Assembly: GCA_003213135.1 (NCBI GenBank)
Contig: QCNT01000005.1
Coordinates: forward strand, 1 to 63,593
Direction of reading: 5' to 3'
DNA length: 63,593 nucleotides
DNA from: Pelagibacteraceae bacterium AG-426-I15
GTDB lineage: Bacteria; Pseudomonadota; Alphaproteobacteria; Pelagibacterales; Pelagibacteraceae
Positions 1-63,593 of the stretch are shown here, piece by piece. The position numbers were made by a program, and so were the translations under genes. The notes beneath the pieces are model-generated. The model was not told the origin of the DNA and made no database searches. It was given only the letters and a program-made list of their open reading frames with translations. The stretch's first letter is position 1, and each line of letters starts with the position of its first letter.

Positions 1-883
1 TAAAAAGATTTGCTTCTTTGATATATCTTCTTACCATTTGAGTTGTTTTGTGACCAGTCATTGCCATTATGCTTCTTTCCTCCGCACCTAATTCTGCAGT
101 TGAGGTTGCAAAACCCGATCTTAGACTATGGCCCGAGTATTTACTTTGATCTAATCCAGCTAATGCTGCGTATTTTTTAATTATTAAGGATACATTCTTG
201 TCCGACATATCAAAGATTTTTCCAGATTTAATTTCTTTGTTTTTTGTCCAATTCCTTAATGATGTCACTGGGCAATATTCAGTATTTGTAAAGTAGGGGA
301 TACCTTTAGTCATACCTTCACCTGACTGGTCTGTCTTAGATCTTCTCACAAATATTTTTACTCCCTCAGTTACAAATTCAATATCATCATGTTCTAGCGA
401 TACTAATTCTGATCTTCTGAAACCCCCAGCAAAACCAACTAATAACAAAGCCTTGTTTTCAAGCTTATTTTTTTTGTTTTTATCATGATTTATTGCATTA
501 ATAATTAATTTTAAATCATTGATTAATATAGGTTTTTTAGCTTTTTGATATGTTCCTTTTACCCTTCTAATGCCTAATAAGTTCTCAGTTATAATTGGAT
601 GCTTAGTGTCTAAATAATGTCCATTTAATTTATGAATAACACTGATGGATGCTAATCTTCTTTTTAAAGTACTAAATTTCGATGATTTAGCCAGATGTGT
701 AAGGTAAAGAGTAATAATTTTTGGATCTGAGGGCATTGAAACAAGACCATTTTGTTGGCAAAACAAAGAAAAATCACTAAAATCAGCTTTATAAGCTCTT
801 AGTGTGTTAGCTGCCTTAGAGCTTTTTAAATTCTTTAAAGTTTCTAATTCTAGGCTTTTTATATCAGTTATTAAATTATTCAT
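1..883 (-). CDS. Tyrosine recombinase/integrase, C-terminus cut by window edge
   Basis: My own reading of the minus strand gives an open frame from an ATG at 881-883 to the window edge, 294 codons. It has an N-terminal SAM-like core-binding domain (about residues 1-105) and a catalytic domain with all expected residues: R156 (GFRRSEL), K183 (RRSKTDQ), H252 and R255 (GHSLRSGF), H278 (TGHKTT) and nucleophile Y287 (RRYIKE). Only some 10-20 C-terminal residues should be missing. It resembles the integrase family found on plasmids, islands and prophages with 'NTLRAY' N-termini rather than XerC/XerD. It has its own strong promoter and a perfect inverted repeat just upstream. The element it mobilises, if any, probably extends left of the window. 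Family call is firm; activity and target are unknown. Confidence 0.93.
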   Translation of the reverse strand, partial: MNNLITDIKSLELETLKNLKSSKAANTLRAYKADFSDFSLFCQQNGLVSMPSDPKIITLYLTHLAKSSKFSTLKRRLASISVIHKLNGHYLDTKHPIITENLLGIRRVKGTYQKAKKPILINDLKLIINAINHDKNKKNKLENKALLLVGFAGGFRRSELVSLEHDDIEFVTEGVKIFVRRSKTDQSGEGMTKGIPYFTNTEYCPVTSLRNWTKNKEIKSGKIFDMSDKNVSLIIKKYAALAGLDQSKYSGHSLRSGFATSTAELGAEERSIMAMTGHKTTQMVRRYIKEANLF

Positions 884-889
884 ATATAT

Positions 890-914
890 TTCCGATAACC
901 ATTAATTATCGGAA
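890..914. repeat. Perfect 9-7-9 inverted repeat before the integrase
   Basis: Arms TTCCGATAA (890-898) and TTATCGGAA (906-914) are perfect reverse complements, separated by CCATTAA. The repeat starts 7 bp upstream of the integrase ATG and covers the predicted transcription start. The geometry (two inverted 9-bp arms, 7-bp spacer) is that of a tyrosine-recombinase core site, and the location equally suits an autoregulatory operator or a 5'-UTR hairpin. Presence is seen directly; role is inferred. Confidence 0.8.
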
Positions 915-915
915 C

Positions 916-944
916 TTTATAAATTATCATTTTTAAGATGTCAA
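916..944 (-). promoter_or_regulatory. Near-consensus sigma70 promoter for the integrase
   Basis: On the minus strand a perfect -35 TTGACA (939-944) is followed after 17 bp by -10 TATAAA (916-921). The predicted start is near 909, inside the inverted repeat, giving a leader of about 25 nt. This is the best promoter match seen in the window. Confidence 0.65.
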
Positions 945-967
945 GCTTTGAATTATTATAATGAATT

Positions 968-1363
968 ATGCTTTTTAAAAATCGTAAACGCGTAGTTCTT
1001 GACAGAGGTCCAAGCTGGCCTGATTATGATAAGGCAGAACCATTTATGGTTCGATATTATCCTTTATTTCGTAAAAGGCCTAAGTGGTTCCCTTTCAATG
1101 TATTCGTTCATAAGATTTTAAAGAGCGATAGAGGGGATCTGCATGACCATTACTGGCCATATTTAACTATAATTCTTAAGGGTGGTTATTGGGAAACTAG
1201 AGAAAATGGTACTTTTTGGAGAGGTCCTGGCTATATAGGTTTAAGAAAAGGTACCGATAGACACAGTTTAAGGATACCAGAAGGAAAATCAGCATGGACT
1301 CTAATATTTGTTGGTCCAAACAAAGGTTCAAAAAAGTACTCCAGATACCAAAAAAACACTTAA
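968..1363 (+). CDS. Cupin-like (RmlC fold) hypothetical protein
   Basis: 131 residues. The centre carries LHDHYWPY, ILKGGYWE, RGPGYIGLRKGTDRHSL and AWTLIFVGP, a pattern of small cupin-like proteins common in phages and bacterial accessory DNA; the two His of HDH and the later RHSL are possible metal ligands. No signal peptide or membrane segment. The ATG at 968 is chosen because the one at 961 is followed by a stop within six codons. It diverges from the integrase and is isolated from the downstream operon by a long gap, so it may belong to an accessory element. Substrate and function are unknown. Confidence 0.7.
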   Translation: MLFKNRKRVVLDRGPSWPDYDKAEPFMVRYYPLFRKRPKWFPFNVFVHKILKSDRGDLHDHYWPYLTIILKGGYWETRENGTFWRGPGYIGLRKGTDRHSLRIPEGKSAWTLIFVGPNKGSKKYSRYQKNT

Positions 1364-1452
1364 ATTAGTCCCATTTTACCCCTTAAAACCCTTATTTTTC
1401 AACGTTTTTTGCAATCTGAAGATGTATTTATTTAAAAAATAAGGTTTTATGC

Positions 1453-1493
1453 GGTCTATTAGAGCCCGTATGTATAAACGCTTAAAATAGACC
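1453..1493. repeat. Inverted repeat GGTCTATT/AATAGACC
   Basis: Perfect 8-bp arms GGTCTATT (1453-1460) and AATAGACC (1486-1493) with a 25-nt loop, about 90 nt after the cupin-like gene. There is no clear T-run, so it is a weak terminator candidate; it could also be a protein-binding site or a remnant of an integration event. Confidence 0.5.
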
Positions 1494-1652
1494 CATATAT
1501 GGCCCATTAATCGCTATATTCTGATACTGCATTGCTCATAAATTCAGTTAATAAATTATCATTGATTTGTGTCCAAAAGTTTAATTTTGTTATGTTTTAT
1601 TGGCCTTTTAAGAGTAGCAATCTAGACTATTGCTGGATATCCTTAAAAAGAT

Positions 1653-1702
1653 GAATAAAATCAATTTTTTTATCTATTTTATTTAAAACATAGATTTTAT
1701 TC
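1653..1702 (-). terminator. AT-rich hairpin after the ten-gene operon (possible terminator)
   Basis: Perfect 10-bp arms GAATAAAATC (1653-1662) and GATTTTATTC (1693-1702) enclose a 30-nt loop that contains a second, nested imperfect hairpin (ATCTAT.../...ATAGAT). On the minus strand it starts 62 nt after the AEC transporter stop and is followed by ATCTTTTT, so it may end the tRNA-Pro/dmd operon. The stem is AT-only apart from two pairs, hence the modest confidence. Confidence 0.4.
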
Positions 1703-1763
1703 AATAAATTCAATAATATAGATATATTAATTAAAGTAATACATTAAGATATGAAGCAATTAA

Positions 1764-2663
1764 TTAATTGAAAAATTTTAAAGCTAAGTAAACAACGACC
1801 GGGATAGTTATAAAAGACATTAATGTTGATGACACGATTACGCTGGCAATACTGTCAACTGCCCTCTTCTTTGAGTACATCGAACCCACCAAATATGTTA
1901 AAACAGCGCTGGGCATAGCTGACTGAATAAGAAGAACACCAGCCATATAACCACTAAGATTTAAAAATTTAATTAAAGCAAAGCCAATTAAAGGCCCTAA
2001 AACAACCCTAACAGAACCCAAAATAATTGCATGTGTCCATGATACCACCTTAAGTCTTGTTAAAGCTACTCCCAAAGCCATTAAAACTAGAAATATAGTG
2101 GTGTAAGTTAATAAAAAAGTAGTATTTTCCAAATATCCAGGAACATCCAGATCAAAATATAAAAATGCTATTGCCGCTATAATTCCATAAATTGGGCCAT
2201 TCTTAATTAAAATAGATAAAGAAAATTTTTTACTAGCTAAAAAAACACCGATAGTGAAATGAAATAAAATTATAACAGACGCAATAGCAGAGGCCACACC
2301 TAAGCCAGCAGTACCATAAGCGAAAAGACAAATTGGTACACCCATATTTCCAGTATTTGGCAAGAATAAAGGGGGAAGTTCAGTAACAGCATCTTTTTTT
2401 AAAAATAACAAGAAAAAAAAACCAACAAGAGCAAATGCTCCCAAAATAATTACAGCGTAAATAAAGTACTCTGTGAAAATCTCTAAAGTTACGCCAGTAG
2501 TAGTAATGGTATAAAATATCATAGCAGGAGTTCCAATTGTTCCTGCAAAATTTGTTATAAATTTTGTATTAAACTTTGGATCATTCTTTCCAATATAAAA
2601 ACCTATGCCGATAATAAAAAAAACTGGAAAAAGTACGTCTATAAGTTTGAGGTAGAGCTCCAT
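1764..2663 (-). CDS. AEC-family membrane transporter (auxin efflux carrier-like)
   Basis: 299 residues with about ten hydrophobic segments in two groups of five, the length and organisation of the Mem_trans/AEC family. The mid-protein stretch with PLFLPNTGNMGVPICLFAYG is the typical N-T-G-N-x-G-x-P motif of the first repeat. AEC members move organic anions such as malate or malonate; the substrate here cannot be read from sequence. It is the last gene of the DMSP operon and overlaps the SbmA-like gene by one base, so it may carry a carboxylate related to that pathway (inference). Confidence 0.85.
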   Translation of the reverse strand: MELYLKLIDVLFPVFFIIGIGFYIGKNDPKFNTKFITNFAGTIGTPAMIFYTITTTGVTLEIFTEYFIYAVIILGAFALVGFFFLLFLKKDAVTELPPLFLPNTGNMGVPICLFAYGTAGLGVASAIASVIILFHFTIGVFLASKKFSLSILIKNGPIYGIIAAIAFLYFDLDVPGYLENTTFLLTYTTIFLVLMALGVALTRLKVVSWTHAIILGSVRVVLGPLIGFALIKFLNLSGYMAGVLLIQSAMPSAVLTYLVGSMYSKKRAVDSIASVIVSSTLMSFITIPVVVYLALKFFN

Positions 2664-3667
2664 TAAGCTCTTACATCAGATTTTCTAGGTTTTCTCAAGG
2701 GCTTATTAAAATCAATAGCTTTTTCAAATTCATTGAGCCTTTTATAAATCGACCTTAATTCAGTGATCCTGGTCCAGTTTTGTAAAAAAAGTGAAAAGCT
2801 ACTTTGAACTTCCCTGAAAGCGCTAGAGGTTTGTATTAATACACCTAATGTCATTGCTCCCGTAAATAAACCAGGTCCCATTAACAAATAAGGTACAATT
2901 ATCATTGATTGATTATACATTATTAACCACAAATCAAAATATCCATAATGAAGAAATAATCTATGATAATTAAATTTTATACCTGTAAAAAGTTCCAATA
3001 TAGTTGGTGGTTTGACATAATTTTTTCTATCGTCTTCCCCATATACCAATTCTTTTCTAAAAGCGGCTTCAACTTTTTGATTATTATATTCTAAACCCGG
3101 TAGTTTTATTCCAACCAACCAACTTATAATAAGGCCACCTAAACTGGCGGTTAACGAAACCCAAACTAAAGAGCCATTAATATCTTTAAAAAAAGGAATT
3201 ACAACATTTGAAGAAAGGCCCCACAAAATAGGTATAAAAGCAATTAGCAACATTATGGCTCTAACAACCTGTAGCCCTAAACTTTCAACAATTTTTGCAA
3301 AATTCATACAATCCTCTTGAATTCTTTGTGAAGCTCCCTCAACTTTAGCGTCTATTTTTCTCCAATAAGGCATATAAGAGAAAGTCATTGCTTCTCTCCA
3401 TCTAAACGCCCACAATCTTGTGAAATAGTTAGTAACCGTATAAATTATTACGTATGGAATAGCTAATTTCATAAATAATAAGATGCCATCATAAAATTCT
3501 GAAAGTTCACGCTCTGTTGCTTTTTGGAGAAGATCGTAAAAACCTTTATACCATTCATTAATTTTAACATCGATCCAAGTTTGTGAAAGTAAAGATATGA
3601 ATATAAAAAAAGCCCCACCCCAAGACCATAATAACCATTTTTTTTCAGTAAAAAAACTTCTCCACAT
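2663..3667 (-). CDS. SbmA/BacA-family peptide transporter
   Basis: 334 residues; several transmembrane segments and the family signature region FRWREAMTFSYMPYW followed by ASQRIQEDCMNFA, as in SbmA and BacA. The family imports peptides and some modified compounds by proton-driven transport without its own ATPase domain, and no Walker motifs are present, which separates it from ABC exporters with a similar fold. It is somewhat shorter than the usual 380-400 residues. It sits one base after the complex I-like gene and overlaps the AEC transporter by one base. Its link to DMSP metabolism is only positional. Confidence 0.85.
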   Translation of the reverse strand: MWRSFFTEKKWLLWSWGGAFFIFISLLSQTWIDVKINEWYKGFYDLLQKATERELSEFYDGILLFMKLAIPYVIIYTVTNYFTRLWAFRWREAMTFSYMPYWRKIDAKVEGASQRIQEDCMNFAKIVESLGLQVVRAIMLLIAFIPILWGLSSNVVIPFFKDINGSLVWVSLTASLGGLIISWLVGIKLPGLEYNNQKVEAAFRKELVYGEDDRKNYVKPPTILELFTGIKFNYHRLFLHYGYFDLWLIMYNQSMIIVPYLLMGPGLFTGAMTLGVLIQTSSAFREVQSSFSLFLQNWTRITELRSIYKRLNEFEKAIDFNKPLRKPRKSDVRA

Positions 3668-3668
3668 T

Positions 3669-3953
3669 TTAGTCTTTCAAAAAATTATCAGTGTAAGATT
3701 TTATAATAAAATCATTTTTTTTTGGTTCCACAACATCATAAAGAATATTGTTTTTTTTTGCATAATCTATTGCTTTATCCTTAGAAGAAAACTCTAAAAT
3801 GACCTCCTTCATAGTATCATCACCTGACTCCCACCCCATAAATGATGTGAATTTGTTATCTCTTGTTTCAAATTTTAACAACCAATTTTTTATTTTCCCT
3901 TTTCCAGATTGCATGGCTGTTTTTGTAGGAACATAGATTTTAGCTTTTTTCAT
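3669..3953 (-). CDS. NDUFS4-like complex I accessory subunit (ETC complex I subunit family)
   Basis: 94 residues matching the family of the mitochondrial 18-kDa complex I subunit: AKIYVPTKTAMQSGKGK at the start, then W-x-L-x-F and FMGWESGDDTMKEV and a lysine/tyrosine-rich end. Alphaproteobacteria carry this accessory subunit of NADH:ubiquinone oxidoreductase. It lies 4 nt after dmdA and 1 nt before the sbmA-like gene, far from any nuo cluster in view, so co-transcription with the DMSP operon is odd and noted as a finding. Confidence 0.85.
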   Translation of the reverse strand: MKKAKIYVPTKTAMQSGKGKIKNWLLKFETRDNKFTSFMGWESGDDTMKEVILEFSSKDKAIDYAKKNNILYDVVEPKKNDFIIKSYTDNFLKD

Positions 3954-3957
3954 AAAG

Positions 3958-5067
3958 TTATAATATTGGTAGATTACAAATTTTACCTGATACCAATTTC
4001 TTGTTTATGTTAACTTGAAATTTTAATGAATCTTCACAATATTTTGACTTTATCATTGCAATTCCTACAACTTTGTTAAATTTAGGAGAGAAAGCAGCTG
4101 AACGCAGGAAACCTATAACATTATTATTTTGATCTAAAAGTTTTTCTTCTTGAATTAAGTTTATTTCGTTAGAGTCTATTTTTACCCCCATTATTTTTTT
4201 TTCTATACCCTTTTTTTTAATATCTTGAAGAGCTTTTTTTCCTAAATAATTAATTCCGTTATCCAAACATATATACTTGTCAAAACCACATTCGAAAGGG
4301 TTATCATTGTTGTCCATATCATTTCCGTAAGAGAGGAGAGCACCTTCAATTCTTTCAATTGCATTTGGGCATCCTGGTTTAATATTTAGTTCTTTACCTT
4401 TATTCATAAGTTCATCGTATAAGATTAATCCGGATTCTGTATCCTCAATATAAATCTCATAACCTCCTTGTTTAGAAAAACCCGATTTTGATATCATATA
4501 TTTAACACCTCTAAATTCAAAATAATCAAAGTTAAAAAATTTTAAGTTTTTTATATTTTCTCCAAATACTTTTTTCATAACTTCTTCAGATTTTGGACCT
4601 TGAATTGCTAATGTTGCTATATTTGTTTCAAAAACTTTTACATCAAAATTAAAAGAACCTGCTATTCCTTTAGCAAAAAACAATACATCAGAATCAGCAA
4701 TACAAATTCTCCATTTTGTTTTATCAATTTTTAAAATTAAAGGATCGTTTACCATATTTCCTTCTTTGTCAACAAAAGGAACATAATAACATTTATTAAT
4801 TTTTGCTTTTGAAAGATCTCTACATGTCATTAATTGAATCAATTTGTAAGAGTCGTTACCGCTTACTTCGATTTGTCTTTGGACAGTAACATCCCATAAC
4901 TGTACATGGTTTTTTAAGTGTTCGTATTCTTCTTCAACAGATTTAAAGAAAGTCGGCAAAAGCATATGATTATAAACAGTATAACCCCCTACTCCATATT
5001 TTTCTAATCGTGAAGTAAATGGTGTGCTTCTAAGTCTTCTTGTCTTTGAAATTAAAAATTTTTTCAT
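3958..5067 (-). CDS. dmdA: DMSP demethylase (dimethylsulfoniopropionate-dependent THF methyltransferase)
   Basis: 369 residues, GcvT fold (folate-binding aminomethyltransferase domain plus C-terminal barrel). The N-terminus has [28 protein letters not shown]-like [10 protein letters not shown] and LWDVTVQRQ, followed by [36 protein letters not shown] and [19 protein letters not shown] recognise these as the DmdA clade rather than GcvT; the usual GcvT D-D pair reads VNDP here. It transfers a methyl group from DMSP to tetrahydrofolate, giving 3-methylmercaptopropionate. The dmdB and dmdC homologues in the same operon support the call. It overlaps the hydrolase gene by one base. Confidence 0.93.
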
Positions 5068-5840
5068 TATTTTAAAAATTTAGCTACTTGTTCTCTCATT
5101 TCAAATGCATTTTCCAGTATTATCATATGACCACAATCTTTGATGATATGCATTTTTGACCCATTAATTAAGCCTGAAAATTCTTTGCCTTTATCTAACC
5201 TAATCATCTTGTCTAGCTCTCCAAATATAAAAAAGGTTGGGCATTTGATCATTTTTACACAATTGATTCCGTTCTTGTAATTATTGCAAGCTATTAAGTC
5301 TACCGCTAAAACCTCACGCACCTCCCTGGATGAATTCAGGATTTTTTGAAGCGGGTTTCCGCCAATAAATTGCTTAGAATAACCATAACCCCATTTCATC
5401 ATTAAATTTAAAGACTCCAGATCTCCGGAATTAGCTAAATCTATTAAACTTTTATTTACAGGTATTACATATGAACCAGCTACAAAAATTAAATTTTTAA
5501 TATTATCTGGAAATTTATTTACATATTCTAAAGCAACTAAACAACCTTGAGAATGCCCCAATATTGTTAAATCTTTTATTCCAATAACCTGAACAACTTT
5601 ATTAAGCCAATCAGCCATATCCTCTATTGATTTAAGCGAAGCACCCTCAGAATTACCATGGCCTGGTAAGTCAAGTGCAAAAACATTGTATCCTTCATCA
5701 GCAAGATATTGATCGGTTAAAGACCAAACAACATGTGATTGACCGCTACCATGAAGTAATATGATTGTGTGCTTGTTCTTATCAAAAGTTTGGCCAATAT
5801 CGGAGGAAAAAACTTTTTTATTTTCTACGTCAAAAATCAT
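5067..5840 (-). CDS. Alpha/beta hydrolase
   Basis: 257 residues. The catalytic triad is visible: nucleophile S97 in GHSQG, D210 in FGELD and H238 in DCGHM. An oxyanion-hole motif LLHGSGQS is near residue 29. No signal peptide, so it is cytosolic. Overlaps the crotonase gene by 4 bp and dmdA by 1 bp, so it is translationally coupled to the DMSP operon. A thioesterase or CoA-ester hydrolase role (for example release of acids from the MMPA-CoA branch) is plausible but inferred; esterase or dienelactone-type activity cannot be excluded. Confidence 0.85.
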
Positions 5841-6646
5841 TTATCTTGCCAATTGGGATTTCTTTTATTTATAAAGGCATCTATTCCCTCTTCGGCATCA
5901 ATTTTAAGCATGTTCTCAACCATAACATTAGATGCATAATCATACGCATCGGACAAATTCATATTTATTTGGTTATAAAAAGCTTGTTTGCCAATTTTTA
6001 ATGTCATAGATGATTTCTTTGAAATTTTTAATGCTTTTTCTAACACGATACTTTTAAGATCTTTGTCGTCGACTACTTCATTAATTAAACCAATTTCAGC
6101 TGCTTTTTTTGAAGAAATTAAATCTCCATTTAAAAGCATTTCCATAGAATGTTTGTTTGATACTGTTCTTGATAAAGCAACCATTGGTGTTGAACAAAAT
6201 AAACCAATATTTACTCCTGGTGTTGCAAATCTAGAAGATGTTCCGCCGTAGGCTAAATCACAACTTGCAACTAATTGACAACCAGCAGCAGTTGCGGTCC
6301 CAGAAACCTCTGCAATAATAGGCTTTGGGTTACTAATAATTGATTGCATAAGTTTTGAACATTGTGACATTACTTTCTTAAAGTAGTTCCTGCCCTTATC
6401 AGAATTAAGACGACCTTTTTTTAGTTGTTTTAAATCATGACCTGCACAAAATGTTTTTCCCTCTGAGGAAATAATAATCACTCTTATAGATTTATCATTA
6501 ACACATTTATCTAAAACTGACTGGATACTAGACATCATTTCCTCAGATAAAACGTTATGATGTGATGGGTTGCTTAAAGAAAGACGAAGAATACATTCTG
6601 AATGGACTGAAGTTTTGACCAATTGTTTATTGTTATCATTATTCAT
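5837..6646 (-). CDS. Crotonase-fold protein lacking both hydratase glutamates (ECHDC3-like)
   Basis: 269 residues. The fold is clear: oxyanion-hole motif FCAGHDLKQL, then GTATAAGCQLVASCDLA and FATPGVNIGLFCSTP. In true enoyl-CoA hydratases the two catalytic glutamates fall at positions that read Q124 (GCQ) and G144 (TPG) here; the 20-residue spacing is kept. The sequence pattern is that of ECHDC3-type crotonases. So it is unlikely to be a classical hydratase or DmdD, although it is in the right operon. It may hydrolyse, bind or edit a CoA ester. Gap to the OsmC gene is 2 nt. Confidence 0.85.
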   Translation of the reverse strand: MNNDNNKQLVKTSVHSECILRLSLSNPSHHNVLSEEMMSSIQSVLDKCVNDKSIRVIIISSEGKTFCAGHDLKQLKKGRLNSDKGRNYFKKVMSQCSKLMQSIISNPKPIIAEVSGTATAAGCQLVASCDLAYGGTSSRFATPGVNIGLFCSTPMVALSRTVSNKHSMEMLLNGDLISSKKAAEIGLINEVVDDKDLKSIVLEKALKISKKSSMTLKIGKQAFYNQINMNLSDAYDYASNVMVENMLKIDAEEGIDAFINKRNPNWQDK

Positions 6647-6648
6647 GA

Positions 6649-7098
6649 TTAATTAATTTTAACTTTTACCTCATTAGAAAGTGAGTTTGATATAAAACAA
6701 TATCGATGTGCTCTATCTTGAACCTCTCTCATTTTTGAAACATCAACAGAAAAACCATTTGAAAAATCAACTTTAGGATTTAGTTCAATTTTTGTAACAG
6801 ACATTAAGCCTTTGATATTTTTACCAAGCGTTGCTATTGCTGTGTCTTTATATGTTTTAACAGGCCATTTCATTTTTGCTGCAAGAGCTAAGAAAGTCAT
6901 CATATGGCAACTGCTTAAAGATGCCGCAAGAGTTTGTTCGGGATTAGTATTTAATTCATTTCCTCTCCAATCAGGTGCGGAATCTGCAACGATTTTTGTA
7001 TTAGGTGTAAATGTTATTTCATGCTTGTTTGAATACTTCCCTGGAGACATATCACCACCTTCTAGTTTCCAAATAAGATCAATCGATATTTTAGACAT
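6649..7098 (-). CDS. OsmC-family peroxiredoxin-like protein
   Basis: 149 residues. The two family cysteines are present: C64 in SSCHMM and C134 in HRYCFISNS, with the N-terminal substrate arginine region DWRGNE. OsmC/Ohr proteins reduce organic hydroperoxides; this one has the short OsmC-like form with HxxCxxSNS at the end. It sits 7 nt after dmdB. In a pathway that can release methanethiol it may protect against thiol-derived peroxides (inference). Confidence 0.88.
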   Translation of the reverse strand: MSKISIDLIWKLEGGDMSPGKYSNKHEITFTPNTKIVADSAPDWRGNELNTNPEQTLAASLSSCHMMTFLALAAKMKWPVKTYKDTAIATLGKNIKGLMSVTKIELNPKVDFSNGFSVDVSKMREVQDRAHRYCFISNSLSNEVKVKIN

Positions 7099-7105
7099 TT
7101 CAAAA

Positions 7106-8734
7106 TTAATTTATTTCTTTAGCTTTTTTTCTCAGCTCAAATTTTTGAATTTTACCTGTTGATGTTTTTGGTAATTCACAAAATTCGACTTTTTTTGGCA
7201 CTTTAAATCCCGCAAGCGTTTCTTTACAAAAAGAAATGAGCTCTTTTTCAGTAACTTTTTTATCTTTGACAGTCTCTATGAATGCACAAGGTACTTCGCC
7301 CCATTTTTCATCTGGTTTAGCAACTACCGCTGCTATAGATACTGATGGATGTTTGGCTAATGTATTTTCAATTTCTATTGATGATATATTTTCTCCCCCA
7401 GAAATAATTATATCTTTTGATCTATCTTGAATTTTTACATAACCATCTTCGTGCATTACTGCTAGATCGCCAGAATGAAACCAGCCCCCCTTCATTGCTT
7501 TATCGGTCGATTCTTTATCTTTAAAATAACCTTTCATTACAACATTTGCTCTAATCATTATCTCTCCAATAGTTTTTCCATCTCTTGGAACTTCTTTCAT
7601 AGTTTTGGGATCCATAATTGTTACACCTTCAGTGTTTGGGTATCTTACTCCTTGGCGTGCTTTTATCTCATTTTTTTTCTCTTCATCATAATTGTTCCAA
7701 GTATCATTCCAAGCACACTGCGTTACATGCCCGTACGTCTCTGTTAATCCATAAACATGCATTACATCAAAACCAAGACTTTCCATTTTTTTAAAAATAA
7801 TACTTGGTGGAGGGGCACCTGCTGTTAAGACAGATACTTTATGTTTAAGTTTTTTTCTCTCGCTTTCTGAAGCGCCGGTAATCATATTTAATACTATTGG
7901 TGCGCCGCCGAAATGAGTAATATTATATTTATCTATTAGTTCAAAAATTTTTTTTATATCAATATTCCTTAAACAGATTGTTCGACCATTTAACATTGGT
8001 ACAGTCCATGGATAACCCCAGCCATTACAATGAAACATGGGAACAACAGTTAAAAAATTTAATCTATTTGGCATATTCCAAGCCGCAGCACTACCGGTTG
8101 ACATTAAATATGATCCTCTATGATGATAAACAACACCCTTAGGATTTCCTGTTGTCCCGGAAGTATAACTCAATGATATAGCTTGCCACTCATCATCGGG
8201 CATATTCCAATCATAATTATCATCACCAGTTTTTAAAAACTTTTCATATTCTAAATCACCAATTTTTTCTAATTTTGATTGATCAACGTATTTGTCAGCA
8301 ATATCAATTATAGTGATTTTATTTTTAATTGATGCTAATGCCTTTTTAACTTCTTTGTGAAGCTGCCTATCAACAACCAAAACTTTTGCATCACTATGAT
8401 CTAAAATGTATGCAATTGTCTTTGCGTCCAATCTAATGTTGATTGTATTTAGAACGGCGCCCGTCATAGGTACTGAATAATGAGCCTCGAATATTTCAGG
8501 TGTATTAAAAGCCAAAAAAGAAACAGTATCACCCTTTTTAATACCAATTTTTTCTAAAGCGCTAGCAAACTTTACACACCTATTGTAAACTTGACTCCAG
8601 GTGTATTTGCGGTCCTCATAAATTAACGCTTCGTAAGTTGGATATATATCCTTTGCTCTTTGTAAAAAAGACAAAGGGGTAAGAGGCACAAAATTTGCGT
8701 TATTTTTATTTAAATTTGTGTCGTAATGATTCAT
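7106..8734 (-). CDS. dmdB: 3-methylmercaptopropionyl-CoA ligase (DmdB-like acyl-CoA synthetase)
   Basis: 542 residues, ANL superfamily. The phosphate loop SYTSGTTGNPKGV, the YGLTET motif, the hinge GGWFHSGDLAVMHEDGY and the C-terminal catalytic lysine in KTSTGKIQKFELR are all present. The N-terminus (NANFVPLTPLSFLQRA) resembles characterised DmdB enzymes. It would activate methylmercaptopropionate with ATP and CoA. Taken alone it could be a medium-chain acyl-CoA ligase; the company of dmdA and a dmdC-type dehydrogenase makes DmdB the best reading. It lies 2 nt after dmdC. Confidence 0.85.
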   Translation of the reverse strand: MNHYDTNLNKNNANFVPLTPLSFLQRAKDIYPTYEALIYEDRKYTWSQVYNRCVKFASALEKIGIKKGDTVSFLAFNTPEIFEAHYSVPMTGAVLNTINIRLDAKTIAYILDHSDAKVLVVDRQLHKEVKKALASIKNKITIIDIADKYVDQSKLEKIGDLEYEKFLKTGDDNYDWNMPDDEWQAISLSYTSGTTGNPKGVVYHHRGSYLMSTGSAAAWNMPNRLNFLTVVPMFHCNGWGYPWTVPMLNGRTICLRNIDIKKIFELIDKYNITHFGGAPIVLNMITGASESERKKLKHKVSVLTAGAPPPSIIFKKMESLGFDVMHVYGLTETYGHVTQCAWNDTWNNYDEEKKNEIKARQGVRYPNTEGVTIMDPKTMKEVPRDGKTIGEIMIRANVVMKGYFKDKESTDKAMKGGWFHSGDLAVMHEDGYVKIQDRSKDIIISGGENISSIEIENTLAKHPSVSIAAVVAKPDEKWGEVPCAFIETVKDKKVTEKELISFCKETLAGFKVPKKVEFCELPKTSTGKIQKFELRKKAKEIN

Positions 8735-8736
8735 TA

Positions 8737-10497
8737 TTAATTAAAGTTTGATTTCATCATAGTTTCACTACCTGTTACAGCAGATAAATAATGACTTTGT
8801 ACTCTTGGTAAAATTTTATCAAAATAATATGTTGCAGTGTTAATTTTATCTTCATAAAAAGATTTATTTTCTTTTATTTTATCATGACTAACCTTTAAAA
8901 TTTTTAACCATGAGTGTGCAAGACCAATATATCCAAACACTTTTAAATAATCGTTACAAGCCGCACTTACATCATCTTTAGATGTTTTGTTTTTTTCACC
9001 AAGCCAAAGTGTAAAATTATTCAATAATTCTAAATATTTTAAAAATTTTTGAACAAACAATGATAAATTTTTATCTTTTTCAAGTGCCTTGGCTTCATTA
9101 GTAAGCTGACTAATATACCTATCAAAAATTTTATTATTAAGAATTTTTCTGTAAACAAGATCTATAGCTTGAACAGAGTTTGTGCCTTCATATATTGGGG
9201 TTATCCTATTGTCTCTAAATAACTGTTCAATACCTTGATCTTTTGTATAACCATAACCACCAAAAACTTGAATTGCGTCATTTGTTATTTCCATTCCAAT
9301 ATCTGTAAAAAAAGATTTTATAAGTGGCGTCATCATAGAAACCATATCATTAGCATTTTTTTTAATTGTTGAATCTGAATGATTTAAACTAACATCTATT
9401 TGTTGGGATACCCAAAAAGCTAAAGATCTTTGTCCTTCAATTAATGATTTCATGTTCATTAAACTTCTTCTGATGTCTGCGTGCTTTATTATTAAATCTG
9501 CATCTTTATTATTACTGTTGTTTGCCTTGCCCTGCTTTCTCTCTTTCGCGTATGAAAGTGCATTTTGGTATGCTGTTTCTGCGATACCTAAACCTTGAAT
9601 ACCCACAACAATTCTTTCTAAGTTCATCATAGTGAACATTGAACTCAAACCTTTATTTTCTGGTCCTATCATATAACCAGTTGCATCTTCAAAGTTCAGA
9701 ACACAAGTTGGAGATCCTTTAATTCCCATTTTTGTTTCTATCGATCCTGTGTTAACTCCATTTCTTGGACCAATTGATCCATCGTCTTTAACAATAAATT
9801 TGGGAACAAGAAATAAACTAATACCCTTTGTTCCAGATGGAGATCCAGGAACTCTTGCTAACACTAAATGTATTATATTTTCTGTTAAATCATGGTCACC
9901 CGAGGTTATAAAAATTTTTTGTCCTGTTATCTTGAATGAATTATCTTTTTGCTTAACAGCTTTTGTTTTTAAGAGTCCTAAATCTGTTCCACAGTGAGAC
10001 TCGGTTAAACACATAGTTCCACTCCATTTGCCCTCGACAATTTTTGGTAGATATTTATTTTTAATTTTTTCATCAGCATGATGTAAAATACAGTTATATG
10101 CTCCAATACTTAATTCACTATAAAGCTTGAAGGAAAGACTCGATGATGAAAGCATCTCTTCAAAGAATGTACTCACAGTCTTTGGCATACCTTGACCGCC
10201 GTATTTTGGATCGCAAGACAATGATGTCCACCCGTCTTCAATAAATTTCTTATAAGCTTCTTTATAGCCTGGTGGAGATCGAACTATTCCATTTTCGTAA
10301 ACACAGGGTTTTTCATCTCCTATCTTAGCTAGAGGTAAAATTAGTTCCTGATTAATTTTAGCAGCTTGTTGTAAAACATCTTTAACTAAATCAGAATTTA
10401 TTTCTTTATATTTATCTATTTCTTTATAGTTTTTATTATCTTTTAAGTGATCAAATAAGAACATCATTTCTTCTACTGGTGCATTATATATAGGCAT
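8737..10497 (-). CDS. dmdC: 3-methylmercaptopropionyl-CoA dehydrogenase (DmdC-like)
   Basis: 586 residues, the long acyl-CoA dehydrogenase form typical of DmdC, not the usual 380-400. Visible are an N-terminal extension, the FAD/acyl motif CLTESHCGTDLGLLKT, GQKIFITSGDHD, the FGGYGYTKDQ motif and the PIYEGTNSVQA motif with the likely catalytic glutamate near residue 434, plus a C-terminal helical extension. It would form methylthioacryloyl-CoA. Its ATG directly follows the fadB-like stop codon. Known family members outside dmd operons act on other acyl-CoAs, so specificity rests partly on context. Confidence 0.87.
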   Translation of the reverse strand: MPIYNAPVEEMMFLFDHLKDNKNYKEIDKYKEINSDLVKDVLQQAAKINQELILPLAKIGDEKPCVYENGIVRSPPGYKEAYKKFIEDGWTSLSCDPKYGGQGMPKTVSTFFEEMLSSSSLSFKLYSELSIGAYNCILHHADEKIKNKYLPKIVEGKWSGTMCLTESHCGTDLGLLKTKAVKQKDNSFKITGQKIFITSGDHDLTENIIHLVLARVPGSPSGTKGISLFLVPKFIVKDDGSIGPRNGVNTGSIETKMGIKGSPTCVLNFEDATGYMIGPENKGLSSMFTMMNLERIVVGIQGLGIAETAYQNALSYAKERKQGKANNSNNKDADLIIKHADIRRSLMNMKSLIEGQRSLAFWVSQQIDVSLNHSDSTIKKNANDMVSMMTPLIKSFFTDIGMEITNDAIQVFGGYGYTKDQGIEQLFRDNRITPIYEGTNSVQAIDLVYRKILNNKIFDRYISQLTNEAKALEKDKNLSLFVQKFLKYLELLNNFTLWLGEKNKTSKDDVSAACNDYLKVFGYIGLAHSWLKILKVSHDKIKENKSFYEDKINTATYYFDKILPRVQSHYLSAVTGSETMMKSNFN

Positions 10498-12720
10498 TTA
10501 GTTTATAAGTGGTTTTCCTGTTTTTAAAGTATGAGCTATTCTACTCTGAGTACTTTTAGTGTCTAATAATTTCATAAAACTATTTAATTCTAGATTATAC
10601 ATTTGATCCTCGGAAATTTCTTTATTTTTTTCAGTATCTCCACCACTCAATACATATGCTAATTCTTTACCAACTACCATACCATGGTCTAAAATCTTTT
10701 TATTATTATATAATTCATCAAGTTTCTTTTGCATTTTTTGTCTCACTTGGTTCCCTGATAATTTAAATTTACATTTCATAGGGGGGGTAAAATCTTTATT
10801 TTTTTCGATAAATTTTCTAGCTACTCCAAAAAGGTTGTTTCGGTTAATAATAACTTCGTTGTTTTTGTCTAAAAATAAAAGAGGTTTTGCTTCTTGAGGT
10901 GAAGAAGCTGTTTTTGCATAACCAATAATGTCAAATACCTTGAGCGATGCGAAATCTGGATCATTTTTTGACTCATTAGTTTGTGTCCAGCGCCACAAAA
11001 GCTCTTTACAACCACCTCCCGCTGGAACCAAACCAACAATAGTTTCAACTAGACCCATAACTATATTAGTATGAGATACCACATAATTGCTTTGCAATAA
11101 TACCTCTTCGCCGCCGCCAAGAGCTAGACCAGATGGTGCAGAAATAACTGGATTTTCGCAATATTTTAAATGTTTACATGTTTTTTGAAAATACTTTATG
11201 AATTTTTCAACAGATTTCATATCTCCTTTTTTAACAAATTCCATCACATAATTAAGATTAACACCTGCTGAAAATTGCATACTTTCATTTATTATAATCA
11301 AAGGTTTGTCGGTAGCATTCATTAATGCATCCATAGAATTATAGTCTAAAGCATTAGCTTTGGTATTAAACTCAACAATATTAAAGTCATTGAATCGAAA
11401 AATTTCTGCAGATTCATTTTTATCTATTTTTGTAACAGATTTTTTTATTTTTCCTAATGTTACAATGTTAGTATATTTTTGGCGTTCATCATAAAAATTT
11501 TTAAGTTTTTTATTTTTTAGATTTTGAAGGAAAGGATTTAATTTAGTATTACCTATTTTGGTAAAAAAATTATCCAAACCAATCGATTCTAACATTTCAA
11601 AAGGCCCCATAGACCAATTGAAACCAAGTCTAAGTGCTTCGTCTATATCATTATACTCTTTTGTTATCTGGGGTACCAAAGATGATGAATATAAAATTAT
11701 TTTTGATATTACTGACCATGCATATTTTCCATACTTATCATTTCTATTAATTAATTTTAAAAGATTTACTTTTTCGATATTTAGCTCAATTTTTTTTGAT
11801 GGAGAGTACGAGTTTTTATCTATATCAAGAGCTTCGAGGATCTTATTGTTGTTTTCTTTATTTATTCTATAAAAACCACCCTTGCCTTTTCGTCCAGTAT
11901 ATCCTTTGTCAATTAATGTTTTTATAATAGGTATTCCATCTACTACATTTTGAAAATCATCTTTTGGATCCAATTCTTTTTTAAAACTTTTAAGAACGTC
12001 TGACATTAAATCAATACCAATTAAATCGTATAAAGCAAAAACTCCTGTTTTTGGAATTCCCATTGGCCTTCCAAACACAGCATCTGCTTCTTCTATAGAA
12101 AGTTTCATTGAAATTGCTTCGGTCATCGCAATTTGCATTGAATAAACTCCAATTCTATTTCCTAAAAAACCAGGTGTATCGCCACATACAATTACACCTT
12201 TTCCTAAATTCTTTTCACAAAAATTTTTTAATAATTCTATTTTATTTTTATCATTGTTTTCTTCTCTGACGATTTCAAGAAGTCCCATATATCTAACTGG
12301 ATTAAAAAAATGTGTTATACAAAAATCTTTTTTATCATTTTCATTTAATTTTTGAGATAATATTTTAAGAGGAATTGTAGATGTATTAGATGATACTACA
12401 GAGTTTTTCTTTCTTTTATCAAATATTTTTTTATATATATCATGCTTTATATCAATTCTTTCTACAACTGCTTCTATAATCCAATCTGCATCAGAAACTT
12501 GATCAAAATTTTTATTAATAGTTCCTGTCTTTAATCCATCAATTTTAGATTTTTCAAATAAAAGTGGAGGTTTTGATTTTAATATTCTTTCTCGAGCTTT
12601 TTCAACAATTTCATCTTTTAGATCTAATAATACTACTGGAATATTAGCATTACATAGATGGGCTGCTATTCCGCTTCCCATAGTTCCCGATCCAATAATG
12701 ACTACTTTGTTTATTTTCAT
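10498..12720 (-). CDS. FadB-like 3-hydroxyacyl-CoA dehydrogenase fused to a C-terminal crotonase domain
   Basis: 740 residues from the ATG at 12718-12720. Order: NAD-binding dehydrogenase domain ([15 protein letters not shown] near the start, HFFNPV near 137), two C-terminal dehydrogenase domains (to about 400), then a crotonase domain (about 445-740), reversed relative to E. coli FadB. The crotonase keeps both catalytic glutamates, E539 (GGGEEV) and E559 (LVETIVG). It is therefore the best candidate in the operon for hydrating methylthioacryloyl-CoA or other enoyl-CoAs. A longer frame starting with TTG at 12768 lies inside tRNA-Pro and is rejected. The start is only 4 nt after the encoded CCA of tRNA-Pro, so there is no room for a separate ribosome-binding site. 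Confidence 0.88.
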
Positions 12721-12724
12721 AAAA

Positions 12725-12801
<77 letters not shown>

Positions 12802-12811
12802 AAAGACTATT

Positions 12812-12840
12812 TATATAGATTAAATGTGGTATTTTATCAA
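12812..12840 (-). promoter_or_regulatory. Promoter for tRNA-Pro and the dmd operon
   Basis: Minus strand: -35 TTGATA (12835-12840), 17-bp spacer, -10 TATATA (12812-12817). The predicted start near 12805 is only a few nt upstream of the mature tRNA 5' end. No second promoter can fit between tRNA-Pro and the next gene. Confidence 0.55.
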
Positions 12841-12872
12841 TTGAAAGATAATTACATTTATAAAATTCTAGA

Positions 12873-12878
12873 TATAAT
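12873..12878 (+). promoter_or_regulatory. -10 element for nhaA, near-leaderless
   Basis: TATAAT sits 9 bp before the nhaA ATG at 12888; the expected start (about 12885) would give an almost leaderless mRNA. The -35 is weak, so confidence is low. Confidence 0.3.
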
Positions 12879-12887
12879 TACAAAGAA

Positions 12888-14066
12888 ATGATTCAGTATA
12901 TTTCCAAACCTTTTAAATGGTTTTTTAAATTGGAGGCTGCCTCAGGACTCGTCCTCTTATTTGCCGCTATTGCAGCATTAATAGTAAGTAATTCATTTCT
13001 AGGCCAATTCTATAATGAGATTTTAGAGGCGTATTTCAGTTTAGGTTTTGCAAAATTTAAAATTAAATTAACAGTTTTACATTGGATTAATGATGTGTTG
13101 ATGGCCATTTTCTTTTTTTTAGTTTCTTTAGAAATTAAAAGAGAGTTTATTCAGGGTGAACTGTCAAATCCAAAGCAAGCACTTTTGCCGATTGTTGGGG
13201 CAGTAGGTGGAATGTTGGTTCCTGCTCTTATATATATTGTTATAAATTTTACAAACATAGAAACATTGAGGGGATGGGCCATTCCGTCAGCTACTGATAT
13301 TGCTTTCTCTTTAGGTGTATTGTCTTTGCTTGGTAAAAGAGTTCCTGTTTCATTAAAAGTTTTTCTTACAGCCTTAGCAATTATAGATGATTTAGGAGCT
13401 ATCGTAATTATTGCTTTTTTCTACTCAGGAAATGTTCAATTTATTTATTTGTTATTAATGTTGGTAAGTGTAATTGGATTAGTGATATTAAATAGACTTA
13501 ATATTAGAAATTTTATTCCTTATCTTATAATTGGAATTATTTTATGGGAATTTACACATCAATCTGGAATACATGCTACAATTGCTGGAGTACTTCTCGC
13601 ATTAACAATTCCACATAAAGATAATAAAAAGGGCCACAAAGACTCACTTTTGATCAAATTAGAACATGCAATTTCTCCATATGTTTTATTTGGTATTATG
13701 CCAATTTTTGCTTTTGCAAACGCAGGAGTCTCATTAGATGGATTAACTCTCAAAACATTGATGGATCCAGTGCCTCTTGGAATTGTTTGCGGATTATTTA
13801 TAGGTAAACAATTAGGTGTATTTATATTTTCATATTTATCAATCAAATTAAAAATTGCAGAAATGCCTAGTAATAGTAATTGGGGTGTTTTTTACGGTGT
13901 CGGTGTATTAACGGGTATTGGTTTCACAATGAGTCTATTTGTAGGAAATCTTGCTTTTATTGAGTCAACTCAATATATAAGCGGAGTTAAAATTGGAGTA
14001 TTATTGGGTTCTTTGTTGTCAACAGTATTTGGTTATATTTTAATTTTGCTATGTTCAAAAAAATAA
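12888..14066 (+). CDS. nhaA: Na+/H+ antiporter NhaA
   Basis: 392 residues, the usual NhaA length, with twelve hydrophobic segments. Family motifs: FFFLVSLEIKREF, GAVGGMLVPA, WAIPSATDIAFSLGVL and ALAIIDDLGAIVIIA, which holds the paired aspartates for Na+/H+ exchange, and GIGFTMSLFVGNLAF near the end. It expels sodium using the proton gradient in the inner membrane. It diverges from the tRNA-Pro operon and overlaps the following SufU-like gene by 16 bp. Confidence 0.96.
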   Translation: MIQYISKPFKWFFKLEAASGLVLLFAAIAALIVSNSFLGQFYNEILEAYFSLGFAKFKIKLTVLHWINDVLMAIFFFLVSLEIKREFIQGELSNPKQALLPIVGAVGGMLVPALIYIVINFTNIETLRGWAIPSATDIAFSLGVLSLLGKRVPVSLKVFLTALAIIDDLGAIVIIAFFYSGNVQFIYLLLMLVSVIGLVILNRLNIRNFIPYLIIGIILWEFTHQSGIHATIAGVLLALTIPHKDNKKGHKDSLLIKLEHAISPYVLFGIMPIFAFANAGVSLDGLTLKTLMDPVPLGIVCGLFIGKQLGVFIFSYLSIKLKIAEMPSNSNWGVFYGVGVLTGIGFTMSLFVGNLAFIESTQYISGVKIGVLLGSLLSTVFGYILILLCSKK

Positions 14067-14410
14067 TTAACAAAAAAATATTAAAACTTGCGTATGATTT
14101 GTCAAATTATGGAATAAAAAAAAAATCAAAATACACTTCAAATTTAAAAAATAAAAAATGTGGCGATAAAATAAAAGTAGAGCTTCAAATTAAAAACAAA
14201 AAGATAATTAATATGTGCTATGAAACTGAGTCTTGCATTCTTTGTCAGGCGTCGGCCAGTTTGTTATCTAAAAGGGTAAAGAATACGCCAATCAAAGATT
14301 TAGATAAAATTTTAAAATCTAGGAGTTTTGAAAATTTAATGTCTAAAAAATATTTACCTAGAAGAGATTGTATAATGCTGCCATATAACGCCTTAAAAAA
14401 AGCTTTATAA
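14051..14410 (+). CDS. SufU/IscU-like iron-sulfur scaffold protein
   Basis: 119 residues. The three conserved cysteines of the family are in place: NKKCGDKI (Cys of the CGD motif), SCILCQASASLLS and RRDCIMLPY near the end, the last with the R-x-x-C pattern. These proteins hold a nascent Fe-S cluster or act as zinc-containing sulfur acceptors. The first 30 residues are very lysine-rich. It overlaps nhaA by 16 bp and is not beside suf or isc genes here. Scaffold versus sulfur-transfer role cannot be decided. Confidence 0.8.
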   Translation: MFKKIINKKILKLAYDLSNYGIKKKSKYTSNLKNKKCGDKIKVELQIKNKKIINMCYETESCILCQASASLLSKRVKNTPIKDLDKILKSRSFENLMSKKYLPRRDCIMLPYNALKKAL

Positions 14411-14411
14411 T

Positions 14412-15176
14412 TTATAAATCTAATCTCATTCCATCATGGGCAGGAATTATATTTTTTGGTAGTGATTTTTTTAAATAATCGTAATCAAGATCAGAATGAA
14501 GATTTGTTAGAATTGTTTTATGAGGATTAAATTTTCTGCTTATTTTAATTGCCTGAGATAAGTTAAAATGAGACGGGTGCTCATTAAATTTAAGAGAATC
14601 TAAAATTAAATATTTTAAGTTTTTAAGCTTGCTATAATCTTTATAATATATTTCATTTACATCGCTAATATATGCAATTTTATCAATTACATATGCTGTT
14701 GATTTAATTTTTCCGTGCCTTACATAAAAAGATTTAACTGTTATTTTGTCACTTTTTTTATATAAATAAAATTTATCTTTTACTAGATTGCCATTTAAAA
14801 TTGGCACATACCCTTGTCCACCATAAAAACAGTAATCATATTTTTTTTTTAAATTTTTAAGAGTTTCTTTATTTGCAAAAATATCGATTTTTTTTTTATT
14901 TTTCCAAAAAAAAGGTCTTAATTCAAAAATACCACTGGTCTGATCAGCATGCTCGTGTGTATACAAAACATAATCGATATTATGAATTTTGTTATCTATA
15001 AACTGTTTTCTAATATCAGGAGATGTATCGATTAATACAGATAAATCTCCTTTTTTTAAAATAGCCGAGCATCTTGTTCGTGAATTGAAATTATTTTTTT
15101 TATCGCAATTACCCCAGTTTCCAGAAATCCAGGGAACACCTACGGAGCTTCCGCAACCTAAAATAATAAACTTCAT
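14412..15176 (-). CDS. MBL-fold metallohydrolase (PhnP/RNase Z-like group)
   Basis: 254 residues. Starts with FLGCGSSVGVP-type ILGCGSSVGVP and RTRCSAILK, then the metal motif THEHADQTSGI, a later histidine in FYVRHG, an aspartate in YISDVNE and HPSHFNLSQA, and ends PAHDGM. This set belongs to the PhnP-like phosphodiesterase branch that in many alphaproteobacteria follows tatD. It overlaps tatD by 4 bp. The substrate is unknown; a cyclic phosphodiester is the family precedent. Confidence 0.85.
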   Translation of the reverse strand: MKFIILGCGSSVGVPWISGNWGNCDKKNNFNSRTRCSAILKKGDLSVLIDTSPDIRKQFIDNKIHNIDYVLYTHEHADQTSGIFELRPFFWKNKKKIDIFANKETLKNLKKKYDYCFYGGQGYVPILNGNLVKDKFYLYKKSDKITVKSFYVRHGKIKSTAYVIDKIAYISDVNEIYYKDYSKLKNLKYLILDSLKFNEHPSHFNLSQAIKISRKFNPHKTILTNLHSDLDYDYLKKSLPKNIIPAHDGMRLDL

Positions 15177-15955
15177 AGTTTGTTATTCATATCAAATAAT
15201 TTAAAAAAATTACTGGTTGTTATGGAAGAAATATTACTTTCTGTATCATTCTTGATTTTAGCAATGTGTTTTAATGTATGAATTATATGCGATGGTTCGT
15301 TAATTTTGCCTCTTAAAGGTTCTGGAGAAAGATATGGGGAGTCTGTTTCTAACAAAATTTTATCATTCGGTATTGACTTAAATACATCGCTAAGTTCATT
15401 TGACTTTTTAAAGGTTACAATGCCACTAGCTGAAAAATAACAGCCTAAATCTAATAGCTTGTGAGCAAATTCTTTGCTTCCAGTAAAACAATGCATTAAA
15501 ACTTTAAAATTCTTATTCTTAATTTCACTTTTTAAAATTTCAAATGTGTCCTTCTCAGCAGATCTTGTGTGAACGATTAGAGTTGAAGATAATTGTTGTG
15601 CAGCATTTATATGTTTTATAAAACAATCTTTTTGTGAATCAACATCGGAATTTTCATAAAAAAAATCAAGCCCGGTCTCCCCTATTCCAATAATTTTTGG
15701 ATTTTTGAAATTCGTTATTATTTTATTTGTCGAAAGGTTTTTGTATAACTTTGACTCGTGAGGATGTATACCGTAAGTTCCATAAACATTTTTATATTTT
15801 TTAATTATATCTAAAATTTTTTTATAACTTTCGTCCTTAGTGCAAATAGTTAAAAAATATTTTACACCAACATTATTAGCTCTTTCCAAAACATTATCTA
15901 AATTTTGTATCAAAGGTTCATAATCGAGATGACAATGTGAGTCTATTAATATCAA
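15173..15955 (-). CDS. tatD: TatD-family metal-dependent hydrolase/DNase
   Basis: 260 residues. Motifs: DSHCHLDYE (metal ligands), YGIHPHES, GIGETGLDFFY, HTRSAEKDTFEIL, MHCFTGS and LLETDSPYLSPEPLRGK. TatD proteins are 3'-5' exonucleases, though some act on other substrates. The best start is a TTG at 15953-15955, two nt after the glycosyltransferase stop, giving MILIDSHCH; there is no upstream ATG. Neighbour of the MBL hydrolase as in other alphaproteobacteria, but metG/holB/tmk, often upstream, are not present here. Confidence 0.92.
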   Translation of the reverse strand: MILIDSHCHLDYEPLIQNLDNVLERANNVGVKYFLTICTKDESYKKILDIIKKYKNVYGTYGIHPHESKLYKNLSTNKIITNFKNPKIIGIGETGLDFFYENSDVDSQKDCFIKHINAAQQLSSTLIVHTRSAEKDTFEILKSEIKNKNFKVLMHCFTGSKEFAHKLLDLGCYFSASGIVTFKKSNELSDVFKSIPNDKILLETDSPYLSPEPLRGKINEPSHIIHTLKHIAKIKNDTESNISSITTSNFFKLFDMNNKL

Positions 15956-15957
15956 TA

Positions 15958-18090
15958 TTATTTATCCCAAAAGAAATCAGAATTTTTCTTATCTGATTTA
16001 AAAGTTTTATTAATTATATATTTAGCAACCTGAGTAGAATTAAAATGCTTTAAATATTTCATTTTTCCTTTTCTGCCAATAAGTTTCCTTAATTTTTCAT
16101 CTTTACTAATTTTGATTATTTTTTCAGCTAAATCACTGACGTTTTTATAAAAAACCATTTCACTATCATTAAAAAAATCTCTATAAAAAGTTTTCTCATC
16201 AATTAATGTAACAAGGCCATTTCCTATAATTTGTGTAATTCTATCACTACTGTAATATTTAATCGGCTCACCTCTACTAAGATTTAAACCCATTTTTGAA
16301 TTAGATATAGCTTTTAAATAATTGTCTGCCCATACGGGTTGAACGTTGTTAGCACCATAAATATCAAATTTAATATTTGGTGTTATATCCATTAATTTTG
16401 ACACAAAGTTTATTCTTTCATCAAATTTACCTCTTTTTAGTACACCACGATGGACGCCGTGGCTTAATGCGTAAAAAACATCCATGTTACATGATTTGTC
16501 AAAATTATTTAAGGTTTCAAAAGAACTGTCTGATGGGTTTGGAATAAAATGAAAATTTTCCTTATTCTTAATAAAGTGTAAAACTTTTGGTGATGTAGTA
16601 AGAAAATTTTTATCAACATAATCAACTTTGTTAAGAATTCTCTGTTTGTTTTTAACAAAATCAGGCCCTTTTTTATTTAAAGGATCTAAAAACCACTGGG
16701 CTATTTTTAAATTTGGATAATTTTTTTTTAAATCTCTTAATGTCTGTGGAAAAATAGAATCCGCATGACCTAATACCAGCATATCAGGTCTAAAATTATA
16801 ACATGTGTTAATTAACTTATTGTTAAGTTTTTTGGTACCAGATAAATCTCTGTAGTTTTTATAATATTTTTGAATGTCTCTGTCACTAAATTCTAAAACG
16901 CTATGTCCCAAACGAATGAGACCATTATTAATCCTTCGACCAGTATTAAAGTAAAGTCTACCGTCGTGTCTTTCGTTAAAATTAGTAATATGAACTATTC
17001 TTAATTTATCTGCTTTTTTAGGGGTGTTAAATTTATTAGCTGAAAATAATATCTCTTGTCTGTACTTATCTATTAGTTTGCTGCTGTATTTGTGCGTTAA
17101 ATAAAAGTTTTTATAAGCTAATTTTTGATATTCAGATCTCATCACCTTATTTTTTATAAGTTGTTCTATTTTTTTATGTAACTCTTTAGGATTTAATTTT
17201 TTTAATATTATGGCGTTTGTTACTGTCTCGGGAAGGCCTCCTTTATTACTAATAATAACTGCACATGCATTTGCTGAACCCTCAAGACTTGTTCTTCCAA
17301 AAGGCTCGTTCCATCTAGAACAGGCCACAGCAATACTTGTTTTTTTAAAAATATTTAAAACTTTATTATGTTCAAGAAAACCTAAATTTTTTAATCTTTC
17401 ATGATTAAAAGTTATTCTATCTCTTTGTTCATCACCAATAACGATTGCTTGCCAATCTTTATGCTTTTTAAGAATTTTTAATACAGCTGTGCCAAATATA
17501 TCATAACCTTTTGATTTGTTTAATTTACCAACAAAAGTAATCCATTTTTTTTTATTTTTTAGATTTATTTTATTTTTTGATGCTGACTGAAATATAACTA
17601 TTAATTTTTCACTATTTACAGATCCGGCACTTATATTTTCTAAAAACCTTTTTTTTGACCATAGGCTATTAAAAATTATTTTTTCACAAATATCGACTAG
17701 ATATTTACGCTCACTCAAATTTTTTGAACCCGTCATTGTTAGTGGATCGTTGTGAAAATACAAAACAAATTTAGATTTAACGCCTTCGTTAATTAGATAT
17801 TTTAAATAATGGGGTCTATTATGTATTTCAATAATATTGGAAGGATTAGACTTCTCATGTTTGATGAATTCATCCATGTAATTTTCGCTTTGGCTTCCAA
17901 AAAATATTTTTTTTAATTTTATATTTTTATAATTTCTTGAAAATTTTTTTTTATACGAAGTGTTTCCAAAGACTTTTATATTTTTTTTGTATTGACTAAG
18001 CTTTAAAGTGTCGTTGACGAATAACGATACTGCCCCGGGATAATTGGGAGAAAAATTCTCTTTATAGGGTAATAAAATTGAGATTTTCAT
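15958..18090 (-). CDS. Two-domain glycosyltransferase (GT4 plus CgeB-like domain)
   Basis: 710 residues. The first half (about 1-350) is a GT4-like enzyme: ILLPYKENFSPNYPGAV start, ITFVGKLNKSKGYD, and the nucleotide-sugar motif WNEPFGRTSLEGSANACAV followed by SNKGGLPETV. The second half (about 365-700) resembles CgeB/DUF3880-type glycosyltransferases: IVHITNFNERHDGRLYF start, APQWFLDP-like IAQWFLDPLNK, and NLSRGEPIKYYSSDRITQIIGNG. No membrane segment. Probably builds surface polysaccharide; the sugars are unknown. It overlaps the GIY-YIG gene by 4 bp. Confidence 0.85.
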   Translation of the reverse strand: MKISILLPYKENFSPNYPGAVSLFVNDTLKLSQYKKNIKVFGNTSYKKKFSRNYKNIKLKKIFFGSQSENYMDEFIKHEKSNPSNIIEIHNRPHYLKYLINEGVKSKFVLYFHNDPLTMTGSKNLSERKYLVDICEKIIFNSLWSKKRFLENISAGSVNSEKLIVIFQSASKNKINLKNKKKWITFVGKLNKSKGYDIFGTAVLKILKKHKDWQAIVIGDEQRDRITFNHERLKNLGFLEHNKVLNIFKKTSIAVACSRWNEPFGRTSLEGSANACAVIISNKGGLPETVTNAIILKKLNPKELHKKIEQLIKNKVMRSEYQKLAYKNFYLTHKYSSKLIDKYRQEILFSANKFNTPKKADKLRIVHITNFNERHDGRLYFNTGRRINNGLIRLGHSVLEFSDRDIQKYYKNYRDLSGTKKLNNKLINTCYNFRPDMLVLGHADSIFPQTLRDLKKNYPNLKIAQWFLDPLNKKGPDFVKNKQRILNKVDYVDKNFLTTSPKVLHFIKNKENFHFIPNPSDSSFETLNNFDKSCNMDVFYALSHGVHRGVLKRGKFDERINFVSKLMDITPNIKFDIYGANNVQPVWADNYLKAISNSKMGLNLSRGEPIKYYSSDRITQIIGNGLVTLIDEKTFYRDFFNDSEMVFYKNVSDLAEKIIKISKDEKLRKLIGRKGKMKYLKHFNSTQVAKYIINKTFKSDKKNSDFFWDK

Positions 18091-18338
18091 GAATGTCTCT
18101 TTATTATTGAATTTCTTAATCTTCTATTTTTTTTGATGTAGTATTCTCTAGACATAGCATTTCTTTTGTTCTTAAATTTTTCTTTATATATCAATTTCCA
18201 TTTCCTACCACGAGTAAATTTTGCACCTTTTCCATCATTATGTAGTTTTAGCCTATTTTTTAAATTTTTAGTATAACCAACATAAGTAACAAATTTTTTC
18301 TCAAGTGATTTTAAAATATAGATATAAAAAAAGGGCAC
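18087..18338 (-). CDS. GIY-YIG domain protein (YhbQ/UPF0213-like)
   Basis: About 83 residues from a GTG at 18336-18338, giving MPFFYIYILKS; a longer frame opens with TTG at 18359 but the family normally starts here. The domain reads YIYILKS, YVGYTKNLKNRLKLHNDGKGAKFTRGR (written in parts: YVGYTKNLKNRL, then HNDGKGAKFTRGR) and the glutamate in SREYYIKK. Such mini GIY-YIG proteins are often listed as endonucleases but most are untested. It is translationally coupled to the glycosyltransferase. Confidence 0.8.
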   Translation of the reverse strand: MPFFYIYILKSLEKKFVTYVGYTKNLKNRLKLHNDGKGAKFTRGRKWKLIYKEKFKNKRNAMSREYYIKKNRRLRNSIIKRHS

Positions 18339-18374
18339 ACTTTTATTATTTAATAGCAAATTTAATATTTCTAT

Positions 18375-19163
18375 TTAATAACCTTTGCTCTCTTTTGATT
18401 TTATATTTTTAAATTTGCTAACAGCCTCTTTTGCTCCACCTGACATAAATCTTTGATCAGAACCTACAGTTACTAGCTGGAAACCTTTTTTAATCATTTT
18501 ATCTGCATATTCGGCTTTCATATTGTGAATCCCTGCGATTAAATTATTTTTCTTTGCTTTTTCTAATATTTTCATAATTGTGTCGTAGACCTTATCTCCC
18601 TCAGGTTTGTCAAAGCTTGGTTCTTCGCCAATAGCTAAACTTAGATCTGCTGGGCCAATATAAATTCCATTTAAACCAGGAGTGGACATTATAGAGTCAA
18701 GATTGTCTAATGCCTCTTTTGTTTCAATCATAGCAAATTTTAAGATTTCCTCATTTGCATGTTTTCCGTAATCAGCTCCACCATACAGTAAACCTCTAAT
18801 TGGTCCAAAGCTTCTGAATCCTTTTGGTGGATAAAGACATGCTCTAACAAAATTTTCAGCTTCTTTTCTATTGCTAACCATTGGGCAAATTATTCCGTAG
18901 GATCCCGCATCTAAGATCTTCATAATTTGACCCGGCTCATTCCAGTTAACTCTAGCCATAGGAACAACATCTGTTGTTGATATAGCTTGCAACATCTGTA
19001 AGCTGTTAGGGTAATCAACAACACCGTGTTGCATATCAATAGTTAGTGAATCCCATCCTTGACTTGCCATTACTTCTGCTGAAAAAGAATTAGGTATTTG
19101 AAGCCAACCATTAATAGCTGCTTTGCCTTCAGCAAAAATTTTTTTGAGTTTGTTTTTTCTCAT
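18375..19163 (-). CDS. HpcH/HpaI-family class II aldolase
   Basis: 262 residues, typical family length. Motifs: TIDMQHGVVDY (catalytic-site histidine), ARVNWNEPGQI, GAYGIICPMV-like SYGIICPMVSN, MIETKEALDNL (metal-binding glutamate) and IYIGPADLSLAIG (metal-binding aspartate). The family cleaves 2-keto-3-deoxy sugar acids and related hydroxy-keto acids to pyruvate plus an aldehyde. It is adjacent to an aldehyde dehydrogenase (they share one base) and near the inositol genes, so it may act late in that pathway; the exact substrate is not decidable. Confidence 0.88.
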   Translation of the reverse strand: MRKNKLKKIFAEGKAAINGWLQIPNSFSAEVMASQGWDSLTIDMQHGVVDYPNSLQMLQAISTTDVVPMARVNWNEPGQIMKILDAGSYGIICPMVSNRKEAENFVRACLYPPKGFRSFGPIRGLLYGGADYGKHANEEILKFAMIETKEALDNLDSIMSTPGLNGIYIGPADLSLAIGEEPSFDKPEGDKVYDTIMKILEKAKKNNLIAGIHNMKAEYADKMIKKGFQLVTVGSDQRFMSGGAKEAVSKFKNIKSKESKGY

Positions 19164-20605
19164 TAACCAGAAAGACCAAGGTGAGTATATTTAATATTCA
19201 AATAATCTTTAATTCCAACTGAACCACCTTCTCTGCCATAACCAGTTTGCTTAATGCCACCAAAAGGTGTTTCTGCAGTAGCAACTACAGGAGTATTAAC
19301 TGCTACAACACCTGTTTCTAATTGTTCGGATGCTTTAAATGCTTTTTCCATAGAATTAGTACAAATATATCCAGCTAAACCACAATCATGTTTATTAGCT
19401 CTTTTAATAACTTCATCGAAATTTTTAAATGTGGTAATTGCGGTAATAGGACCAAATGGTTCCTCGGTCATGACTGTAAAATCATCTTTTACATTGTCTA
19501 TTATTGTTGGTTCAAAGAAATATCCTTTATTAAAACCAGCTGGTCTTTTTCCGCCGTAAAGAACTTTGCCGCCTTCTTTTTTTGTTTGTTCAACTAATTT
19601 TTCAATTTCTTCTAATCTTTTTTTTGTTGTGATCGGTCCAAGATTTGTTCCCTCTTTCATTCCGTCACCTAATTTAAGTTTTTTTGTTTTCTCTATAAAA
19701 GTTTTTGCAAATTCATTTTTTTTACTTTCATGAATATAAAATCTACTTGGTGATATACATACCTGTCCATTGTTTCTGTATTTAGATGTAATTGCCATAT
19801 CTGTTACTTTATCAATATTAGAGTCTTCAAAAACAATAAATGGCGCATGACCACTTAATTCCATAGTTACTCTTTGAACTTTGTCGGCTGCCTTTTTAAG
19901 TATTAACTTCCCAACTCTAGTAGAGCCGGTAATCGATACTTTTTTTACAATGTTTGAAGATATTAGTTCGTTTGAAACTTGCTCGGGATCTCCAGATAAG
20001 AGATTAACTACACCTGGAGGTATGCCTGCATCATTGATAATATTCATTAATTCCATAACTGCGCCCGGAGTAATTACATCTGGTTTTACAATTACAGAAC
20101 ATCCAGCTGCTAATGCTGTTGAAATTTTTCTTGCAGCCAGAATAATCGGAAAATTCCATGGTATAAGCGCAGCTACAACGCCAACAGGCTGGTAAATTAC
20201 CTGAACTCTAGTATCTTCGAATCTGCTTTCTACGGTCTGACCAAATATTCTTTTTGTTTCCTCTGCATTCCATTCAAAAATATCTGCAGCTCCACCAACC
20301 TCGCCTTCACCTTCGACTAAAGGTTTGCCGACTTCCAAAGCAAGCCATTTAGCCAAATCTTTTTTTCTTTCTCTCATTAAATCAGCAATTTTTCTTATTT
20401 TATAAGATCTTTGCCATGCTGGGGTTTTTTTCCAAATTTGAAATCCCTTTTCAGAAGACTTTAATGCTTTTTGAACATCATTTTTCGTAGCTTTAGATGC
20501 TTTACCAATAATCTCTTCTGTAGCTGGATTTATAACTTCGTAAGTTTCATTTTTTTCTGAGGGTTGCCATTTTCCGTCTATGAATTGACCAAATTTTGAG
20601 TACAT
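19163..20605 (-). CDS. NAD(P)-dependent aldehyde dehydrogenase (semialdehyde type)
   Basis: 480 residues. Motifs: IPWNFPIILAARKI, VKPDVITPGAV, SITGSTRVGK (Rossmann), MELSGHAPFIV (catalytic glutamate, with S instead of the usual G in ELGG) and NGQVCISPSRFY (catalytic cysteine). The layout fits succinate-semialdehyde or lactaldehyde dehydrogenases rather than CoA-acylating methylmalonate-semialdehyde dehydrogenase (IolA). It precedes the aldolase and diverges from iolD across a 59-bp promoter region. It probably oxidises an aldehyde made by the aldolase or by inositol breakdown. Confidence 0.88.
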   Translation of the reverse strand: MYSKFGQFIDGKWQPSEKNETYEVINPATEEIIGKASKATKNDVQKALKSSEKGFQIWKKTPAWQRSYKIRKIADLMRERKKDLAKWLALEVGKPLVEGEGEVGGAADIFEWNAEETKRIFGQTVESRFEDTRVQVIYQPVGVVAALIPWNFPIILAARKISTALAAGCSVIVKPDVITPGAVMELMNIINDAGIPPGVVNLLSGDPEQVSNELISSNIVKKVSITGSTRVGKLILKKAADKVQRVTMELSGHAPFIVFEDSNIDKVTDMAITSKYRNNGQVCISPSRFYIHESKKNEFAKTFIEKTKKLKLGDGMKEGTNLGPITTKKRLEEIEKLVEQTKKEGGKVLYGGKRPAGFNKGYFFEPTIIDNVKDDFTVMTEEPFGPITAITTFKNFDEVIKRANKHDCGLAGYICTNSMEKAFKASEQLETGVVAVNTPVVATAETPFGGIKQTGYGREGGSVGIKDYLNIKYTHLGLSG

Positions 20606-20664
20606 TATTTAAATTTATATTGCTAATAAGCACAATATTTCCTAGGTTTCACTTTAAATAATTT

Positions 20665-22509
20665 ATGAAAAAAATTCAACTAACTTGTGCACATGCTATC
20701 GTTAAATATCTAATATCTCAAAAAATATTAGTCGATGGTAAAAAATTACCTCTTTTTGCGGGTGCTTTTGGAATTTTTGGGCATGGAAATGTGGCTTGTC
20801 TTGGTCAGGCTTTAGAGGAAAGTAAAAATGAACTTCCTACGTGGAGGGGCCATCACGAACAAAATATGGCACTCACTGGAATTGCGTTTTCTAGAGCAAA
20901 AAGAAGAAAACAAATTTTTATAGCAACAAGTTCAGTGGGCCCTGGATCAACTAATATGCTTACTGCAGCTGCTGTAGCAATGAGTAATAGATTACCAATA
21001 TTATTTTTACCTGGTGACACATACGCAAGTAGAATGCCAGATCCTGTCTTGCAACAAGTTGAACATTTTAACAATCCAAACACTTCACAAAATGATGCTT
21101 TTAAATACGTAACTAGATATTTTGATAGGGTAACAAGGCCAGAGCAAATACTTCAAACACTGCCGCAAGCTATACAAACAATGATAGATCCTGCAGATTG
21201 TGGGCCGGCCTGCATCTCATTATCACAAGATGTTCAAGGAGAAACTTTTAATTATCCAGAAGAATTTTTTAAAGAAAAGATTCATGCGATACGAAGACCA
21301 AGACCCGATGATTATCAAATCAAACAGGCTGCTGATTTAATAAAAAAATCAAAAAATCCAATAATAATTGCAGGTGGTGGAATTTTTTATTCAGATGCAA
21401 TGAATGAACTGAGTCAATTTGCTAAAAAACATAATATACCAACAGCACAAACTGTAATGGGTTACTCAACTATGAAAATGAATGATCCATATTTTTTAGG
21501 TGCTATTGGTGGTTTTGGAGGCAAAGCACCAAATGATTTTATAAAAAAAACAGATTTAGCAATTGCCATTGGAACGAAACTAGCTGACTTTACAACGGGA
21601 TCTTGGGCAAATTTTGAAAATCCGAATTTTAAATTAGTTTCTATTAATGTATCAAGATTCGATGCAAACAAGCATATGGCTCAATCAATAATTGGTGATG
21701 CAAAAGTTAGTCTGCAAGATCTTACGCTATCATTAGATAATTGGAGAGCTCCAGAAGATTGGCACAAAGAATCAAGAAATGCAGTTCAATCATGGTATAC
21801 CTATTTGGAAAAGGAGAGTGGTCCAACAAATCAAAAATTGCCTTCGTATGCTCATGTAGCTGGAGCTATATACAGAAAATCAGATCCATCAGATATAGCC
21901 GTCACAGCAGCTGGAGGTTTAGTCGGAGAAGTTTTGCAAGTGTGGAGGCCAAGAGAATTAAATACACACGAAACTGAATGGGGTTTTAGTTGTATGAGTT
22001 ACGAGATTTCAGGAGCCTTAGGAATTAAGATGGCTAATCCAAAAAAAGAAGTTATTGCTTTTGTTGGTGATGGATCTTACTTGCTTTATAATTCAGACAT
22101 TTATAGTTCAGTTTTAACAAATCATAAATTAATTATAGTTGTTTGCGACAATGGAGGTCATGCTGTAATTAATAGATTACAACTTTATAAAGGTGGAAAA
22201 GAGTTTAATTGTTTGTTTGAAAGTTCAAAAGTAGATAATATAAAAAAAATTGATTTCGCTAAACATGCTGAGAGCTTAGGTGCAACAGGTGAAAATGTTA
22301 ATTCAATAAGTGAACTCGAACAAGCATTTGTAAGAGCAAAAAAATCAAAATCAACATACGTTATATCTATTAAAACAGATGGTTATAAATGGCTAGAAGG
22401 TTCGGCTTACTGGGAAAGTCCTACATTAACAAAACCATCAACAAAGGAAAATGAGAGAGCTTTAAAAGAACACCTTCAAGGAAAATCTAAACAAAGACAA
22501 GGTGTTTAA
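20665..22509 (+). CDS. iolD: 3D-(3,5/4)-trihydroxycyclohexane-1,2-dione hydrolase (IolD)
   Basis: 614 residues, TPP enzyme with the three-domain acetolactate-synthase architecture. The N-terminal catalytic glutamate is in WRGHHEQNMA; the FGIFGHGNVACLG and TSSVGPGSTNM motifs are characteristic of IolD; the TPP-Mg motif begins GDGSYLLYNSD and ends with CDNGGHA. It opens the ring of the diketo intermediate in inositol catabolism. It is followed after 5 nt by an oxidoreductase gene and diverges from the aldehyde dehydrogenase. Confidence 0.95.
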   Translation: MKKIQLTCAHAIVKYLISQKILVDGKKLPLFAGAFGIFGHGNVACLGQALEESKNELPTWRGHHEQNMALTGIAFSRAKRRKQIFIATSSVGPGSTNMLTAAAVAMSNRLPILFLPGDTYASRMPDPVLQQVEHFNNPNTSQNDAFKYVTRYFDRVTRPEQILQTLPQAIQTMIDPADCGPACISLSQDVQGETFNYPEEFFKEKIHAIRRPRPDDYQIKQAADLIKKSKNPIIIAGGGIFYSDAMNELSQFAKKHNIPTAQTVMGYSTMKMNDPYFLGAIGGFGGKAPNDFIKKTDLAIAIGTKLADFTTGSWANFENPNFKLVSINVSRFDANKHMAQSIIGDAKVSLQDLTLSLDNWRAPEDWHKESRNAVQSWYTYLEKESGPTNQKLPSYAHVAGAIYRKSDPSDIAVTAAGGLVGEVLQVWRPRELNTHETEWGFSCMSYEISGALGIKMANPKKEVIAFVGDGSYLLYNSDIYSSVLTNHKLIIVVCDNGGHAVINRLQLYKGGKEFNCLFESSKVDNIKKIDFAKHAESLGATGENVNSISELEQAFVRAKKSKSTYVISIKTDGYKWLEGSAYWESPTLTKPSTKENERALKEHLQGKSKQRQGV

Positions 22510-22514
22510 TTTCT

Positions 22515-23672
22515 ATGGGCAAAGTATTTAAGGTTGGTCTTATTGGTTGTGGACATATTGCTGAAACTTATTTTAGAGCACATAAGTATTTTAATAATTT
22601 TAAGATAATAAAGTGTGCAGATATTAATCATTTGGCTGCGAAAAAATGTGCTTTAATTTATAAAATACAAGCTCTTAGTGTAAAAGATTTACTTAAAGAT
22701 AAAGAAATAGAAATTATATTAAATCTCACTGTACCTAAATCTCATTATGAAGTGTCTAAAAAAGCTCTTTTGCATAATAAGCATGTTTATACAGAAAAAC
22801 CTATGGCGATTAGTATAGAACATGGAAAAAAACTTTTAAGAATTGCAAAAAAGAAAAAATTATATATTGGAAATGCCCCTGATACATTTTTAGGTGGCGG
22901 TAACCAAAAATCAAAAGAATTATTAGAAAATAACTTTATTGGAAAAATTAATTTGGGAAACATCATTTTTGCTTATCCTGGTGTTCAATCTTATCACCCA
23001 AATCCAGAACCATGGTTTGCAAAAAAAGAAGGTGGCCCTGTTATAGATATGGGTCCTTATTATTTAACTGCATTAGTGAATTTACTGGGTCCCGCCAAAC
23101 AGGTTTGGGGGAGTTTGATGTGGAATAAAAAAAAAAGAATAATAGGTATTGGCCCTAGAAAAGGAAAATCAATTAAAGTGCTTTCTCCAACAACTTATCT
23201 GGGAACAATATTTTTTAAGAATAAAACAATAATAAGATTCACGCTATCATTTGATGTTATAGCTCATCATAGAAATCATATAGAACTATATGGAGAAAAA
23301 GGATCAATTTTAGTACCAGATCCAAATATGTTTGGTGGATCTGTCTTTACATGTAAAAGACTTGGCGGTGTTTGGAAGGAGCACAAAACTAATAAAATGC
23401 CTCTTGGTAAAATAAATATACGCGAGAAAAGTCTGAGAGCAAATGAGGCTCCTATAAATGCTAATTATAGAGGAGTGGGTTTAGCTGAAATGGCCTATTG
23501 CATTAAAAATAATATAAAACATAGATGTAATGGCGAATTATCATTTCATGTATTAGATATAATACAATCAATTATGAAAGCTGCAAAAAAAAGAAGAAGA
23601 ATAAATATTAAATCTACTTGTAAAATTCCTAAAAGATTTACTTCTCTTGAAATAAAAAAAATACTTAAATAA
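22515..23672 (+). CDS. Gfo/Idh/MocA-family oxidoreductase
   Basis: 385 residues. Rossmann motif GLIGCGHIAETYFRAHKYF, the catalytic-lysine motif YTEKPMAIS and the second-domain motif GGPVIDMGPYYLTALVNLLG are clear. The last part is strongly basic. It is downstream of iolD in one transcript and convergent with the ROK kinase (8-bp overlap). A role on an inositol isomer or an inositol-derived sugar acid is likely by context, distinct from the IolG encoded at 27573-28520. Confidence 0.88.
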   Translation: MGKVFKVGLIGCGHIAETYFRAHKYFNNFKIIKCADINHLAAKKCALIYKIQALSVKDLLKDKEIEIILNLTVPKSHYEVSKKALLHNKHVYTEKPMAISIEHGKKLLRIAKKKKLYIGNAPDTFLGGGNQKSKELLENNFIGKINLGNIIFAYPGVQSYHPNPEPWFAKKEGGPVIDMGPYYLTALVNLLGPAKQVWGSLMWNKKKRIIGIGPRKGKSIKVLSPTTYLGTIFFKNKTIIRFTLSFDVIAHHRNHIELYGEKGSILVPDPNMFGGSVFTCKRLGGVWKEHKTNKMPLGKINIREKSLRANEAPINANYRGVGLAEMAYCIKNNIKHRCNGELSFHVLDIIQSIMKAAKKRRRINIKSTCKIPKRFTSLEIKKILK

Positions 23673-24570
23673 GATTTTGTCTTCCAAGTAAAGCTGCACC
23701 TCTAACTCCGCTTGAATCTCCATAAATTGGTTTTAAAAAAACTGTTTTAAGATTTTTTTCATTAAGGTATTTGGATGTAATTAATTTAATTTCGTCTAAA
23801 AAATCAATTTCATTAGAAACACCGCCTCCGAAAACTATAGCATCAGGGTCAATTGTACTTACAATTATAACTAAGCTTCGCGCTAAATAATCTTTATATT
23901 TGTTTATAAAATCAACGGTATTCTTTTCATTATTTCGATATTCAGAAAAAATTTCCTTTGCGGTTAAATTTCTTTTAAATAATAAATTATAATTTTTTTC
24001 AATAGATTTTCCTGATAGGTAACCCTCAATTCGTTTACTAAAATCAAAAGACTCTGAGTGTTGTATGTTTGAAGTAATTTCTTTTAATGGCATTTGATTT
24101 AAACTCCACTCTCCACCTAAACCGTTGGCACCAGAAACAATTTTTTTATTTATAACCAGGCCCCCACCACATCCTGAGCCTAATATAATGCCAAAAACAC
24201 TATTATAATGTCTTGCTGCGCCATCTACGGCTTCTGATAAGCTGAAGCAATTTGCATCATTTTCTGAAAAAATATCATTTTTTATTTTTTTTTTTAATTC
24301 TTTAATTAAATTTTTGTTGTTCAACCATTGAGAATTATGAGCATTTTTAATCACCCCAGTTGAGCTATTTAAATTACCAGGATGACAAATACCGACTACA
24401 AAATTTGAATTATATTTAATTTCTAAATCTTTAATTATGCTAGTAATTGTTTTGATTGTATCATCAAAATTTTTTGGGGTTTCAGATCTTTTTCTTTCTA
24501 ATTCTTTATTTTTATGGTCGAGCAAAATATATTCAATTTTAGTTGCGCCTAAGTCTATACCAATTTGCAT
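23665..24570 (-). CDS. ROK-family sugar kinase without the zinc motif
   Basis: 301 residues. ATP/phosphate motif IGIDLGATKIEYILLD, sugar-binding region VGICHPGNLNSSTG, catalytic aspartate in SENDANCFSLSEAV, GSGCGGGLV and a late IVFGGGVSNEID. The ROK signature normally continues G-E-x-G-H then a C-x-C-G-x-x-G-C zinc site; here it reads GGEWSLNQM and no such cysteine cluster follows. It shares one base with the ABC ATPase gene, so it is the last gene of the inositol transport operon. It may phosphorylate an imported or ring-opened sugar; specificity is open. Confidence 0.88.
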   Translation of the reverse strand: MQIGIDLGATKIEYILLDHKNKELERKRSETPKNFDDTIKTITSIIKDLEIKYNSNFVVGICHPGNLNSSTGVIKNAHNSQWLNNKNLIKELKKKIKNDIFSENDANCFSLSEAVDGAARHYNSVFGIILGSGCGGGLVINKKIVSGANGLGGEWSLNQMPLKEITSNIQHSESFDFSKRIEGYLSGKSIEKNYNLLFKRNLTAKEIFSEYRNNEKNTVDFINKYKDYLARSLVIIVSTIDPDAIVFGGGVSNEIDFLDEIKLITSKYLNEKNLKTVFLKPIYGDSSGVRGAALLGRQNLI

Positions 24571-25364
24571 TAATTTTTCGAAGTTCTATCGATCTCTTTT
24601 AGTTCAACCTCTAACTTATCTAACTCCTCACCACCAGCCATCATACCTAAAAGTTTTTCTCTAGATAAGTCTTTCTTGTCAAAAGTTCCCATACTTTTTC
24701 CTCTATTCAAAATTGTAAAGCTGTTACCTACTGGGTATGCATGATGCACGTTGTGTGTAATTAAAATTACACCCAATCCTGATGAGGCGGCCTTTACAAT
24801 ATATTTTAATACAACAGAAGCCTGGTGAACACCTAGAGCAGAAGTTGGTTCGTCAAGAATCAAAACCTTTGCTCCAAAATATATTGCCCTTGAAATAGCC
24901 AAGCATTGTCTTTCGCCACCAGACATAGTTCCCACTGCTTGAGATGGATCTCTTACATCAATTCCAATTTGTCCCATTCTTTCAGATGCTATGTTATTAG
25001 CTTTTTGAACATCAAAAGTTTTAAATGGTCCAAAACCCTTCATTGGTTCTCTTCCCATAAAAAAATTTCTAGTCACACTCATTAAAGATACAAGAGCTAA
25101 ATCTTGATAAACTGTTGCTATACCAAGGTCTAAAGCATCTCGTGGCGAGTCAAATACCGTTTGTTTTCCATCAACTATAATTTCTCCCTCATCTGGTTTG
25201 TGAACGCCTGATAATGTTTTTATTAATGTTGATTTGCCCGCACCATTATCGCCAAGTAAACACATGATTTGACCCTTTTTAATATGCATAGTTACATCTT
25301 TTAGAGCTATAACAGACCCAAAAAATTTACTTATATTATTAAATTCAACTAAATTATTTGACAT
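24570..25364 (-). CDS. Sugar ABC transporter ATP-binding protein (single-domain, FrcA type)
   Basis: 264 residues with one nucleotide-binding domain: Walker [18 protein letters not shown]-loop VYQDLALV, signature [11 protein letters not shown], Walker [13 protein letters not shown] and the switch H in ITHNVHHA. Ribose-type systems usually have a tandem ATPase of about 500 residues; this short form is like FrcA. Shares single bases with the permease and kinase genes. It energises import with the permease and binding protein upstream. Confidence 0.94.
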
Positions 25365-26482
25365 TATTTATTCTCAGTAACTCTTCTTCTAATAAAATTA
25401 TTAAAAATAACAGCAATCAACATCATTGCTCCTAAAAAGACTTTAAACCAATCAGTATCTACATCTGTATAATAAATTCCCATTGAAACTGTTCCAAATA
25501 TTAAAGCACCAAATGCTGCCCCAATTGCAGAACCATAACCACCGGTTAATAAACATCCCCCAACAACAGCAGCAACAATTGCTTCTAATTCTTTTAAAAA
25601 ACCTCTCATTGTATCAGCTGACCCAGCATCTAATACTTGAACACAAGCATAAATAGTTGCTGCCACTGCTGTTCCAATAAATAAACTAATTTTTACTCTT
25701 CCAACTGGGACACCGACGTTTCTAGCACCAAGCTTGTCCCCACCAGAAGCAAATATCCAGTTACCATATCTTGTTTTCATTAATAACCATGTTGCAAAAA
25801 TTGTCATTCCAACCCACCACAAAACTGATGCGGGAATACCAGTAGCTAAAGGTGTTCCGTCTTGTCTTAACGCTATTAGACCTAAGGAACCCAACCATGT
25901 AAATACTCCCTTGAATGCATCCGCAGAAAAAATCCATGCGATTGGATCATTTTCGATCAGCACTCTTAAACCAGGGACCTGTGTCCTGCCTGTAATTAAT
26001 CTTGTTAAGGCTAAAGTTGCTCCACGTAAAATAAATAGCATTGCAAGTGTTACAATAAAGGATGGCAAACCTGTTCTTACAACAAGTATACCATTTGCAT
26101 ATCCAACAAGAACAGCCATGGAAAAAGCAAATAGAATACTTGACCACAATGGCCAGCCCCAATAAATTGCAGGTATCGCTATGCATATACCAGCAAAACC
26201 AATCATAGATCCAACTGATAAATCAAATTCGCCACCTATCATTAAAAGTGCTGCAGCAATTGCAATTATTCCAAGATTGGCTGAGACTTCTAAAAAATTA
26301 ATCGTTCCATATGCACTAAACATTCCAGTATCACCTGCAACTATACCAAAAAAAATAAATACAAGGACTGATCCACCCAGTGCACCAAGTTCAGGTCTAT
26401 TTAATAAAACTTTTAAATTTGAAACCTTACGTAATCTTTCATCTTTAGATTTATTTTGAATACTTTTTGACTTAACTGACAT
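25364..26482 (-). CDS. Sugar (probably inositol) ABC transporter permease
   Basis: 372 residues, BPD_transp_2/RbsC-FrcC family, with about ten membrane segments and the conserved [16 protein letters not shown] and [20 protein letters not shown] stretches. The N-terminal 35 residues are charged and cytoplasmic. Context with IolG, IolE and IolD suggests an inositol or related cyclitol substrate, but the sequence alone says only monosaccharide class. Separated from the binding-protein gene by a strong hairpin. Confidence 0.92.
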
Positions 26483-26500
26483 ATTTATTTTGCTTTTGTT

Positions 26501-26533
26501 AAAAAAAAAGGCCTGGCTTTAAAACCAGGCCTT
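26501..26533 (-). terminator. Hairpin with T-run between binding-protein and permease genes
   Basis: On the minus strand the arms AAGGCCTGG and CCAGGCCTT flank a short loop and are followed by a run of T from 26509 down to 26501, the form of an intrinsic terminator. It lies 12 nt after the binding-protein stop. Partial termination plus 3'-end protection would raise binding-protein levels above the permease and ATPase, a common design in sugar ABC operons. Confidence 0.85.
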
Positions 26534-26545
26534 CTTAAATTATTT

Positions 26546-27466
26546 TTATCTATAACCTTGTGCTGCCCACTTAATTACTTTGCTAGCATTTTGTGGTGTA
26601 ACGAAACCAGGTCCCGTCATAACAACACCAGCTGGCATTGTTCCCCATCTCATATACTGAGCAAATATAGCTATAGGCAAATATCCTTGAAGATATTGTT
26701 GTTGGTCAATTAAGAACTCAACTTCGCCAGCTGCAGCAGCTTTAAGCATTCCTGGTGACATATCAAATGTTCCAAGTTTAATGTTGCCAGTTTTACCGGC
26801 AGATTTAATTGCTTTTAAAGCAGCTTCTCCAGAAAGTCCTGCGCCCAAAGTTAGAATAGTATCTACTCCACCAAGTTTAGCAGCAACAGCTTTTTGAATT
26901 TCTGTTGGGTCATTTGATGTACCAAGTATTTCTACTGGACCACCGAAACCTTTTTTGAAACCAGCGCATCTTCTATCAAGTGCTACGTTACCAACTTCAT
27001 GGTTAACGCACAGTGCTTTTTTTCCACCAGCTGCTTTCATTTTTTGACCGCCACCTACACCTGCTTCAAACTCAGTTTGTCCTACGTGAGCGCTAATACC
27101 TAGTTTAGCGAAATCATCTGAACCAGAGTTCATTGATACTACTGGTATACCAGCAGCAATCGCAGCTTTAACAGATTTTCCTAAAGCCGCAGCGTCAGGT
27201 AAAGTGATCACAATACCTTTTGGTTTTTGTGAAACTGCGTTATCAATTAATTTAGCCATCTCGACCATGTCGAATGTGCCAGGAGCTGTGTACTTACATT
27301 TAATTTTCATATCTTTGCAAGCAGAGTCAACTCCGTTTTTAGCAACCGACCAAAAAGGATCGTTAGCTTGACCATGTGAAACAACGATTACATCGATTGC
27401 AAATGATGCAACAGACATCGCCATCCACGAAAGGAAAGCTACTAATGTTAAATATATTTTTCTCAT
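26546..27466 (-). CDS. Periplasmic sugar (probably inositol) binding protein
   Basis: 306 residues, type I periplasmic binding protein fold. Signal peptide about residues 1-23 (MRKIYLTLVAFLSWMAMSVA, cleavage near ASFA-ID). Ligand-site features: SHGQANDPFWSVAKNGV, MVEMAKLIDNAV, VVSMNSGSDD, DRRCAGFKKGF and GTFDMSPGML. It has the best Shine-Dalgarno in the window. Two cysteines near C47 and C55, and others, could form disulfides. In one transcript with iolG upstream and the ABC genes downstream. Confidence 0.93.
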   Translation of the reverse strand: MRKIYLTLVAFLSWMAMSVASFAIDVIVVSHGQANDPFWSVAKNGVDSACKDMKIKCKYTAPGTFDMVEMAKLIDNAVSQKPKGIVITLPDAAALGKSVKAAIAAGIPVVSMNSGSDDFAKLGISAHVGQTEFEAGVGGGQKMKAAGGKKALCVNHEVGNVALDRRCAGFKKGFGGPVEILGTSNDPTEIQKAVAAKLGGVDTILTLGAGLSGEAALKAIKSAGKTGNIKLGTFDMSPGMLKAAAAGEVEFLIDQQQYLQGYLPIAIFAQYMRWGTMPAGVVMTGPGFVTPQNASKVIKWAAQGYR

Positions 27467-27470
27467 TTTT

Positions 27471-27476
27471 CCCTCT
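27471..27476 (-). promoter_or_regulatory. Strong Shine-Dalgarno for the binding-protein gene
   Basis: AGAGGG lies 4 nt before the ATG at 27464-27466. Most genes in this window have no recognisable Shine-Dalgarno, so this marks a gene made at high level. Confidence 0.7.
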
Positions 27477-27572
27477 TTATATTGTTATTTTTAATATTTT
27501 TATTTAAGCAAAAAAAAGATTAAAAGAAAAGGTAAGGATTTTTTATTTCAACCTTGGGTTTAAAAATTATTA

Positions 27573-28520
27573 TTAGATAGTAACAATTTTTTTTAATTTT
27601 AACGATTTAAATGCTGCATTAGCTATACAAAGTGATTTTTCGCCATCATCGAAAGTAGATCTTGGTTTTTTGTTTTTTGTTACAAGATTATATAGATCGT
27701 TCAATTGAAGTTTGTAAGCAATTTTATATCTATCTATAAAAAAATTATATTTCCGCTTATTGTCTGATATTAGCATTCCTTTATTACCAAATATTTCAAC
27801 TCTTTGATCGTATCCAAATTTACAGTGTCGAGAGTTATTAATAACTGTGATTACGCCTTTTTTAGATTTTAAAACACATGAAGCAATTTCATAATCTTTA
27901 ATTTTTTTAAATCTTGAGTCAGATAAATTAGTTGCGGATGCAAAGATTTCCTTAATTGGATCTTTGCCAAGATAAAATCTGGCTAAGTCAAAATCATGAA
28001 TAGTCATATCTCTAAATATTCCTCCTGAATTTTTTAAATAATTAAATGAAGGGGGTGCTGGGTCTCTACTTGTAATAATTATTTTTTCCAATTTACCGAT
28101 TTTTCCAGACAAAAGAGATTTTTTTAGGTGATAATGTCCTGGATCATAACGTCTATTAAAACCTAACTGTATTTTAGGATTATATTTATTAATTATTTTT
28201 CTACATTTTATCACTCTTTTAATATTTAAATCTAATGGTTTTTCGCAAAAGATTATTTTTTTGTGTTTTGCAGCTAATGTAATAAGAGCTATATGTGTAG
28301 AAGTCGTCGATGAAATAAAAATTACTTTTATATTTTTGTCTTTAAAAGCAATATTTGGATTTTTAATATTTGTTGATTTGAGTTTTTTTGCTGCTTTTAT
28401 AGATAATTTTTTATTAATATCGAAAACATACTTAAGATTAAATTTTTTATTTGTCTTTAAGTTTTGAGCATGCATTATACCAATTCTTCCAAGGCCAAAT
28501 AATGCAACATTAATTTTCAT
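27573..28520 (-). CDS. iolG: myo-Inositol 2-dehydrogenase (IolG)
   Basis: 315 residues. Rossmann motif ALFGLGRIGIMHAQNL, catalytic lysine in FCEKPLDLN, and the IolG hallmark GGIFRDMTIHDFDLARF carrying the catalytic Asp and His. The NRRYDPGHYHLKKSL stretch is also typical. It oxidises myo-inositol to scyllo-inosose with NAD+. It heads the minus-strand transport operon and diverges from iolE, sharing a 63-bp promoter region. Confidence 0.93.
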   Translation of the reverse strand: MKINVALFGLGRIGIMHAQNLKTNKKFNLKYVFDINKKLSIKAAKKLKSTNIKNPNIAFKDKNIKVIFISSTTSTHIALITLAAKHKKIIFCEKPLDLNIKRVIKCRKIINKYNPKIQLGFNRRYDPGHYHLKKSLLSGKIGKLEKIIITSRDPAPPSFNYLKNSGGIFRDMTIHDFDLARFYLGKDPIKEIFASATNLSDSRFKKIKDYEIASCVLKSKKGVITVINNSRHCKFGYDQRVEIFGNKGMLISDNKRKYNFFIDRYKIAYKLQLNDLYNLVTKNKKPRSTFDDGEKSLCIANAAFKSLKLKKIVTI

Positions 28521-28535
28521 TTTAAAAATTTTTTA

Positions 28536-28564
28536 TTGTTTTTATTACTGATATCTAGCATTAT
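28536..28564 (+). promoter_or_regulatory. Candidate promoter for iolE
   Basis: -35 TTGTTT (28536-28541), 17-bp spacer, -10 CATTAT (28559-28564), with a start expected near 28571 and the ATG at 28584. Matches are moderate. Confidence 0.35.
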
Positions 28565-28583
28565 CCTAACAAATATAAATAAA

Positions 28584-29483
28584 ATGTCAGTAAAATTAGG
28601 AATAGCACCAATAGCCTGGAGTAATGATGATATGCCAGAACTTGGTGGTGAAACATCTCTTGAAACGTGTTTGTCTGAAGCAAGACGGGCAGGATTTACT
28701 GGCGTAGAGTCAGGTGGTAAATTTCCAAAAACCTCAGATGAATTAATTCCTATATTAGACAAATTTAATATTAGATTATGTTCCGGTTGGTATGGAGCAA
28801 ATCTATTAAAACGTACTGTAAAAGAAGAAATGGAAAATATAAGAGGTCAATTAAATTTATTTAAAGACTGTAAAGCTCCGTGTATAGTTTTTGCTGAAGT
28901 AACCGACTCAATTCAGGGAGACGAAAATAAGCCTTTATCTAAAAGACCAACTCTAGACAATGATAATTGGATTTCTTATTGCAAAAAAATTAATGAAGTT
29001 GGAAAAAGACTTGAGGATGAGGGGATGCCATTAGCTTATCATCATCACATGGGAACTGTTATACAGACTGAAGAGGATACGGTCAGACTAATGCAAGAAA
29101 CAAATGACTCGGTTAGACTAACTATTGATACCGGACATATGTTATTTGCAGGTGGAGATTATTTAAAAATAATCAAAAACTTTAAAGAAAAAATTGCTCA
29201 CGTGCATTGTAAAGATATGAGAGAAAATGTTTTAAAAAAATCTTTATCTAAAAATTTAAGTTTTCGACATGCTTTTCTTGAAGGAGCCTTTACAGTTCCA
29301 GGTGATGGTTGCATTGATTATAATCCCGTTTTAGAACAGCTTAAAAAAAATGATTATAAAAGTTGGTTAGTTGTTGAGGCCGAACAAGACCCAAAAAAAG
29401 CAAATCCATTTGAGTACGCAAAAAAAGGCTATGCATATTTAAAAAAAACTGCAAATGAAGTCGGATTTGAAGTTAAAGAATAA
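28584..29483 (+). CDS. iolE: myo-Inosose-2 dehydratase (IolE)
   Basis: 299 residues from the ATG at 28584; a longer frame from 28536 would run through the promoter region and adds only a hydrophobic tail not seen in the family. Motifs: LGIAPIAWSNDDMPELGG at the start, the metal/substrate motif YHHHMGTVIQTEEDT, TIDTGHMLFAGGD and HVHCKDMRE. Xylose-isomerase-like TIM barrel. It dehydrates scyllo-inosose to the diketo compound used by IolD. Confidence 0.95.
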   Translation: MSVKLGIAPIAWSNDDMPELGGETSLETCLSEARRAGFTGVESGGKFPKTSDELIPILDKFNIRLCSGWYGANLLKRTVKEEMENIRGQLNLFKDCKAPCIVFAEVTDSIQGDENKPLSKRPTLDNDNWISYCKKINEVGKRLEDEGMPLAYHHHMGTVIQTEEDTVRLMQETNDSVRLTIDTGHMLFAGGDYLKIIKNFKEKIAHVHCKDMRENVLKKSLSKNLSFRHAFLEGAFTVPGDGCIDYNPVLEQLKKNDYKSWLVVEAEQDPKKANPFEYAKKGYAYLKKTANEVGFEVKE

Positions 29484-29485
29484 GT

Positions 29486-29998
29486 TTATCTGTAAACAGA
29501 AGTAAGTTCGTTGTTTCCTGCTGCTACACATGGAGATTTTACACAAGTTCCGACAACCCACTCTGATCCAGCTTCTGAACTAATATTTTGTGAACTTAAA
29601 AAAATAACTCCCATCTCAGTTGACTGACCAGCTTTTCCTTCTGCTTGTAGTCTGGGATCCTGGGCTTGCTTTAAAATTTCTTTACTTGATGAATAAGGAT
29701 TTACCATTTTCATATTACTATTAATATATTCAATAACTTTTACAGACAACCACTCACCAGTACATGGGTCGCCCCAGACCGTCTTTGAATTTTCATCTGC
29801 TTGACCACAATTATTTATTTCAGAATTTATAAAATCAACAATTTGTTTATGGTTTGATTTTACAGTATTGGCTTTTTCTTCAACTGCAGATCTTGTAGAC
29901 GCTGTCCACAGTAACATACCGACAACATAAACTGCGGATGAAAATACTAATAATTCCAATAAACCATAGTTTTTAAATTTACTAAAAAAATTATTCAT
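29486..29998 (-). CDS. Membrane-anchored hypothetical protein, pilin-like N-terminus
   Basis: 170 residues, unknown function. One N-terminal membrane helix (about 12-32: YGLLELLVFSSAVYVVGMLL) follows a short basic segment, then an outside domain with four cysteines (two near 63 and 79, two near 152 and 157), which could form disulfides. The G-LLELLV start resembles a prepilin peptidase site but the glutamate is not at the normal +5 position. It overlaps the 2-hydroxyacid dehydrogenase by 4 bp. A pseudopilin-like or simple membrane-anchored periplasmic protein are both possible. Confidence 0.7.
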   Translation of the reverse strand: MNNFFSKFKNYGLLELLVFSSAVYVVGMLLWTASTRSAVEEKANTVKSNHKQIVDFINSEINNCGQADENSKTVWGDPCTGEWLSVKVIEYINSNMKMVNPYSSSKEILKQAQDPRLQAEGKAGQSTEMGVIFLSSQNISSEAGSEWVVGTCVKSPCVAAGNNELTSVYR

Positions 29999-30951
29999 AA
30001 TTTAACTACCATATATGGTTTTACTTTGTTTTCAAAAAAATCAATTATATTTTGAGTCGTTTCAATACTCATTCTTGATTTACATTCATTTGTAAAGGTT
30101 GCGGAATGTGGACTTAATAAAACTTTTTTATTTTTCAATAATGGATTGTTCAAATTTGGAGGTTCTTTCTCAAATACATCTAGGCCAGCTGCAAAGATTA
30201 TTTTTGATTTTAATGCGTTATCTAAATCTGTTTCGTTTATTATACCACCTCGAGCAGTGTTAATAATAATTGTATTACTTTTCATGGTTTTTAACATTTT
30301 TAAATCAATAAGGTTTTTAGTTTTTTTATTCAAGGGCATATGTATAGATACAAAATCTGCAGTTTTTAAAGCTAATTCTAGATTTTCAACTTTATTGCCT
30401 CCGAAAGATTTTATTTTTGCCTCGTCAACAAATGGATCACAAACATTTACCTTCATATCAAAACCAAGACATCTTTTTATTAAATTTTGTCCAATTCTTC
30501 CAAAACCTGCTATCAATATTTCTTTTTTATAAAGTTCATAAGTTTCTATTTTATTAGTATTTTTGTTAAAATTTCCTGATCTTACTTCAGAGTCGTACGA
30601 GGTAACTCCTTTTGACAAAGATAGCATCATATACATTACGTGCTCAGCAACAGTTAGTGCATTCCCAGTAGCGGTTATGAGTAAAGAAATATTGTTTTTC
30701 TTTAAATAATCTAGGTCAACATTATCGTAACCAACTCCATGTCGTGAGATAACCTTAAGATTATTACATTTTTTTAGAATATCGGAACCCAATTTAGTAA
30801 CTCTTAACGTTAAACCATCAAATTTAGGTAATTCTTTAATTAAATTTTCTTTAGAAACATCTGTAATTATTTCATATTGAAAATTTGGATGTTTTTCTAA
30901 AAGCTTTAGTCCATCTTTATGAATATTTTCCACGATACCAATTTTAAACAT
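29995..30951 (-). CDS. D-isomer 2-hydroxyacid dehydrogenase
   Basis: 318 residues. NAD-binding motif IAGFGRIGQNLIKRC, catalytic arginine region INTARGGIINETDL, a glutamate in DVFEKEPP and the catalytic histidine in LLSPHSATFTNEC. It fits phosphoglycerate dehydrogenase/hydroxypyruvate reductase relatives without the C-terminal ACT domain. It is 4 nt after the FAH gene and coupled to the membrane protein, so it may reduce or oxidise a 2-keto acid made by the FAH enzyme. The exact substrate is unknown. Confidence 0.88.
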   Translation of the reverse strand: MFKIGIVENIHKDGLKLLEKHPNFQYEIITDVSKENLIKELPKFDGLTLRVTKLGSDILKKCNNLKVISRHGVGYDNVDLDYLKKNNISLLITATGNALTVAEHVMYMMLSLSKGVTSYDSEVRSGNFNKNTNKIETYELYKKEILIAGFGRIGQNLIKRCLGFDMKVNVCDPFVDEAKIKSFGGNKVENLELALKTADFVSIHMPLNKKTKNLIDLKMLKTMKSNTIIINTARGGIINETDLDNALKSKIIFAAGLDVFEKEPPNLNNPLLKNKKVLLSPHSATFTNECKSRMSIETTQNIIDFFENKVKPYMVVKL

Positions 30952-30955
30952 TTTT

Positions 30956-31798
30956 TTAATATGACCTTACTTTATGATTTTGTTCACCTAATTTATCAAT
31001 ACCAAGAGTAACACTGTCTCCACTTTTCAAAAAATGAGGTGGTTTCATATTTTCGCCAACACCATTGGGTGTTCCGGTACAACAAATGTCTCCAGGATAT
31101 AATGTCATACAATTGCTCATATAAGATACAAGTTTTTTTACATTAAAAATCATTTGATTTGTGTTTCCTGTTTGCATTCTTTTACCATTTACATTTAAGT
31201 ACATGTTAAGCTTTTGATAGTCTGGAATTTCATCAGGAGTTAAAATATAAGGACCTATAGGACCAAATGTATCGAAACCTTTCCCCTTGTCCCATGTTAA
31301 TCCTTTGTTTTTTTGATATTCACGTTCACTAACATCGTTAACTAAAAAAAATCCAAAAATATAATTTAAAGCATCTTCCTCTTTAACATAACTACATTTT
31401 TTTCCAATTACAAAACCTAATTCTACTTCCCAATCAGTTTTAGTTGAATTTTTTGGAATTACGATATCATCGTTTGGGCCGGAAATACAATTAACGAATT
31501 TTGAAAAAATTATAGGTTCTTTTGGTATAGGTAAGTTTTGTTCTAAAGCATGATCCTTATAATTTAATCCTATTCCAATAAATTTTGATGGATCAGAAAC
31601 ACAAGGTCCTATTCTATCTATTTTTTTGATTTCTGGTAATTTTGATAAATCAGACTCTTGAATATTTTTCAATATTTCAAAATTTAATGTATTTCTATCT
31701 AGATCACTTATTAAAGAAGACAAATCTCTATAATTGTTATTGTTATCAATCAATGCTGGCTTTTCCTGATTTATTTTTCCAACTCTACAAAGTTTCAT
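30956..31798 (-). CDS. Fumarylacetoacetate hydrolase-family protein
   Basis: 280 residues. The C-terminal FAH domain shows GIGLNYKDHALEQNLP, the metal glutamates in TDWEVELGFVIG, the aspartate of VNDVSEREYQ, KGFDTFGPIGPY and TGTPNGVGENMKPP. Members cleave or isomerise 2-keto acids (for example ureidoglycolate lyase, oxaloacetate decarboxylase, HHDD isomerase). It starts 20 nt after tRNA-Glu on the same strand, which leaves no room for a promoter. Confidence 0.9.
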   Translation of the reverse strand: MKLCRVGKINQEKPALIDNNNNYRDLSSLISDLDRNTLNFEILKNIQESDLSKLPEIKKIDRIGPCVSDPSKFIGIGLNYKDHALEQNLPIPKEPIIFSKFVNCISGPNDDIVIPKNSTKTDWEVELGFVIGKKCSYVKEEDALNYIFGFFLVNDVSEREYQKNKGLTWDKGKGFDTFGPIGPYILTPDEIPDYQKLNMYLNVNGKRMQTGNTNQMIFNVKKLVSYMSNCMTLYPGDICCTGTPNGVGENMKPPHFLKSGDSVTLGIDKLGEQNHKVRSY

Positions 31799-31818
31799 TT
31801 GTTTAACTTTAGTTTTAA

Positions 31819-31893
31819 TGGCGGTCCCACGGGGAATCGAACCCCGATTAGATGATTGAAAACCATCTGTCCTAACCGTTAGACGATGGGACC
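31819..31893 (-). tRNA. tRNA-Glu (TTC)
   Basis: 75 nt on the minus strand, starting GGTCCCATCGTCTAACGG and ending with an encoded CCA. Anticodon stem GATGG/TCATC encloses loop TTTTCAA, anticodon TTC; T arm GGTTCGATTCC. The recJ frame runs 22 nt into its 5' part, and the FAH gene starts 20 nt after its 3' end. Confidence 0.97.
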
Positions 31894-33656
31894 GAATAAT
31901 TGATAATCTTATTAACAGAAATATCGTCGATAATAAACTCTACATTTTTTTCACCTTTCCATTCATTAAGACTTAATTTGCCAAAAATATTTAGTTTATT
32001 TAGATTTTTATCCATTAAATAGCTTTCTAAATTACTTTTCACAGCATTAAATGTCACGCTTTTGAAAGTTGAACCATCGGGAGCCGAAAATATAGACTTA
32101 ATATGTTTTTCTCCAACGATTGATGATTTTATTAGCTTAAGATCTTCTATTATAAATTTAGGCTCGGGATTACCGGATCCAAAGGGTGATAGAATATTAA
32201 TTTCGTTAAAAAATTTTTCATTAAGCGCTGATGGTGAAATTTTACAGTCGAAAAATAAATTATTATTTTCCTTAAAAGATTTTTTAATTTTGCTAAATTT
32301 TTTATTAATAAAATCCTTAAACTTTTCAATATTATTCTCTTCGATTGTAAACCCTCCAGCCATTTTATGACCACCGCCCTTCTTTAAAATTTTTAAATTT
32401 ACAGCACTTATAATAATGCTGCCAATATCAAAACCTAGTATTGATCTTGCTGATGCTCTGCCAATACCATTTTCAACTGAAATTATGATAGCGGGTTTGT
32501 TATATTTATCTTTTAATCTTGAAGCAATAATGCCAATAATTCCTCCATGCCAATTATGTCCAGATAAAATAATAACTGGATCGCTAATATCAATTTTTAT
32601 TTTATCATCAATTTTTTTAATCATCTCGTTCTCTATTAATTTTCTTTCATTGTTGTAGTCGTTTAGTTCTTTTGCAATTTGAAATACGGCTTTAGAATTT
32701 TTATTTAAAAATAAATTAGCTCCATGGGAACATTTTCCTACTCTACCGCCAGCATTTATTCTTGGTCCCAGTACATATCCAAGATGATAGGGTGTAATAT
32801 GGTTTTCAATACCACATATATTTTTAAGAGTTTTTAAACCCAAATTATTTTTTTTTTTCATTACCTCTAATCCCTGGCTAACTATAGCTCGATTTAATCC
32901 AATCAATGGAACAACGTCGCAGACAGTGCCTAAAGAAACCAGGTCAAGATAGTTTATTAGGTTCGGTTCTGGTAAATTATTTTTTTTAAACCATTCATTT
33001 TCTCTTAATTTTTTATTCAAAGCTATTAAAAACATAAAGCAAACACCTGCCGCACATAAATAGTTTAATTTTGAGTTGTCATCAAATCGATTTGGATTAA
33101 CTATAGAAAAAGCACTTGGAAGTTTTATTTCTGACTGATGGTGATCTAAGACCAATATGTCAATATTTTTTTTTTGATAAAATTCAATTATTTCAAAAGA
33201 TAATGTACCACAGTCTACTGTAAAAATTAATTTAGATCCATAAGATATAAGTTTTTCAAATCCAATTTTACTTGGTCCATAACCTTCTTTTTTTCGATCT
33301 GGAATATAAATTTCAACATCTTTTTTTATTTCAGTGAAATAATTTCCCAGAATTGCTGTTGATGTAGCGCCATCAACATCGTAGTCACCAAAAATACCTA
33401 TTTTTTCATTACCTTCTATAGCTTTAATTGTTCTATTAACTGCTTTTTCCATATCTTTAAGAACAAAGGGATTTGGTAAAAGATTTTTGATTTTAGGATT
33501 TAAAAATAAGTTTATATCTTCTAACCTTATATTCCTTATTGCTAATAGTTTTGATAAAATTTCACTTAAATTAAAATTATCTTTTAAAAAGTTAACTTTC
33601 TCAGGATTAAAATTTTTTGAAATCCAAATTTTACCTGTTACGGAAACTTCTTTCAT
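31872..33656 (-). CDS. recJ: Single-stranded-DNA exonuclease RecJ
   Basis: 594 residues. DHH-family motifs: IFGDYDVDGATST, FTVDCGT, VLDHHQSEIKLP, DVVPLIGLNRA, then the DHHA1 GGHKMAGGFTIEE and a C-terminal OB-like part (LNEWKGEKNVEFIIDDIS). A 5'-3' exonuclease for recombination and mismatch repair. The last codons (SVPSSNG and the TAG stop) lie inside tRNA-Glu; no earlier in-frame stop exists. Its start overlaps glpX by 4 bp. Confidence 0.95.
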   Translation of the reverse strand: MKEVSVTGKIWISKNFNPEKVNFLKDNFNLSEILSKLLAIRNIRLEDINLFLNPKIKNLLPNPFVLKDMEKAVNRTIKAIEGNEKIGIFGDYDVDGATSTAILGNYFTEIKKDVEIYIPDRKKEGYGPSKIGFEKLISYGSKLIFTVDCGTLSFEIIEFYQKKNIDILVLDHHQSEIKLPSAFSIVNPNRFDDNSKLNYLCAAGVCFMFLIALNKKLRENEWFKKNNLPEPNLINYLDLVSLGTVCDVVPLIGLNRAIVSQGLEVMKKKNNLGLKTLKNICGIENHITPYHLGYVLGPRINAGGRVGKCSHGANLFLNKNSKAVFQIAKELNDYNNERKLIENEMIKKIDDKIKIDISDPVIILSGHNWHGGIIGIIASRLKDKYNKPAIIISVENGIGRASARSILGFDIGSIIISAVNLKILKKGGGHKMAGGFTIEENNIEKFKDFINKKFSKIKKSFKENNNLFFDCKISPSALNEKFFNEINILSPFGSGNPEPKFIIEDLKLIKSSIVGEKHIKSIFSAPDGSTFKSVTFNAVKSNLESYLMDKNLNKLNIFGKLSLNEWKGEKNVEFIIDDISVNKIINYSVPSSNG

Positions 33657-34600
33657 TTTTTAACTTTATTAGTTACTTTTTTTGATATTTTTTGACTTTT
33701 GTGCAAAGCAAATGTTGATGCGTAAAAATAGTCACCATTTTCTTTAATACCTTTTAACATTTCACCATCTGTTATTCCGGTTGCACAAAACATAACATCA
33801 CCTTTAATCATGTCTTCTATGTTATATTTTTTTTTTAAATCTTTGATACCAAGTTTCTGAGCTCTACCTATTTCATCGTTGTCATTTAAAACTAATCTTG
33901 TTTGCATTTGTCCCCCCAAACAATCAAGTGCGGCGGCTGCAAGTACTCCCTCGGGGCCGCCTCCAGTACCTAGGTATATATCAACAGATGAACTCGGGTC
34001 TATAACGGAAATAACTCCTGTCACATCTCCGTCTGATATAAATTTTATTTTAACCTTTAAATCATTTAATGATTTAATAATTTTTTCATGTCTCGGCCTA
34101 TTTAGGATACAGGCTGTTATTTTGTCAGGTGAAGTTTTTTTTGCTTTAGAAAGTAAATGAATATTTTTTTCAACAGTATAATCTAAATCAACTAAATTTC
34201 TTGGTAATCCTTTTCCAACAGCAATTTTTTCCATATAAGTATCAGGTGCAGACAAAAGTCCATTTTTTTTTGTTACGGACATTACGGATATTGCGTTTGG
34301 CAAATTCTTAGCTATAAAATTTGTTCCTTCAAGAGGATCAACGGCTATATCAACTTCTTCGCCATGACCAAGCCCCACCTTTTCACCAATATATAACATT
34401 GGTGCTTCGTCCATTTCACCTTCTCCTATTACAACTGTTCCTTTGATATCAATTTTATTAAGTTCTGATCTCATTTCATCAACAGCAGCCTGATCGGCTG
34501 CATTCTTGTCACCTTTGCCCTTAAATTTTGATGCTCCGAATGCCGCTCTTTCACATACTTTTATAAAAAGATCTAAATATTTTGGATTAATCGAACTCAA
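33653..34600 (-). CDS. glpX: Class II fructose-1,6-bisphosphatase
   Basis: 315 residues. GlpX motifs: GKGDKNAADQAAVDEMR, IGEGEMDEAPMLYIGE, VDPLEGTNF, GTGGGPEGVLAAAALDCLGG and FCATGITDGEMLKG. A gluconeogenic phosphatase, the only FBPase type in view. The start codon is TTG (34598-34600), overlapping the hom stop by 4 bases, an efficient coupling arrangement. Some family members also act on sedoheptulose bisphosphate. Confidence 0.95.
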   Translation of the reverse strand: MSSINPKYLDLFIKVCERAAFGASKFKGKGDKNAADQAAVDEMRSELNKIDIKGTVVIGEGEMDEAPMLYIGEKVGLGHGEEVDIAVDPLEGTNFIAKNLPNAISVMSVTKKNGLLSAPDTYMEKIAVGKGLPRNLVDLDYTVEKNIHLLSKAKKTSPDKITACILNRPRHEKIIKSLNDLKVKIKFISDGDVTGVISVIDPSSSVDIYLGTGGGPEGVLAAAALDCLGGQMQTRLVLNDNDEIGRAQKLGIKDLKKKYNIEDMIKGDVMFCATGITDGEMLKGIKENGDYFYASTFALHKSQKISKKVTNKVKK

Positions 34601-35889
34601 ACTTCTATCCTAAAAAATTTTGGTTTATTTATAATAAATTTTTTATTTGACAACTCAGATATAGCTTTAGTTATATTTGAGTTTTTTGATTGGTGTGAAA
34701 TTATAATAATAGAGGCAAATTTTTTACTTCTGAACTGATTTTGAATTAGTCTTTTAACAGAAATATGATTTTTTGATAGAATTTTTGTTATGCCTGATAA
34801 AACCCCGGCTTTATCTAATACATCCAATCTTATATATGATGAAAAATACTGTTGAGAAAAGTTCATTGTTTTAATTTTTTTTCTATTTTTATCAGCTATC
34901 GTAAAAGGTAATTTAATATTGCCTCTTAATATTGAGCAAATGTCTGAAATTAAAGCTGATGTTGTTGGGCCTGGTCCTGCCCCTTCGCCTTGCATTGTAT
35001 AATTTCCAATCGGTTTGCCCTCTATTATAACTGCATTTAACACGCCGTTAATGTTGGCAATATATGAATTTTTTTTAATCATACACGTATGCACGCTCTG
35101 TATTAATTTATTTTCTTTTAATTCAGCTATAGCTAAATGTTTAATTTTATATCCAAGAGTTTTTGCATTTTGTATGTCAATTTGATCCACTGACTGTATT
35201 CCTTCAACATTTATATCTGATTTGTTAATAAAACAATTAAAAGCTAATGAAGATAATATTTGTATTTTTGACTTAGCATCTTCGCCATTTAAATCTGATT
35301 TTGGATTGCTTTCAGCATATCCTAATTTTTTTGCATTTAACAAAACTTCATTAAAATTAAGTTTAGACTCAGACATTTTAGATAGGATATAATTTGATGT
35401 TCCATTTAGAATTCCATAGATTTTATTTATTTTATTAGTTATAAGACCTTCTTTTAAAACTCTTATAATAGGAACACCCCCGGCAACAGCTGCTTCAAAT
35501 TCAAGATTAACTTTATTGCTTTCAGCAAGTTTCGAAAGTTCATTGCCATACTTAGAAATTAAGGATTTATTGGCTGTAACAATATGTTTTCTATTTTTAA
35601 TGCCATTAAAAACTAGCTTTTTAGCTGGGCCCTCAGAACCACCGATTAATTCAATTATTATATCAACATCTTTTTTTTTTGTTACATCAAGATAATTTTT
35701 AATCCATTTACTTTTAGGGATAGAAATTTTTCTTTTTTTTGATTTATTTCGAGCAGAAAGATATTTTATATTAATATTGGTATTTGTTTTTTTTTCAATT
35801 TGATCTTTATTATAAGTTAAATGCTTATAAAAATAAGATCCAATATTACCTAAACCAACAATAGCTAAATTAAAAGTTTTTTTTTTCAT
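34597..35889 (-). CDS. hom: Homoserine dehydrogenase
   Basis: 430 residues: NAD(P) domain (GLGNIGSYFYKHL), catalytic domain with TANKSLISKYG, GILNGTSNYILSKM and AESNPKSDLNGEDAKSK, and a C-terminal ACT domain (YIRLDVLDKAGVLSGITKIL) expected to sense threonine. It reduces aspartate semialdehyde to homoserine for threonine and methionine synthesis. No aspartokinase fusion. Three nt after the lipoprotein gene's stop. Confidence 0.95.
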   Translation of the reverse strand: MKKKTFNLAIVGLGNIGSYFYKHLTYNKDQIEKKTNTNINIKYLSARNKSKKRKISIPKSKWIKNYLDVTKKKDVDIIIELIGGSEGPAKKLVFNGIKNRKHIVTANKSLISKYGNELSKLAESNKVNLEFEAAVAGGVPIIRVLKEGLITNKINKIYGILNGTSNYILSKMSESKLNFNEVLLNAKKLGYAESNPKSDLNGEDAKSKIQILSSLAFNCFINKSDINVEGIQSVDQIDIQNAKTLGYKIKHLAIAELKENKLIQSVHTCMIKKNSYIANINGVLNAVIIEGKPIGNYTMQGEGAGPGPTTSALISDICSILRGNIKLPFTIADKNRKKIKTMNFSQQYFSSYIRLDVLDKAGVLSGITKILSKNHISVKRLIQNQFRSKKFASIIIISHQSKNSNITKAISELSNKKFIINKPKFFRIEV

Positions 35890-35892
35890 ATT

Positions 35893-36408
35893 TTAAAAAT
35901 TTATATCAGGAAACGTCTCTTTTTGACTCATTTCACTAATTCTTTTAGAAATTAAATCAATATCACATTCTTCAAAATTTTTACACATATGTATTATTTT
36001 TTTAGATTTAAGTTTTTTGTAAGTAAATTTTGAGTTTGTTTGTGCATTTCTTGCTTTATTTATGCTTATTTTTTTATCATGATCTGTTTTAACAATAAGT
36101 TTTAATTTAGCGGGTTTTTGATCATTTTTACTTGTATTTATTTTATCTTTACGTTTATTTAAAAAATCTAAATTATTTTTCTTTTCATTTAATTTTTGAT
36201 TTTCAAAAAGATTTAAATTTACTAGATCTTCATTTTTTTTTGCTTTCTTTTGATTTTCAAAAACATAGACCTCCATTGATATATTGTCTTTAAAATAGCT
36301 TTCTACCTCCTTTTTATCTTTGCAGGGATGGTCACCACATATATAAACCTTATTATTGGTAGTGCAGGCAGATATTATAATAAATAAAAAGATGTAAATT
36401 TTTCTCAT
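35893..36408 (-). CDS. Hypothetical lipoprotein with CGDHPC motif
   Basis: 171 residues. N-terminal lipoprotein signal (IFLFIIISAC, lipidation Cys at about 15). Just after it comes YICGDHPCKDKKEVESYF and later HMCKNFEECD, giving four cysteines besides the lipid one. Between lies a highly charged, Lys/Asn-rich linker. I do not recognise a named family. It overlaps argC by 4 bp and is followed by hom, so it is in the same transcript as amino-acid biosynthesis genes without an obvious reason. Confidence 0.7.
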   Translation of the reverse strand: MRKIYIFLFIIISACTTNNKVYICGDHPCKDKKEVESYFKDNISMEVYVFENQKKAKKNEDLVNLNLFENQKLNEKKNNLDFLNKRKDKINTSKNDQKPAKLKLIVKTDHDKKISINKARNAQTNSKFTYKKLKSKKIIHMCKNFEECDIDLISKRISEMSQKETFPDINF

Positions 36409-37439
36409 CTTAATCCTAGGTTTTCATTAAAATTATAAATTAAATTCATGTTTTGAATAGCTTGTCCGCCAGCACCTTTTATCAAATTATCAATTGCTGA
36501 AAGTATTAAAATTTTATTTTTATTCTTCAATTTACAAACTGAAACCTGACACATGTTACTATCTATAACGTTTTCAGTACCTATATTTTTATTAATTTTA
36601 GATATTTTTACAAAGGTGCTTTTTTTATAAAAATTCTTCAATTCTTTATGTATTTTTGACAATGTCACACTCCTTTTTTTTTCAACATATATTGATGATA
36701 ACAATCCTCTGTATGTTGGTATTAAGTGCGGAGTAAAAACATATTTGATTTTTTTATTTGAAATTTTATAAAATTCTTGATCAATCTCACTTAAATGCCT
36801 GTGATTTGAAATACCATAAGAATGTATCGATCTATATAAATTTTTATGTTTAAATTTTTTTTTAAGATTTTTTCCCGCCCCAGAATATCCTGACTTTGAA
36901 TCAATAATTATGTTGTCTTTTTTAATTAAATTCTTCTTTAATAATGGTATGAGAGGAAGTTGTATTGATGTTGGATAACATCCGGGACACGCTATAATTT
37001 TTTTGCTTCTAATTTTATCTTTAGAAAATTCTGAAATGGAATAAATGGAATCTTTGATAAGTTTTTTTGCTTTATGAGTAAAGCCATAATATTTTTTAAA
37101 GACTTTGGTATTTTGAATTCTAAAATCAGCAGATAAGTCTATAAATTTTAGTTTTTTATACTTATACAATTTATTAATTAATTTTTGCGCTTCTCCTGTT
37201 GGAAGAGATGTAAATACTAAATTGATTTCATTCCATTTGACTTTATTTATATTTGATATTTTTGGCAGTTTTTTTTTGATTCTTGTGTCGAACTTATCGA
37301 TTTTCTCGCCAATACTTTTTTGAGCACATAAATATTTTATATTTACTTTAGGATGTTTTGCTAAAATATTAATAAGGTCGAGTCCTACATATCCGGTAGC
37401 TCCAGCTACTACGACGTTAATTTTTTTAATTGCTGACAT
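36405..37439 (-). CDS. argC: N-acetyl-gamma-glutamyl-phosphate reductase
   Basis: 344 residues. NADP motif VAGATGYVGLDLINIL, catalytic cysteine in ACPGCYPTSIQLPL, substrate histidine in IHSYGISNHRHLSEI, and TPHLIPTYRGLLSSIY. It carries out the third step of arginine synthesis. 41 nt after rpsI, with no clear terminator between, so probably part of the ribosomal-protein transcript. Confidence 0.96.
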   Translation of the reverse strand: MSAIKKINVVVAGATGYVGLDLINILAKHPKVNIKYLCAQKSIGEKIDKFDTRIKKKLPKISNINKVKWNEINLVFTSLPTGEAQKLINKLYKYKKLKFIDLSADFRIQNTKVFKKYYGFTHKAKKLIKDSIYSISEFSKDKIRSKKIIACPGCYPTSIQLPLIPLLKKNLIKKDNIIIDSKSGYSGAGKNLKKKFKHKNLYRSIHSYGISNHRHLSEIDQEFYKISNKKIKYVFTPHLIPTYRGLLSSIYVEKKRSVTLSKIHKELKNFYKKSTFVKISKINKNIGTENVIDSNMCQVSVCKLKNKNKILILSAIDNLIKGAGGQAIQNMNLIYNFNENLGLR

Positions 37440-37480
37440 AATTCCTTATATCACTTTTAAAGTTAATGAAAATAAATGAT

Positions 37481-37915
37481 TTATCTTTTTGAAAATTGAA
37501 AACTTCTACGAGCTTTTCTGCGACCATACTTTTTTCGTTCAACTTTTCTTGGGTCCCTCGTTGTAAGTTTACTTTTTTTTAAGGTTTTTTTGAATGAAGA
37601 ATCAATAATTACCAAAGCTCGAGAAATACCATGTATGATTGCTCCAGCCTGGCCGGTTAACCCTCCACCTCGAACCATGCACTTAACATCATAATCGTTT
37701 GCTCCATTAATTTCTTCAAGAGGCCTTGTTACAATTAATTGATGAGCCGGTCTTTTAAAATATTTAATCATTTCAAGACCATTTATATAAATTTTACCCG
37801 ATCCTTTTTTTACCCACACTCTTGCGATAGATCTTTTTCTTCTTCCTGTTGCAGATTTACTATCTTTAAAATCTATATTTAATTTTTTGTTTGATTGAAT
37901 GTTTGTTTGTTCCAT
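37481..37915 (-). CDS. rpsI: 30S ribosomal protein S9
   Basis: 144 residues with the universal pattern ATGRRKRSIARVWVKKGSG, GGGLTGQAGAIIHGISRAL and the C-terminal KKYGRRKARRSFQFSKR whose last residues reach the ribosomal P site. Five nt after rplM, the usual pair. Confidence 0.98.
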   Translation of the reverse strand: MEQTNIQSNKKLNIDFKDSKSATGRRKRSIARVWVKKGSGKIYINGLEMIKYFKRPAHQLIVTRPLEEINGANDYDVKCMVRGGGLTGQAGAIIHGISRALVIIDSSFKKTLKKSKLTTRDPRKVERKKYGRRKARRSFQFSKR

Positions 37916-37920
37916 AAAAA

Positions 37921-38376
37921 TTAAACTTTATTTTTTCTGTTTAGTTTTGAAAAATTTACTTCTATAGGATTTTGAGAAGAATGAGGGTGTTTGTCGCCGT
38001 AATAAATTTTTAATTTACTTAATTGTTTTTTTGCTAAAGGACCGCCTGGTAACATTCTTTTAACAGCAAACTTCAAAATATCCTGTGATTTATTTCTGTC
38101 CTTAAGTTCCATTGGAGTTGTATTTTTAATACCCCCAGGGTAGCCCGTATGTTTATAATATTTTTTATTTGTATACTTTTTTCCTGTAAACTTTAATTTT
38201 TCAATATTTGTTACAATAACAAAATCACCATTATCTTGATTTGGATTAAATGTTGGTTTGTTTTTTCCTCTCAACATTTTTGAAATGTGAGCAGCCAACC
38301 TTCCAACGACTAGATCTTCGGCATTCACTATATACCAGTCATTTTTAATATCTTTTTTTTTAATAAATGGTGTCAT
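37921..38376 (-). CDS. rplM: 50S ribosomal protein L13
   Basis: 151 residues: NDWYIVNAEDLVVGRLA, RGKNKPTFNPNQDNGDFV, KKYYKHTGYPGG and KRMLPGGPLAKKQL are typical L13 motifs. It starts a long minus-strand transcript (rplM-rpsI-argC-lipoprotein-hom-glpX-recJ and beyond). A short hairpin ACTTG/CAAGT lies in the promoter-leader region (38379-38398). Confidence 0.98.
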   Translation of the reverse strand: MTPFIKKKDIKNDWYIVNAEDLVVGRLAAHISKMLRGKNKPTFNPNQDNGDFVIVTNIEKLKFTGKKYTNKKYYKHTGYPGGIKNTTPMELKDRNKSQDILKFAVKRMLPGGPLAKKQLSKLKIYYGDKHPHSSQNPIEVNFSKLNRKNKV

Positions 38377-38388
38377 ACAACTTGGCGA

Positions 38389-38417
38389 TAATTACAAGTT
38401 ATTATTTATTATGTCAA
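38389..38417 (-). promoter_or_regulatory. Promoter for rplM-rpsI
   Basis: Minus strand: perfect -35 TTGACA (38412-38417), 17-bp spacer, -10 TAATTA (38389-38394). Predicted start near 38382, leaving a leader of only about 6 nt before the rplM ATG. It lies in the 47-bp gap after the ctaA stop. Confidence 0.6.
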
Positions 38418-38423
38418 TACAAA

Positions 38424-39455
38424 CTACTCTTTTAATGAATTATAATAAAAATAAATTGAGGAAATTAATAAAAAAATTGTAGAAATTTGATGAAAAGAAG
38501 CTATCAAAATTTGAGCTCCATTTAATAGAGTAAATATTCCTAATATAATTTGTACGGAAATCGTTCCTAAAAGAAATAAAGTAGAATTATACATATGCTT
38601 TTCTTTTTTATAAAAAATAAAAAAAGATAAAATTAAAATATATATAAAAATTATATATGCCAATTTTCTATGTACAAATTGTACGAATGATGGTTCACTA
38701 AATATTTGGGAAAGTATTATATTATTAAAATTCAAATCATCAGGAAAAAAATAATTGTTCATCAACGGCCATGTTTGATAAATTTGTCCAGCATCTAAAC
38801 CCGAGGTAAAAGCACCAAAAGTAATTTGTAAAAAAATTAAAAAAACAAAAAACTTTATTAGAAGATTTTTATTTTTAAATTCAAAAAATATTTTATTTTT
38901 GTTTAATTTAATATTTAAAAAATACCAGAAAATTGCTGAAAATAAAATAAAAGCTAAGTTCAAATGAATTGCTAATCTATAGTGACTTACTGTTGTATTT
39001 TCTACTAGACCACTTTTAACCATATACCAACCAACAAATCCTTGCAGAAGTATTAGTAGAAATAAAACAAATAGATTTTTATTATAATTTTTGTCTAAAA
39101 TTTTTTTATTATAGATATATATAAATGGTATTATAAACAATAATCCTAGAATTCTGCCAAGAATCCTATGAATATACTCCCAATAAAAAATAACTTTGAA
39201 CTCACTCATTGTCATATTTTCATTCAATAGGTAAAATTGGGGTATTTGTTTATAAAGATCAAAAGCTTCATTCCATTGACTGGTTGTTAATGGTGGTAGA
39301 ATTCCTTTAAAAACATCCCAAGTAGTAATTGATAAGCCAGAGTCAGTTAATCTTGTTAGTCCACCAATAATTACTATGAGTCCGATAAAAAATAATAAGC
39401 TTATTAGCCAATAATTAATAAATTTTGAATATTCTTTTCTTAATATGATTTCCAT
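38424..39455 (-). CDS. ctaA: Heme A synthase (CtaA/COX15)
   Basis: 343 residues, about eight membrane helices. The four heme-binding histidines are visible in EYIHRILGRILG, VSHYRLAIHLNLAF, FVQFVHRKLAY and ASFHQISTIFLL; the GGLTRLTDSGLSI motif near the start is typical of the COX15 type. It oxidises heme O to heme A for cytochrome c oxidase. It diverges from the chorismate mutase gene over 50 bp. Confidence 0.95.
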   Translation of the reverse strand: MEIILRKEYSKFINYWLISLLFFIGLIVIIGGLTRLTDSGLSITTWDVFKGILPPLTTSQWNEAFDLYKQIPQFYLLNENMTMSEFKVIFYWEYIHRILGRILGLLFIIPFIYIYNKKILDKNYNKNLFVLFLLILLQGFVGWYMVKSGLVENTTVSHYRLAIHLNLAFILFSAIFWYFLNIKLNKNKIFFEFKNKNLLIKFFVFLIFLQITFGAFTSGLDAGQIYQTWPLMNNYFFPDDLNFNNIILSQIFSEPSFVQFVHRKLAYIIFIYILILSFFIFYKKEKHMYNSTLFLLGTISVQIILGIFTLLNGAQILIASFHQISTIFLLISSIYFYYNSLKE

Positions 39456-39505
39456 TGATTTGTTATATAATATTTAAATAATTTTTTAATTACATTTATG
39501 TCGCT

Positions 39506-39787
39506 ATGATAAACAATAAAATTAAAATAATCAGAAGAAAATTAGATAAATTGGATGATAAAATGTTGCTGATTATCAAAAAAAGGAGTCTTCTTGTTGA
39601 TCAAATATTGTCAAATAAAATTAAAAAAAATCAAATAGTTGATAAAAAAAGGATTAAAAAAATATTAAAAAATATTAAAAAAAAATCTATTAGAAAAAAA
39701 ATAGATCCAGAAATTACAAAAAGTATTTGGGTATCAATGATAAGAGCATTTGTTAATTATGAATTTAAAAATTTTAAAAAAAAGTGA
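39506..39787 (+). CDS. Chorismate mutase (AroQ type)
   Basis: 93 residues, all-helical AroQ fold: IRRKLDKLDDKMLLIIKKR at the start (R and D of the active site), then a lysine-rich middle and a C-terminal WVSMIRAFVNYE. It converts chorismate to prephenate. A lone small domain, not fused to prephenate dehydratase. Very lysine-rich. It ends 2 nt from the convergent rpmG. Confidence 0.82.
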   Translation: MINNKIKIIRRKLDKLDDKMLLIIKKRSLLVDQILSNKIKKNQIVDKKRIKKILKNIKKKSIRKKIDPEITKSIWVSMIRAFVNYEFKNFKKK

Positions 39788-39789
39788 TA

Positions 39790-39981
39790 TTATTTACTGT
39801 GTGGGGGCAATTTTTTTTCAATAAATATTTCGTGTTTCCTTGTGTGAGGATTATATTTTTTCATTTTAAGTTTTACTTTAGCTTTTTCACCTTTGCTAGG
39901 TTTTTTAACATAGTAGAAAAAAGGACTATCGGGTTTTTTTTCTGGTACTAATCTAACTTTTACTGAACTTTTTTTTGCCAT
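39790..39981 (-). CDS. rpmG: 50S ribosomal protein L33
   Basis: 63 residues: MAKKSSVKVRLVPEKKPDS, FYYVKKPSKG and MKKYNPHTRKHEIFIEKKL match L33. There are no zinc cysteines, so it is the C-minus form. Shares one base with the merR gene. Confidence 0.93.
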   Translation of the reverse strand: MAKKSSVKVRLVPEKKPDSPFFYYVKKPSKGEKAKVKLKMKKYNPHTRKHEIFIEKKLPPHSK

Positions 39982-40382
39982 TATTTAATCTTTTTAATTT
40001 TGTCTAAAATAACTTTTATCTTATTTACTTTTTCTTTAACTTCTTGTTTCAATTTTTCACCTTTTATATCTGACATAGGATAAGGGTCAAGTTTAATTGA
40101 GCCTTTATTTAAAGCATTTTTTGCTCCATCAATAGTCATCCCATGTTTTTTTAATAATGTATAAATAAGTTTTATTAGATGAATGTCTTTATTGGAATAA
40201 TATCTTCTGTTTCCGAATAAAATCTTTGGCTTGAGTTGTTTAAAATTTTTTTCCCAAAATCTTAATGTATGTGTGTTTGGCCGATTATTTTTTTTATTAA
40301 TAAGACCAATTTCTATAGCAACCTCACTAATTGTTTTATATGCGGTTTTACTCTTTTTTCTCATTAATAGTTTTTTTAACAT
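39981..40382 (-). CDS. MerR-family transcriptional regulator
   Basis: Up to 133 residues; an ATG at 40362-40364 is an equally good start and shortens the overlap with ihfA from 35 to 17 bp. Winged-helix MerR domain: KTISEVAIEIGL, HTLRFWEKNFKQLKPK, NRRYYSNKDIHLI. The C-terminal part is a short basic helix without ligand cysteines. Commonly found next to ihfA in alphaproteobacteria; its target genes are unknown. Confidence 0.88.
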   Translation of the reverse strand: MLKKLLMRKKSKTAYKTISEVAIEIGLINKKNNRPNTHTLRFWEKNFKQLKPKILFGNRRYYSNKDIHLIKLIYTLLKKHGMTIDGAKNALNKGSIKLDPYPMSDIKGEKLKQEVKEKVNKIKVILDKIKKIK

Positions 40383-40647
40383 TTAAAGACGGGTAAAACG
40401 ATATGACTTTTCTTTTTTTAATAGTATAAGGCTCGTTAGTTTTAGGATTTCGACCGATTCTCTCTTTTTTGTTTAAAATTTTAAACGTGCCAAAACCAGA
40501 TATTTTAACTTCATCGTCTCTTAAAAGTCCCTCAATAATAATATCAAAAAAACTATTTAAAATTTTATCTGACAAAGAATCTGGAATGCCAAGATCAAAA
40601 AAGATTTGTTTTCTTAAATCTTTCCTAGTTATATTATCCCTTTTCAT
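40348..40647 (-). CDS. ihfA: Integration host factor, alpha subunit
   Basis: 99 residues: TRKDLRKQIFFDLGIP, DEVKISGFGTFKI and RNPKTNEPYTIKKRKVISFYPS match the HU/IHF family, alpha type by neighbourhood. It bends DNA at specific sites with IhfB. It overlaps plsX by 14 bp and merR by 17-35 bp. Confidence 0.93.
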   Translation of the reverse strand: MKRDNITRKDLRKQIFFDLGIPDSLSDKILNSFFDIIIEGLLRDDEVKISGFGTFKILNKKERIGRNPKTNEPYTIKKRKVISFYPSLNVKKTINEKKE

Positions 40648-41689
40648 CTATATTCTTAACGTGTTCTAAATTGCTCTTAATTTTTTCCATTAAATTTCCT
40701 TTTGCAATTTTATAACAAAGTTCTACCGAATAAGAAAAGCCTAATGCATCTGTTGCACCATGGCTCTTGACTACGGGGCCCTTTAGTCCCAAAAAAATTG
40801 CACCATTATATTTACGCGGATCTAATTTATCTTTAAATTTTTTTAAAGAAAAATATGAAAGAACTAAAGAAAATTTAGAAAAAATATTTTCTGTTAAATA
40901 TCTTTTTAAATTTTTTGTTAAAAAGTCTGCTACGCCTTCTGCAGTTTTTAACGCAACATTTCCTGTAAAGCCATCTGTAACTATAACATTCGATATATTA
41001 CTGGTAATTTGGTTTCCTTCTGTGTATCCAACAAATTTAAAATCACCGTATTTTTCTAAAATTTTTAATTTTTCATAAGCTTTTTTTAATATCTCAGTTC
41101 CTTTAAGTTCTTCAGATCCTATGTTTAATAAAGAAAGTTTTACTTCATCCGTTGGGAATAAAGATCGGTAAAGAGCAGATCCCATTTCCGAAAAATCAAC
41201 AAGATTTTTATCATTACATTCAACGTTCGCACCTAAATCTAAAACTAAATTCATTCCCTCGTTCTTTGGCCACAAGCCTGCTAAAGCGGGTCTATCGATT
41301 CCATCAATCATTTTTAAAATCATTTTAGACATCACTAAAAATACTCCAGTATTACCAGCAGAAAGTGTAACGTGAGACTCGAGCGTGTTTTGTGATTGTA
41401 TACTTTCCCACATGCTAGATCCTTTGCCTTTTTTTAATGCAGACAATGGAGATAAATCATTAGATACAGTAATTTTGGTATCAATTAATTTATAGTTAGA
41501 ATGTAAATAATTAAGCTGTTTAATTTTTGAAGAAACAACACTTGAGTCACCAAATAAATAAAAAAAATAATCATTTTGATTTTTGTATCTCTTGCAAAAT
41601 AAATTAATACCTTTTAAAGTTTTATCTGGAGAATTATCACCACCCATTAAATCTATAGAAATCTTAAATTTTTTGTCTATATCTCTCAT
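40634..41689 (-). CDS. plsX: Phosphate acyltransferase PlsX
   Basis: 351 residues: ISIDLMGGDNSPDKTLKG at the start, SPLSALKKGKGSSMW, SAGNTGVFLVMSKMIL, VTDGFTGNVALKTAEG and FLGLKGPVVKSHGATDA. It makes acyl-phosphate from acyl-ACP for phospholipid synthesis. It is followed at once by ihfA; the fabH gene usually found between them is missing. Confidence 0.96.
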   Translation of the reverse strand: MRDIDKKFKISIDLMGGDNSPDKTLKGINLFCKRYKNQNDYFFYLFGDSSVVSSKIKQLNYLHSNYKLIDTKITVSNDLSPLSALKKGKGSSMWESIQSQNTLESHVTLSAGNTGVFLVMSKMILKMIDGIDRPALAGLWPKNEGMNLVLDLGANVECNDKNLVDFSEMGSALYRSLFPTDEVKLSLLNIGSEELKGTEILKKAYEKLKILEKYGDFKFVGYTEGNQITSNISNVIVTDGFTGNVALKTAEGVADFLTKNLKRYLTENIFSKFSLVLSYFSLKKFKDKLDPRKYNGAIFLGLKGPVVKSHGATDALGFSYSVELCYKIAKGNLMEKIKSNLEHVKNIDEKG

Positions 41690-41713
41690 CGTATTGTAAT
41701 TTAATCTTAAAAA

Positions 41714-41887
41714 TTACTTATCTAAAACTTTTTTACCGTTGTAAAAACCAGTTTTTAAATCTATGTGATGGGAAAGTCTGTACTCGCCTGTCTTCTTATC
41801 CTCAACAACATTAGAGGATACAATTTTATGATGCGATCTTCTTTTGTTTCTTCTTGAAACAGATGTTTTTCTTTTTGGTACAGCCAT
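41714..41887 (-). CDS. rpmF: 50S ribosomal protein L32
   Basis: 57 residues, found by reading the strand: begins [20 protein letters not shown], contains [16 protein letters not shown] and ends KKVLDK before TAA at 41714-41716. No zinc cysteines. It is between the CBP3-type chaperone gene (3 nt) and plsX, the usual rpmF-plsX pairing. Confidence 0.95.
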
Positions 41888-41890
41888 ATT

Positions 41891-42394
41891 TTATTTATAT
41901 ATAAAGTTAAAAGAACCATTTAGCATATTTTTAACGTCTAAATCAAAACAAAAATCTTTAAATTTACTAAAATAATCGCTTAATTTATTGAAATTTATAA
42001 TAGTTTGATTTTTATGGTTAAAAAAATATTTTTTAAGCAATCTAAAATTATCATCGGTAAATATTGAGTCACTTTTGTCAATGGTTAATAGAATGTCATA
42101 AAAGATTCTTGTAAGATTTTTCATCTTTTTATTTACAGCCACGTCACCATCGCCTAATTCTCTTAAGGTATATTCAATATTTTGAAATATATTATCAAAA
42201 ATGTTCTGTGTTGTTTTTTCATTTTTTTTACCCTTAATAGTATGAAGAATTAATGCAAAATGAAAAAACAATAATAGCACCCTATTTTCGGTTTTATCAT
42301 CGATAAGTAAATCTTGATAAAAAAACTTATTTCGTGATAATTTAACTAAATTATTGTAAAGTTCGTTATTATGCCTTTTATAAGAAGCAAACAT
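41891..42394 (-). CDS. Ubiquinol-cytochrome c chaperone (CBP3/UQCC1 family)
   Basis: 167 residues. The central RELGDGDVAVNKKMKNL corresponds to the conserved L-R-E-x-G-x-G-D motif of the CBP3 family, which assists assembly of the cytochrome bc1 complex. The middle segment LLFFHFALILHTI is also typical. Its start overlaps the divergent bamE start by 24 bp; there is no other in-frame Met. The DUF177/YceD gene often found after it is absent. Confidence 0.87.
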   Translation of the reverse strand: MFASYKRHNNELYNNLVKLSRNKFFYQDLLIDDKTENRVLLLFFHFALILHTIKGKKNEKTTQNIFDNIFQNIEYTLRELGDGDVAVNKKMKNLTRIFYDILLTIDKSDSIFTDDNFRLLKKYFFNHKNQTIINFNKLSDYFSKFKDFCFDLDVKNMLNGSFNFIYK

Positions 42395-42841
42395 ATATTT
42401 TATACTTTTATCGTATTTTTATCTTTTTTTTTAACAAATTGTCAAAAAAATAAAGTTATTAAAAGTCATGGAATTTTCTACCTTGAAAATAGAGACCGTC
42501 TTTTAAAGGTAAATACAACTAATACTAATGACGTAATAAAAATTTTAGGTCAACCACATACAAAATCTATAAAAGATAAAAATACATGGCTTTATATTGA
42601 AAGAACAAGAACAAGAGGAAAAATGATTAAGTTTGGAAGAAATATATTGCTAAACAACAATGTTTTGGTTGTTAAATTTGATAATTATGGAATATTAAAA
42701 GAAAAAATTTTGTATAATAAAAATGATATGAATGAATATAAGTTTGCTGAGGCAATTACAGTAAATGAAGTAAAAAGAGGAAGTTTTATAGATTCATTTT
42801 TATCAAGTATAAGAGAGAAAATGTATGCGGGAAAAAAATAA
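42371..42841 (+). CDS. bamE: Outer-membrane assembly lipoprotein BamE
   Basis: 156 residues. Lipoprotein signal with lipidation cysteine at about 24 (FFLTNC). SmpA/BamE fold: VNTTNTNDVIKILGQPHTKS and WLYIERTRTRGK, then VLVVKFDNYGILK. Part of the BAM machine that inserts outer-membrane proteins. It ends 1 nt from the convergent hppA. Confidence 0.9.
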   Translation: MPFIRSKHIFYTFIVFLSFFLTNCQKNKVIKSHGIFYLENRDRLLKVNTTNTNDVIKILGQPHTKSIKDKNTWLYIERTRTRGKMIKFGRNILLNNNVLVVKFDNYGILKEKILYNKNDMNEYKFAEAITVNEVKRGSFIDSFLSSIREKMYAGKK

Positions 42842-42842
42842 A

Positions 42843-44933
42843 TTAGTGTGCAATTACCGCTAACAATAAAAGAGCAACAATATTTGTTATTTTTATCATA
42901 GGGTTTACAGCTGGTCCCGCAGTGTCTTTATAAGGATCGCCTACAGTATCACCTGTAACTGCAGCTTTGTGGGACTCAGATCCTTTTCCTCCGTAGTTTC
43001 CATCTTCAATAAATTTTTTTGCATTATCCCATGCGCCTCCACCAGCTGTCATTGATATAGCTACAAATAAGCCTGTAACTATAACGCCAAGGAGCATAGC
43101 ACCTACAGAAGATAGGGCAGCTTCCAAACCACCTATAAAATAAATAACTAAATATAAAATTATTGGTGAAAGCACAGGTAACAAAGATGGTATTATCATT
43201 TCTTTAATAGCAGCTTTGGTGAGTAAATCTACCAATCTGCCGTAATCAGGTTTTCTTTTGCCTTTCATAATTCCTGGTATTTTTTTAAATTGTCTTCTTA
43301 CTTCAATTACTACAGCGCCACCAGCTCTTCCAACTGCTTGCATTCCCATTGAACCAAAAAGGTATGGAAGCATTCCGCCTACTAATAAACCAATAACCAC
43401 AAATGGGTTTGATAAATCAAAACTAACATTTATACCTTCAAGTGCTGATCCTGGAACTTTAGAAAAAAATTTTATATCTTCCGTATAAGCCGCAAATAGA
43501 ACTAAAGCACCAAGGCCAGCAGAACCGATTGCGTAACCCTTTGTAACAGCCTTGGTAGTATTACCAACTGCATCAAGTGCGTCTGTAGTTTTTCTTACAT
43601 TTTTTGGTAGTTTAGACATTTCAGCAATACCCCCGGCATTATCAGTAACTGGACCATATGCATCAAGAGCTACAACCATGCCGGTTAATGCTAACATGGC
43701 AGTAACAGCAATGGCTATACCAAACAAACCAGCAAGTTCATTTGTAATTATAATTCCAGCAACAATAATTAAAGCGGGAAGCGCTGTAGCCTCCATTGAA
43801 ACTGCTAAACCTTGAATGACGTTTGTACCGTGACCTGTAGTTGAAGATTTTGCAACACTTCTTACAGGGCGATAATTTGTACCTGTATAATATTCTGTGA
43901 CCCAAATAATTAAACCTGTGACTAGCAAACCAACTACTCCGCAATAATATAAATCGAAACCATTGAAGTTTTTATCATTAACATTAAAAATGGTATCTAG
44001 ACCAATTACATTTGATGTAATTGGATAAAGCAATATAAGAGAAATTATCGCCGTAACAACAAAGCCCTTGTAAAGTGCTCCCATTATATTTTTACTTTTG
44101 CCGAGTTTTACAAAAAAAGTTCCAATAATTGATGCAATGATACATCCTCCTCCAATAGCTAAAGGGTAAATCATCATACTCAAATTTTCTTGAAAAAATA
44201 TAGATGCGAGTACCATTGTTGCAACGATAGTAACTGCATATGTTTCAAATAAATCTGCGGCCATACCGGCGCAATCACCAACATTATCACCGACATTGTC
44301 AGCTATAACCGCAGGGTTTCTAGGATCGTCTTCTGGTATACCCGCTTCAACTTTTCCTACAAGGTCAGCTCCCACGTCAGCGCCTTTAGTAAAAATTCCT
44401 CCGCCTAGTCTGGCAAAAATTGATATTAGAGAAGCTCCAAAGCCAAGAGCTATTAGGGCGTTTATTAACTCTCTGTTTTCTACGTTTAAAGATAAAAGTG
44501 CCCAGTAATAAATTGAAATTGCCAGTAAAGCTAATCCAGCAACTAATAAACCCGTTATTGCTCCAGACTTAAATGCCATCGTTAAACCTTTTTGAAGACT
44601 CGTTCTTGAAGCTTCTGCTGTTCTTACGTTTGCCTCAACTGAAATTAACATTCCTATGTAACCAGCAACACCTGATAGTAATGCCCCTATGAAATAACCA
44701 AGACCGACTAGTACGCTAAAAAAATAACTAATAATTATTAAAACAATAAAACCTACAACTGCTATGGTTTTGTATTGTCTGTTTAAATAAGCTTTAGCAC
44801 CAATTTGAATTGCATGAGCAATCTCTTGCATTTTATTGTTACCAGGATTTGATGAAATAATTTGTTTGCTTAAAAAGTAACTGTAAATGACAGCTATGAA
44901 TCCTACTAGAATTATTAAAGATAAAATATGCAA
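42843..44933 (-). CDS. hppA: Membrane H+-translocating pyrophosphatase
   Basis: 696 residues, about 16 membrane helices. Substrate motifs: [38 protein letters not shown] and the C-terminal [15 protein letters not shown]. The segment [15 protein letters not shown] has lysine at the position that marks K+-independent proton pumps. It uses PPi to make a proton gradient. The start is TTG (44931-44933) with AAAGGA about 8 nt upstream; no nearby ATG fits. Confidence 0.96.
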
Positions 44934-44967
44934 GTGTAATATCCTTTATAAATTAAAAAACAGGAAA

Positions 44968-44993
44968 TTGCCAAAAATCATGATAAAAGGCAA
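44968..44993 (-). terminator. Weak hairpin between nusB and hppA
   Basis: Minus strand arms TTGCC and GGCAA with a 16-nt AT-rich loop, followed by TTTCCTGTTTTTT. Possibly ends the rib-nusB transcript, with the hppA promoter nearby. The stem is short. Confidence 0.35.
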
Positions 44994-44997
44994 GAAA

Positions 44998-45399
44998 TTA
45001 TTCATCCATTTTTCTAACATTTTTAGAAACTTTGTCCAAAATAGCATTTAGATAGCCCTTATGAGCCTTTTCTAAAAAAAAGTCTGATATTTTTACATAT
45101 TCACTTACAATAACTTTTATAGGGGTTTTGTGACTAAACATTAGTTCGAAAGTCGCAGAAAGAATCATTAATTTTAAAATAAGGTCGGTTCTAGAGGGGT
45201 TAAATTCATCTTTTAATATAATATTTAGATTTTCAAGCAGAAGTTCTTCTCGCTCTATTGTTCCAGAAACAGTATCTTTTATAAATTTTTTAAACCTATG
45301 TTTGGGAAAAGATATTTCTGAGTCTTTATTAATAAAATATGAATATAATTTTTGAACAACAATAATTCTAGGATTTTTATCAAATTTCTCCTGAACCAT
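44998..45399 (-). CDS. nusB: Transcription antitermination factor NusB
   Basis: 133 residues: PRIIVVQKLYSYF at the start, LLENLNIILKDEFN, LILKLMILSATFELMF and VIVSEYVKISDFFLEKAHKGYLNAILDKVSK (given in parts: VIVSEYVKISDFF and KGYLNAILDKV) are typical. It works with NusE in rRNA antitermination. It shares one base with ribH. Confidence 0.93.
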   Translation of the reverse strand: MVQEKFDKNPRIIVVQKLYSYFINKDSEISFPKHRFKKFIKDTVSGTIEREELLLENLNIILKDEFNPSRTDLILKLMILSATFELMFSHKTPIKVIVSEYVKISDFFLEKAHKGYLNAILDKVSKNVRKMDE

Positions 45400-45797
45400 T
45401 ATTGAATTGAAAGAGCTTTTAAAACAGCATCTGCGGCTTCCTCACCTTTATTTAATCTTTGTGATGCTTGCTCTCTATTAAAACAAGTTAATATTGCATT
45501 TCCTATTGGTTTCTTATCTTTAATTGATATTTGCATAATACCATTAGTTATAGCATTACATATCAAATCAAAATTTGCTGTTTCTCCTTTTAATATGCAT
45601 CCAATTGCTACAAATCCATCATATTTTTTTATTAGTTTTGAAATAGCAAACGGGATTTCAAATGCCCCTGGGACCGAGATCTTTGAAATACTTTTAACCT
45701 TATTAGATTTTTTTAATAATAATTGAGCTCCAGATTGTAATGGAAGTGTAAATTCTTCATTATACAGTGAACGAACTATACAGATTTTTTTTCTCAT
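45399..45797 (-). CDS. ribH: 6,7-dimethyl-8-ribityllumazine synthase
   Basis: 132 residues: VPGAFEIPFAISKLI, GCILKGETANFDLICNAI and AILTCFNREQASQR with C-terminal EAADAVLKAL. It is a little short at the N-terminus compared with 150-160-residue homologues. Penultimate step of riboflavin synthesis. Overlaps ribB by 4 bp. Confidence 0.94.
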   Translation of the reverse strand: MRKKICIVRSLYNEEFTLPLQSGAQLLLKKSNKVKSISKISVPGAFEIPFAISKLIKKYDGFVAIGCILKGETANFDLICNAITNGIMQISIKDKKPIGNAILTCFNREQASQRLNKGEEAADAVLKALSIQ

Positions 45798-46852
45798 TTT
45801 ATAATATCCTGTTTAACAATTTTAATACCATAACCTTTTAAACCAATAATACGTTTTTTTGATCTTGAAACTAATATCATATTTTTAATTTTCAATTCTT
45901 TAATTATTTGAGCTCCAACACCATAATATCTTAAAATACTATTGTTTTCAGAAGAAGATGAGCTCGGGTTTGAACCTTTTACTAATATTAGTGCAAAATT
46001 ATTAAATTTATTCAGATATCTTAAGGAGTTTTTAAAAATATTCTTATTAAAATTAAAAAAGCTATTTAAAACATTTGTAGATATAACTCTGACCCTAGAT
46101 TTTTTGTTTGCTGAAAATTTACCTTTTGTAATAGCGTAATGCTCTGATCCATCTAATTTATTTTTAAAAGTTTTTAAATCAAAATTACCGAATTTCTTTA
46201 CTTTAATCTTTTTATTAGAAATTAATTTAATGAGTTTTTCATTTTTAAGTCTATGGGAAATTAGATCTTCAATCTTAGCAATTTTTAATTTATGTTTTTT
46301 TGCAAAAGGTAATAAATCTTTATAACGTGCCATTGTTCCGTCCTCGTTCATAACTTCACAAATTACTGCGCTAGGGTTTAGTTTTGCAAGTTTAGAAATA
46401 TCTACTGAAGCTTCAGTGTGCCCCGCTCTTTCTAAAACCCCACCATTTTTTGCAACAAGTGGAAAAACATGTCCTGGGGATACTATATCTTTTTTTGTAG
46501 TGGACTCTTTTATTGCTACTCTAATTGTTTTTGACCTATCGTGGGCAGATATACCTGTTGATATTCCTTTTTTTGACTCTATCGATACAGTAAAAGCAGT
46601 TTGAGTTCTTGATTTATTAATTAATGACATTAAAGGTAAATTCAATTTTTTTACTTTTTGAGTCGTTAATGCCAAACATATTAAGCCTCTCCCATGTTTA
46701 GCCATAAAATTTATTTTTTTGGGATTAATTTTTGATGCTGGAACTACTAAGTCGCCTTCATTCTCTCGGTCTTTATTATCAACTAAAATAAACATTTTGC
46801 CTTTTTTAGCATCACTTATAATTTCTTTGATAGTTGAAGATGATTTTTTCAT
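45794..46852 (-). CDS. ribB: DHBP synthase with degenerate GTP cyclohydrolase II domain (RibBX-like)
   Basis: 352 residues. Residues 1-205 are DHBP synthase: VDNKDRENEGDLVVPA, ARHGRGLICLAL-like MAKHGRGLICLAL, GISAHDRSKTI, GHVFPLVAKNGGVLERAGHTEA and MNEDGTMARYKDL. The second half aligns with GTP cyclohydrolase II but lacks the zinc cysteine motif (normally C-x(10)-C-x-C) and most active-site residues; only the LRYYGVGAQIIKEL and GLKGYGIKIV ends remain. RibBX-type fusions of this kind are known in Proteobacteria. A functional ribA must be elsewhere. Confidence 0.92.
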   Translation of the reverse strand: MKKSSSTIKEIISDAKKGKMFILVDNKDRENEGDLVVPASKINPKKINFMAKHGRGLICLALTTQKVKKLNLPLMSLINKSRTQTAFTVSIESKKGISTGISAHDRSKTIRVAIKESTTKKDIVSPGHVFPLVAKNGGVLERAGHTEASVDISKLAKLNPSAVICEVMNEDGTMARYKDLLPFAKKHKLKIAKIEDLISHRLKNEKLIKLISNKKIKVKKFGNFDLKTFKNKLDGSEHYAITKGKFSANKKSRVRVISTNVLNSFFNFNKNIFKNSLRYLNKFNNFALILVKGSNPSSSSSENNSILRYYGVGAQIIKELKIKNMILVSRSKKRIIGLKGYGIKIVKQDIIK

Positions 46853-46853
46853 A

Positions 46854-47450
46854 TTATTTATGAATACTAACCAGATATTTTCCTATCATATCAAATTCAA
46901 CATTAACATTATCTCCTCTTTTTAATTTTATTAAATTTGTAAGTTTTAAAGTATGTGGGATAATATTAATTTGAAAACCATTTTTGGTAAGTTTAGAAAT
47001 TGTAAGAGAAACACCGTTAATAGATATTGATCCCTTTTCAATAACATATTTTTTATATTTTTTTTCTAGAGAAAAACTAACAATCCAAGATTTATCAACA
47101 ATTTTAATGCTTTGAACATTCGATGTTGTATCAACATGACCTTGAACGTAATGACCTGAGATTTTTTTTCCATGATAAAGTGATTTTTCTATATTTACAT
47201 GTTTTCGAATTTTTGCATTTTTAAAATTGGATCTTTTTAAAGTTTCTTTGGAAAGATAAAATAAAAAAGATTTTTTTTTAATTCTTATTAACGTCAAACA
47301 AACACCGTCACAGCAAACGGACTCTCCTACATCAGATTGTTTAAAAGAAATATCAGAAGTCATTTCAACAACTCTGCTGCCATTTACATATTTAGGATTT
47401 CTATAAATTTTTTTTATTAATCCTTGATTATAAACAATTCCATTAAACAT
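46854..47450 (-). CDS. ribE: Riboflavin synthase, alpha subunit
   Basis: 198 residues, two lumazine-binding repeats: [29 protein letters not shown] and KISGHYVQGHVDTTS, then KGSISINGVSLTIS and NIIPHTLKLTNL. It forms riboflavin from two lumazines. Shares one base with ribD. Confidence 0.95.
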   Translation of the reverse strand: MFNGIVYNQGLIKKIYRNPKYVNGSRVVEMTSDISFKQSDVGESVCCDGVCLTLIRIKKKSFLFYLSKETLKRSNFKNAKIRKHVNIEKSLYHGKKISGHYVQGHVDTTSNVQSIKIVDKSWIVSFSLEKKYKKYVIEKGSISINGVSLTISKLTKNGFQINIIPHTLKLTNLIKLKRGDNVNVEFDMIGKYLVSIHK

Positions 47451-48544
47451 TATTTTAATTTTTCTATAAAAAGTTTGTCTCCAAACAGATTAACATTAAT
47501 TTTGTTTTTTAAATAAATTTTTTTAATAATATTATTGCTAGAAAAATTTAATCCTGCTTTTTTAAGGGGAAAGTTTGATTTAAATATATAGATATTATTT
47601 AAAAAGTTATTTTTAATTAAAAAATTCAATAGAGTAAGACCAGCCTCAATAAATATTCTTGAATAACCTCTTTTTTTTAAAATTAGTAATAAGTTTTTAA
47701 AGTCTTTTGCTTCATTAATTGAGGTAAAATTAATTATTTTAATACCTTTTTTTTTAAAATACGAAATTTTTTTGTTATTTTTTGAATATGTAAAAAGTAA
47801 TATTTTTCTTTTACACTTTACTTTAAAAAGTTTAAGATTTTTTTTTAACTTTAAATTTCTGTCTAAAATTAAGAGATCTGGACTTTTATTTTCAAGACCA
47901 GTAATTCTACAATTTAACAAAGAGTTATCTTCATTTATAGACTTTGAGCTTGAAATTATACAATCGTACATTGTGCGAATAAGCTGTGCTCTTTTTCTTG
48001 AATGAGAATTTGTAATCCATTTTTTTTTTAAATTTTTAGTTAAATAATCTTTGGAAACTGCAATTTTTGCATCTACTAATGGCAATTTATTTTTATGTTG
48101 TAAATAATAACTTTGATAAAATTTAATACCATTCTTCTTCATTAGTTTGTTGTTAACAATTATTTTTTTTTTTGATAATATTTTCTTAGATTTATTTTTT
48201 GATCTTTTGTCGATATCTTTAATTGAATAATATACTCTTTTAATTTTTTTTTTTATTATTAAATTTGTACATGGTGGAGTCGTACCATAATGTGAACATG
48301 GTTCTAATGTTACATAAAGATTAGATCCCTTAAAATTTACTTTTTTATTTAAAGCATTAAATTCAGCATGTGGTCTTCCATTCATTGATGTACAACCAGA
48401 TGATATAATAGCTCCATTTTTTTCGACCACACAACCTACGGATGGATTTTGTTTTGTTGATCCTAAGTTAATTTTTGCTTTTTCGAATGCAAGAGATAGG
48501 AAAAACTGTTTTTTTGAATTTAAATTATTTTTTAGATTTGCCAT
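47450..48544 (-). CDS. ribD: Bifunctional riboflavin deaminase/reductase RibD
   Basis: 364 residues. The N-terminal deaminase has the zinc motif [10 protein letters not shown] and [16 protein letters not shown]; the C-terminal reductase domain has [30 protein letters not shown] and [10 protein letters not shown]. Steps two and three of riboflavin synthesis. The reductase is lysine-rich and divergent but complete. Overlaps nrdR by 20 bp. Confidence 0.94.
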
Positions 48545-48989
48545 CTAATTCCTCAATATATTCTCCAAATTCCCCTACTTCTTTGAAGTTAGTATATACT
48601 GAAGCAAATCTAATGTACGCAATCTTATCAAGCTCTTTTAAAACATCCATGACTTTTTTGCCAATCACACTAGATTGAATTTCAGACTGACCTATTTCTT
48701 CAAGCTCTCTTGTTATTTTTGTTACAGCTTTTTCTATAGTTTCTGGATCTATTGGTCTTTTTTTTAATGCAACAAAAAGAGATTTGGCTAATTTTTCTCT
48801 ATCAAACTGACTTTTTCTCCCGTTTTTTTTAATGACTGTTAATTCTCTGAACTGTACTCTTTCAAAAGTTGTAAATCTTTGTCCACCATTACAATTACAA
48901 AATCTTCTTCTTCTTATAGCTGTTCCATCCTCAGTGGGTCTAGAGTCAACTACGGAGGTATCTTTTTCTCTACAAAAGGGACAAAGCAT
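48525..48989 (-). CDS. nrdR: Transcriptional repressor NrdR
   Basis: 154 residues. Zinc ribbon [20 protein letters not shown] with FCNC replacing the usual second pair (C-x-x-C), followed by RFTTFERVQ, and an ATP cone ([27 protein letters not shown]). It represses ribonucleotide reductase genes in response to dATP. It is co-transcribed with glyA (3 nt) and ribD, a common alphaproteobacterial order. Confidence 0.96.
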
Positions 48990-48992
48990 AAA

Positions 48993-50309
48993 TTAATTTT
49001 TTAAAAGATGACCATAAATTGGAAATTTTGAACATAGTTCAATTACTTCTCTTCTTACTTTTTCTTCTGCTTTGCTGTTATCATTTGGATTATTAGACAA
49101 GCCTTTTACTACTTCTGTAATAAGTTCTCCTATTTTTTTAAATTCATTCAAACCAAAGCCTCTTGTTGTTGCGGCTTGTGAACCAAGTCTTATCCCAGAT
49201 GTAATTGTCATTTTTTCTGTATCGAAAGGTATACCATTTTTATTACAAGTAATATTGGATTTACATAAGCTTACTTCGGCTGCTTTTCCAGTAACTTTAA
49301 ATGGTCTCAAATCAACGAGCATGAGGTGCGTGTCCGTTCCTCCAGAAAAAATTTTAAAACCATTATTTTTTAAAGTTTCTGATAAAATTTTTGCATTAGC
49401 TAAAACAGACTTTATATATTCTCTAAAACTAGGTTGTAAGGCTTCTTGAAATGCTGCGGCTTTCGCTGCAATAACGTGCATTAATGGCCCGCCTTGATAA
49501 CCAGGAAATACTGCCGAATTAAATTTTTTATGTAAATCTTCTCTGTTTGTTAAAATAATTCCACCACGGCCGCCTCTTAAAACTTTGTGTGTAGTAGAAG
49601 TTACAACATCAGCATACTCAATTGGATTTGGATAACCTTTTCCGGCAACCAATCCTGAAAAATGGGCCATATCAACCATAAGATATGCGTTTATACTATT
49701 AGCTATGTCTCGAAATTTTTTGAAATCAATTATTCTGGAGTAAGCGCTGCCACCTGCGATTAAAATTTTTGGCTTATGTTCTTGAGCCAATTTTTTAACT
49801 TGGGCATAATCTATAAGACCAGTATCTTTTTCAACCTCGTAATGAAAAGATTTTAACCACTTACCAGATAATGAAACTTTCGCTCCATGTGTTAAATGAC
49901 CACCAGAATTGAGACTCATACCAAGTATTGTATCTCCTGGATTTAACAACGCAAGATATACAGCTCCATTTGCTTGTGCTCCGGAATGCGGTTGAACATT
50001 TGCATATTTGCAATTGAATAATTTTTTTACTCTTTCTAATGCTAACTCTTCGGTCTTGTCCACAAACTCGCACCCTCCATAATATCTTTTTCCAGGGTAC
50101 CCCTCGGCATATTTGTTTGTAAGAACAGATCCTTGTGCATCTAATACAGCTTTGGAAACAATATTTTCAGACGCAATAAGTTCTATATGTTCTTGTTGTC
50201 TTTGAAGTTCCTCTTTGATTGATTTATATAAATCAGGATCTCTTAATGATAAATCATTATCAAAATAATTCTTATAACTGCCGTTTACTTCACTTTTAAT
50301 TTTTGACAT
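48993..50309 (-). CDS. glyA: Serine hydroxymethyltransferase
   Basis: 438 residues from the ATG at 50307-50309; a longer GTG-started frame to 50360 would overlap rpiB and has no support. Motifs: [48 protein letters not shown], the PLP lysine in [14 protein letters not shown]-type [15 protein letters not shown] and [14 protein letters not shown]. It interconverts serine and glycine with THF, feeding the one-carbon pool that DmdA also loads. Confidence 0.96.
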
Positions 50310-50325
50310 ATCAATATTTGCTATT

Positions 50326-50763
50326 TTAAATCTTGTTAATTCTCCGAAGATGTCTTCCACCTTCGAATTTTGTACTAAGAAAAACGTTAACTAATTTTAT
50401 TGCTAATGGTTTTTTAGTTAATCTTTCTCCTAGTGCTATAATATTAGCATTATTATGCAATCTAGACAAACGAGTAGATGAAAAATTATAGCATACAGCG
50501 GCTCTAATTCCTCTAAATTTGTTAGCTGTCATGGCCATTCCTGCACCGGAACCACAAACTAGTATGCCAACACAGTTTTTTTTTGTTTTTATGCTGCGAG
50601 CAACTTTTTTTGCAAAATCCGGGTAGTCAACTGAGCTTTCTTTTTTAGGACCTAAATCGATTATTTGAACTTTTTTTTTCCGAAGACTATTTATTATATT
50701 TTTTTTTAATTTAAAACCTGCGTGATCAGATGAAATAAATATCTTTTTAAATAATATTTTCAA
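50326..50763 (-). CDS. rpiB: Ribose-5-phosphate isomerase B
   Basis: 145 residues: [49 protein letters not shown] (in parts: [14 protein letters not shown] with the active-site Cys) and [12 protein letters not shown]. Start is TTG (50761-50763), with no ATG upstream, one nt after the stop of the dioxygenase gene. It ends 16 nt before the chosen glyA start. Confidence 0.94.
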
Positions 50764-50764
50764 A

Positions 50765-51346
50765 TTAATTAAATCTATTCTCTAATAAACAAGCCACAAT
50801 ATGAATTCTATTTTGCTCACCACCATTAAAAAAATTATGGTATCTAGTATTATTGGTAATCCAAACTTTACCATCCGCGGGCATATGTTTGGCAACATCC
50901 TCTATAACCATTTTACATCCTGGGTTTGTTATTATTGGAATATGAAGTCTTGGTTCGGGATCTTTATGCCAACTTAGAGTTGATCTTGGTTCTTTCAATA
51001 AAATTCTAACTCTTCCAAGTTTAAATTTAGTCTTTAAAGACTTGTAAACTTCCTCAAAATAAGTATTTTTAAAATCTTTTGTTAGTTCAGTATATTTGGA
51101 CTCATCTATAGGTTTGTCTCTTCTTACTTCTTTCCCTGTTTCATCAGGTTTTGTCCAATAAATACCTCTTACATTGTGGCCCTCTATTGAGCTATCGTCA
51201 CCAGGTATTCTATTCATTGGAATTGCGTGAAAATTTGTAATGCCTAAGGTTTTGTATTTTGATTTTTTTAAAATTACTTCAAGATCAGATCTTAATTTTG
51301 CAATATCGAAAGACAAATCTGGCACTTGATAGAAATCTTTAAACAT
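50765..51346 (-). CDS. Aspartyl/asparaginyl beta-hydroxylase-like 2OG-Fe(II) dioxygenase
   Basis: 193 residues from the ATG at 51344-51346 (MFKDFYQVPDL); a frame to 51421 would eat most of the divergent promoter region and starts with a poorly conserved stretch. The core has LSWHKDPEPRLHIPIITNPG, then PADGKVWITNNTRYHNFFNGG and RIHIVACL, giving the His-x-Asp...His iron triad and an arginine for 2-oxoglutarate. Substrate unknown. Divergent from hemB. Confidence 0.83.
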   Translation of the reverse strand: MFKDFYQVPDLSFDIAKLRSDLEVILKKSKYKTLGITNFHAIPMNRIPGDDSSIEGHNVRGIYWTKPDETGKEVRRDKPIDESKYTELTKDFKNTYFEEVYKSLKTKFKLGRVRILLKEPRSTLSWHKDPEPRLHIPIITNPGCKMVIEDVAKHMPADGKVWITNNTRYHNFFNGGEQNRIHIVACLLENRFN

Positions 51347-51439
51347 GATTGAATTTGTCATATATGTAGTTATTACACTTTTTTTATTAGTGAATAATAT
51401 TATATTTGTCGCATAATACAAAGTTTAATAGTTTAAAAA

Positions 51440-52438
51440 ATGAGGATTTTAGGTAAATATCCCAACATAAGATTGAGAAGGAATCGCAAGTACGATTGGA
51501 CACGAAGACTGGTGTCTGAAAATAATTTAACTGTTAACGATCTCATATTGCCAATATTTGTAACAGAAGGAAAAAATAAAATAGAAAAAATAAAGTCTAT
51601 GCCGGGAATTTACAGATATTCCATAGACAAAATAAATTATATAGTTAATAAAGCTAGTAGGCTAAAAATTCCTTTAGTTGCCATCTTTCCAAACAATTCC
51701 GATAAAAAAAAAGATACTCTTGGTAGTGAATCTTTAAATGAGGATAATCTTGTTTGTAAAGCTATTAGAAAAATAAAAAAATATAATCCTAATATAGGTG
51801 TTATGGCTGATGTAGCTTTAGATCCATATACAGATCATGGTCATGACGGTATTTTGAGAAATAAAGAAATTCTAAATGATGAAACTAATCAAATATTATC
51901 TGAGCAGGCAATTCTTCAAGCGCAAATGGGTTGTGATATCGTTGCTCCTTCAGATATGATGGATGGAAGAGTCGGTCTAATAAGAAAATCCTTAGATAAA
52001 AATAACTTTAAAAATGTACAAATTTTATCTTATGCCGCAAAATACTCATCCTATTTTTACGGTCCATTTAGAGATGCTGTGGGATCAAAGAATAAATTAA
52101 AGAGTGATAAAAAAAGTTATCAAATGGATTATAGAAATTCAGATGAAGCTTTAAGGGAAGTTGCATTAGATGTTAAAGAAGGTGCGGACTTTGTTATGAT
52201 AAAACCTGGGCTTCCATATTTAGATATAATCAAGTCTGTAAAAGAAAATTTCAAAATTCCAGTATTTGCTTACCAAGTTTCTGGTGAGTATTCTATGATA
52301 AAAAATGCTATAAAAAAAAATATGTTTCATAAAGATGTTATTATTGAGAGCATAATGTCTTTTAAAAGAGCTGGAGCATCAGCGGTAGTTACTTATTTTG
52401 CATTGGATATTGCGGCAAAAATTAAAAAAGGTCTATAA
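51440..52438 (+). CDS. hemB: Delta-aminolevulinic acid dehydratase
   Basis: 332 residues. Motifs: LRRNRKYDWTRRLVSEN, LPIFVTEGK, MADVALDPYTDHGHDG (metal-poor form: no cysteine zinc cluster, aspartates instead, suggesting Mg2+ dependence), VAPSDMMDGRVG, the two active-site lysines in SYAAKYSSYFYGPFRDA and FVMIKPGLPYLD. Second step of tetrapyrrole synthesis. It overlaps the convergent recO by 6 bp. Confidence 0.96.
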   Translation: MRILGKYPNIRLRRNRKYDWTRRLVSENNLTVNDLILPIFVTEGKNKIEKIKSMPGIYRYSIDKINYIVNKASRLKIPLVAIFPNNSDKKKDTLGSESLNEDNLVCKAIRKIKKYNPNIGVMADVALDPYTDHGHDGILRNKEILNDETNQILSEQAILQAQMGCDIVAPSDMMDGRVGLIRKSLDKNNFKNVQILSYAAKYSSYFYGPFRDAVGSKNKLKSDKKSYQMDYRNSDEALREVALDVKEGADFVMIKPGLPYLDIIKSVKENFKIPVFAYQVSGEYSMIKNAIKKNMFHKDVIIESIMSFKRAGASAVVTYFALDIAAKIKKGL

Positions 52439-53110
52439 TATTTTTTTTTCAAGTAGAATTCTTGAATATGGCATACGTAAATTGTTCGGATGAAAGAATT
52501 TATTTTCCATTAAGTTTCTTGAAAAACTTAAGCCATTGAAAATATCTTTTTGACTTACATTATCAAAATTTTTTGAAATAATGAAATTTGGTATTTTATA
52601 ATCTATCTTATCGACATTTATATTTATAAGCTCATTAGAATTTGAAGTTCTAATATTAGTATCTTCCATATCAAAACCAAAACCTAAGTCATGAATTAAA
52701 TCAATTTCCCAACTTAGATAGTATAAAAGCCAATTTTCATCACTAAATTTTATTAATAAACTGTTGAGTGAATTATATATTTTTTTTTGAACTTCATTTT
52801 CGGGTAACAAAATTTTGATAATTGATGTAATAGAATTTAAACATGTTGTTTTTTTTTGATCATTAAAATATCTAGGTGAAATTGCATCTATTAATTCAGT
52901 TTTGAAATATCCTATTTTATTCTCTGATTTGGAATTAAAAATAATAAAAATTTTATTTGAAACTTGTAAATAATTCTTTATTTTTCTTGAAGTCCCACCA
53001 TAAACAATGCCGCTTACTTTGCCAAAGTTTTTTGTAAAAACATCTAAAATTATTGCATTCTCTCTAAATTTTCTTTTTCCAACAATGAACGCTTCGTCTT
53101 CCCAGTACAT
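52433..53110 (-). CDS. recO: DNA repair protein RecO
   Basis: 225 residues: N-terminal OB domain (WEDEAFIVGKRKFRENAIILDVFTKNFG in parts: DEAFIVGKRKFREN, IILDVFTKNFGKVSGIVYGG) and a helical C-terminal domain with LGFGFDMED; no zinc-cysteine cluster. It loads RecA on ssDNA with RecR. Two nt after rnc, as in related genomes. Confidence 0.92.
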   Translation of the reverse strand: MYWEDEAFIVGKRKFRENAIILDVFTKNFGKVSGIVYGGTSRKIKNYLQVSNKIFIIFNSKSENKIGYFKTELIDAISPRYFNDQKKTTCLNSITSIIKILLPENEVQKKIYNSLNSLLIKFSDENWLLYYLSWEIDLIHDLGFGFDMEDTNIRTSNSNELININVDKIDYKIPNFIISKNFDNVSQKDIFNGLSFSRNLMENKFFHPNNLRMPYSRILLEKKIL

Positions 53111-53112
53111 AT

Positions 53113-53778
53113 TTATATTTTTAAGTCTTTTAGCAAATTAAGTGCAGCATTTTGTTCTGCTATTTTTTTAGATTTGCCATAACCTGAATATTTTTTTGTA
53201 TTAGTTATATCTACTAAGGCTTTAAATATGGGGTTGTGATGTGGGCCAGATGATTTTGTAATTATATAATTAGGTAACTTTTTATATTTCTTCAAAGAAT
53301 GTTCTTGTAGCTGAGTTTTTGGGTCTACTAATGTTATATTGGATTTTTCAATATAAATTTTCCATAAATTAAGAATAAATTTTTCAGCATAATTTATACC
53401 TTGATCTAAATATATTGCTCCAACTAATGCTTCGCAGGTATCACTTAAAATCTTTTCATCTGATGATTTAACGTTTTTATACGAGTTTCCAGTTTTGATA
53501 TATTTTTTTAAATTTAAATATATAGAAACTTTTGCACAGGTTTTTTTATTAACCAAGCTTGCAAATTTCTTATCTATAACTCCTTCTTTTTCCCCTGGAT
53601 ACATTGAGAGTAATTTTTTAGCTATAACTAAACCAATTACTCTATCTCCTAAAAATTCCAATTTTTCATTATTATGAATTTTATCAAAACTCTTGTGTAC
53701 GAGACTCCTCATTAGTAAATCTTTATTTCTAAATGTGGTTTTTATTGCTTTTTCTATTTGTTTAATATTTTGTTTCAT
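53113..53778 (-). CDS. rnc: Ribonuclease III
   Basis: 221 residues: RNase III domain with NEKLEFLGDRVIGLVIA and the second acidic site DTCEALVGAIYLDQG; C-terminal double-stranded RNA-binding domain (DPKTQLQEHSLKKYKKLPNY, KKIAEQNAALNLL). It processes rRNA and structured mRNAs. Overlaps lepB by 4 bp. Confidence 0.96.
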   Translation of the reverse strand: MKQNIKQIEKAIKTTFRNKDLLMRSLVHKSFDKIHNNEKLEFLGDRVIGLVIAKKLLSMYPGEKEGVIDKKFASLVNKKTCAKVSIYLNLKKYIKTGNSYKNVKSSDEKILSDTCEALVGAIYLDQGINYAEKFILNLWKIYIEKSNITLVDPKTQLQEHSLKKYKKLPNYIITKSSGPHHNPIFKALVDITNTKKYSGYGKSKKIAEQNAALNLLKDLKI

Positions 53779-54500
53779 TTTAATTTTTTAAAAAATCTAC
53801 TGAATCTCAGGGAGTTGTGCCAATTCCAAAACTTTAATATACTTCCAATGCTTGTATCATTAGAAAAAAAGATAATTTGCGCTTTACCAACTAAATTATT
53901 TCTGTGAACATATCCAACAGAAGACAAAAATCTACTATCCTGAGAGCAATCTCTATTGTCACCCATAAAAAAATAATGATTTTCTGGAACTATATATTTA
54001 TCAGTGTTTAAAAGAGTTCCAATTTGATCATAAACTACATCATATTTTTTTCCATTTGGTAGAATTTCATAAAAATTATTTATCTTTTTTTCCTCATTTC
54101 CACACATTACTGTTTCAAATTTTATTGATTTATTTTTTTTAATTTTTTGATTGTTTATATATAGATCTCCACTTATAAATTGAATTTCGTCACCTGGAAA
54201 ACCAATCAACCTTTTAATATAGTCTGTTCTATTGTCAGCTGGAGTTTTAAAAACAACTAAGTCTCCATATTCAGGAATTTTACTAAATATTCTGTTTTTG
54301 ATTATAGGCGGACTAAATGGTAGTGAGTGCTTGCTGTATCCATATGAATATTTTGACACAAATATTCGGTCTCCTACTAACAAATTTGGTTCCATCGATG
54401 ATGATGGAATATAAAAAGGTTGAAATAAAAAAGATCTTATAATAATTGCTATTATTAAAGCTATAAATAAAGTTTTTAAATTATCAATAATTTTTTTCAT
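53775..54500 (-). CDS. lepB: Signal peptidase I
   Basis: 241 residues: one N-terminal membrane anchor, catalytic serine in PSSSMEPNLLVGDRIFVSKY, catalytic lysine in DYIKRLIGFPGDEI, and the signature GDNRDCSQDSR, where C replaces the usual N. Inner-membrane enzyme that cleaves secreted proteins' signal peptides. Three nt after acpS. Confidence 0.96.
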   Translation of the reverse strand: MKKIIDNLKTLFIALIIAIIIRSFLFQPFYIPSSSMEPNLLVGDRIFVSKYSYGYSKHSLPFSPPIIKNRIFSKIPEYGDLVVFKTPADNRTDYIKRLIGFPGDEIQFISGDLYINNQKIKKNKSIKFETVMCGNEEKKINNFYEILPNGKKYDVVYDQIGTLLNTDKYIVPENHYFFMGDNRDCSQDSRFLSSVGYVHRNNLVGKAQIIFFSNDTSIGSILKFWNWHNSLRFSRFFKKLK

Positions 54501-54503
54501 TTT

Positions 54504-54893
54504 TTATTTGTAAGTAAATACAACTACAGAGGCTACGGCCCAAGGTTTATCGTCAGAAAGAGATAGGTGTATTTTAAATTTTTTATTTTTAAATAGTTTT
54601 TTTAAATTTAACAATGAAGTACCTTTAATATAAAAATTTGGCATTCCGGATGTGTTGTTTCTAATTTCTACCTCTTTGAATGATAATTTGTTTTTATGGC
54701 CTATTGCCTTAAAAAGAGCTTCTTTTGCAGCAAATCTTTTTGCAAAACACTCAACATTATTAGTTCTTTTATCACAAATTTTAATTTCAAAATTAGTAAA
54801 TACCCTTTTTTTAAAATATGAACTATTTTTTTTTATAGCAGATTTAATTCTGCTTATATTTACAATGTCGGTACCTATACCGTATATATTCAT
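54504..54893 (-). CDS. acpS: Holo-[acyl-carrier-protein] synthase
   Basis: 129 residues: YGIGTDIVNISRIKSA with the metal aspartate, and CFAKRFAAKEALFKAIG, both AcpS signatures, and the C-terminal HLSLSDDKPWAVASVVV. It attaches phosphopantetheine to ACP. Overlaps pdxJ by 4 bp. Confidence 0.95.
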   Translation of the reverse strand: MNIYGIGTDIVNISRIKSAIKKNSSYFKKRVFTNFEIKICDKRTNNVECFAKRFAAKEALFKAIGHKNKLSFKEVEIRNNTSGMPNFYIKGTSLLNLKKLFKNKKFKIHLSLSDDKPWAVASVVVFTYK

Positions 54894-55615
54894 TTTTTTA
54901 ATATTTGTTTGAACTTTTTAATTGATTTATTAATACCAATAAATATTGATTCACCTATTAGAAAATGGCCAATATTAAACTCCTTTATACCTTTAACTTT
55001 GGACAAAACTTTAGCTGATGAAAAATTAATTCCGTGACCTACATGAACCTCTAAACCAATCTTATTAGCAAAATTTACAGCTTTTTTTATTCTATCCAAT
55101 TCAATAGTATATTTTTTTCCTTGATTTAAAAGATTGCAGATTTTTCCAGTATGAATTTCAACACAGTCTGATTTTATTTCTTTTGCTAATTTTATATCAC
55201 TTAAATTTGGCTCAATAAATAAACTTATTCTAATATTTTCTTTTTTTAAATTTTTTATAATATTTCTAATTAAATTGGATTTTTTTTTTAAGTTTAACCC
55301 GCCTTCTGTGGTAATTTCTCTTCTTTTTTCAGGAACTATACAAACATAATCAGGTTTATATTTTAAAGAAATTTTTACCATATGTTTAACTGGTGCAATT
55401 TCTAAATTTAAAGGAATTTTAAGTTTTTTTTTAATAACTTTTAAGTCAAAATCTCTTATATGTCTTCTATCCTCTCTTAAATGTATTGTTACAGAATTGG
55501 CACCATATTTTTCACATAATAACGCTGCCCGTAATGGACTTGGATAATTTTCGCCTCTTGCATTTCTGACGGTAGCAACATGATCTATGTTAACGCCCAA
55601 TCTTATTGATCGCAT
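54890..55615 (-). CDS. pdxJ: Pyridoxine 5'-phosphate synthase
   Basis: 241 residues: LGVNIDHVATVRNARGENYP, HLREDRRHIRD, LNLEIAPVKHMV, VEIHTGKI and GHGINFSSA. TIM-barrel enzyme that forms PNP in the DXP-dependent B6 route. Shares one base with pyrE. PdxJ-AcpS-LepB order is typical for alphaproteobacteria. Confidence 0.96.
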   Translation of the reverse strand: MRSIRLGVNIDHVATVRNARGENYPSPLRAALLCEKYGANSVTIHLREDRRHIRDFDLKVIKKKLKIPLNLEIAPVKHMVKISLKYKPDYVCIVPEKRREITTEGGLNLKKKSNLIRNIIKNLKKENIRISLFIEPNLSDIKLAKEIKSDCVEIHTGKICNLLNQGKKYTIELDRIKKAVNFANKIGLEVHVGHGINFSSAKVLSKVKGIKEFNIGHFLIGESIFIGINKSIKKFKQILKK

Positions 55616-56196
55616 TATAAATTTCGACTTCCTGGTTTAATTGGAGTTATACTTTGTAAGTGTTTTGGAATATTTTCTTTTTTATATGTTGGAATATCTA
55701 TCTGAATTTGAGAAACAATTTTTTTTGTAATGCTGCTTTTGCCGTTTGATCTATCAATTATACATGCGAATCCGATAATATCTCCATCAAATTTTTTTGC
55801 TAAGCTTGAACATTCTAAGCTTGATTTACCTGTGGTTATAACATCTTCTACAATTAAAATTTTTTGTTTTTTTTCAATAGTAAATCCACGTCTCAAAATA
55901 AATTTTTCATTAACTCTTTCGGCAAAAATAGTTTCGATATTCAAAATTTTTCCTATTTCGTATCCGATAACTATTCCTCCTATCGCTGGTGATAGTATTA
56001 AGTCAATTTTTTTAAATGAATCTGTTATTTTTTTTGCTAAAGAATGACAAATCTCATTTGCTTTGTCAGGTCTGCTTAAGAGTTTGGCACATTGTATATA
56101 TTTTTCACTATGTAGGCCGGAAGATAAAATGAAATGACCCTCTAAAAGTGCTCTAGTTTCTTTTAAAATTTTTAATGAATCTTTGGATGAAAGCAT
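55615..56196 (-). CDS. pyrE: Orotate phosphoribosyltransferase
   Basis: 193 residues: LLEGHFILSSGLHSEKYIQ, LSPAIGGIVIGYEIGK, the PRPP-binding KILIVEDVITTGKSSLE. Pyrimidine synthesis. Its start overlaps the end of rel by 44 bp, longer than most overlaps here; later in-frame starts would remove conserved residues, so I keep this one. Confidence 0.95.
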   Translation of the reverse strand: MLSSKDSLKILKETRALLEGHFILSSGLHSEKYIQCAKLLSRPDKANEICHSLAKKITDSFKKIDLILSPAIGGIVIGYEIGKILNIETIFAERVNEKFILRRGFTIEKKQKILIVEDVITTGKSSLECSSLAKKFDGDIIGFACIIDRSNGKSSITKKIVSQIQIDIPTYKKENIPKHLQSITPIKPGSRNL

Positions 56197-57898
56197 ACTT
56201 TTTCTTTTTATTACGAATTACCTCAAATTTTAAATCTTCTTGTTTAAGTTGACTTATCAAGTTTGTAAAGTTTTTTAAATCCTTAATTTGTATATCAAAT
56301 AAAAATTTTAAATATTCTTTGCCCCTCTTTTTAAGTTCAACATTAACTATATTGGCTTCGTTAACGCCAATTAATGTGCTTACTTTTCCCAAAATCCCTG
56401 GTTTATGAGGTAAATCTATAGACAATGTTGACGTGTATTCTTTAATATCTGTATCTTTTTTAGACAGCTTACCTTGCCAATGTTTTCTAATTGAGGCCCT
56501 TGCTTTACCAGTTTTGCTTGATGTTAACCAGTGTAAGGATGGAGAAATTTTTTTAGATGTAGTGATTTTTATCATATCTCCATTATTTAATTTCGATTGT
56601 AATGCTGATGTTTTTCCATTTATTTCACAACCTGTGGCGGTATCACCAATTTTAGTATGAACGGCATAAGCAAAATCAATAGGCGTTGCATCTTTTGGCA
56701 ATTTTATTACCGCTCCTTTTGGTGTAAAACAAAAAACATTGTCTTGAAACATTTGAAGTTTAGTAAATTCAAAATAATGTTCTGGACTCCCGCCTTGTTC
56801 CATAATTTCTACTAAATCTCTTAACCAATCATATTCTTTCCATGATAATTCTGAAAATTTTTCATTAGATTTGTACTTCCAGTGGGAAGCTATACCTCTT
56901 TCAGCAAATTCGTGCATTGGATATGTGCGTATTTGAATTTCAATTCTTTTTTTCATTGGCCCAATTAATGAAGTGTGAATTGATTTATATTGATTAATTT
57001 TAGGCGTTGAAATGTAATCTTTAAATTTTCCAGGTATTGCAGAGTATTTGTTGTGAAATAATCCTAGTGCTTTATAACAATCGTCTATATTTTTAACTAT
57101 AACTCTAAATCCTGTTATATCTGTTAATTGTTCTAATGAAATTCGTTTAGATTGTATTTTTCTCCAAATTGAGAAAGGCGTTTTTTCTCTTCCAGTAATT
57201 TCGGCTTGAATTTTATTTGTTTTAAGCAAATCGTAAAGTTCATCGGAAATTTGTTTATATGTATTCTCTTTTTTGCTTTTGATCAAAGACAGTCTGTTTA
57301 ATATTAATTTTCTAGCATCTCGATTTAAAACTGAGAATGATAAATCCTCAAGTTCATCCCTTATTCTATTCATTCCCATTCTGTCTGCTAAAGGCGCATA
57401 AATTTCCATAGTCTCTTTAGCTTTTCTTATTCTTTTATTTTCATTTTTTGCAGAATTAATTGTTCTCATATTATGTAATCGGTCTGCTAATTTAACCAAA
57501 AGAACTCTTATATCTTTTGATGTGGCCAAAATTAATTTTCTTAAATTTTCGGCCTTAGAGTTTTCAATAGCCTGTTCTTCAAGTGCTGATATTTTTGTAA
57601 CACCATCTACCAAATCAGCCACTTCTTTTCCAAATTCTTTTTTCACAGTATCATATGTGGCCTTTGTATCTTCAATAGTGTCATGTAATAGACCCGTTGT
57701 AATAGTAGCGCTATCTAGTTTAAGTTCAGTAAGTATGTCGGCCACTGCAACAGGATGGATTATATAGGGTTCCCCAGCATCTCTTCTTTGATTTTTATGG
57801 GCATTCAATGCAAAATTGTAAGCTTTGGTTAAAGAGACTGGGTCAAAAAATCTATTATATGATTTAACTTTTTTTATTAACTCTTCATTATTTAACAT
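56153..57898 (-). CDS. rel: Bifunctional (p)ppGpp synthetase/hydrolase, short form
   Basis: 581 residues against about 700-740 for standard Rel/SpoT proteins. HD hydrolase domain about 25-160 (LLHDTIEDT at 71-79, LADRLHNMRT), synthetase domain about 236-330 (GREKTPFSIWRKI, ITGFRVIV, YKSIHTSLIG, IEIQIRT), TGS domain about 387-447 (FTPKGAVIKLPKDATPIDFA), and a C-terminal ACT domain about 490-562. The helical and zinc-finger/RIS region normally between TGS and ACT is missing, only some 40 residues remain. Both catalytic halves look intact, so it should make and degrade the alarmone. Confidence 0.94.
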   Translation of the reverse strand: MLNNEELIKKVKSYNRFFDPVSLTKAYNFALNAHKNQRRDAGEPYIIHPVAVADILTELKLDSATITTGLLHDTIEDTKATYDTVKKEFGKEVADLVDGVTKISALEEQAIENSKAENLRKLILATSKDIRVLLVKLADRLHNMRTINSAKNENKRIRKAKETMEIYAPLADRMGMNRIRDELEDLSFSVLNRDARKLILNRLSLIKSKKENTYKQISDELYDLLKTNKIQAEITGREKTPFSIWRKIQSKRISLEQLTDITGFRVIVKNIDDCYKALGLFHNKYSAIPGKFKDYISTPKINQYKSIHTSLIGPMKKRIEIQIRTYPMHEFAERGIASHWKYKSNEKFSELSWKEYDWLRDLVEIMEQGGSPEHYFEFTKLQMFQDNVFCFTPKGAVIKLPKDATPIDFAYAVHTKIGDTATGCEINGKTSALQSKLNNGDMIKITTSKKISPSLHWLTSSKTGKARASIRKHWQGKLSKKDTDIKEYTSTLSIDLPHKPGILGKVSTLIGVNEANIVNVELKKRGKEYLKFLFDIQIKDLKNFTNLISQLKQEDLKFEVIRNKKKKYAFIQRFIKNFKRN

Positions 57899-58418
57899 GT
57901 GTATTTATATCATTTTCAGTGAATTTTGTAATCTCATTATTAGTTGATTCAATAGTTTTAATTAAATCATCAATACTTTTTTTTGATTTTGGATGAATCC
58001 AGTTAAATGAAATTTCCTTTAAAGGATACAGCACAAAGTTTCTATATATTAAACTTTTGTGAGGCAAAGTTAGATTGTTATCATAAATTTTGTATTCACC
58101 TACTAATCCATTATAGTCAATAATATCCAAATCACATATTCTTGGTTCATTTTTAATCTTTCTTTCTCTTCCAATTTGTTTCTCAACTGATAGCAAGGTT
58201 AACATTAAATCAACTGGACTTAGAGATGTTTTAACTGAAATAATTACATTAAGAAATTTAGGGTCTTTTTTGTTAGGTTGAGAAAAAGTTTCGTAAAAAC
58301 TTGATTTCTTTAATAATTTAATTTGATTTTTTTCTAATAAGGAAATAGCTAAATTAATATTTTCTTGTCTATCTCCAAATTTAGATTTCAAATTTGAACC
58401 TACTCCTATAAAAATCAT
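57888..58418 (-). CDS. folK: HPPK (2-amino-4-hydroxy-6-hydroxymethyldihydropteridine pyrophosphokinase)
   Basis: 176 residues: FIGVGSNLKSKFGDRQENI, SSFYETFSQPNKKDPKFLN and GRERKIKNEPRICDLDII with the metal aspartates, then LPHKSLIYRNFVLYPL. A folate-synthesis enzyme. Overlaps rel by 11 bp and follows smpB by 1 nt. Confidence 0.95.
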   Translation of the reverse strand: MIFIGVGSNLKSKFGDRQENINLAISLLEKNQIKLLKKSSFYETFSQPNKKDPKFLNVIISVKTSLSPVDLMLTLLSVEKQIGRERKIKNEPRICDLDIIDYNGLVGEYKIYDNNLTLPHKSLIYRNFVLYPLKEISFNWIHPKSKKSIDDLIKTIESTNNEITKFTENDINTHVK

Positions 58419-58419
58419 A

Positions 58420-58890
58420 TTATTTATTTTTGCTTAAAACTCTTGCTTTTTCTCTTTCCCAATCCCTTTTTTTCTTAACTCTTCGTTTATCGTATAGTTT
58501 TTTTCCTTTGGAAATTGCTATTTCTACCTTAGCTTTACCTTTTTTAAAATATATTTTTGTAGGTACAACAGTCAAACCTTCTTGGTTAATTTTTCCAATA
58601 ACTTTGTTGATTTCTTTTTTGTTGAGAAGAAGTTTTCTTGTATCTCTTGGATTATGATTATTATAACTAGATTCTTTATACGATGGAATATAAGAGTTAA
58701 ATAAATAAATTTCACCTTTGTTATCAGCGGCATAGGAGTCTGTTATATTTCCTTTACCATCTCTTAATGATTTAACTTCAGACCCCTTTAAAACAATCCC
58801 TGCTTCAATTATTTCTTGAAAAAAATAATTAAATTTAGCTTTTCGATTGTTACAGACGATTTTAATACCTGTGTTCTTAGGTGCTTTCAT
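58420..58890 (-). CDS. smpB: SsrA-binding protein SmpB
   Basis: 156 residues: [56 protein letters not shown] and the basic C-terminal [19 protein letters not shown]. Needed for tmRNA rescue of stalled ribosomes. Shares one base with dapA. Relevant to the recJ/tRNA-Glu overlap, since cleavage there would make a nonstop mRNA. Confidence 0.96.
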
Positions 58891-59774
58891 TAAAGCAAGT
58901 TTGCAAACTTTAAGGCCTTTTTTACTTCTTCTTTTGTTTCTTCAGTAATTTTTACAAGTGGTAATCTTACTTCCTCAGAGCACAGATTTAGTAAACTTCC
59001 AGCATATTTAACTGGGCTAGGATTGCTTTCAATGAATAATGATTTGTGCAATGGCATCAATTTATCATTAATTTCTTTTGCCTTTGAAAGTAAATTACTA
59101 TTATTTTTATTTAACGAAGCATCTTGAAATTCTGAACAAAGTTTTGGCGCTACATTTGCTGTAACACTAATACAGCCAGTGCCGCCACGTAAATTGAATT
59201 CTAAAGCTGTTCCGTCTTCACCTGAAAGCTGAATGAAATTTTTTCCTAATTTTTTTAGTTGTAGATCAACTCTATCAAGGTCCGCTGTTGCATCTTTTAC
59301 TCCGGAAATATTTTTTAATTCAAAAAGTCTAGCCATAGTATCAACGGACATGTCTACAACTGATCGTGGAGGGATATTATAAATTATAATTGGTATACCA
59401 ACATTATTATTTATTAATTTATAATGTTGATAAAGTCCTTCCTGAGTTGGTTTGTTATAATAGGGAGTAACAATCAGTAATGCATCAGCTCCACTTTTTT
59501 CTGCATGCTTAGAAAGTTCGATAGCTTCTTCTGTTGAGTTAGAACCGGTTCCAGCTATTACAGGGATTTTCCCCTTGCATTCTTTTACTGCTAATTCTAT
59601 TACTTTTTTATGTTCATCATGACTCAGGGTTGGTGACTCACCAGTTGTCCCTGCGGGAACAACCCCTTTTGTTCCATTAGTAATTTGGTGATGTATTAAT
59701 GAAATATACTTATCCTCATCCAAAATATTGTTTTTAAAAGGGGTAATTAATGCAACGATTGAACCTTTGAACAT
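58890..59774 (-). CDS. dapA: 4-hydroxy-tetrahydrodipicolinate synthase
   Basis: 294 residues, TIM barrel: [49 protein letters not shown] (active-site Tyr), the Schiff-base lysine in [14 protein letters not shown], and [14 protein letters not shown]. First committed step to lysine and diaminopimelate. It diverges from slt over 47 bp. Confidence 0.96.
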
Positions 59775-59821
59775 AATTATTTATAAAGTTAAAAATATTA
59801 ATTATTCTATTCACTGAATTT

Positions 59822-62149
59822 ATGCTTAAACATTTAATTAGTCTAGTTTTATTATTTACGCTTGTTAGTTATAAGGCCTCTTATTCTGATACAAATATCA
59901 TAATATTACCTGAGCCTAAACCAAAAATATTATTAAATATTACTAAGGAAAAAAAATATAATATTATACCTAAAAAAAAACCTTTTTTTATAAGTAAAAA
60001 AGTTAAGAAAGAAAATTCAGTATTACTACCTAAAATCAAACCTTTAAATCAAAAAATTAAAAAAAACCCAACTTTAGAAAAAGAGAAGATATTATCAAAT
60101 AAGACAGAAAAACAAGTTACTGAGAAAATTAATTTAAAAACTACATCAGTTAATAAATCATCATTTTTACTACCAGAAAAAAAACCGCTAACTTATAAAA
60201 CGATACTTACAAAAGAAGCTAATAAGTCTGAAATATTGTCAAAAAGAGATTATGCCATTGCTAAAGAAGTTTTTAGCCTTATTAAACAGAAAAAATGGAA
60301 AGCGGCACTTAAGGTAAAAGAAAGGGTTAAAAATAAAGATTTTAAAAATTTAATTGATTGGATGTATTTAAAAGAAAAAAGAAATCAGGCCTCTTTTTCA
60401 GAGTATGTTAATTTCATTGAAAACAATAAAAATTACCCAAGAGTCAATAGATTAAAATATCTGGCCGAACATAAAATTAGTCTGTCGAATAATTCGGCTA
60501 GTTCAATTATTGGATGGTTTAATAACGAAGAGCCATTAAGTGGTTTCGGAAAAATAAAACTTGGTGAGGCTTATTTAAAAAAGGGTGAAATATCACAAGG
60601 ATCAAATTTGATTAAAGATGGATGGATAACAGCTTCGCTTTCTTCTAAAGATATTAGGTACTTGAATAAAAAATATAAAAAAATAATTAATTCATCCGAT
60701 CACATTAAGAGGGCTAATTTTCTAGCTTGGGAATATAAATATTGGGATTTAAAAAGAATTCTCAGATATCTTCCTAAGGATCATAGAGCGCTCTACAATG
60801 CGAGACAAATTTTGATGAGCAGTTCATACGGTGTTGACAAAGCAATAAGTGATGTTCCTGAAATATTTAAGAATGACATCGGATTAAGATACGATAGATT
60901 AAAGTGGAGGAGAAGAAGGGGAAGAGTAGATTCATCCTTAGAGATAATAAATAAGGCCCCAAATAACAATGATGAATTAGTTAGGGCTGATCTATGGTGG
61001 AAAGAAAGACAAATTATATCAAGATCTTTAATATATAAAAAAAAATATAGTCTTGCTTACGAAGTTGTCAAAAATCATTCTTTAATACCTGAGGATGAGA
61101 TACAGGCACCAGCTTATGCTGAGGCTGAATGGATGTCAGGATGGATAGCAGTTACTTTTTTAAATAATCCTAGCTTAGCAGTAAAACATTTTAATAATTT
61201 TTATAGTAATGTGGGTTACCCAATTAGTTTAGCTCGAGGCGCTTACTGGTTAGGTATTTCTTATGAGAAATTAGGTGACGATAAAGCGTCAAAAAAATAT
61301 TTTGAACAAGGTTCGAAGTTCTTAACAACGTTTTATGGACAGCTATCATATAAAAAAATTAATCCTTTTAAAGAGTTTGAATTAAAAGATGATGCAAAAT
61401 TTTCTGAAAAATACGAAAATGAATTTAATAATAATCCTTTAGTCAAACATGTTATTCTTTTAAAAGAATTAAATAAAACCAGTTTAAGCAAAGATATAAT
61501 TAAACATTTAGCAGATTTAAATATTGAAAAAGGTAGCGAGGTTCTTGCTGCTAGGCTTGCAACTGATATTGGTAGATATGATTATGCTATTCAAATATCA
61601 AAAAAAGCTTCATATGAAAAAAGATTTTATAACAAGTTTAATTATCCAATTATTAACACTCCTACGGTAATAAATGGAAAGGGAATGCCTTCACAAGAGA
61701 TAATATTAGCTATTACAAGACAAGAAAGTGAGTTTGATCCAAAAGCAAATAGTTATGCGGGCGCAAAGGGTATGATGCAACTTATGACATATACGGCCAA
61801 ACTTGTATCTAAACAAATGAAGGTTCCTTATAGCAAAAGTAGATTAACCTCGGATCCCGAGTATAATATTAGACTGGGAACTTATTACTTTAATTCTCTT
61901 CTAAATAATTATGGTGAGATATACCCTTTTGCAATTGCTGCTTACAATGCGGGCCCCAAGCGAGTTAAATATTGGAGAAAAATTAATGGTGACCCAAGTA
62001 AAAATAAAATTGACTATGTTAATTGGATTGAATTAATTAAATTTAAAGAAACAAGAAATTACGTACAAAGAGTTATTGAAAATGCAAATGTATACAGATA
62101 CATGCTCAATGGAAAACCTATTAAATTAGAAAAATATTTTCAAGAATAA
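59822..62149 (+). CDS. slt: Soluble lytic murein transglycosylase
   Basis: 775 residues. Signal peptide about 1-22. Residues 23-125 are a Lys/Pro-rich linker with a repeated hydrophobic-P-x-x-KP motif at P30, P50, P70 and P118; then a helical superhelix (about 135-600) and a C-terminal SLT domain: catalytic E635 in TRQESEFDP, GAKGMMQLM, NIRLGTYYF and AIAAYNAGPKRVKYW. It cleaves peptidoglycan with formation of anhydromuramic ends. It ends 1 nt before the convergent tRNA-Ser. Confidence 0.94.
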   Translation: MLKHLISLVLLFTLVSYKASYSDTNIIILPEPKPKILLNITKEKKYNIIPKKKPFFISKKVKKENSVLLPKIKPLNQKIKKNPTLEKEKILSNKTEKQVTEKINLKTTSVNKSSFLLPEKKPLTYKTILTKEANKSEILSKRDYAIAKEVFSLIKQKKWKAALKVKERVKNKDFKNLIDWMYLKEKRNQASFSEYVNFIENNKNYPRVNRLKYLAEHKISLSNNSASSIIGWFNNEEPLSGFGKIKLGEAYLKKGEISQGSNLIKDGWITASLSSKDIRYLNKKYKKIINSSDHIKRANFLAWEYKYWDLKRILRYLPKDHRALYNARQILMSSSYGVDKAISDVPEIFKNDIGLRYDRLKWRRRRGRVDSSLEIINKAPNNNDELVRADLWWKERQIISRSLIYKKKYSLAYEVVKNHSLIPEDEIQAPAYAEAEWMSGWIAVTFLNNPSLAVKHFNNFYSNVGYPISLARGAYWLGISYEKLGDDKASKKYFEQGSKFLTTFYGQLSYKKINPFKEFELKDDAKFSEKYENEFNNNPLVKHVILLKELNKTSLSKDIIKHLADLNIEKGSEVLAARLATDIGRYDYAIQISKKASYEKRFYNKFNYPIINTPTVINGKGMPSQEIILAITRQESEFDPKANSYAGAKGMMQLMTYTAKLVSKQMKVPYSKSRLTSDPEYNIRLGTYYFNSLLNNYGEIYPFAIAAYNAGPKRVKYWRKINGDPSKNKIDYVNWIELIKFKETRNYVQRVIENANVYRYMLNGKPIKLEKYFQE

Positions 62150-62150
62150 A

Positions 62151-62242
62151 TGGCGGTGAGGGTGGGATTCGAACCCACGGTAGATTGTTACACCTACGGA
62201 AATTTAGCAAACTTCTGGTTTAAACCGCTCACCCACCTCACC
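62151..62242 (-). tRNA. tRNA-Ser (GCT)
   Basis: 92 nt on the minus strand, class II with a long variable arm (CGTAG...CTACC). 5' GGTGAGGTGGGTGAGCGG, anticodon loop TTGCTAA (anticodon GCT), T arm GGTTCGAATCC and an encoded CCA. It follows the MATE gene by 21 nt on the same strand and abuts slt on the other. Confidence 0.96.
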
Positions 62243-62263
62243 AAAATTCGATTTATAGCATTT

Positions 62264-63593
62264 TCAAAATATAAAGAAAACTTTTTTCTGTTCATTAAAA
62301 GATTTTATCATTATTAATCTAGCTACAATAAGCATTATTAATCCAAAAAACCAATTCATTACCATTAGACTATAAAATATATCAGTAAAATAACCATCAA
62401 AAATATTTAAAACCACCCATACAATTATAAAAGGTAAAATAATCATCCTGAAAAGATTTGAATAAAAAATTAAAAAAGTTTTTTTAAGAGCAGTAAATAA
62501 TGCGTGTGAAATAAAAAAAACAGGATAAATAGGTCCAATAAATGCTGCGATTTTTAAATAATTTGAACCAAATTCAATTACATCTAAATCCTGAGAAAAA
62601 ATTCTAATAATATTGTCTGAAAAAATAAACATAATGACTCCTGAAATACACATAATCACAAATCCAATAAAAATAGATTTAAAGTAAACCTCTTTGACTC
62701 TTTTATATCTTCTGGCACCAAAATTATAACCCGCTATAGAAATTACAGCGGTATTTAAGCCTATAACTGGTAAAGAAAACAAATGCTCGAATCGAATTGC
62801 CGCCCCATAACCGGCAATAGCATTATCGCCAAAACTGCCTAGAAATGACAAAAGAATATAACTGCCCCCCGAAACTAAGAATAAAGCAAATGTTATTGGC
62901 ATACATTGATTTATAATGTTTATAAAAAAATTTTTTCTTATAAAAAAATTTGATAATTTTAAAGTTATTTTTAAATCTGATTTAATAACTTTTAAATATA
63001 AATATAAACAAGCTACAAATTGTATTAATAGAGTTGAAATAGCGAGTCCGGCAATACCAAACGCGGGAATAAAAAATAATCCAAAAATAAATATAGGATT
63101 AAGTATAATATTAAAGATTAATCCGACAATTAAAACATTTCTGTAAGTTTTTGTGTCACCTTGTGCATAAAGAATAGAATTAAAAGAAGTAAGAATTAAA
63201 AAAATAATTGTGCCAAGAAAAATTATATCAATATATTCTTTTGCTAAAATAGTGTTTTCATAAGAGCTTCCCATAAGTCTTAGTATGTCAAAAGAAAAAT
63301 ATTTTCCAAAAATAGTAATAATAATTGACAATAAAAAAGCATAAGTCAAAGCGTTGTGAGAATATATTAAAGCAACAACTTTATTTCTTGCTCCAAACGA
63401 ATTTGAAATCAAGGAATTACAACCGGCTACAATACCTATACCTGCAGATATTATAATAAAATATAATGGAAATGCTTTTGCTAATGCTGCTAAAGCTTCG
63501 GGGGAAATTTTGCCCGCAAAAAAAGTATCTGTTATGTTGAACAACGTTTGAAACAAACTGCCAGTCATTGAAGGTATTGCAATTTGCTTTAAT
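62264..63593 (-). CDS. MATE-family efflux transporter, N-terminus cut by window edge
   Basis: At least 434 residues with about twelve hydrophobic helices in two related halves. The visible start reads KQIAIPSMTGSLFQTLFNITD then TFFAG, a typical first MATE helix (I-P-x-x-x-x-x-L-x-x-x-x-N-x-x-D), so the frame is open to the window edge and the Met at 63568 is probably internal. Other motifs: ALAKAFPLYFI, GAGAAIRFEHLF-like GYGAAIRFEHLF, and NFGARRYKRV. Such pumps export cationic drugs or metabolites with Na+ or H+ exchange; the substrate is unknown. Confidence 0.9.
   Translation of the reverse strand, partial: LKQIAIPSMTGSLFQTLFNITDTFFAGKISPEALAALAKAFPLYFIIISAGIGIVAGCNSLISNSFGARNKVVALIYSHNALTYAFLLSIIITIFGKYFSFDILRLMGSSYENTILAKEYIDIIFLGTIIFLILTSFNSILYAQGDTKTYRNVLIVGLIFNIILNPIFIFGLFFIPAFGIAGLAISTLLIQFVACLYLYLKVIKSDLKITLKLSNFFIRKNFFINIINQCMPITFALFLVSGGSYILLSFLGSFGDNAIAGYGAAIRFEHLFSLPVIGLNTAVISIAGYNFGARRYKRVKEVYFKSIFIGFVIMCISGVIMFIFSDNIIRIFSQDLDVIEFGSNYLKIAAFIGPIYPVFFISHALFTALKKTFLIFYSNLFRMIILPFIIVWVVLNIFDGYFTDIFYSLMVMNWFFGLIMLIVARLIMIKSFNEQKKVFFIF

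Follow-up and report, generated by a model that had tools for sequence, protein, structure and literature searches.

Gene content and order of the locus

The window, a stretch of 63,593 nt of DNA from the SAR11-type (Pelagibacterales) genome of Pelagibacteraceae bacterium AG-426-I15, carries seven closely spaced genes in the order fadB-dmdC-dmdB-osmC-crotonase-hydrolase-dmdA (Table 1). The sequence-only reading had named these genes, their order and their coordinates, and all of this was confirmed by the ORF positions on the minus strand, with Pfam backing each family name. It had also called the layout undescribed, and indeed, no description of this order was found in the accessible texts of the open-access literature searched. 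The gaps from fadB to dmdA are 0, 2, 7, 2, -4 and -1 nt, just as had been claimed (-4 to +7 nt), but 43 of the 51 adjacent same-strand ORF pairs in the window (longest-start ORFs of ≥90 aa, overlaps included) are ≤10 nt apart, and tight spacing alone is therefore no evidence for an operon; other closely spaced runs of 9 and 10 genes are present in the window. Likewise, the compact seven-gene unit exists, but the run goes on past dmdA with three more genes that are equally close (NDUS4-like, SbmA/BacA-like and Mem_trans; gaps of +4, +1 and -1 nt). What goes beyond chance, unlike the gap sizes, is that the order is kept in a second genus, where the same seven genes encode proteins that are 58 to 88% identical (complete in L123 to L125, from the ligase on in L122).

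TABLE 1 Genes and features of the dmd region in the window
Feature	Position	Strand	Remarks
Mem_trans (auxin-efflux family) transporter	1764-2663	minus	End of the run; PF03547, 46.9 bits, over cut-off
SbmA/BacA-like transporter	2663-3667	minus	Same run; PF05992; NF009036, 512 bits (cut-off, 385)
NDUS4-like gene	3669-3953	minus	Same run; PF04800, 101 bits
DmdA, DMSP demethylase, SAR11 type	3958-5067	minus	NF009133 and 3tfh matches
Alpha/beta hydrolase (mhpC of a P. ubique map)	5067-5840	minus	PF00561; proposed CoA-ester/thioester hydrolase
ECHDC3-like crotonase	5837-6646	minus	Both catalytic glutamates absent
OsmC-family protein	6649-7098	minus	PF02566, 64 bits, over cut-off
Acyl-CoA ligase, SAR11-type DmdB	7106-8734	minus	
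Acyl-CoA dehydrogenase, DmdC orthologue of SAR11 dmd locus	8737-10497	minus	
FadB/FadN-like fusion	10498-12720	minus	HAD domain, then ECH domain; proposed MTA-CoA hydratase
tRNA-Pro (TGG)	12725-12801	minus	CCA end 4 nt (TTTT) before the fadB ATG

The gene after dmdA is NDUS4-like in the loci shown for the window genus and g9 (in L087, none lies within its short stretch), and the nhaA-like, NDUS4, SbmA and Mem_trans flanking genes are syntenic in g1 and g9. A phage-integrase-family gene (2-883; the family was shown for its L008 homologue) and the tRNA-Pro bracket the region. Of 12 further fadB-headed loci, 11 also have a tRNA-Pro directly before fadB; the exception is L006, whose fadB ORF has just 616 aa.

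In P. ubique, osmC is under a SAM-V riboswitch, according to the available text of PMC5069961. Similar control was considered for the present locus and rejected: an Rfam search of the window at gathering thresholds gave no riboswitch, just three tRNAs. Scans of the window for promoters (64 versus 69.1 in shuffled sequence) and terminators (8 versus 5.0; standard deviation, 2.4) stayed near the shuffle level. A genomic island at tRNA-Pro was likewise not supported: among 10 sequences scanned, none showed a duplicate of the tRNA 3' end; the scan is uninformative for L124 and L125, where it matched nothing at one mismatch, the tRNA itself included.

A SAR11-type DMSP demethylation operon with additional genes

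Members of SAR11 are numerous in seawater and obtain reduced sulfur from DMSP and similar compounds. The dmdA product reached 524.8 bits against NF009133 (cut-off, 410) and 538.5 bits across residues 1 to 368 against 3tfh, which we take to be the P. ubique DmdA protein and to which the DmdA of G046 is identical in 368 of 368 residues. Judged by these scores, it is a true SAR11-type DMSP demethylase. The dmd loci of the window and of G046 encode products that are 69% (dmdC), 76% (dmdB), 64% (hydrolase) and 61% (DmdA) identical, and by sequence, ligase, dehydrogenase and hydrolase are orthologues of SAR11 dmd-locus genes. A dmd locus with extra genes, as had been proposed, is thus borne out by DmdA being over its cut-off and by ligase and dehydrogenase being orthologous to the dmdA neighbours of G046. 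The window almost certainly holds a SAR11 DMSP demethylation operon with fadB as an extension at the front and osmC-crotonase in the middle; these genes are additions, common to a second genus in the same order. The dmd locus of "Ca. Pelagibacter ubique" (mmgC/dmdC, fadD/dmdB, mhpC and dmdA) has its four genes in the same order as the window, whereas the P. ubique-type locus of G046 is without fadB, osmC and crotonase and has other flanking genes, with fadB and the crotonase located elsewhere in the genome.

The ligase scored 855 bits against NF006020/PRK08162 (cut-off, 677) and 349 bits against the DmdB model NF005426 (cut-off, 822); by this curated model, it is not a Roseobacter-type DmdB. 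It is the orthologue of the dmdA-locus ligase, as seen from its identity to the G046 protein and from a tree of 78 sequences, and is 82 to 91% identical to the ligase of most Pelagibacter-type loci and 72% identical to that of layout-B members of its own genus. The P. ubique ligase is said to act on MMPA (a result ascribed to Bullock et al., 2014). The dehydrogenase scored 554.0 bits against 8png and 502.6 bits against 6ijc, presumably a DmdC structure, and its YEGTN motif, which we assume to carry the catalytic glutamate, was found in all 79 rows (76 distinct). Of the 78 countable loci, 74 have both genes next to dmdA, and L022 and L051, from the remaining four, have them a short distance upstream. 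Known DmdB and DmdC are described as broad fatty-acid-type enzymes in the available text of PMC5395565, and therefore, clustering with fatty-acid enzymes cannot decide against a role in DMSP degradation.

FadB is a better candidate hydratase than the crotonase

The sequence-only reading saw in the added hydrolase and OsmC a built-in way to finish the pathway and to handle thiol or peroxide stress. In the crotonase, Q124 and G144 occupy the positions of the hydratase glutamates in 39 of 39 rows (24 distinct), whereas DmdD shares the glutamates of classical hydratases (PMC5395565, available text). Since both catalytic glutamates are missing, the crotonase probably does not hydrate methylthioacryloyl-CoA (MTA-CoA) as DmdD does, and the FadB-like protein is the better candidate. 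The crotonase was over the cut-off of NF006008/PRK08139 (371 versus 313 bits) and scored 219 bits against human ECHDC3 (2vx2); the mean pLDDT of its model was 80.9.

In the FadB-like fusion, domains PF02737, PF00725 and PF00378 were found. Glu539 and Glu559 of the ECH domain, both aligned with those of human AUH (1hzd), and Ser111, His137, Glu149 and Asn188 of the HAD domain are invariant (30 of 30 rows, 22 distinct). A PF00378 census of eight genomes (E ≤ 0.001) revealed FadB as the only crotonase-type protein with both glutamates: the PF00378 proteins of G046, G050, G052, G053 and G094 are the glutamate-free crotonase and FadB only, and the further crotonases of G000, G042 and G043 are without one or both glutamates. 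According to the part of PMC5069961 that is accessible, DmdD orthologues are absent from P. ubique and its methanethiol-releasing enzyme is just hypothesised. From the residues conserved, the hydratase domain of FadB is a candidate to replace the missing DmdD as MTA-CoA hydratase, with the chances for and against evenly balanced.

Indeed, across 98 genomes of the order, fadB and SAR11-type DmdA occur together (57 both, 5 DmdA only, 2 fadB only, 34 neither; phi, 0.85), compared with a phi of 0.43 for fadB and potD, its Pelagibacter neighbour; within family f1 alone, phi was 0.77 for DmdA-fadB and 0.73 for potD-fadB, and all these gene-profile counts and phi values ignore kinship. Among nine genomes drawn from genus g9, the sole one with DmdA was also the sole one with fadB, crotonase and hydrolase. 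Two profiles count against FadB as the DmdD stand-in: the 99% complete G051 has dmdA, dmdB and dmdC (L172) with fadB not found at E ≤ 1e-60, and family f2, which is without fadB, has DmdA-like proteins under the cut-off in 15 of 18 genomes. That no DmdA genome is without both fadB and crotonase is true for 62 of 62 but is no evidence, because 0.56 would be expected by chance.

A general short-chain role is suggested by the surroundings of fadB in other genomes: seven Pelagibacter-type loci (L157 to L162 and L164) have it behind ABC-transporter-like genes and apart from the dmd genes, and in G050 its neighbour is a thiolase gene. The transporter is presumably spermidine/putrescine-like (its binding protein has no NCBIfam match), and L158 also has an agmatinase. 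FadB as a polyamine gene was considered and is weakened by potD in 17 of 18 f2 genomes without fadB and by fadB without potD in G000 and G094. The term "fadB" does not occur in the main text of PMC8437039 on SAR11 polyamines.

Alpha/beta hydrolase and OsmC

The hydrolase had been considered an addition, but it is a regular component of SAR11 dmd loci: in 57 of the 78 countable loci, it forms one uninterrupted run with dmdC, dmdB and dmdA, and the accessible portion of the P. ubique map of Sun et al. 2011 (PMC3160333) gives "mhpC, hydrolase" together with dmdA, fadD and mmgC. Ser97, Asp210 and His238 are invariant (82 of 82 rows, 66 distinct). Its co-occurrence with DmdA reached a phi of 0.94 with all 59 matches, a value inflated by 18 relatives (45 to 47% identity) other than the dmd-locus gene itself; with these removed, phi was 0.65 (41/21/0/36, counted as for fadB). 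For the hydrolase model (mean pLDDT, 87.3), the many matches among esterases, C-C hydrolases and depolymerases are about equally good; because the fold does not single out a substrate, an assignment from structure was abandoned. The nearest solved relative by profile, AF-Est2 (5frd), binds CoA and is without thioesterase activity, according to the available text of PMC4861933. As the CoA-releasing step, the hydrolase is a tentative candidate that we consider somewhat unlikely.

Cys64 and Cys134 of OsmC, the paired redox cysteines, are invariant (24 of 24 rows, 13 distinct), and because both are kept, a peroxide/thiol role is possible. The protein is below the subfamily cut-offs of TIGR03561 (37.2 versus 88.85 bits), TIGR03562 (34.6 versus 85.8 bits) and TIGR03563 (35.5 versus 166.15 bits).

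Proposed pathway and alternatives

In the pathway that we propose, DmdA would convert DMSP to MMPA, the ligase would activate MMPA to MMPA-CoA and the dehydrogenase would oxidize MMPA-CoA to MTA-CoA. The hydratase domain of FadB would then add water to MTA-CoA, giving a product that falls apart to methanethiol and 3-oxopropionyl-CoA, from which the alpha/beta hydrolase or, with lower probability, the crotonase would take off CoA. The resulting malonate semialdehyde might be decarboxylated to acetaldehyde or converted to acetyl-CoA by an MmsA-type dehydrogenase, and OsmC may clear peroxides from methanethiol oxidation. In G046, a gene over the cut-off for CoA-acylating methylmalonate-semialdehyde dehydrogenase is the sixth after dmdA. 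For an extended SAR11 DMSP operon with FadB in place of DmdD as the overall explanation, we see the scales as level. Operon and genome censuses would narrow the missing methanethiol-releasing enzyme to FadB or, less likely, the ECHDC3-like crotonase, plus the conserved hydrolase; the extra genes of this fuller SAR11 dmd set include good candidates for the missing DmdD step.

That dmdA was added on to a short/medium-chain beta-oxidation operon, with MMPA as one of several substrates, is rather unlikely. The operon is without a thiolase (the one thiolase match of G000 is on another contig), fadB tracks SAR11-type DmdA across genomes, and ligase and dehydrogenase keep to dmdA in the 74 loci mentioned above. 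On the other hand, the ligase model is that of a general acyl-CoA synthetase, the dehydrogenase is nearer to 8png than to 6ijc by score, FadB retains the checked dehydrogenase residues and adjoins a thiolase gene in G050, and the known DmdB and DmdC are broad (PMC5395565, in the text available).

Unlikely, too, and slightly more so, is that MTA-CoA or the following intermediate is converted by the glutamate-free crotonase instead of FadB, through a non-canonical mechanism, with FadB serving other substrates. Operon context does tie this orphan family to methyl-sulfur metabolism. The crotonase is found repeatedly near methyl-sulfur/C1 genes: in g1 and g9 it is part of the dmd operon, 12 genomes of the window genus have it next to mtnA, and a DmdA-related aminomethyltransferase is close by in L127 and L126 (NF009133, 229 bits for the latter, below cut-off). 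In the window genus, it never occurs in two copies per genome (exactly one in 21 of 28); among the genomes seen, its place is the dmd slot or the mtn slot, but no genome has it in the two together, and in L008 an mtn-type crotonase fills the dmd slot (support, 1.0). Of the 78 genomes with a DmdA-like match of any kind at E ≤ 1e-90, 69 have the crotonase, as does G051, which is without fadB. However, none of the 24 distinct sequences has the two glutamates that DmdD has (PMC5395565, available text), and the crotonase is absent at E ≤ 1e-30 from 7 of 62 SAR11-type DmdA genomes, all seven with fadB, and from the layout-B dmd operons.

That fadB, osmC and crotonase are gene-order passengers in a compact genome, with no part in DMSP catabolism, agrees with the ordinary short gaps and the equally syntenic flanking genes but is quite improbable, as the layouts of lineages differ by whole functional genes while dmdA stays and the crotonase never fills both of its slots. 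Very improbable is a variant using both fusion domains, in which the hydratase would give 3-hydroxy-3-(methylthio)propionyl-CoA, the dehydrogenase would oxidize this hemithioacetal to an S-methyl thioester before its collapse and the hydrolase would release methanethiol and malonyl-CoA; if true, the demethylation pathway would end in a new way, NADH and a fatty-acid precursor would be gained directly, without acetaldehyde, and the presence of a hydratase-dehydrogenase fusion and an esterase-type hydrolase in one operon with dmdA would be explained.

Comparison with known systems

SAR92 already provides a case of a crotonase-type gene within a dmd cluster: its cluster dmdA-acuH-dmdB-dmdC (PMC10746254, available text) resembles the window in combining such a gene with dmdA, dmdB and dmdC. 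However, SAR92 AcuH is described there as a DmdD orthologue, unlike the window crotonase without the two glutamates, and this gammaproteobacterial cluster has another gene order, with no mention of fadB or osmC in the accessible part of PMC10746254. According to the same text, DMSP may have little effect on the expression of SAR11 dmd genes. The first three reactions of the Roseobacter DmdA-DmdB-DmdC-DmdD/AcuH pathway are expected to be alike in the window, but the window ligase misses the DmdB model and the 88%-complete window genome, with three PF00378 matches, has no stand-alone crotonase with both glutamates. The fusion has the HAD-then-ECH arrangement of the FadB/FadN type (NF052272) and aligns over its full length (1 to 740), but it scored 506 bits against a cut-off of 999, and a thiolase is absent from the window operon. 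The crotonase, over the PRK08139 cut-off, is 44% identical to human ECHDC3 in the structural alignment with 2vx2; in contrast to the human protein, it is bacterial and encoded in a dmd operon.

Organization of the extended dmd operon

The seven minus-strand ORFs claimed by the sequence-only reading, fadB-dmdC-dmdB-osmC-crotonase-hydrolase-dmdA, were confirmed in position and order, with gaps of 0, 2, 7, 2, -4 and -1 nt. They are a real, conserved, lineage-specific extension of the known operon, and the core is ordinary. The source genome (0.98 Mb, 19 contigs) is 88% complete. The run goes on past dmdA with NDUS4-like, SbmA/BacA-like and Mem_trans genes (gaps of +4, +1 and -1); close gaps are ordinary in the window, where 43 of 51 same-strand neighbours lie no more than 10 nt apart.

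The CCA end of a tRNA-Pro gene lies 4 nt before fadB, the first ORF, and tRNA-Pro is directly upstream of fadB in 11 of 12 other fadB-headed loci examined, from two genera. Because of this spacing, processing of the transcript at the tRNA 3' end would leave a nearly leaderless operon mRNA, which we regard as possible. The sole exception is L006, where tRNA-Pro is absent before fadB and the fadB ORF has only 616 aa; its 5' region is disturbed, by either a rearrangement or an assembly fault. An integrase-family gene runs off the contig start, and it has homologues near the operon in loci of the window genus, g1, and of g9, another genus of its family that shares the operon.

Coordinates of features in the window and in compared loci
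Feature	Location	Positions
Integrase-family gene	window	2-883
fadB, start	window	12720
tRNA-Pro	window	12725-12801
fadB ORF, short	L006	1169-3019
mtn-type crotonase in dmd slot	L008	8446-9231
308-aa gene	L010	9070-9996
Third crotonase of the window genome, G000	G000:C1 (L138)	296907-297629
Second DmdA-like gene	G048 (L157)	2203-3348
fadB	G048 (L157)	14151-16373
dmdA	G114 (L163)	5517-6623

The core genes

DmdA passed its equivalog model (524.8; cut-off, 410) and scored 538.5 bits to 3tfh, with which the DmdA of G046, a Pelagibacter-type genome with a SAR11 dmd locus, agrees in 368 of 368 residues. Its close relatives in the genome collection (76 confirmed, by a pattern search that reaches close relatives only) were all Pelagibacteraceae, Pelagibacterales or Candidatus Pelagibacter. 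The ligase passed PRK08162 (855; cut-off, 677) and stayed below the DmdB equivalog (349; cut-off, 822); it is 76% identical to the dmdA-locus ligase of G046 and 82 to 91% identical to those of most other Pelagibacter-type loci. The dehydrogenase is an orthologue of the dmd-locus gene (69%), and its best solved relative is a protein other than DmdC.

The hydrolase had been taken for an added gene, but it is a standard SAR11 dmd component, present in most of the loci counted. For P. ubique, mhpC, fadD and mmgC are already listed with dmdA in extracts of Sun et al. 2011 (PMC3160333). We compared 78 loci in which 6.2 kb or more precedes dmdA (23 with less were excluded; at least two genomes were counted twice). 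With acad, acs and abH standing for the dehydrogenase, ligase and hydrolase, 41 of the 78 had acad-acs-abH-dmdA, 17 acad-acs-dmdA, 10 the full window layout and 6 fadB-acad-acs-abH-(308-aa gene)-dmdA (layout B). The 308-aa gene of L010 looked sugar-oxidoreductase-like by eye. The run was broken in 4 of 78: acad and acs are slightly further upstream in L022 and L051, L073 has only a piece of the hydrolase, and L163 has no acad, acs, abH or fadB beside dmdA.

Ser97-Asp210-His238 of the hydrolase were kept in all 82 rows (66 distinct), and the nearest solved relative by profile was AF-Est2 (5frd). Since AF-Est2 binds CoA and was found without thioesterase activity (extracts of PMC4861933), a CoA-releasing role for the hydrolase is a guess from context.

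The added genes

The sequence-only reading knew of no description of this gene order, and extracts of the open-access literature on DMSP, SAR11 and fadB gave no account of a dmd operon that includes fadB, osmC or the crotonase found here. In the excerpted text of PMC5069961 and PMC3160333, osmC is SAR11_1172, beside ordL and bhmT (SAR11_1171 and SAR11_1173), and dmdA is SAR11_0246; portions of two further papers name fadB and dmdA of SAR86 in separate places (PMC11582366) and give dmdA-acuH-dmdB-dmdC for SAR92 (PMC10746254).

fadB heads the operon in both g1 and g9, whereas osmC and the crotonase are found in g9 and in only some members of g1. The whole window order recurs in L123 to L125; the contig of L122 starts at the ligase and shows the order from there on. 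In Pelagibacter-type genomes (main genus, g6) the fadB orthologue lies outside the dmd locus (67 to 72% identity in full-length matches), preceded by ABC-transporter-like genes, judged by eye, in 7 of 7 loci viewed. Agmatinase is two genes beyond fadB in L158, and a thiolase gene adjoins fadB in G050. G048 has a second DmdA-like gene, 44% identical to window DmdA, at a distance of about 11 kb from fadB; by the match tables, several other genomes also have a second DmdA in the neighbourhood of fadB.

Gene profiles were compared in the same 98 genomes, 62 of which had SAR11-type DmdA over the cut-off.

Co-occurrence with DmdA in 98 genomes, uncorrected for shared descent
Gene	Both	DmdA only	Gene only	Neither	phi	phi, family f1 alone
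fadB	57	5	2	34	0.85	0.77
hydrolase	59	3	0	36	0.94	0.90
crotonase	55	7	18	18	0.43	0.72
potD	54	8	19	17	0.38	0.69

Excluding the 18 of 59 hydrolase matches that are 45 to 47% relatives gave 41/21/0/36 and a phi of 0.65. Counting against the profile links, fadB was not found in G051, although dmdA, dmdB and dmdC are present, and f2, another family of the order, has a DmdA below the cut-off in 15 of 18 genomes and neither fadB nor this hydrolase. In G114 (95% complete), dmdA has the same setting with the NDUS4-SbmA-transporter tail; fadB, dmdC, dmdB and hydrolase are all absent beside it, and fadB and hydrolase were not found elsewhere in that genome.

FadB as a candidate for the DmdD step

In P. 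ubique, DmdD orthologues are absent and alternates have been hypothesised (extracts of PMC5069961); for this known gap, the operon extension offers an answer that can be tested. A search of eight genomes for PF00378 (E ≤ 0.001) gave two crotonase-type proteins, a stand-alone crotonase and FadB, in five and three in G000, G042 and G043. In the alignment, Q and G replace the two glutamates in the stand-alone crotonase (39 of 39 rows, 24 distinct), and the extra crotonases lack both glutamates (G000), the second (G042) or the first (G043). The FadB hydratase domain, aligned to AUH (1hzd), is the only one to carry both, in all 30 rows (22 distinct). Because only FadB has both among the crotonase-type proteins of these genomes, we propose it, from its residues, as a candidate hydratase in DmdD's place. 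Ser111, His137, Glu149 and Asn188 of its dehydrogenase domain, which we take to be catalytic, were invariant. The third G000 crotonase looked MenB-like by eye.

Mosaic history of the operon

On the ligase tree, g1 members with layout B cluster with G046 and L032 (support, 1.0), and those of window type lie with g9 inside the large group of Pelagibacter-type sequences. The trees of the dehydrogenase, FadB and DmdA instead put layout-B members beside window-type g1 members. As judged from these trees, single operon genes have been exchanged, and two ligase (DmdB) lineages have been swapped between genera without their neighbouring genes (L009 to L014, L072).

One crotonase in two settings

The operon crotonase is an ECHDC3-like protein. 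At E ≤ 1e-30, 21 of 28 g1 genomes had exactly one copy and none had two. Eight copies are in the dmd operon (G000, G002, G006, G008, G012, G017, G024 and G188; G017 was counted though its contig ends before dmdA), 12 directly adjoin mtnA, and the remaining copy is in G005. mtnP-mtnA had no crotonase in 4 of 4 dmd-slot genomes viewed (G000, G006, G012 and G188); in the g1 genomes viewed, the crotonase occupied one of the two sites, dmd operon or mtnA flank, but not both (e.g., L132, L133, L136 and L169, which is G000:C2). Furthermore, the dmd slot of L008 holds an mtn-type crotonase (tree support, 1.0; 54% identical to the window crotonase), and that of G012 is likewise filled by the mtn type. 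The MtnA and MTA phosphorylase proteins encoded in L132 pass TIGR00512 and TIGR01694. It is fair to infer that a single crotonase function serves the two methylthio routes. The gene after mtnA varies too, being a 214-aa protein in L168 to L171.
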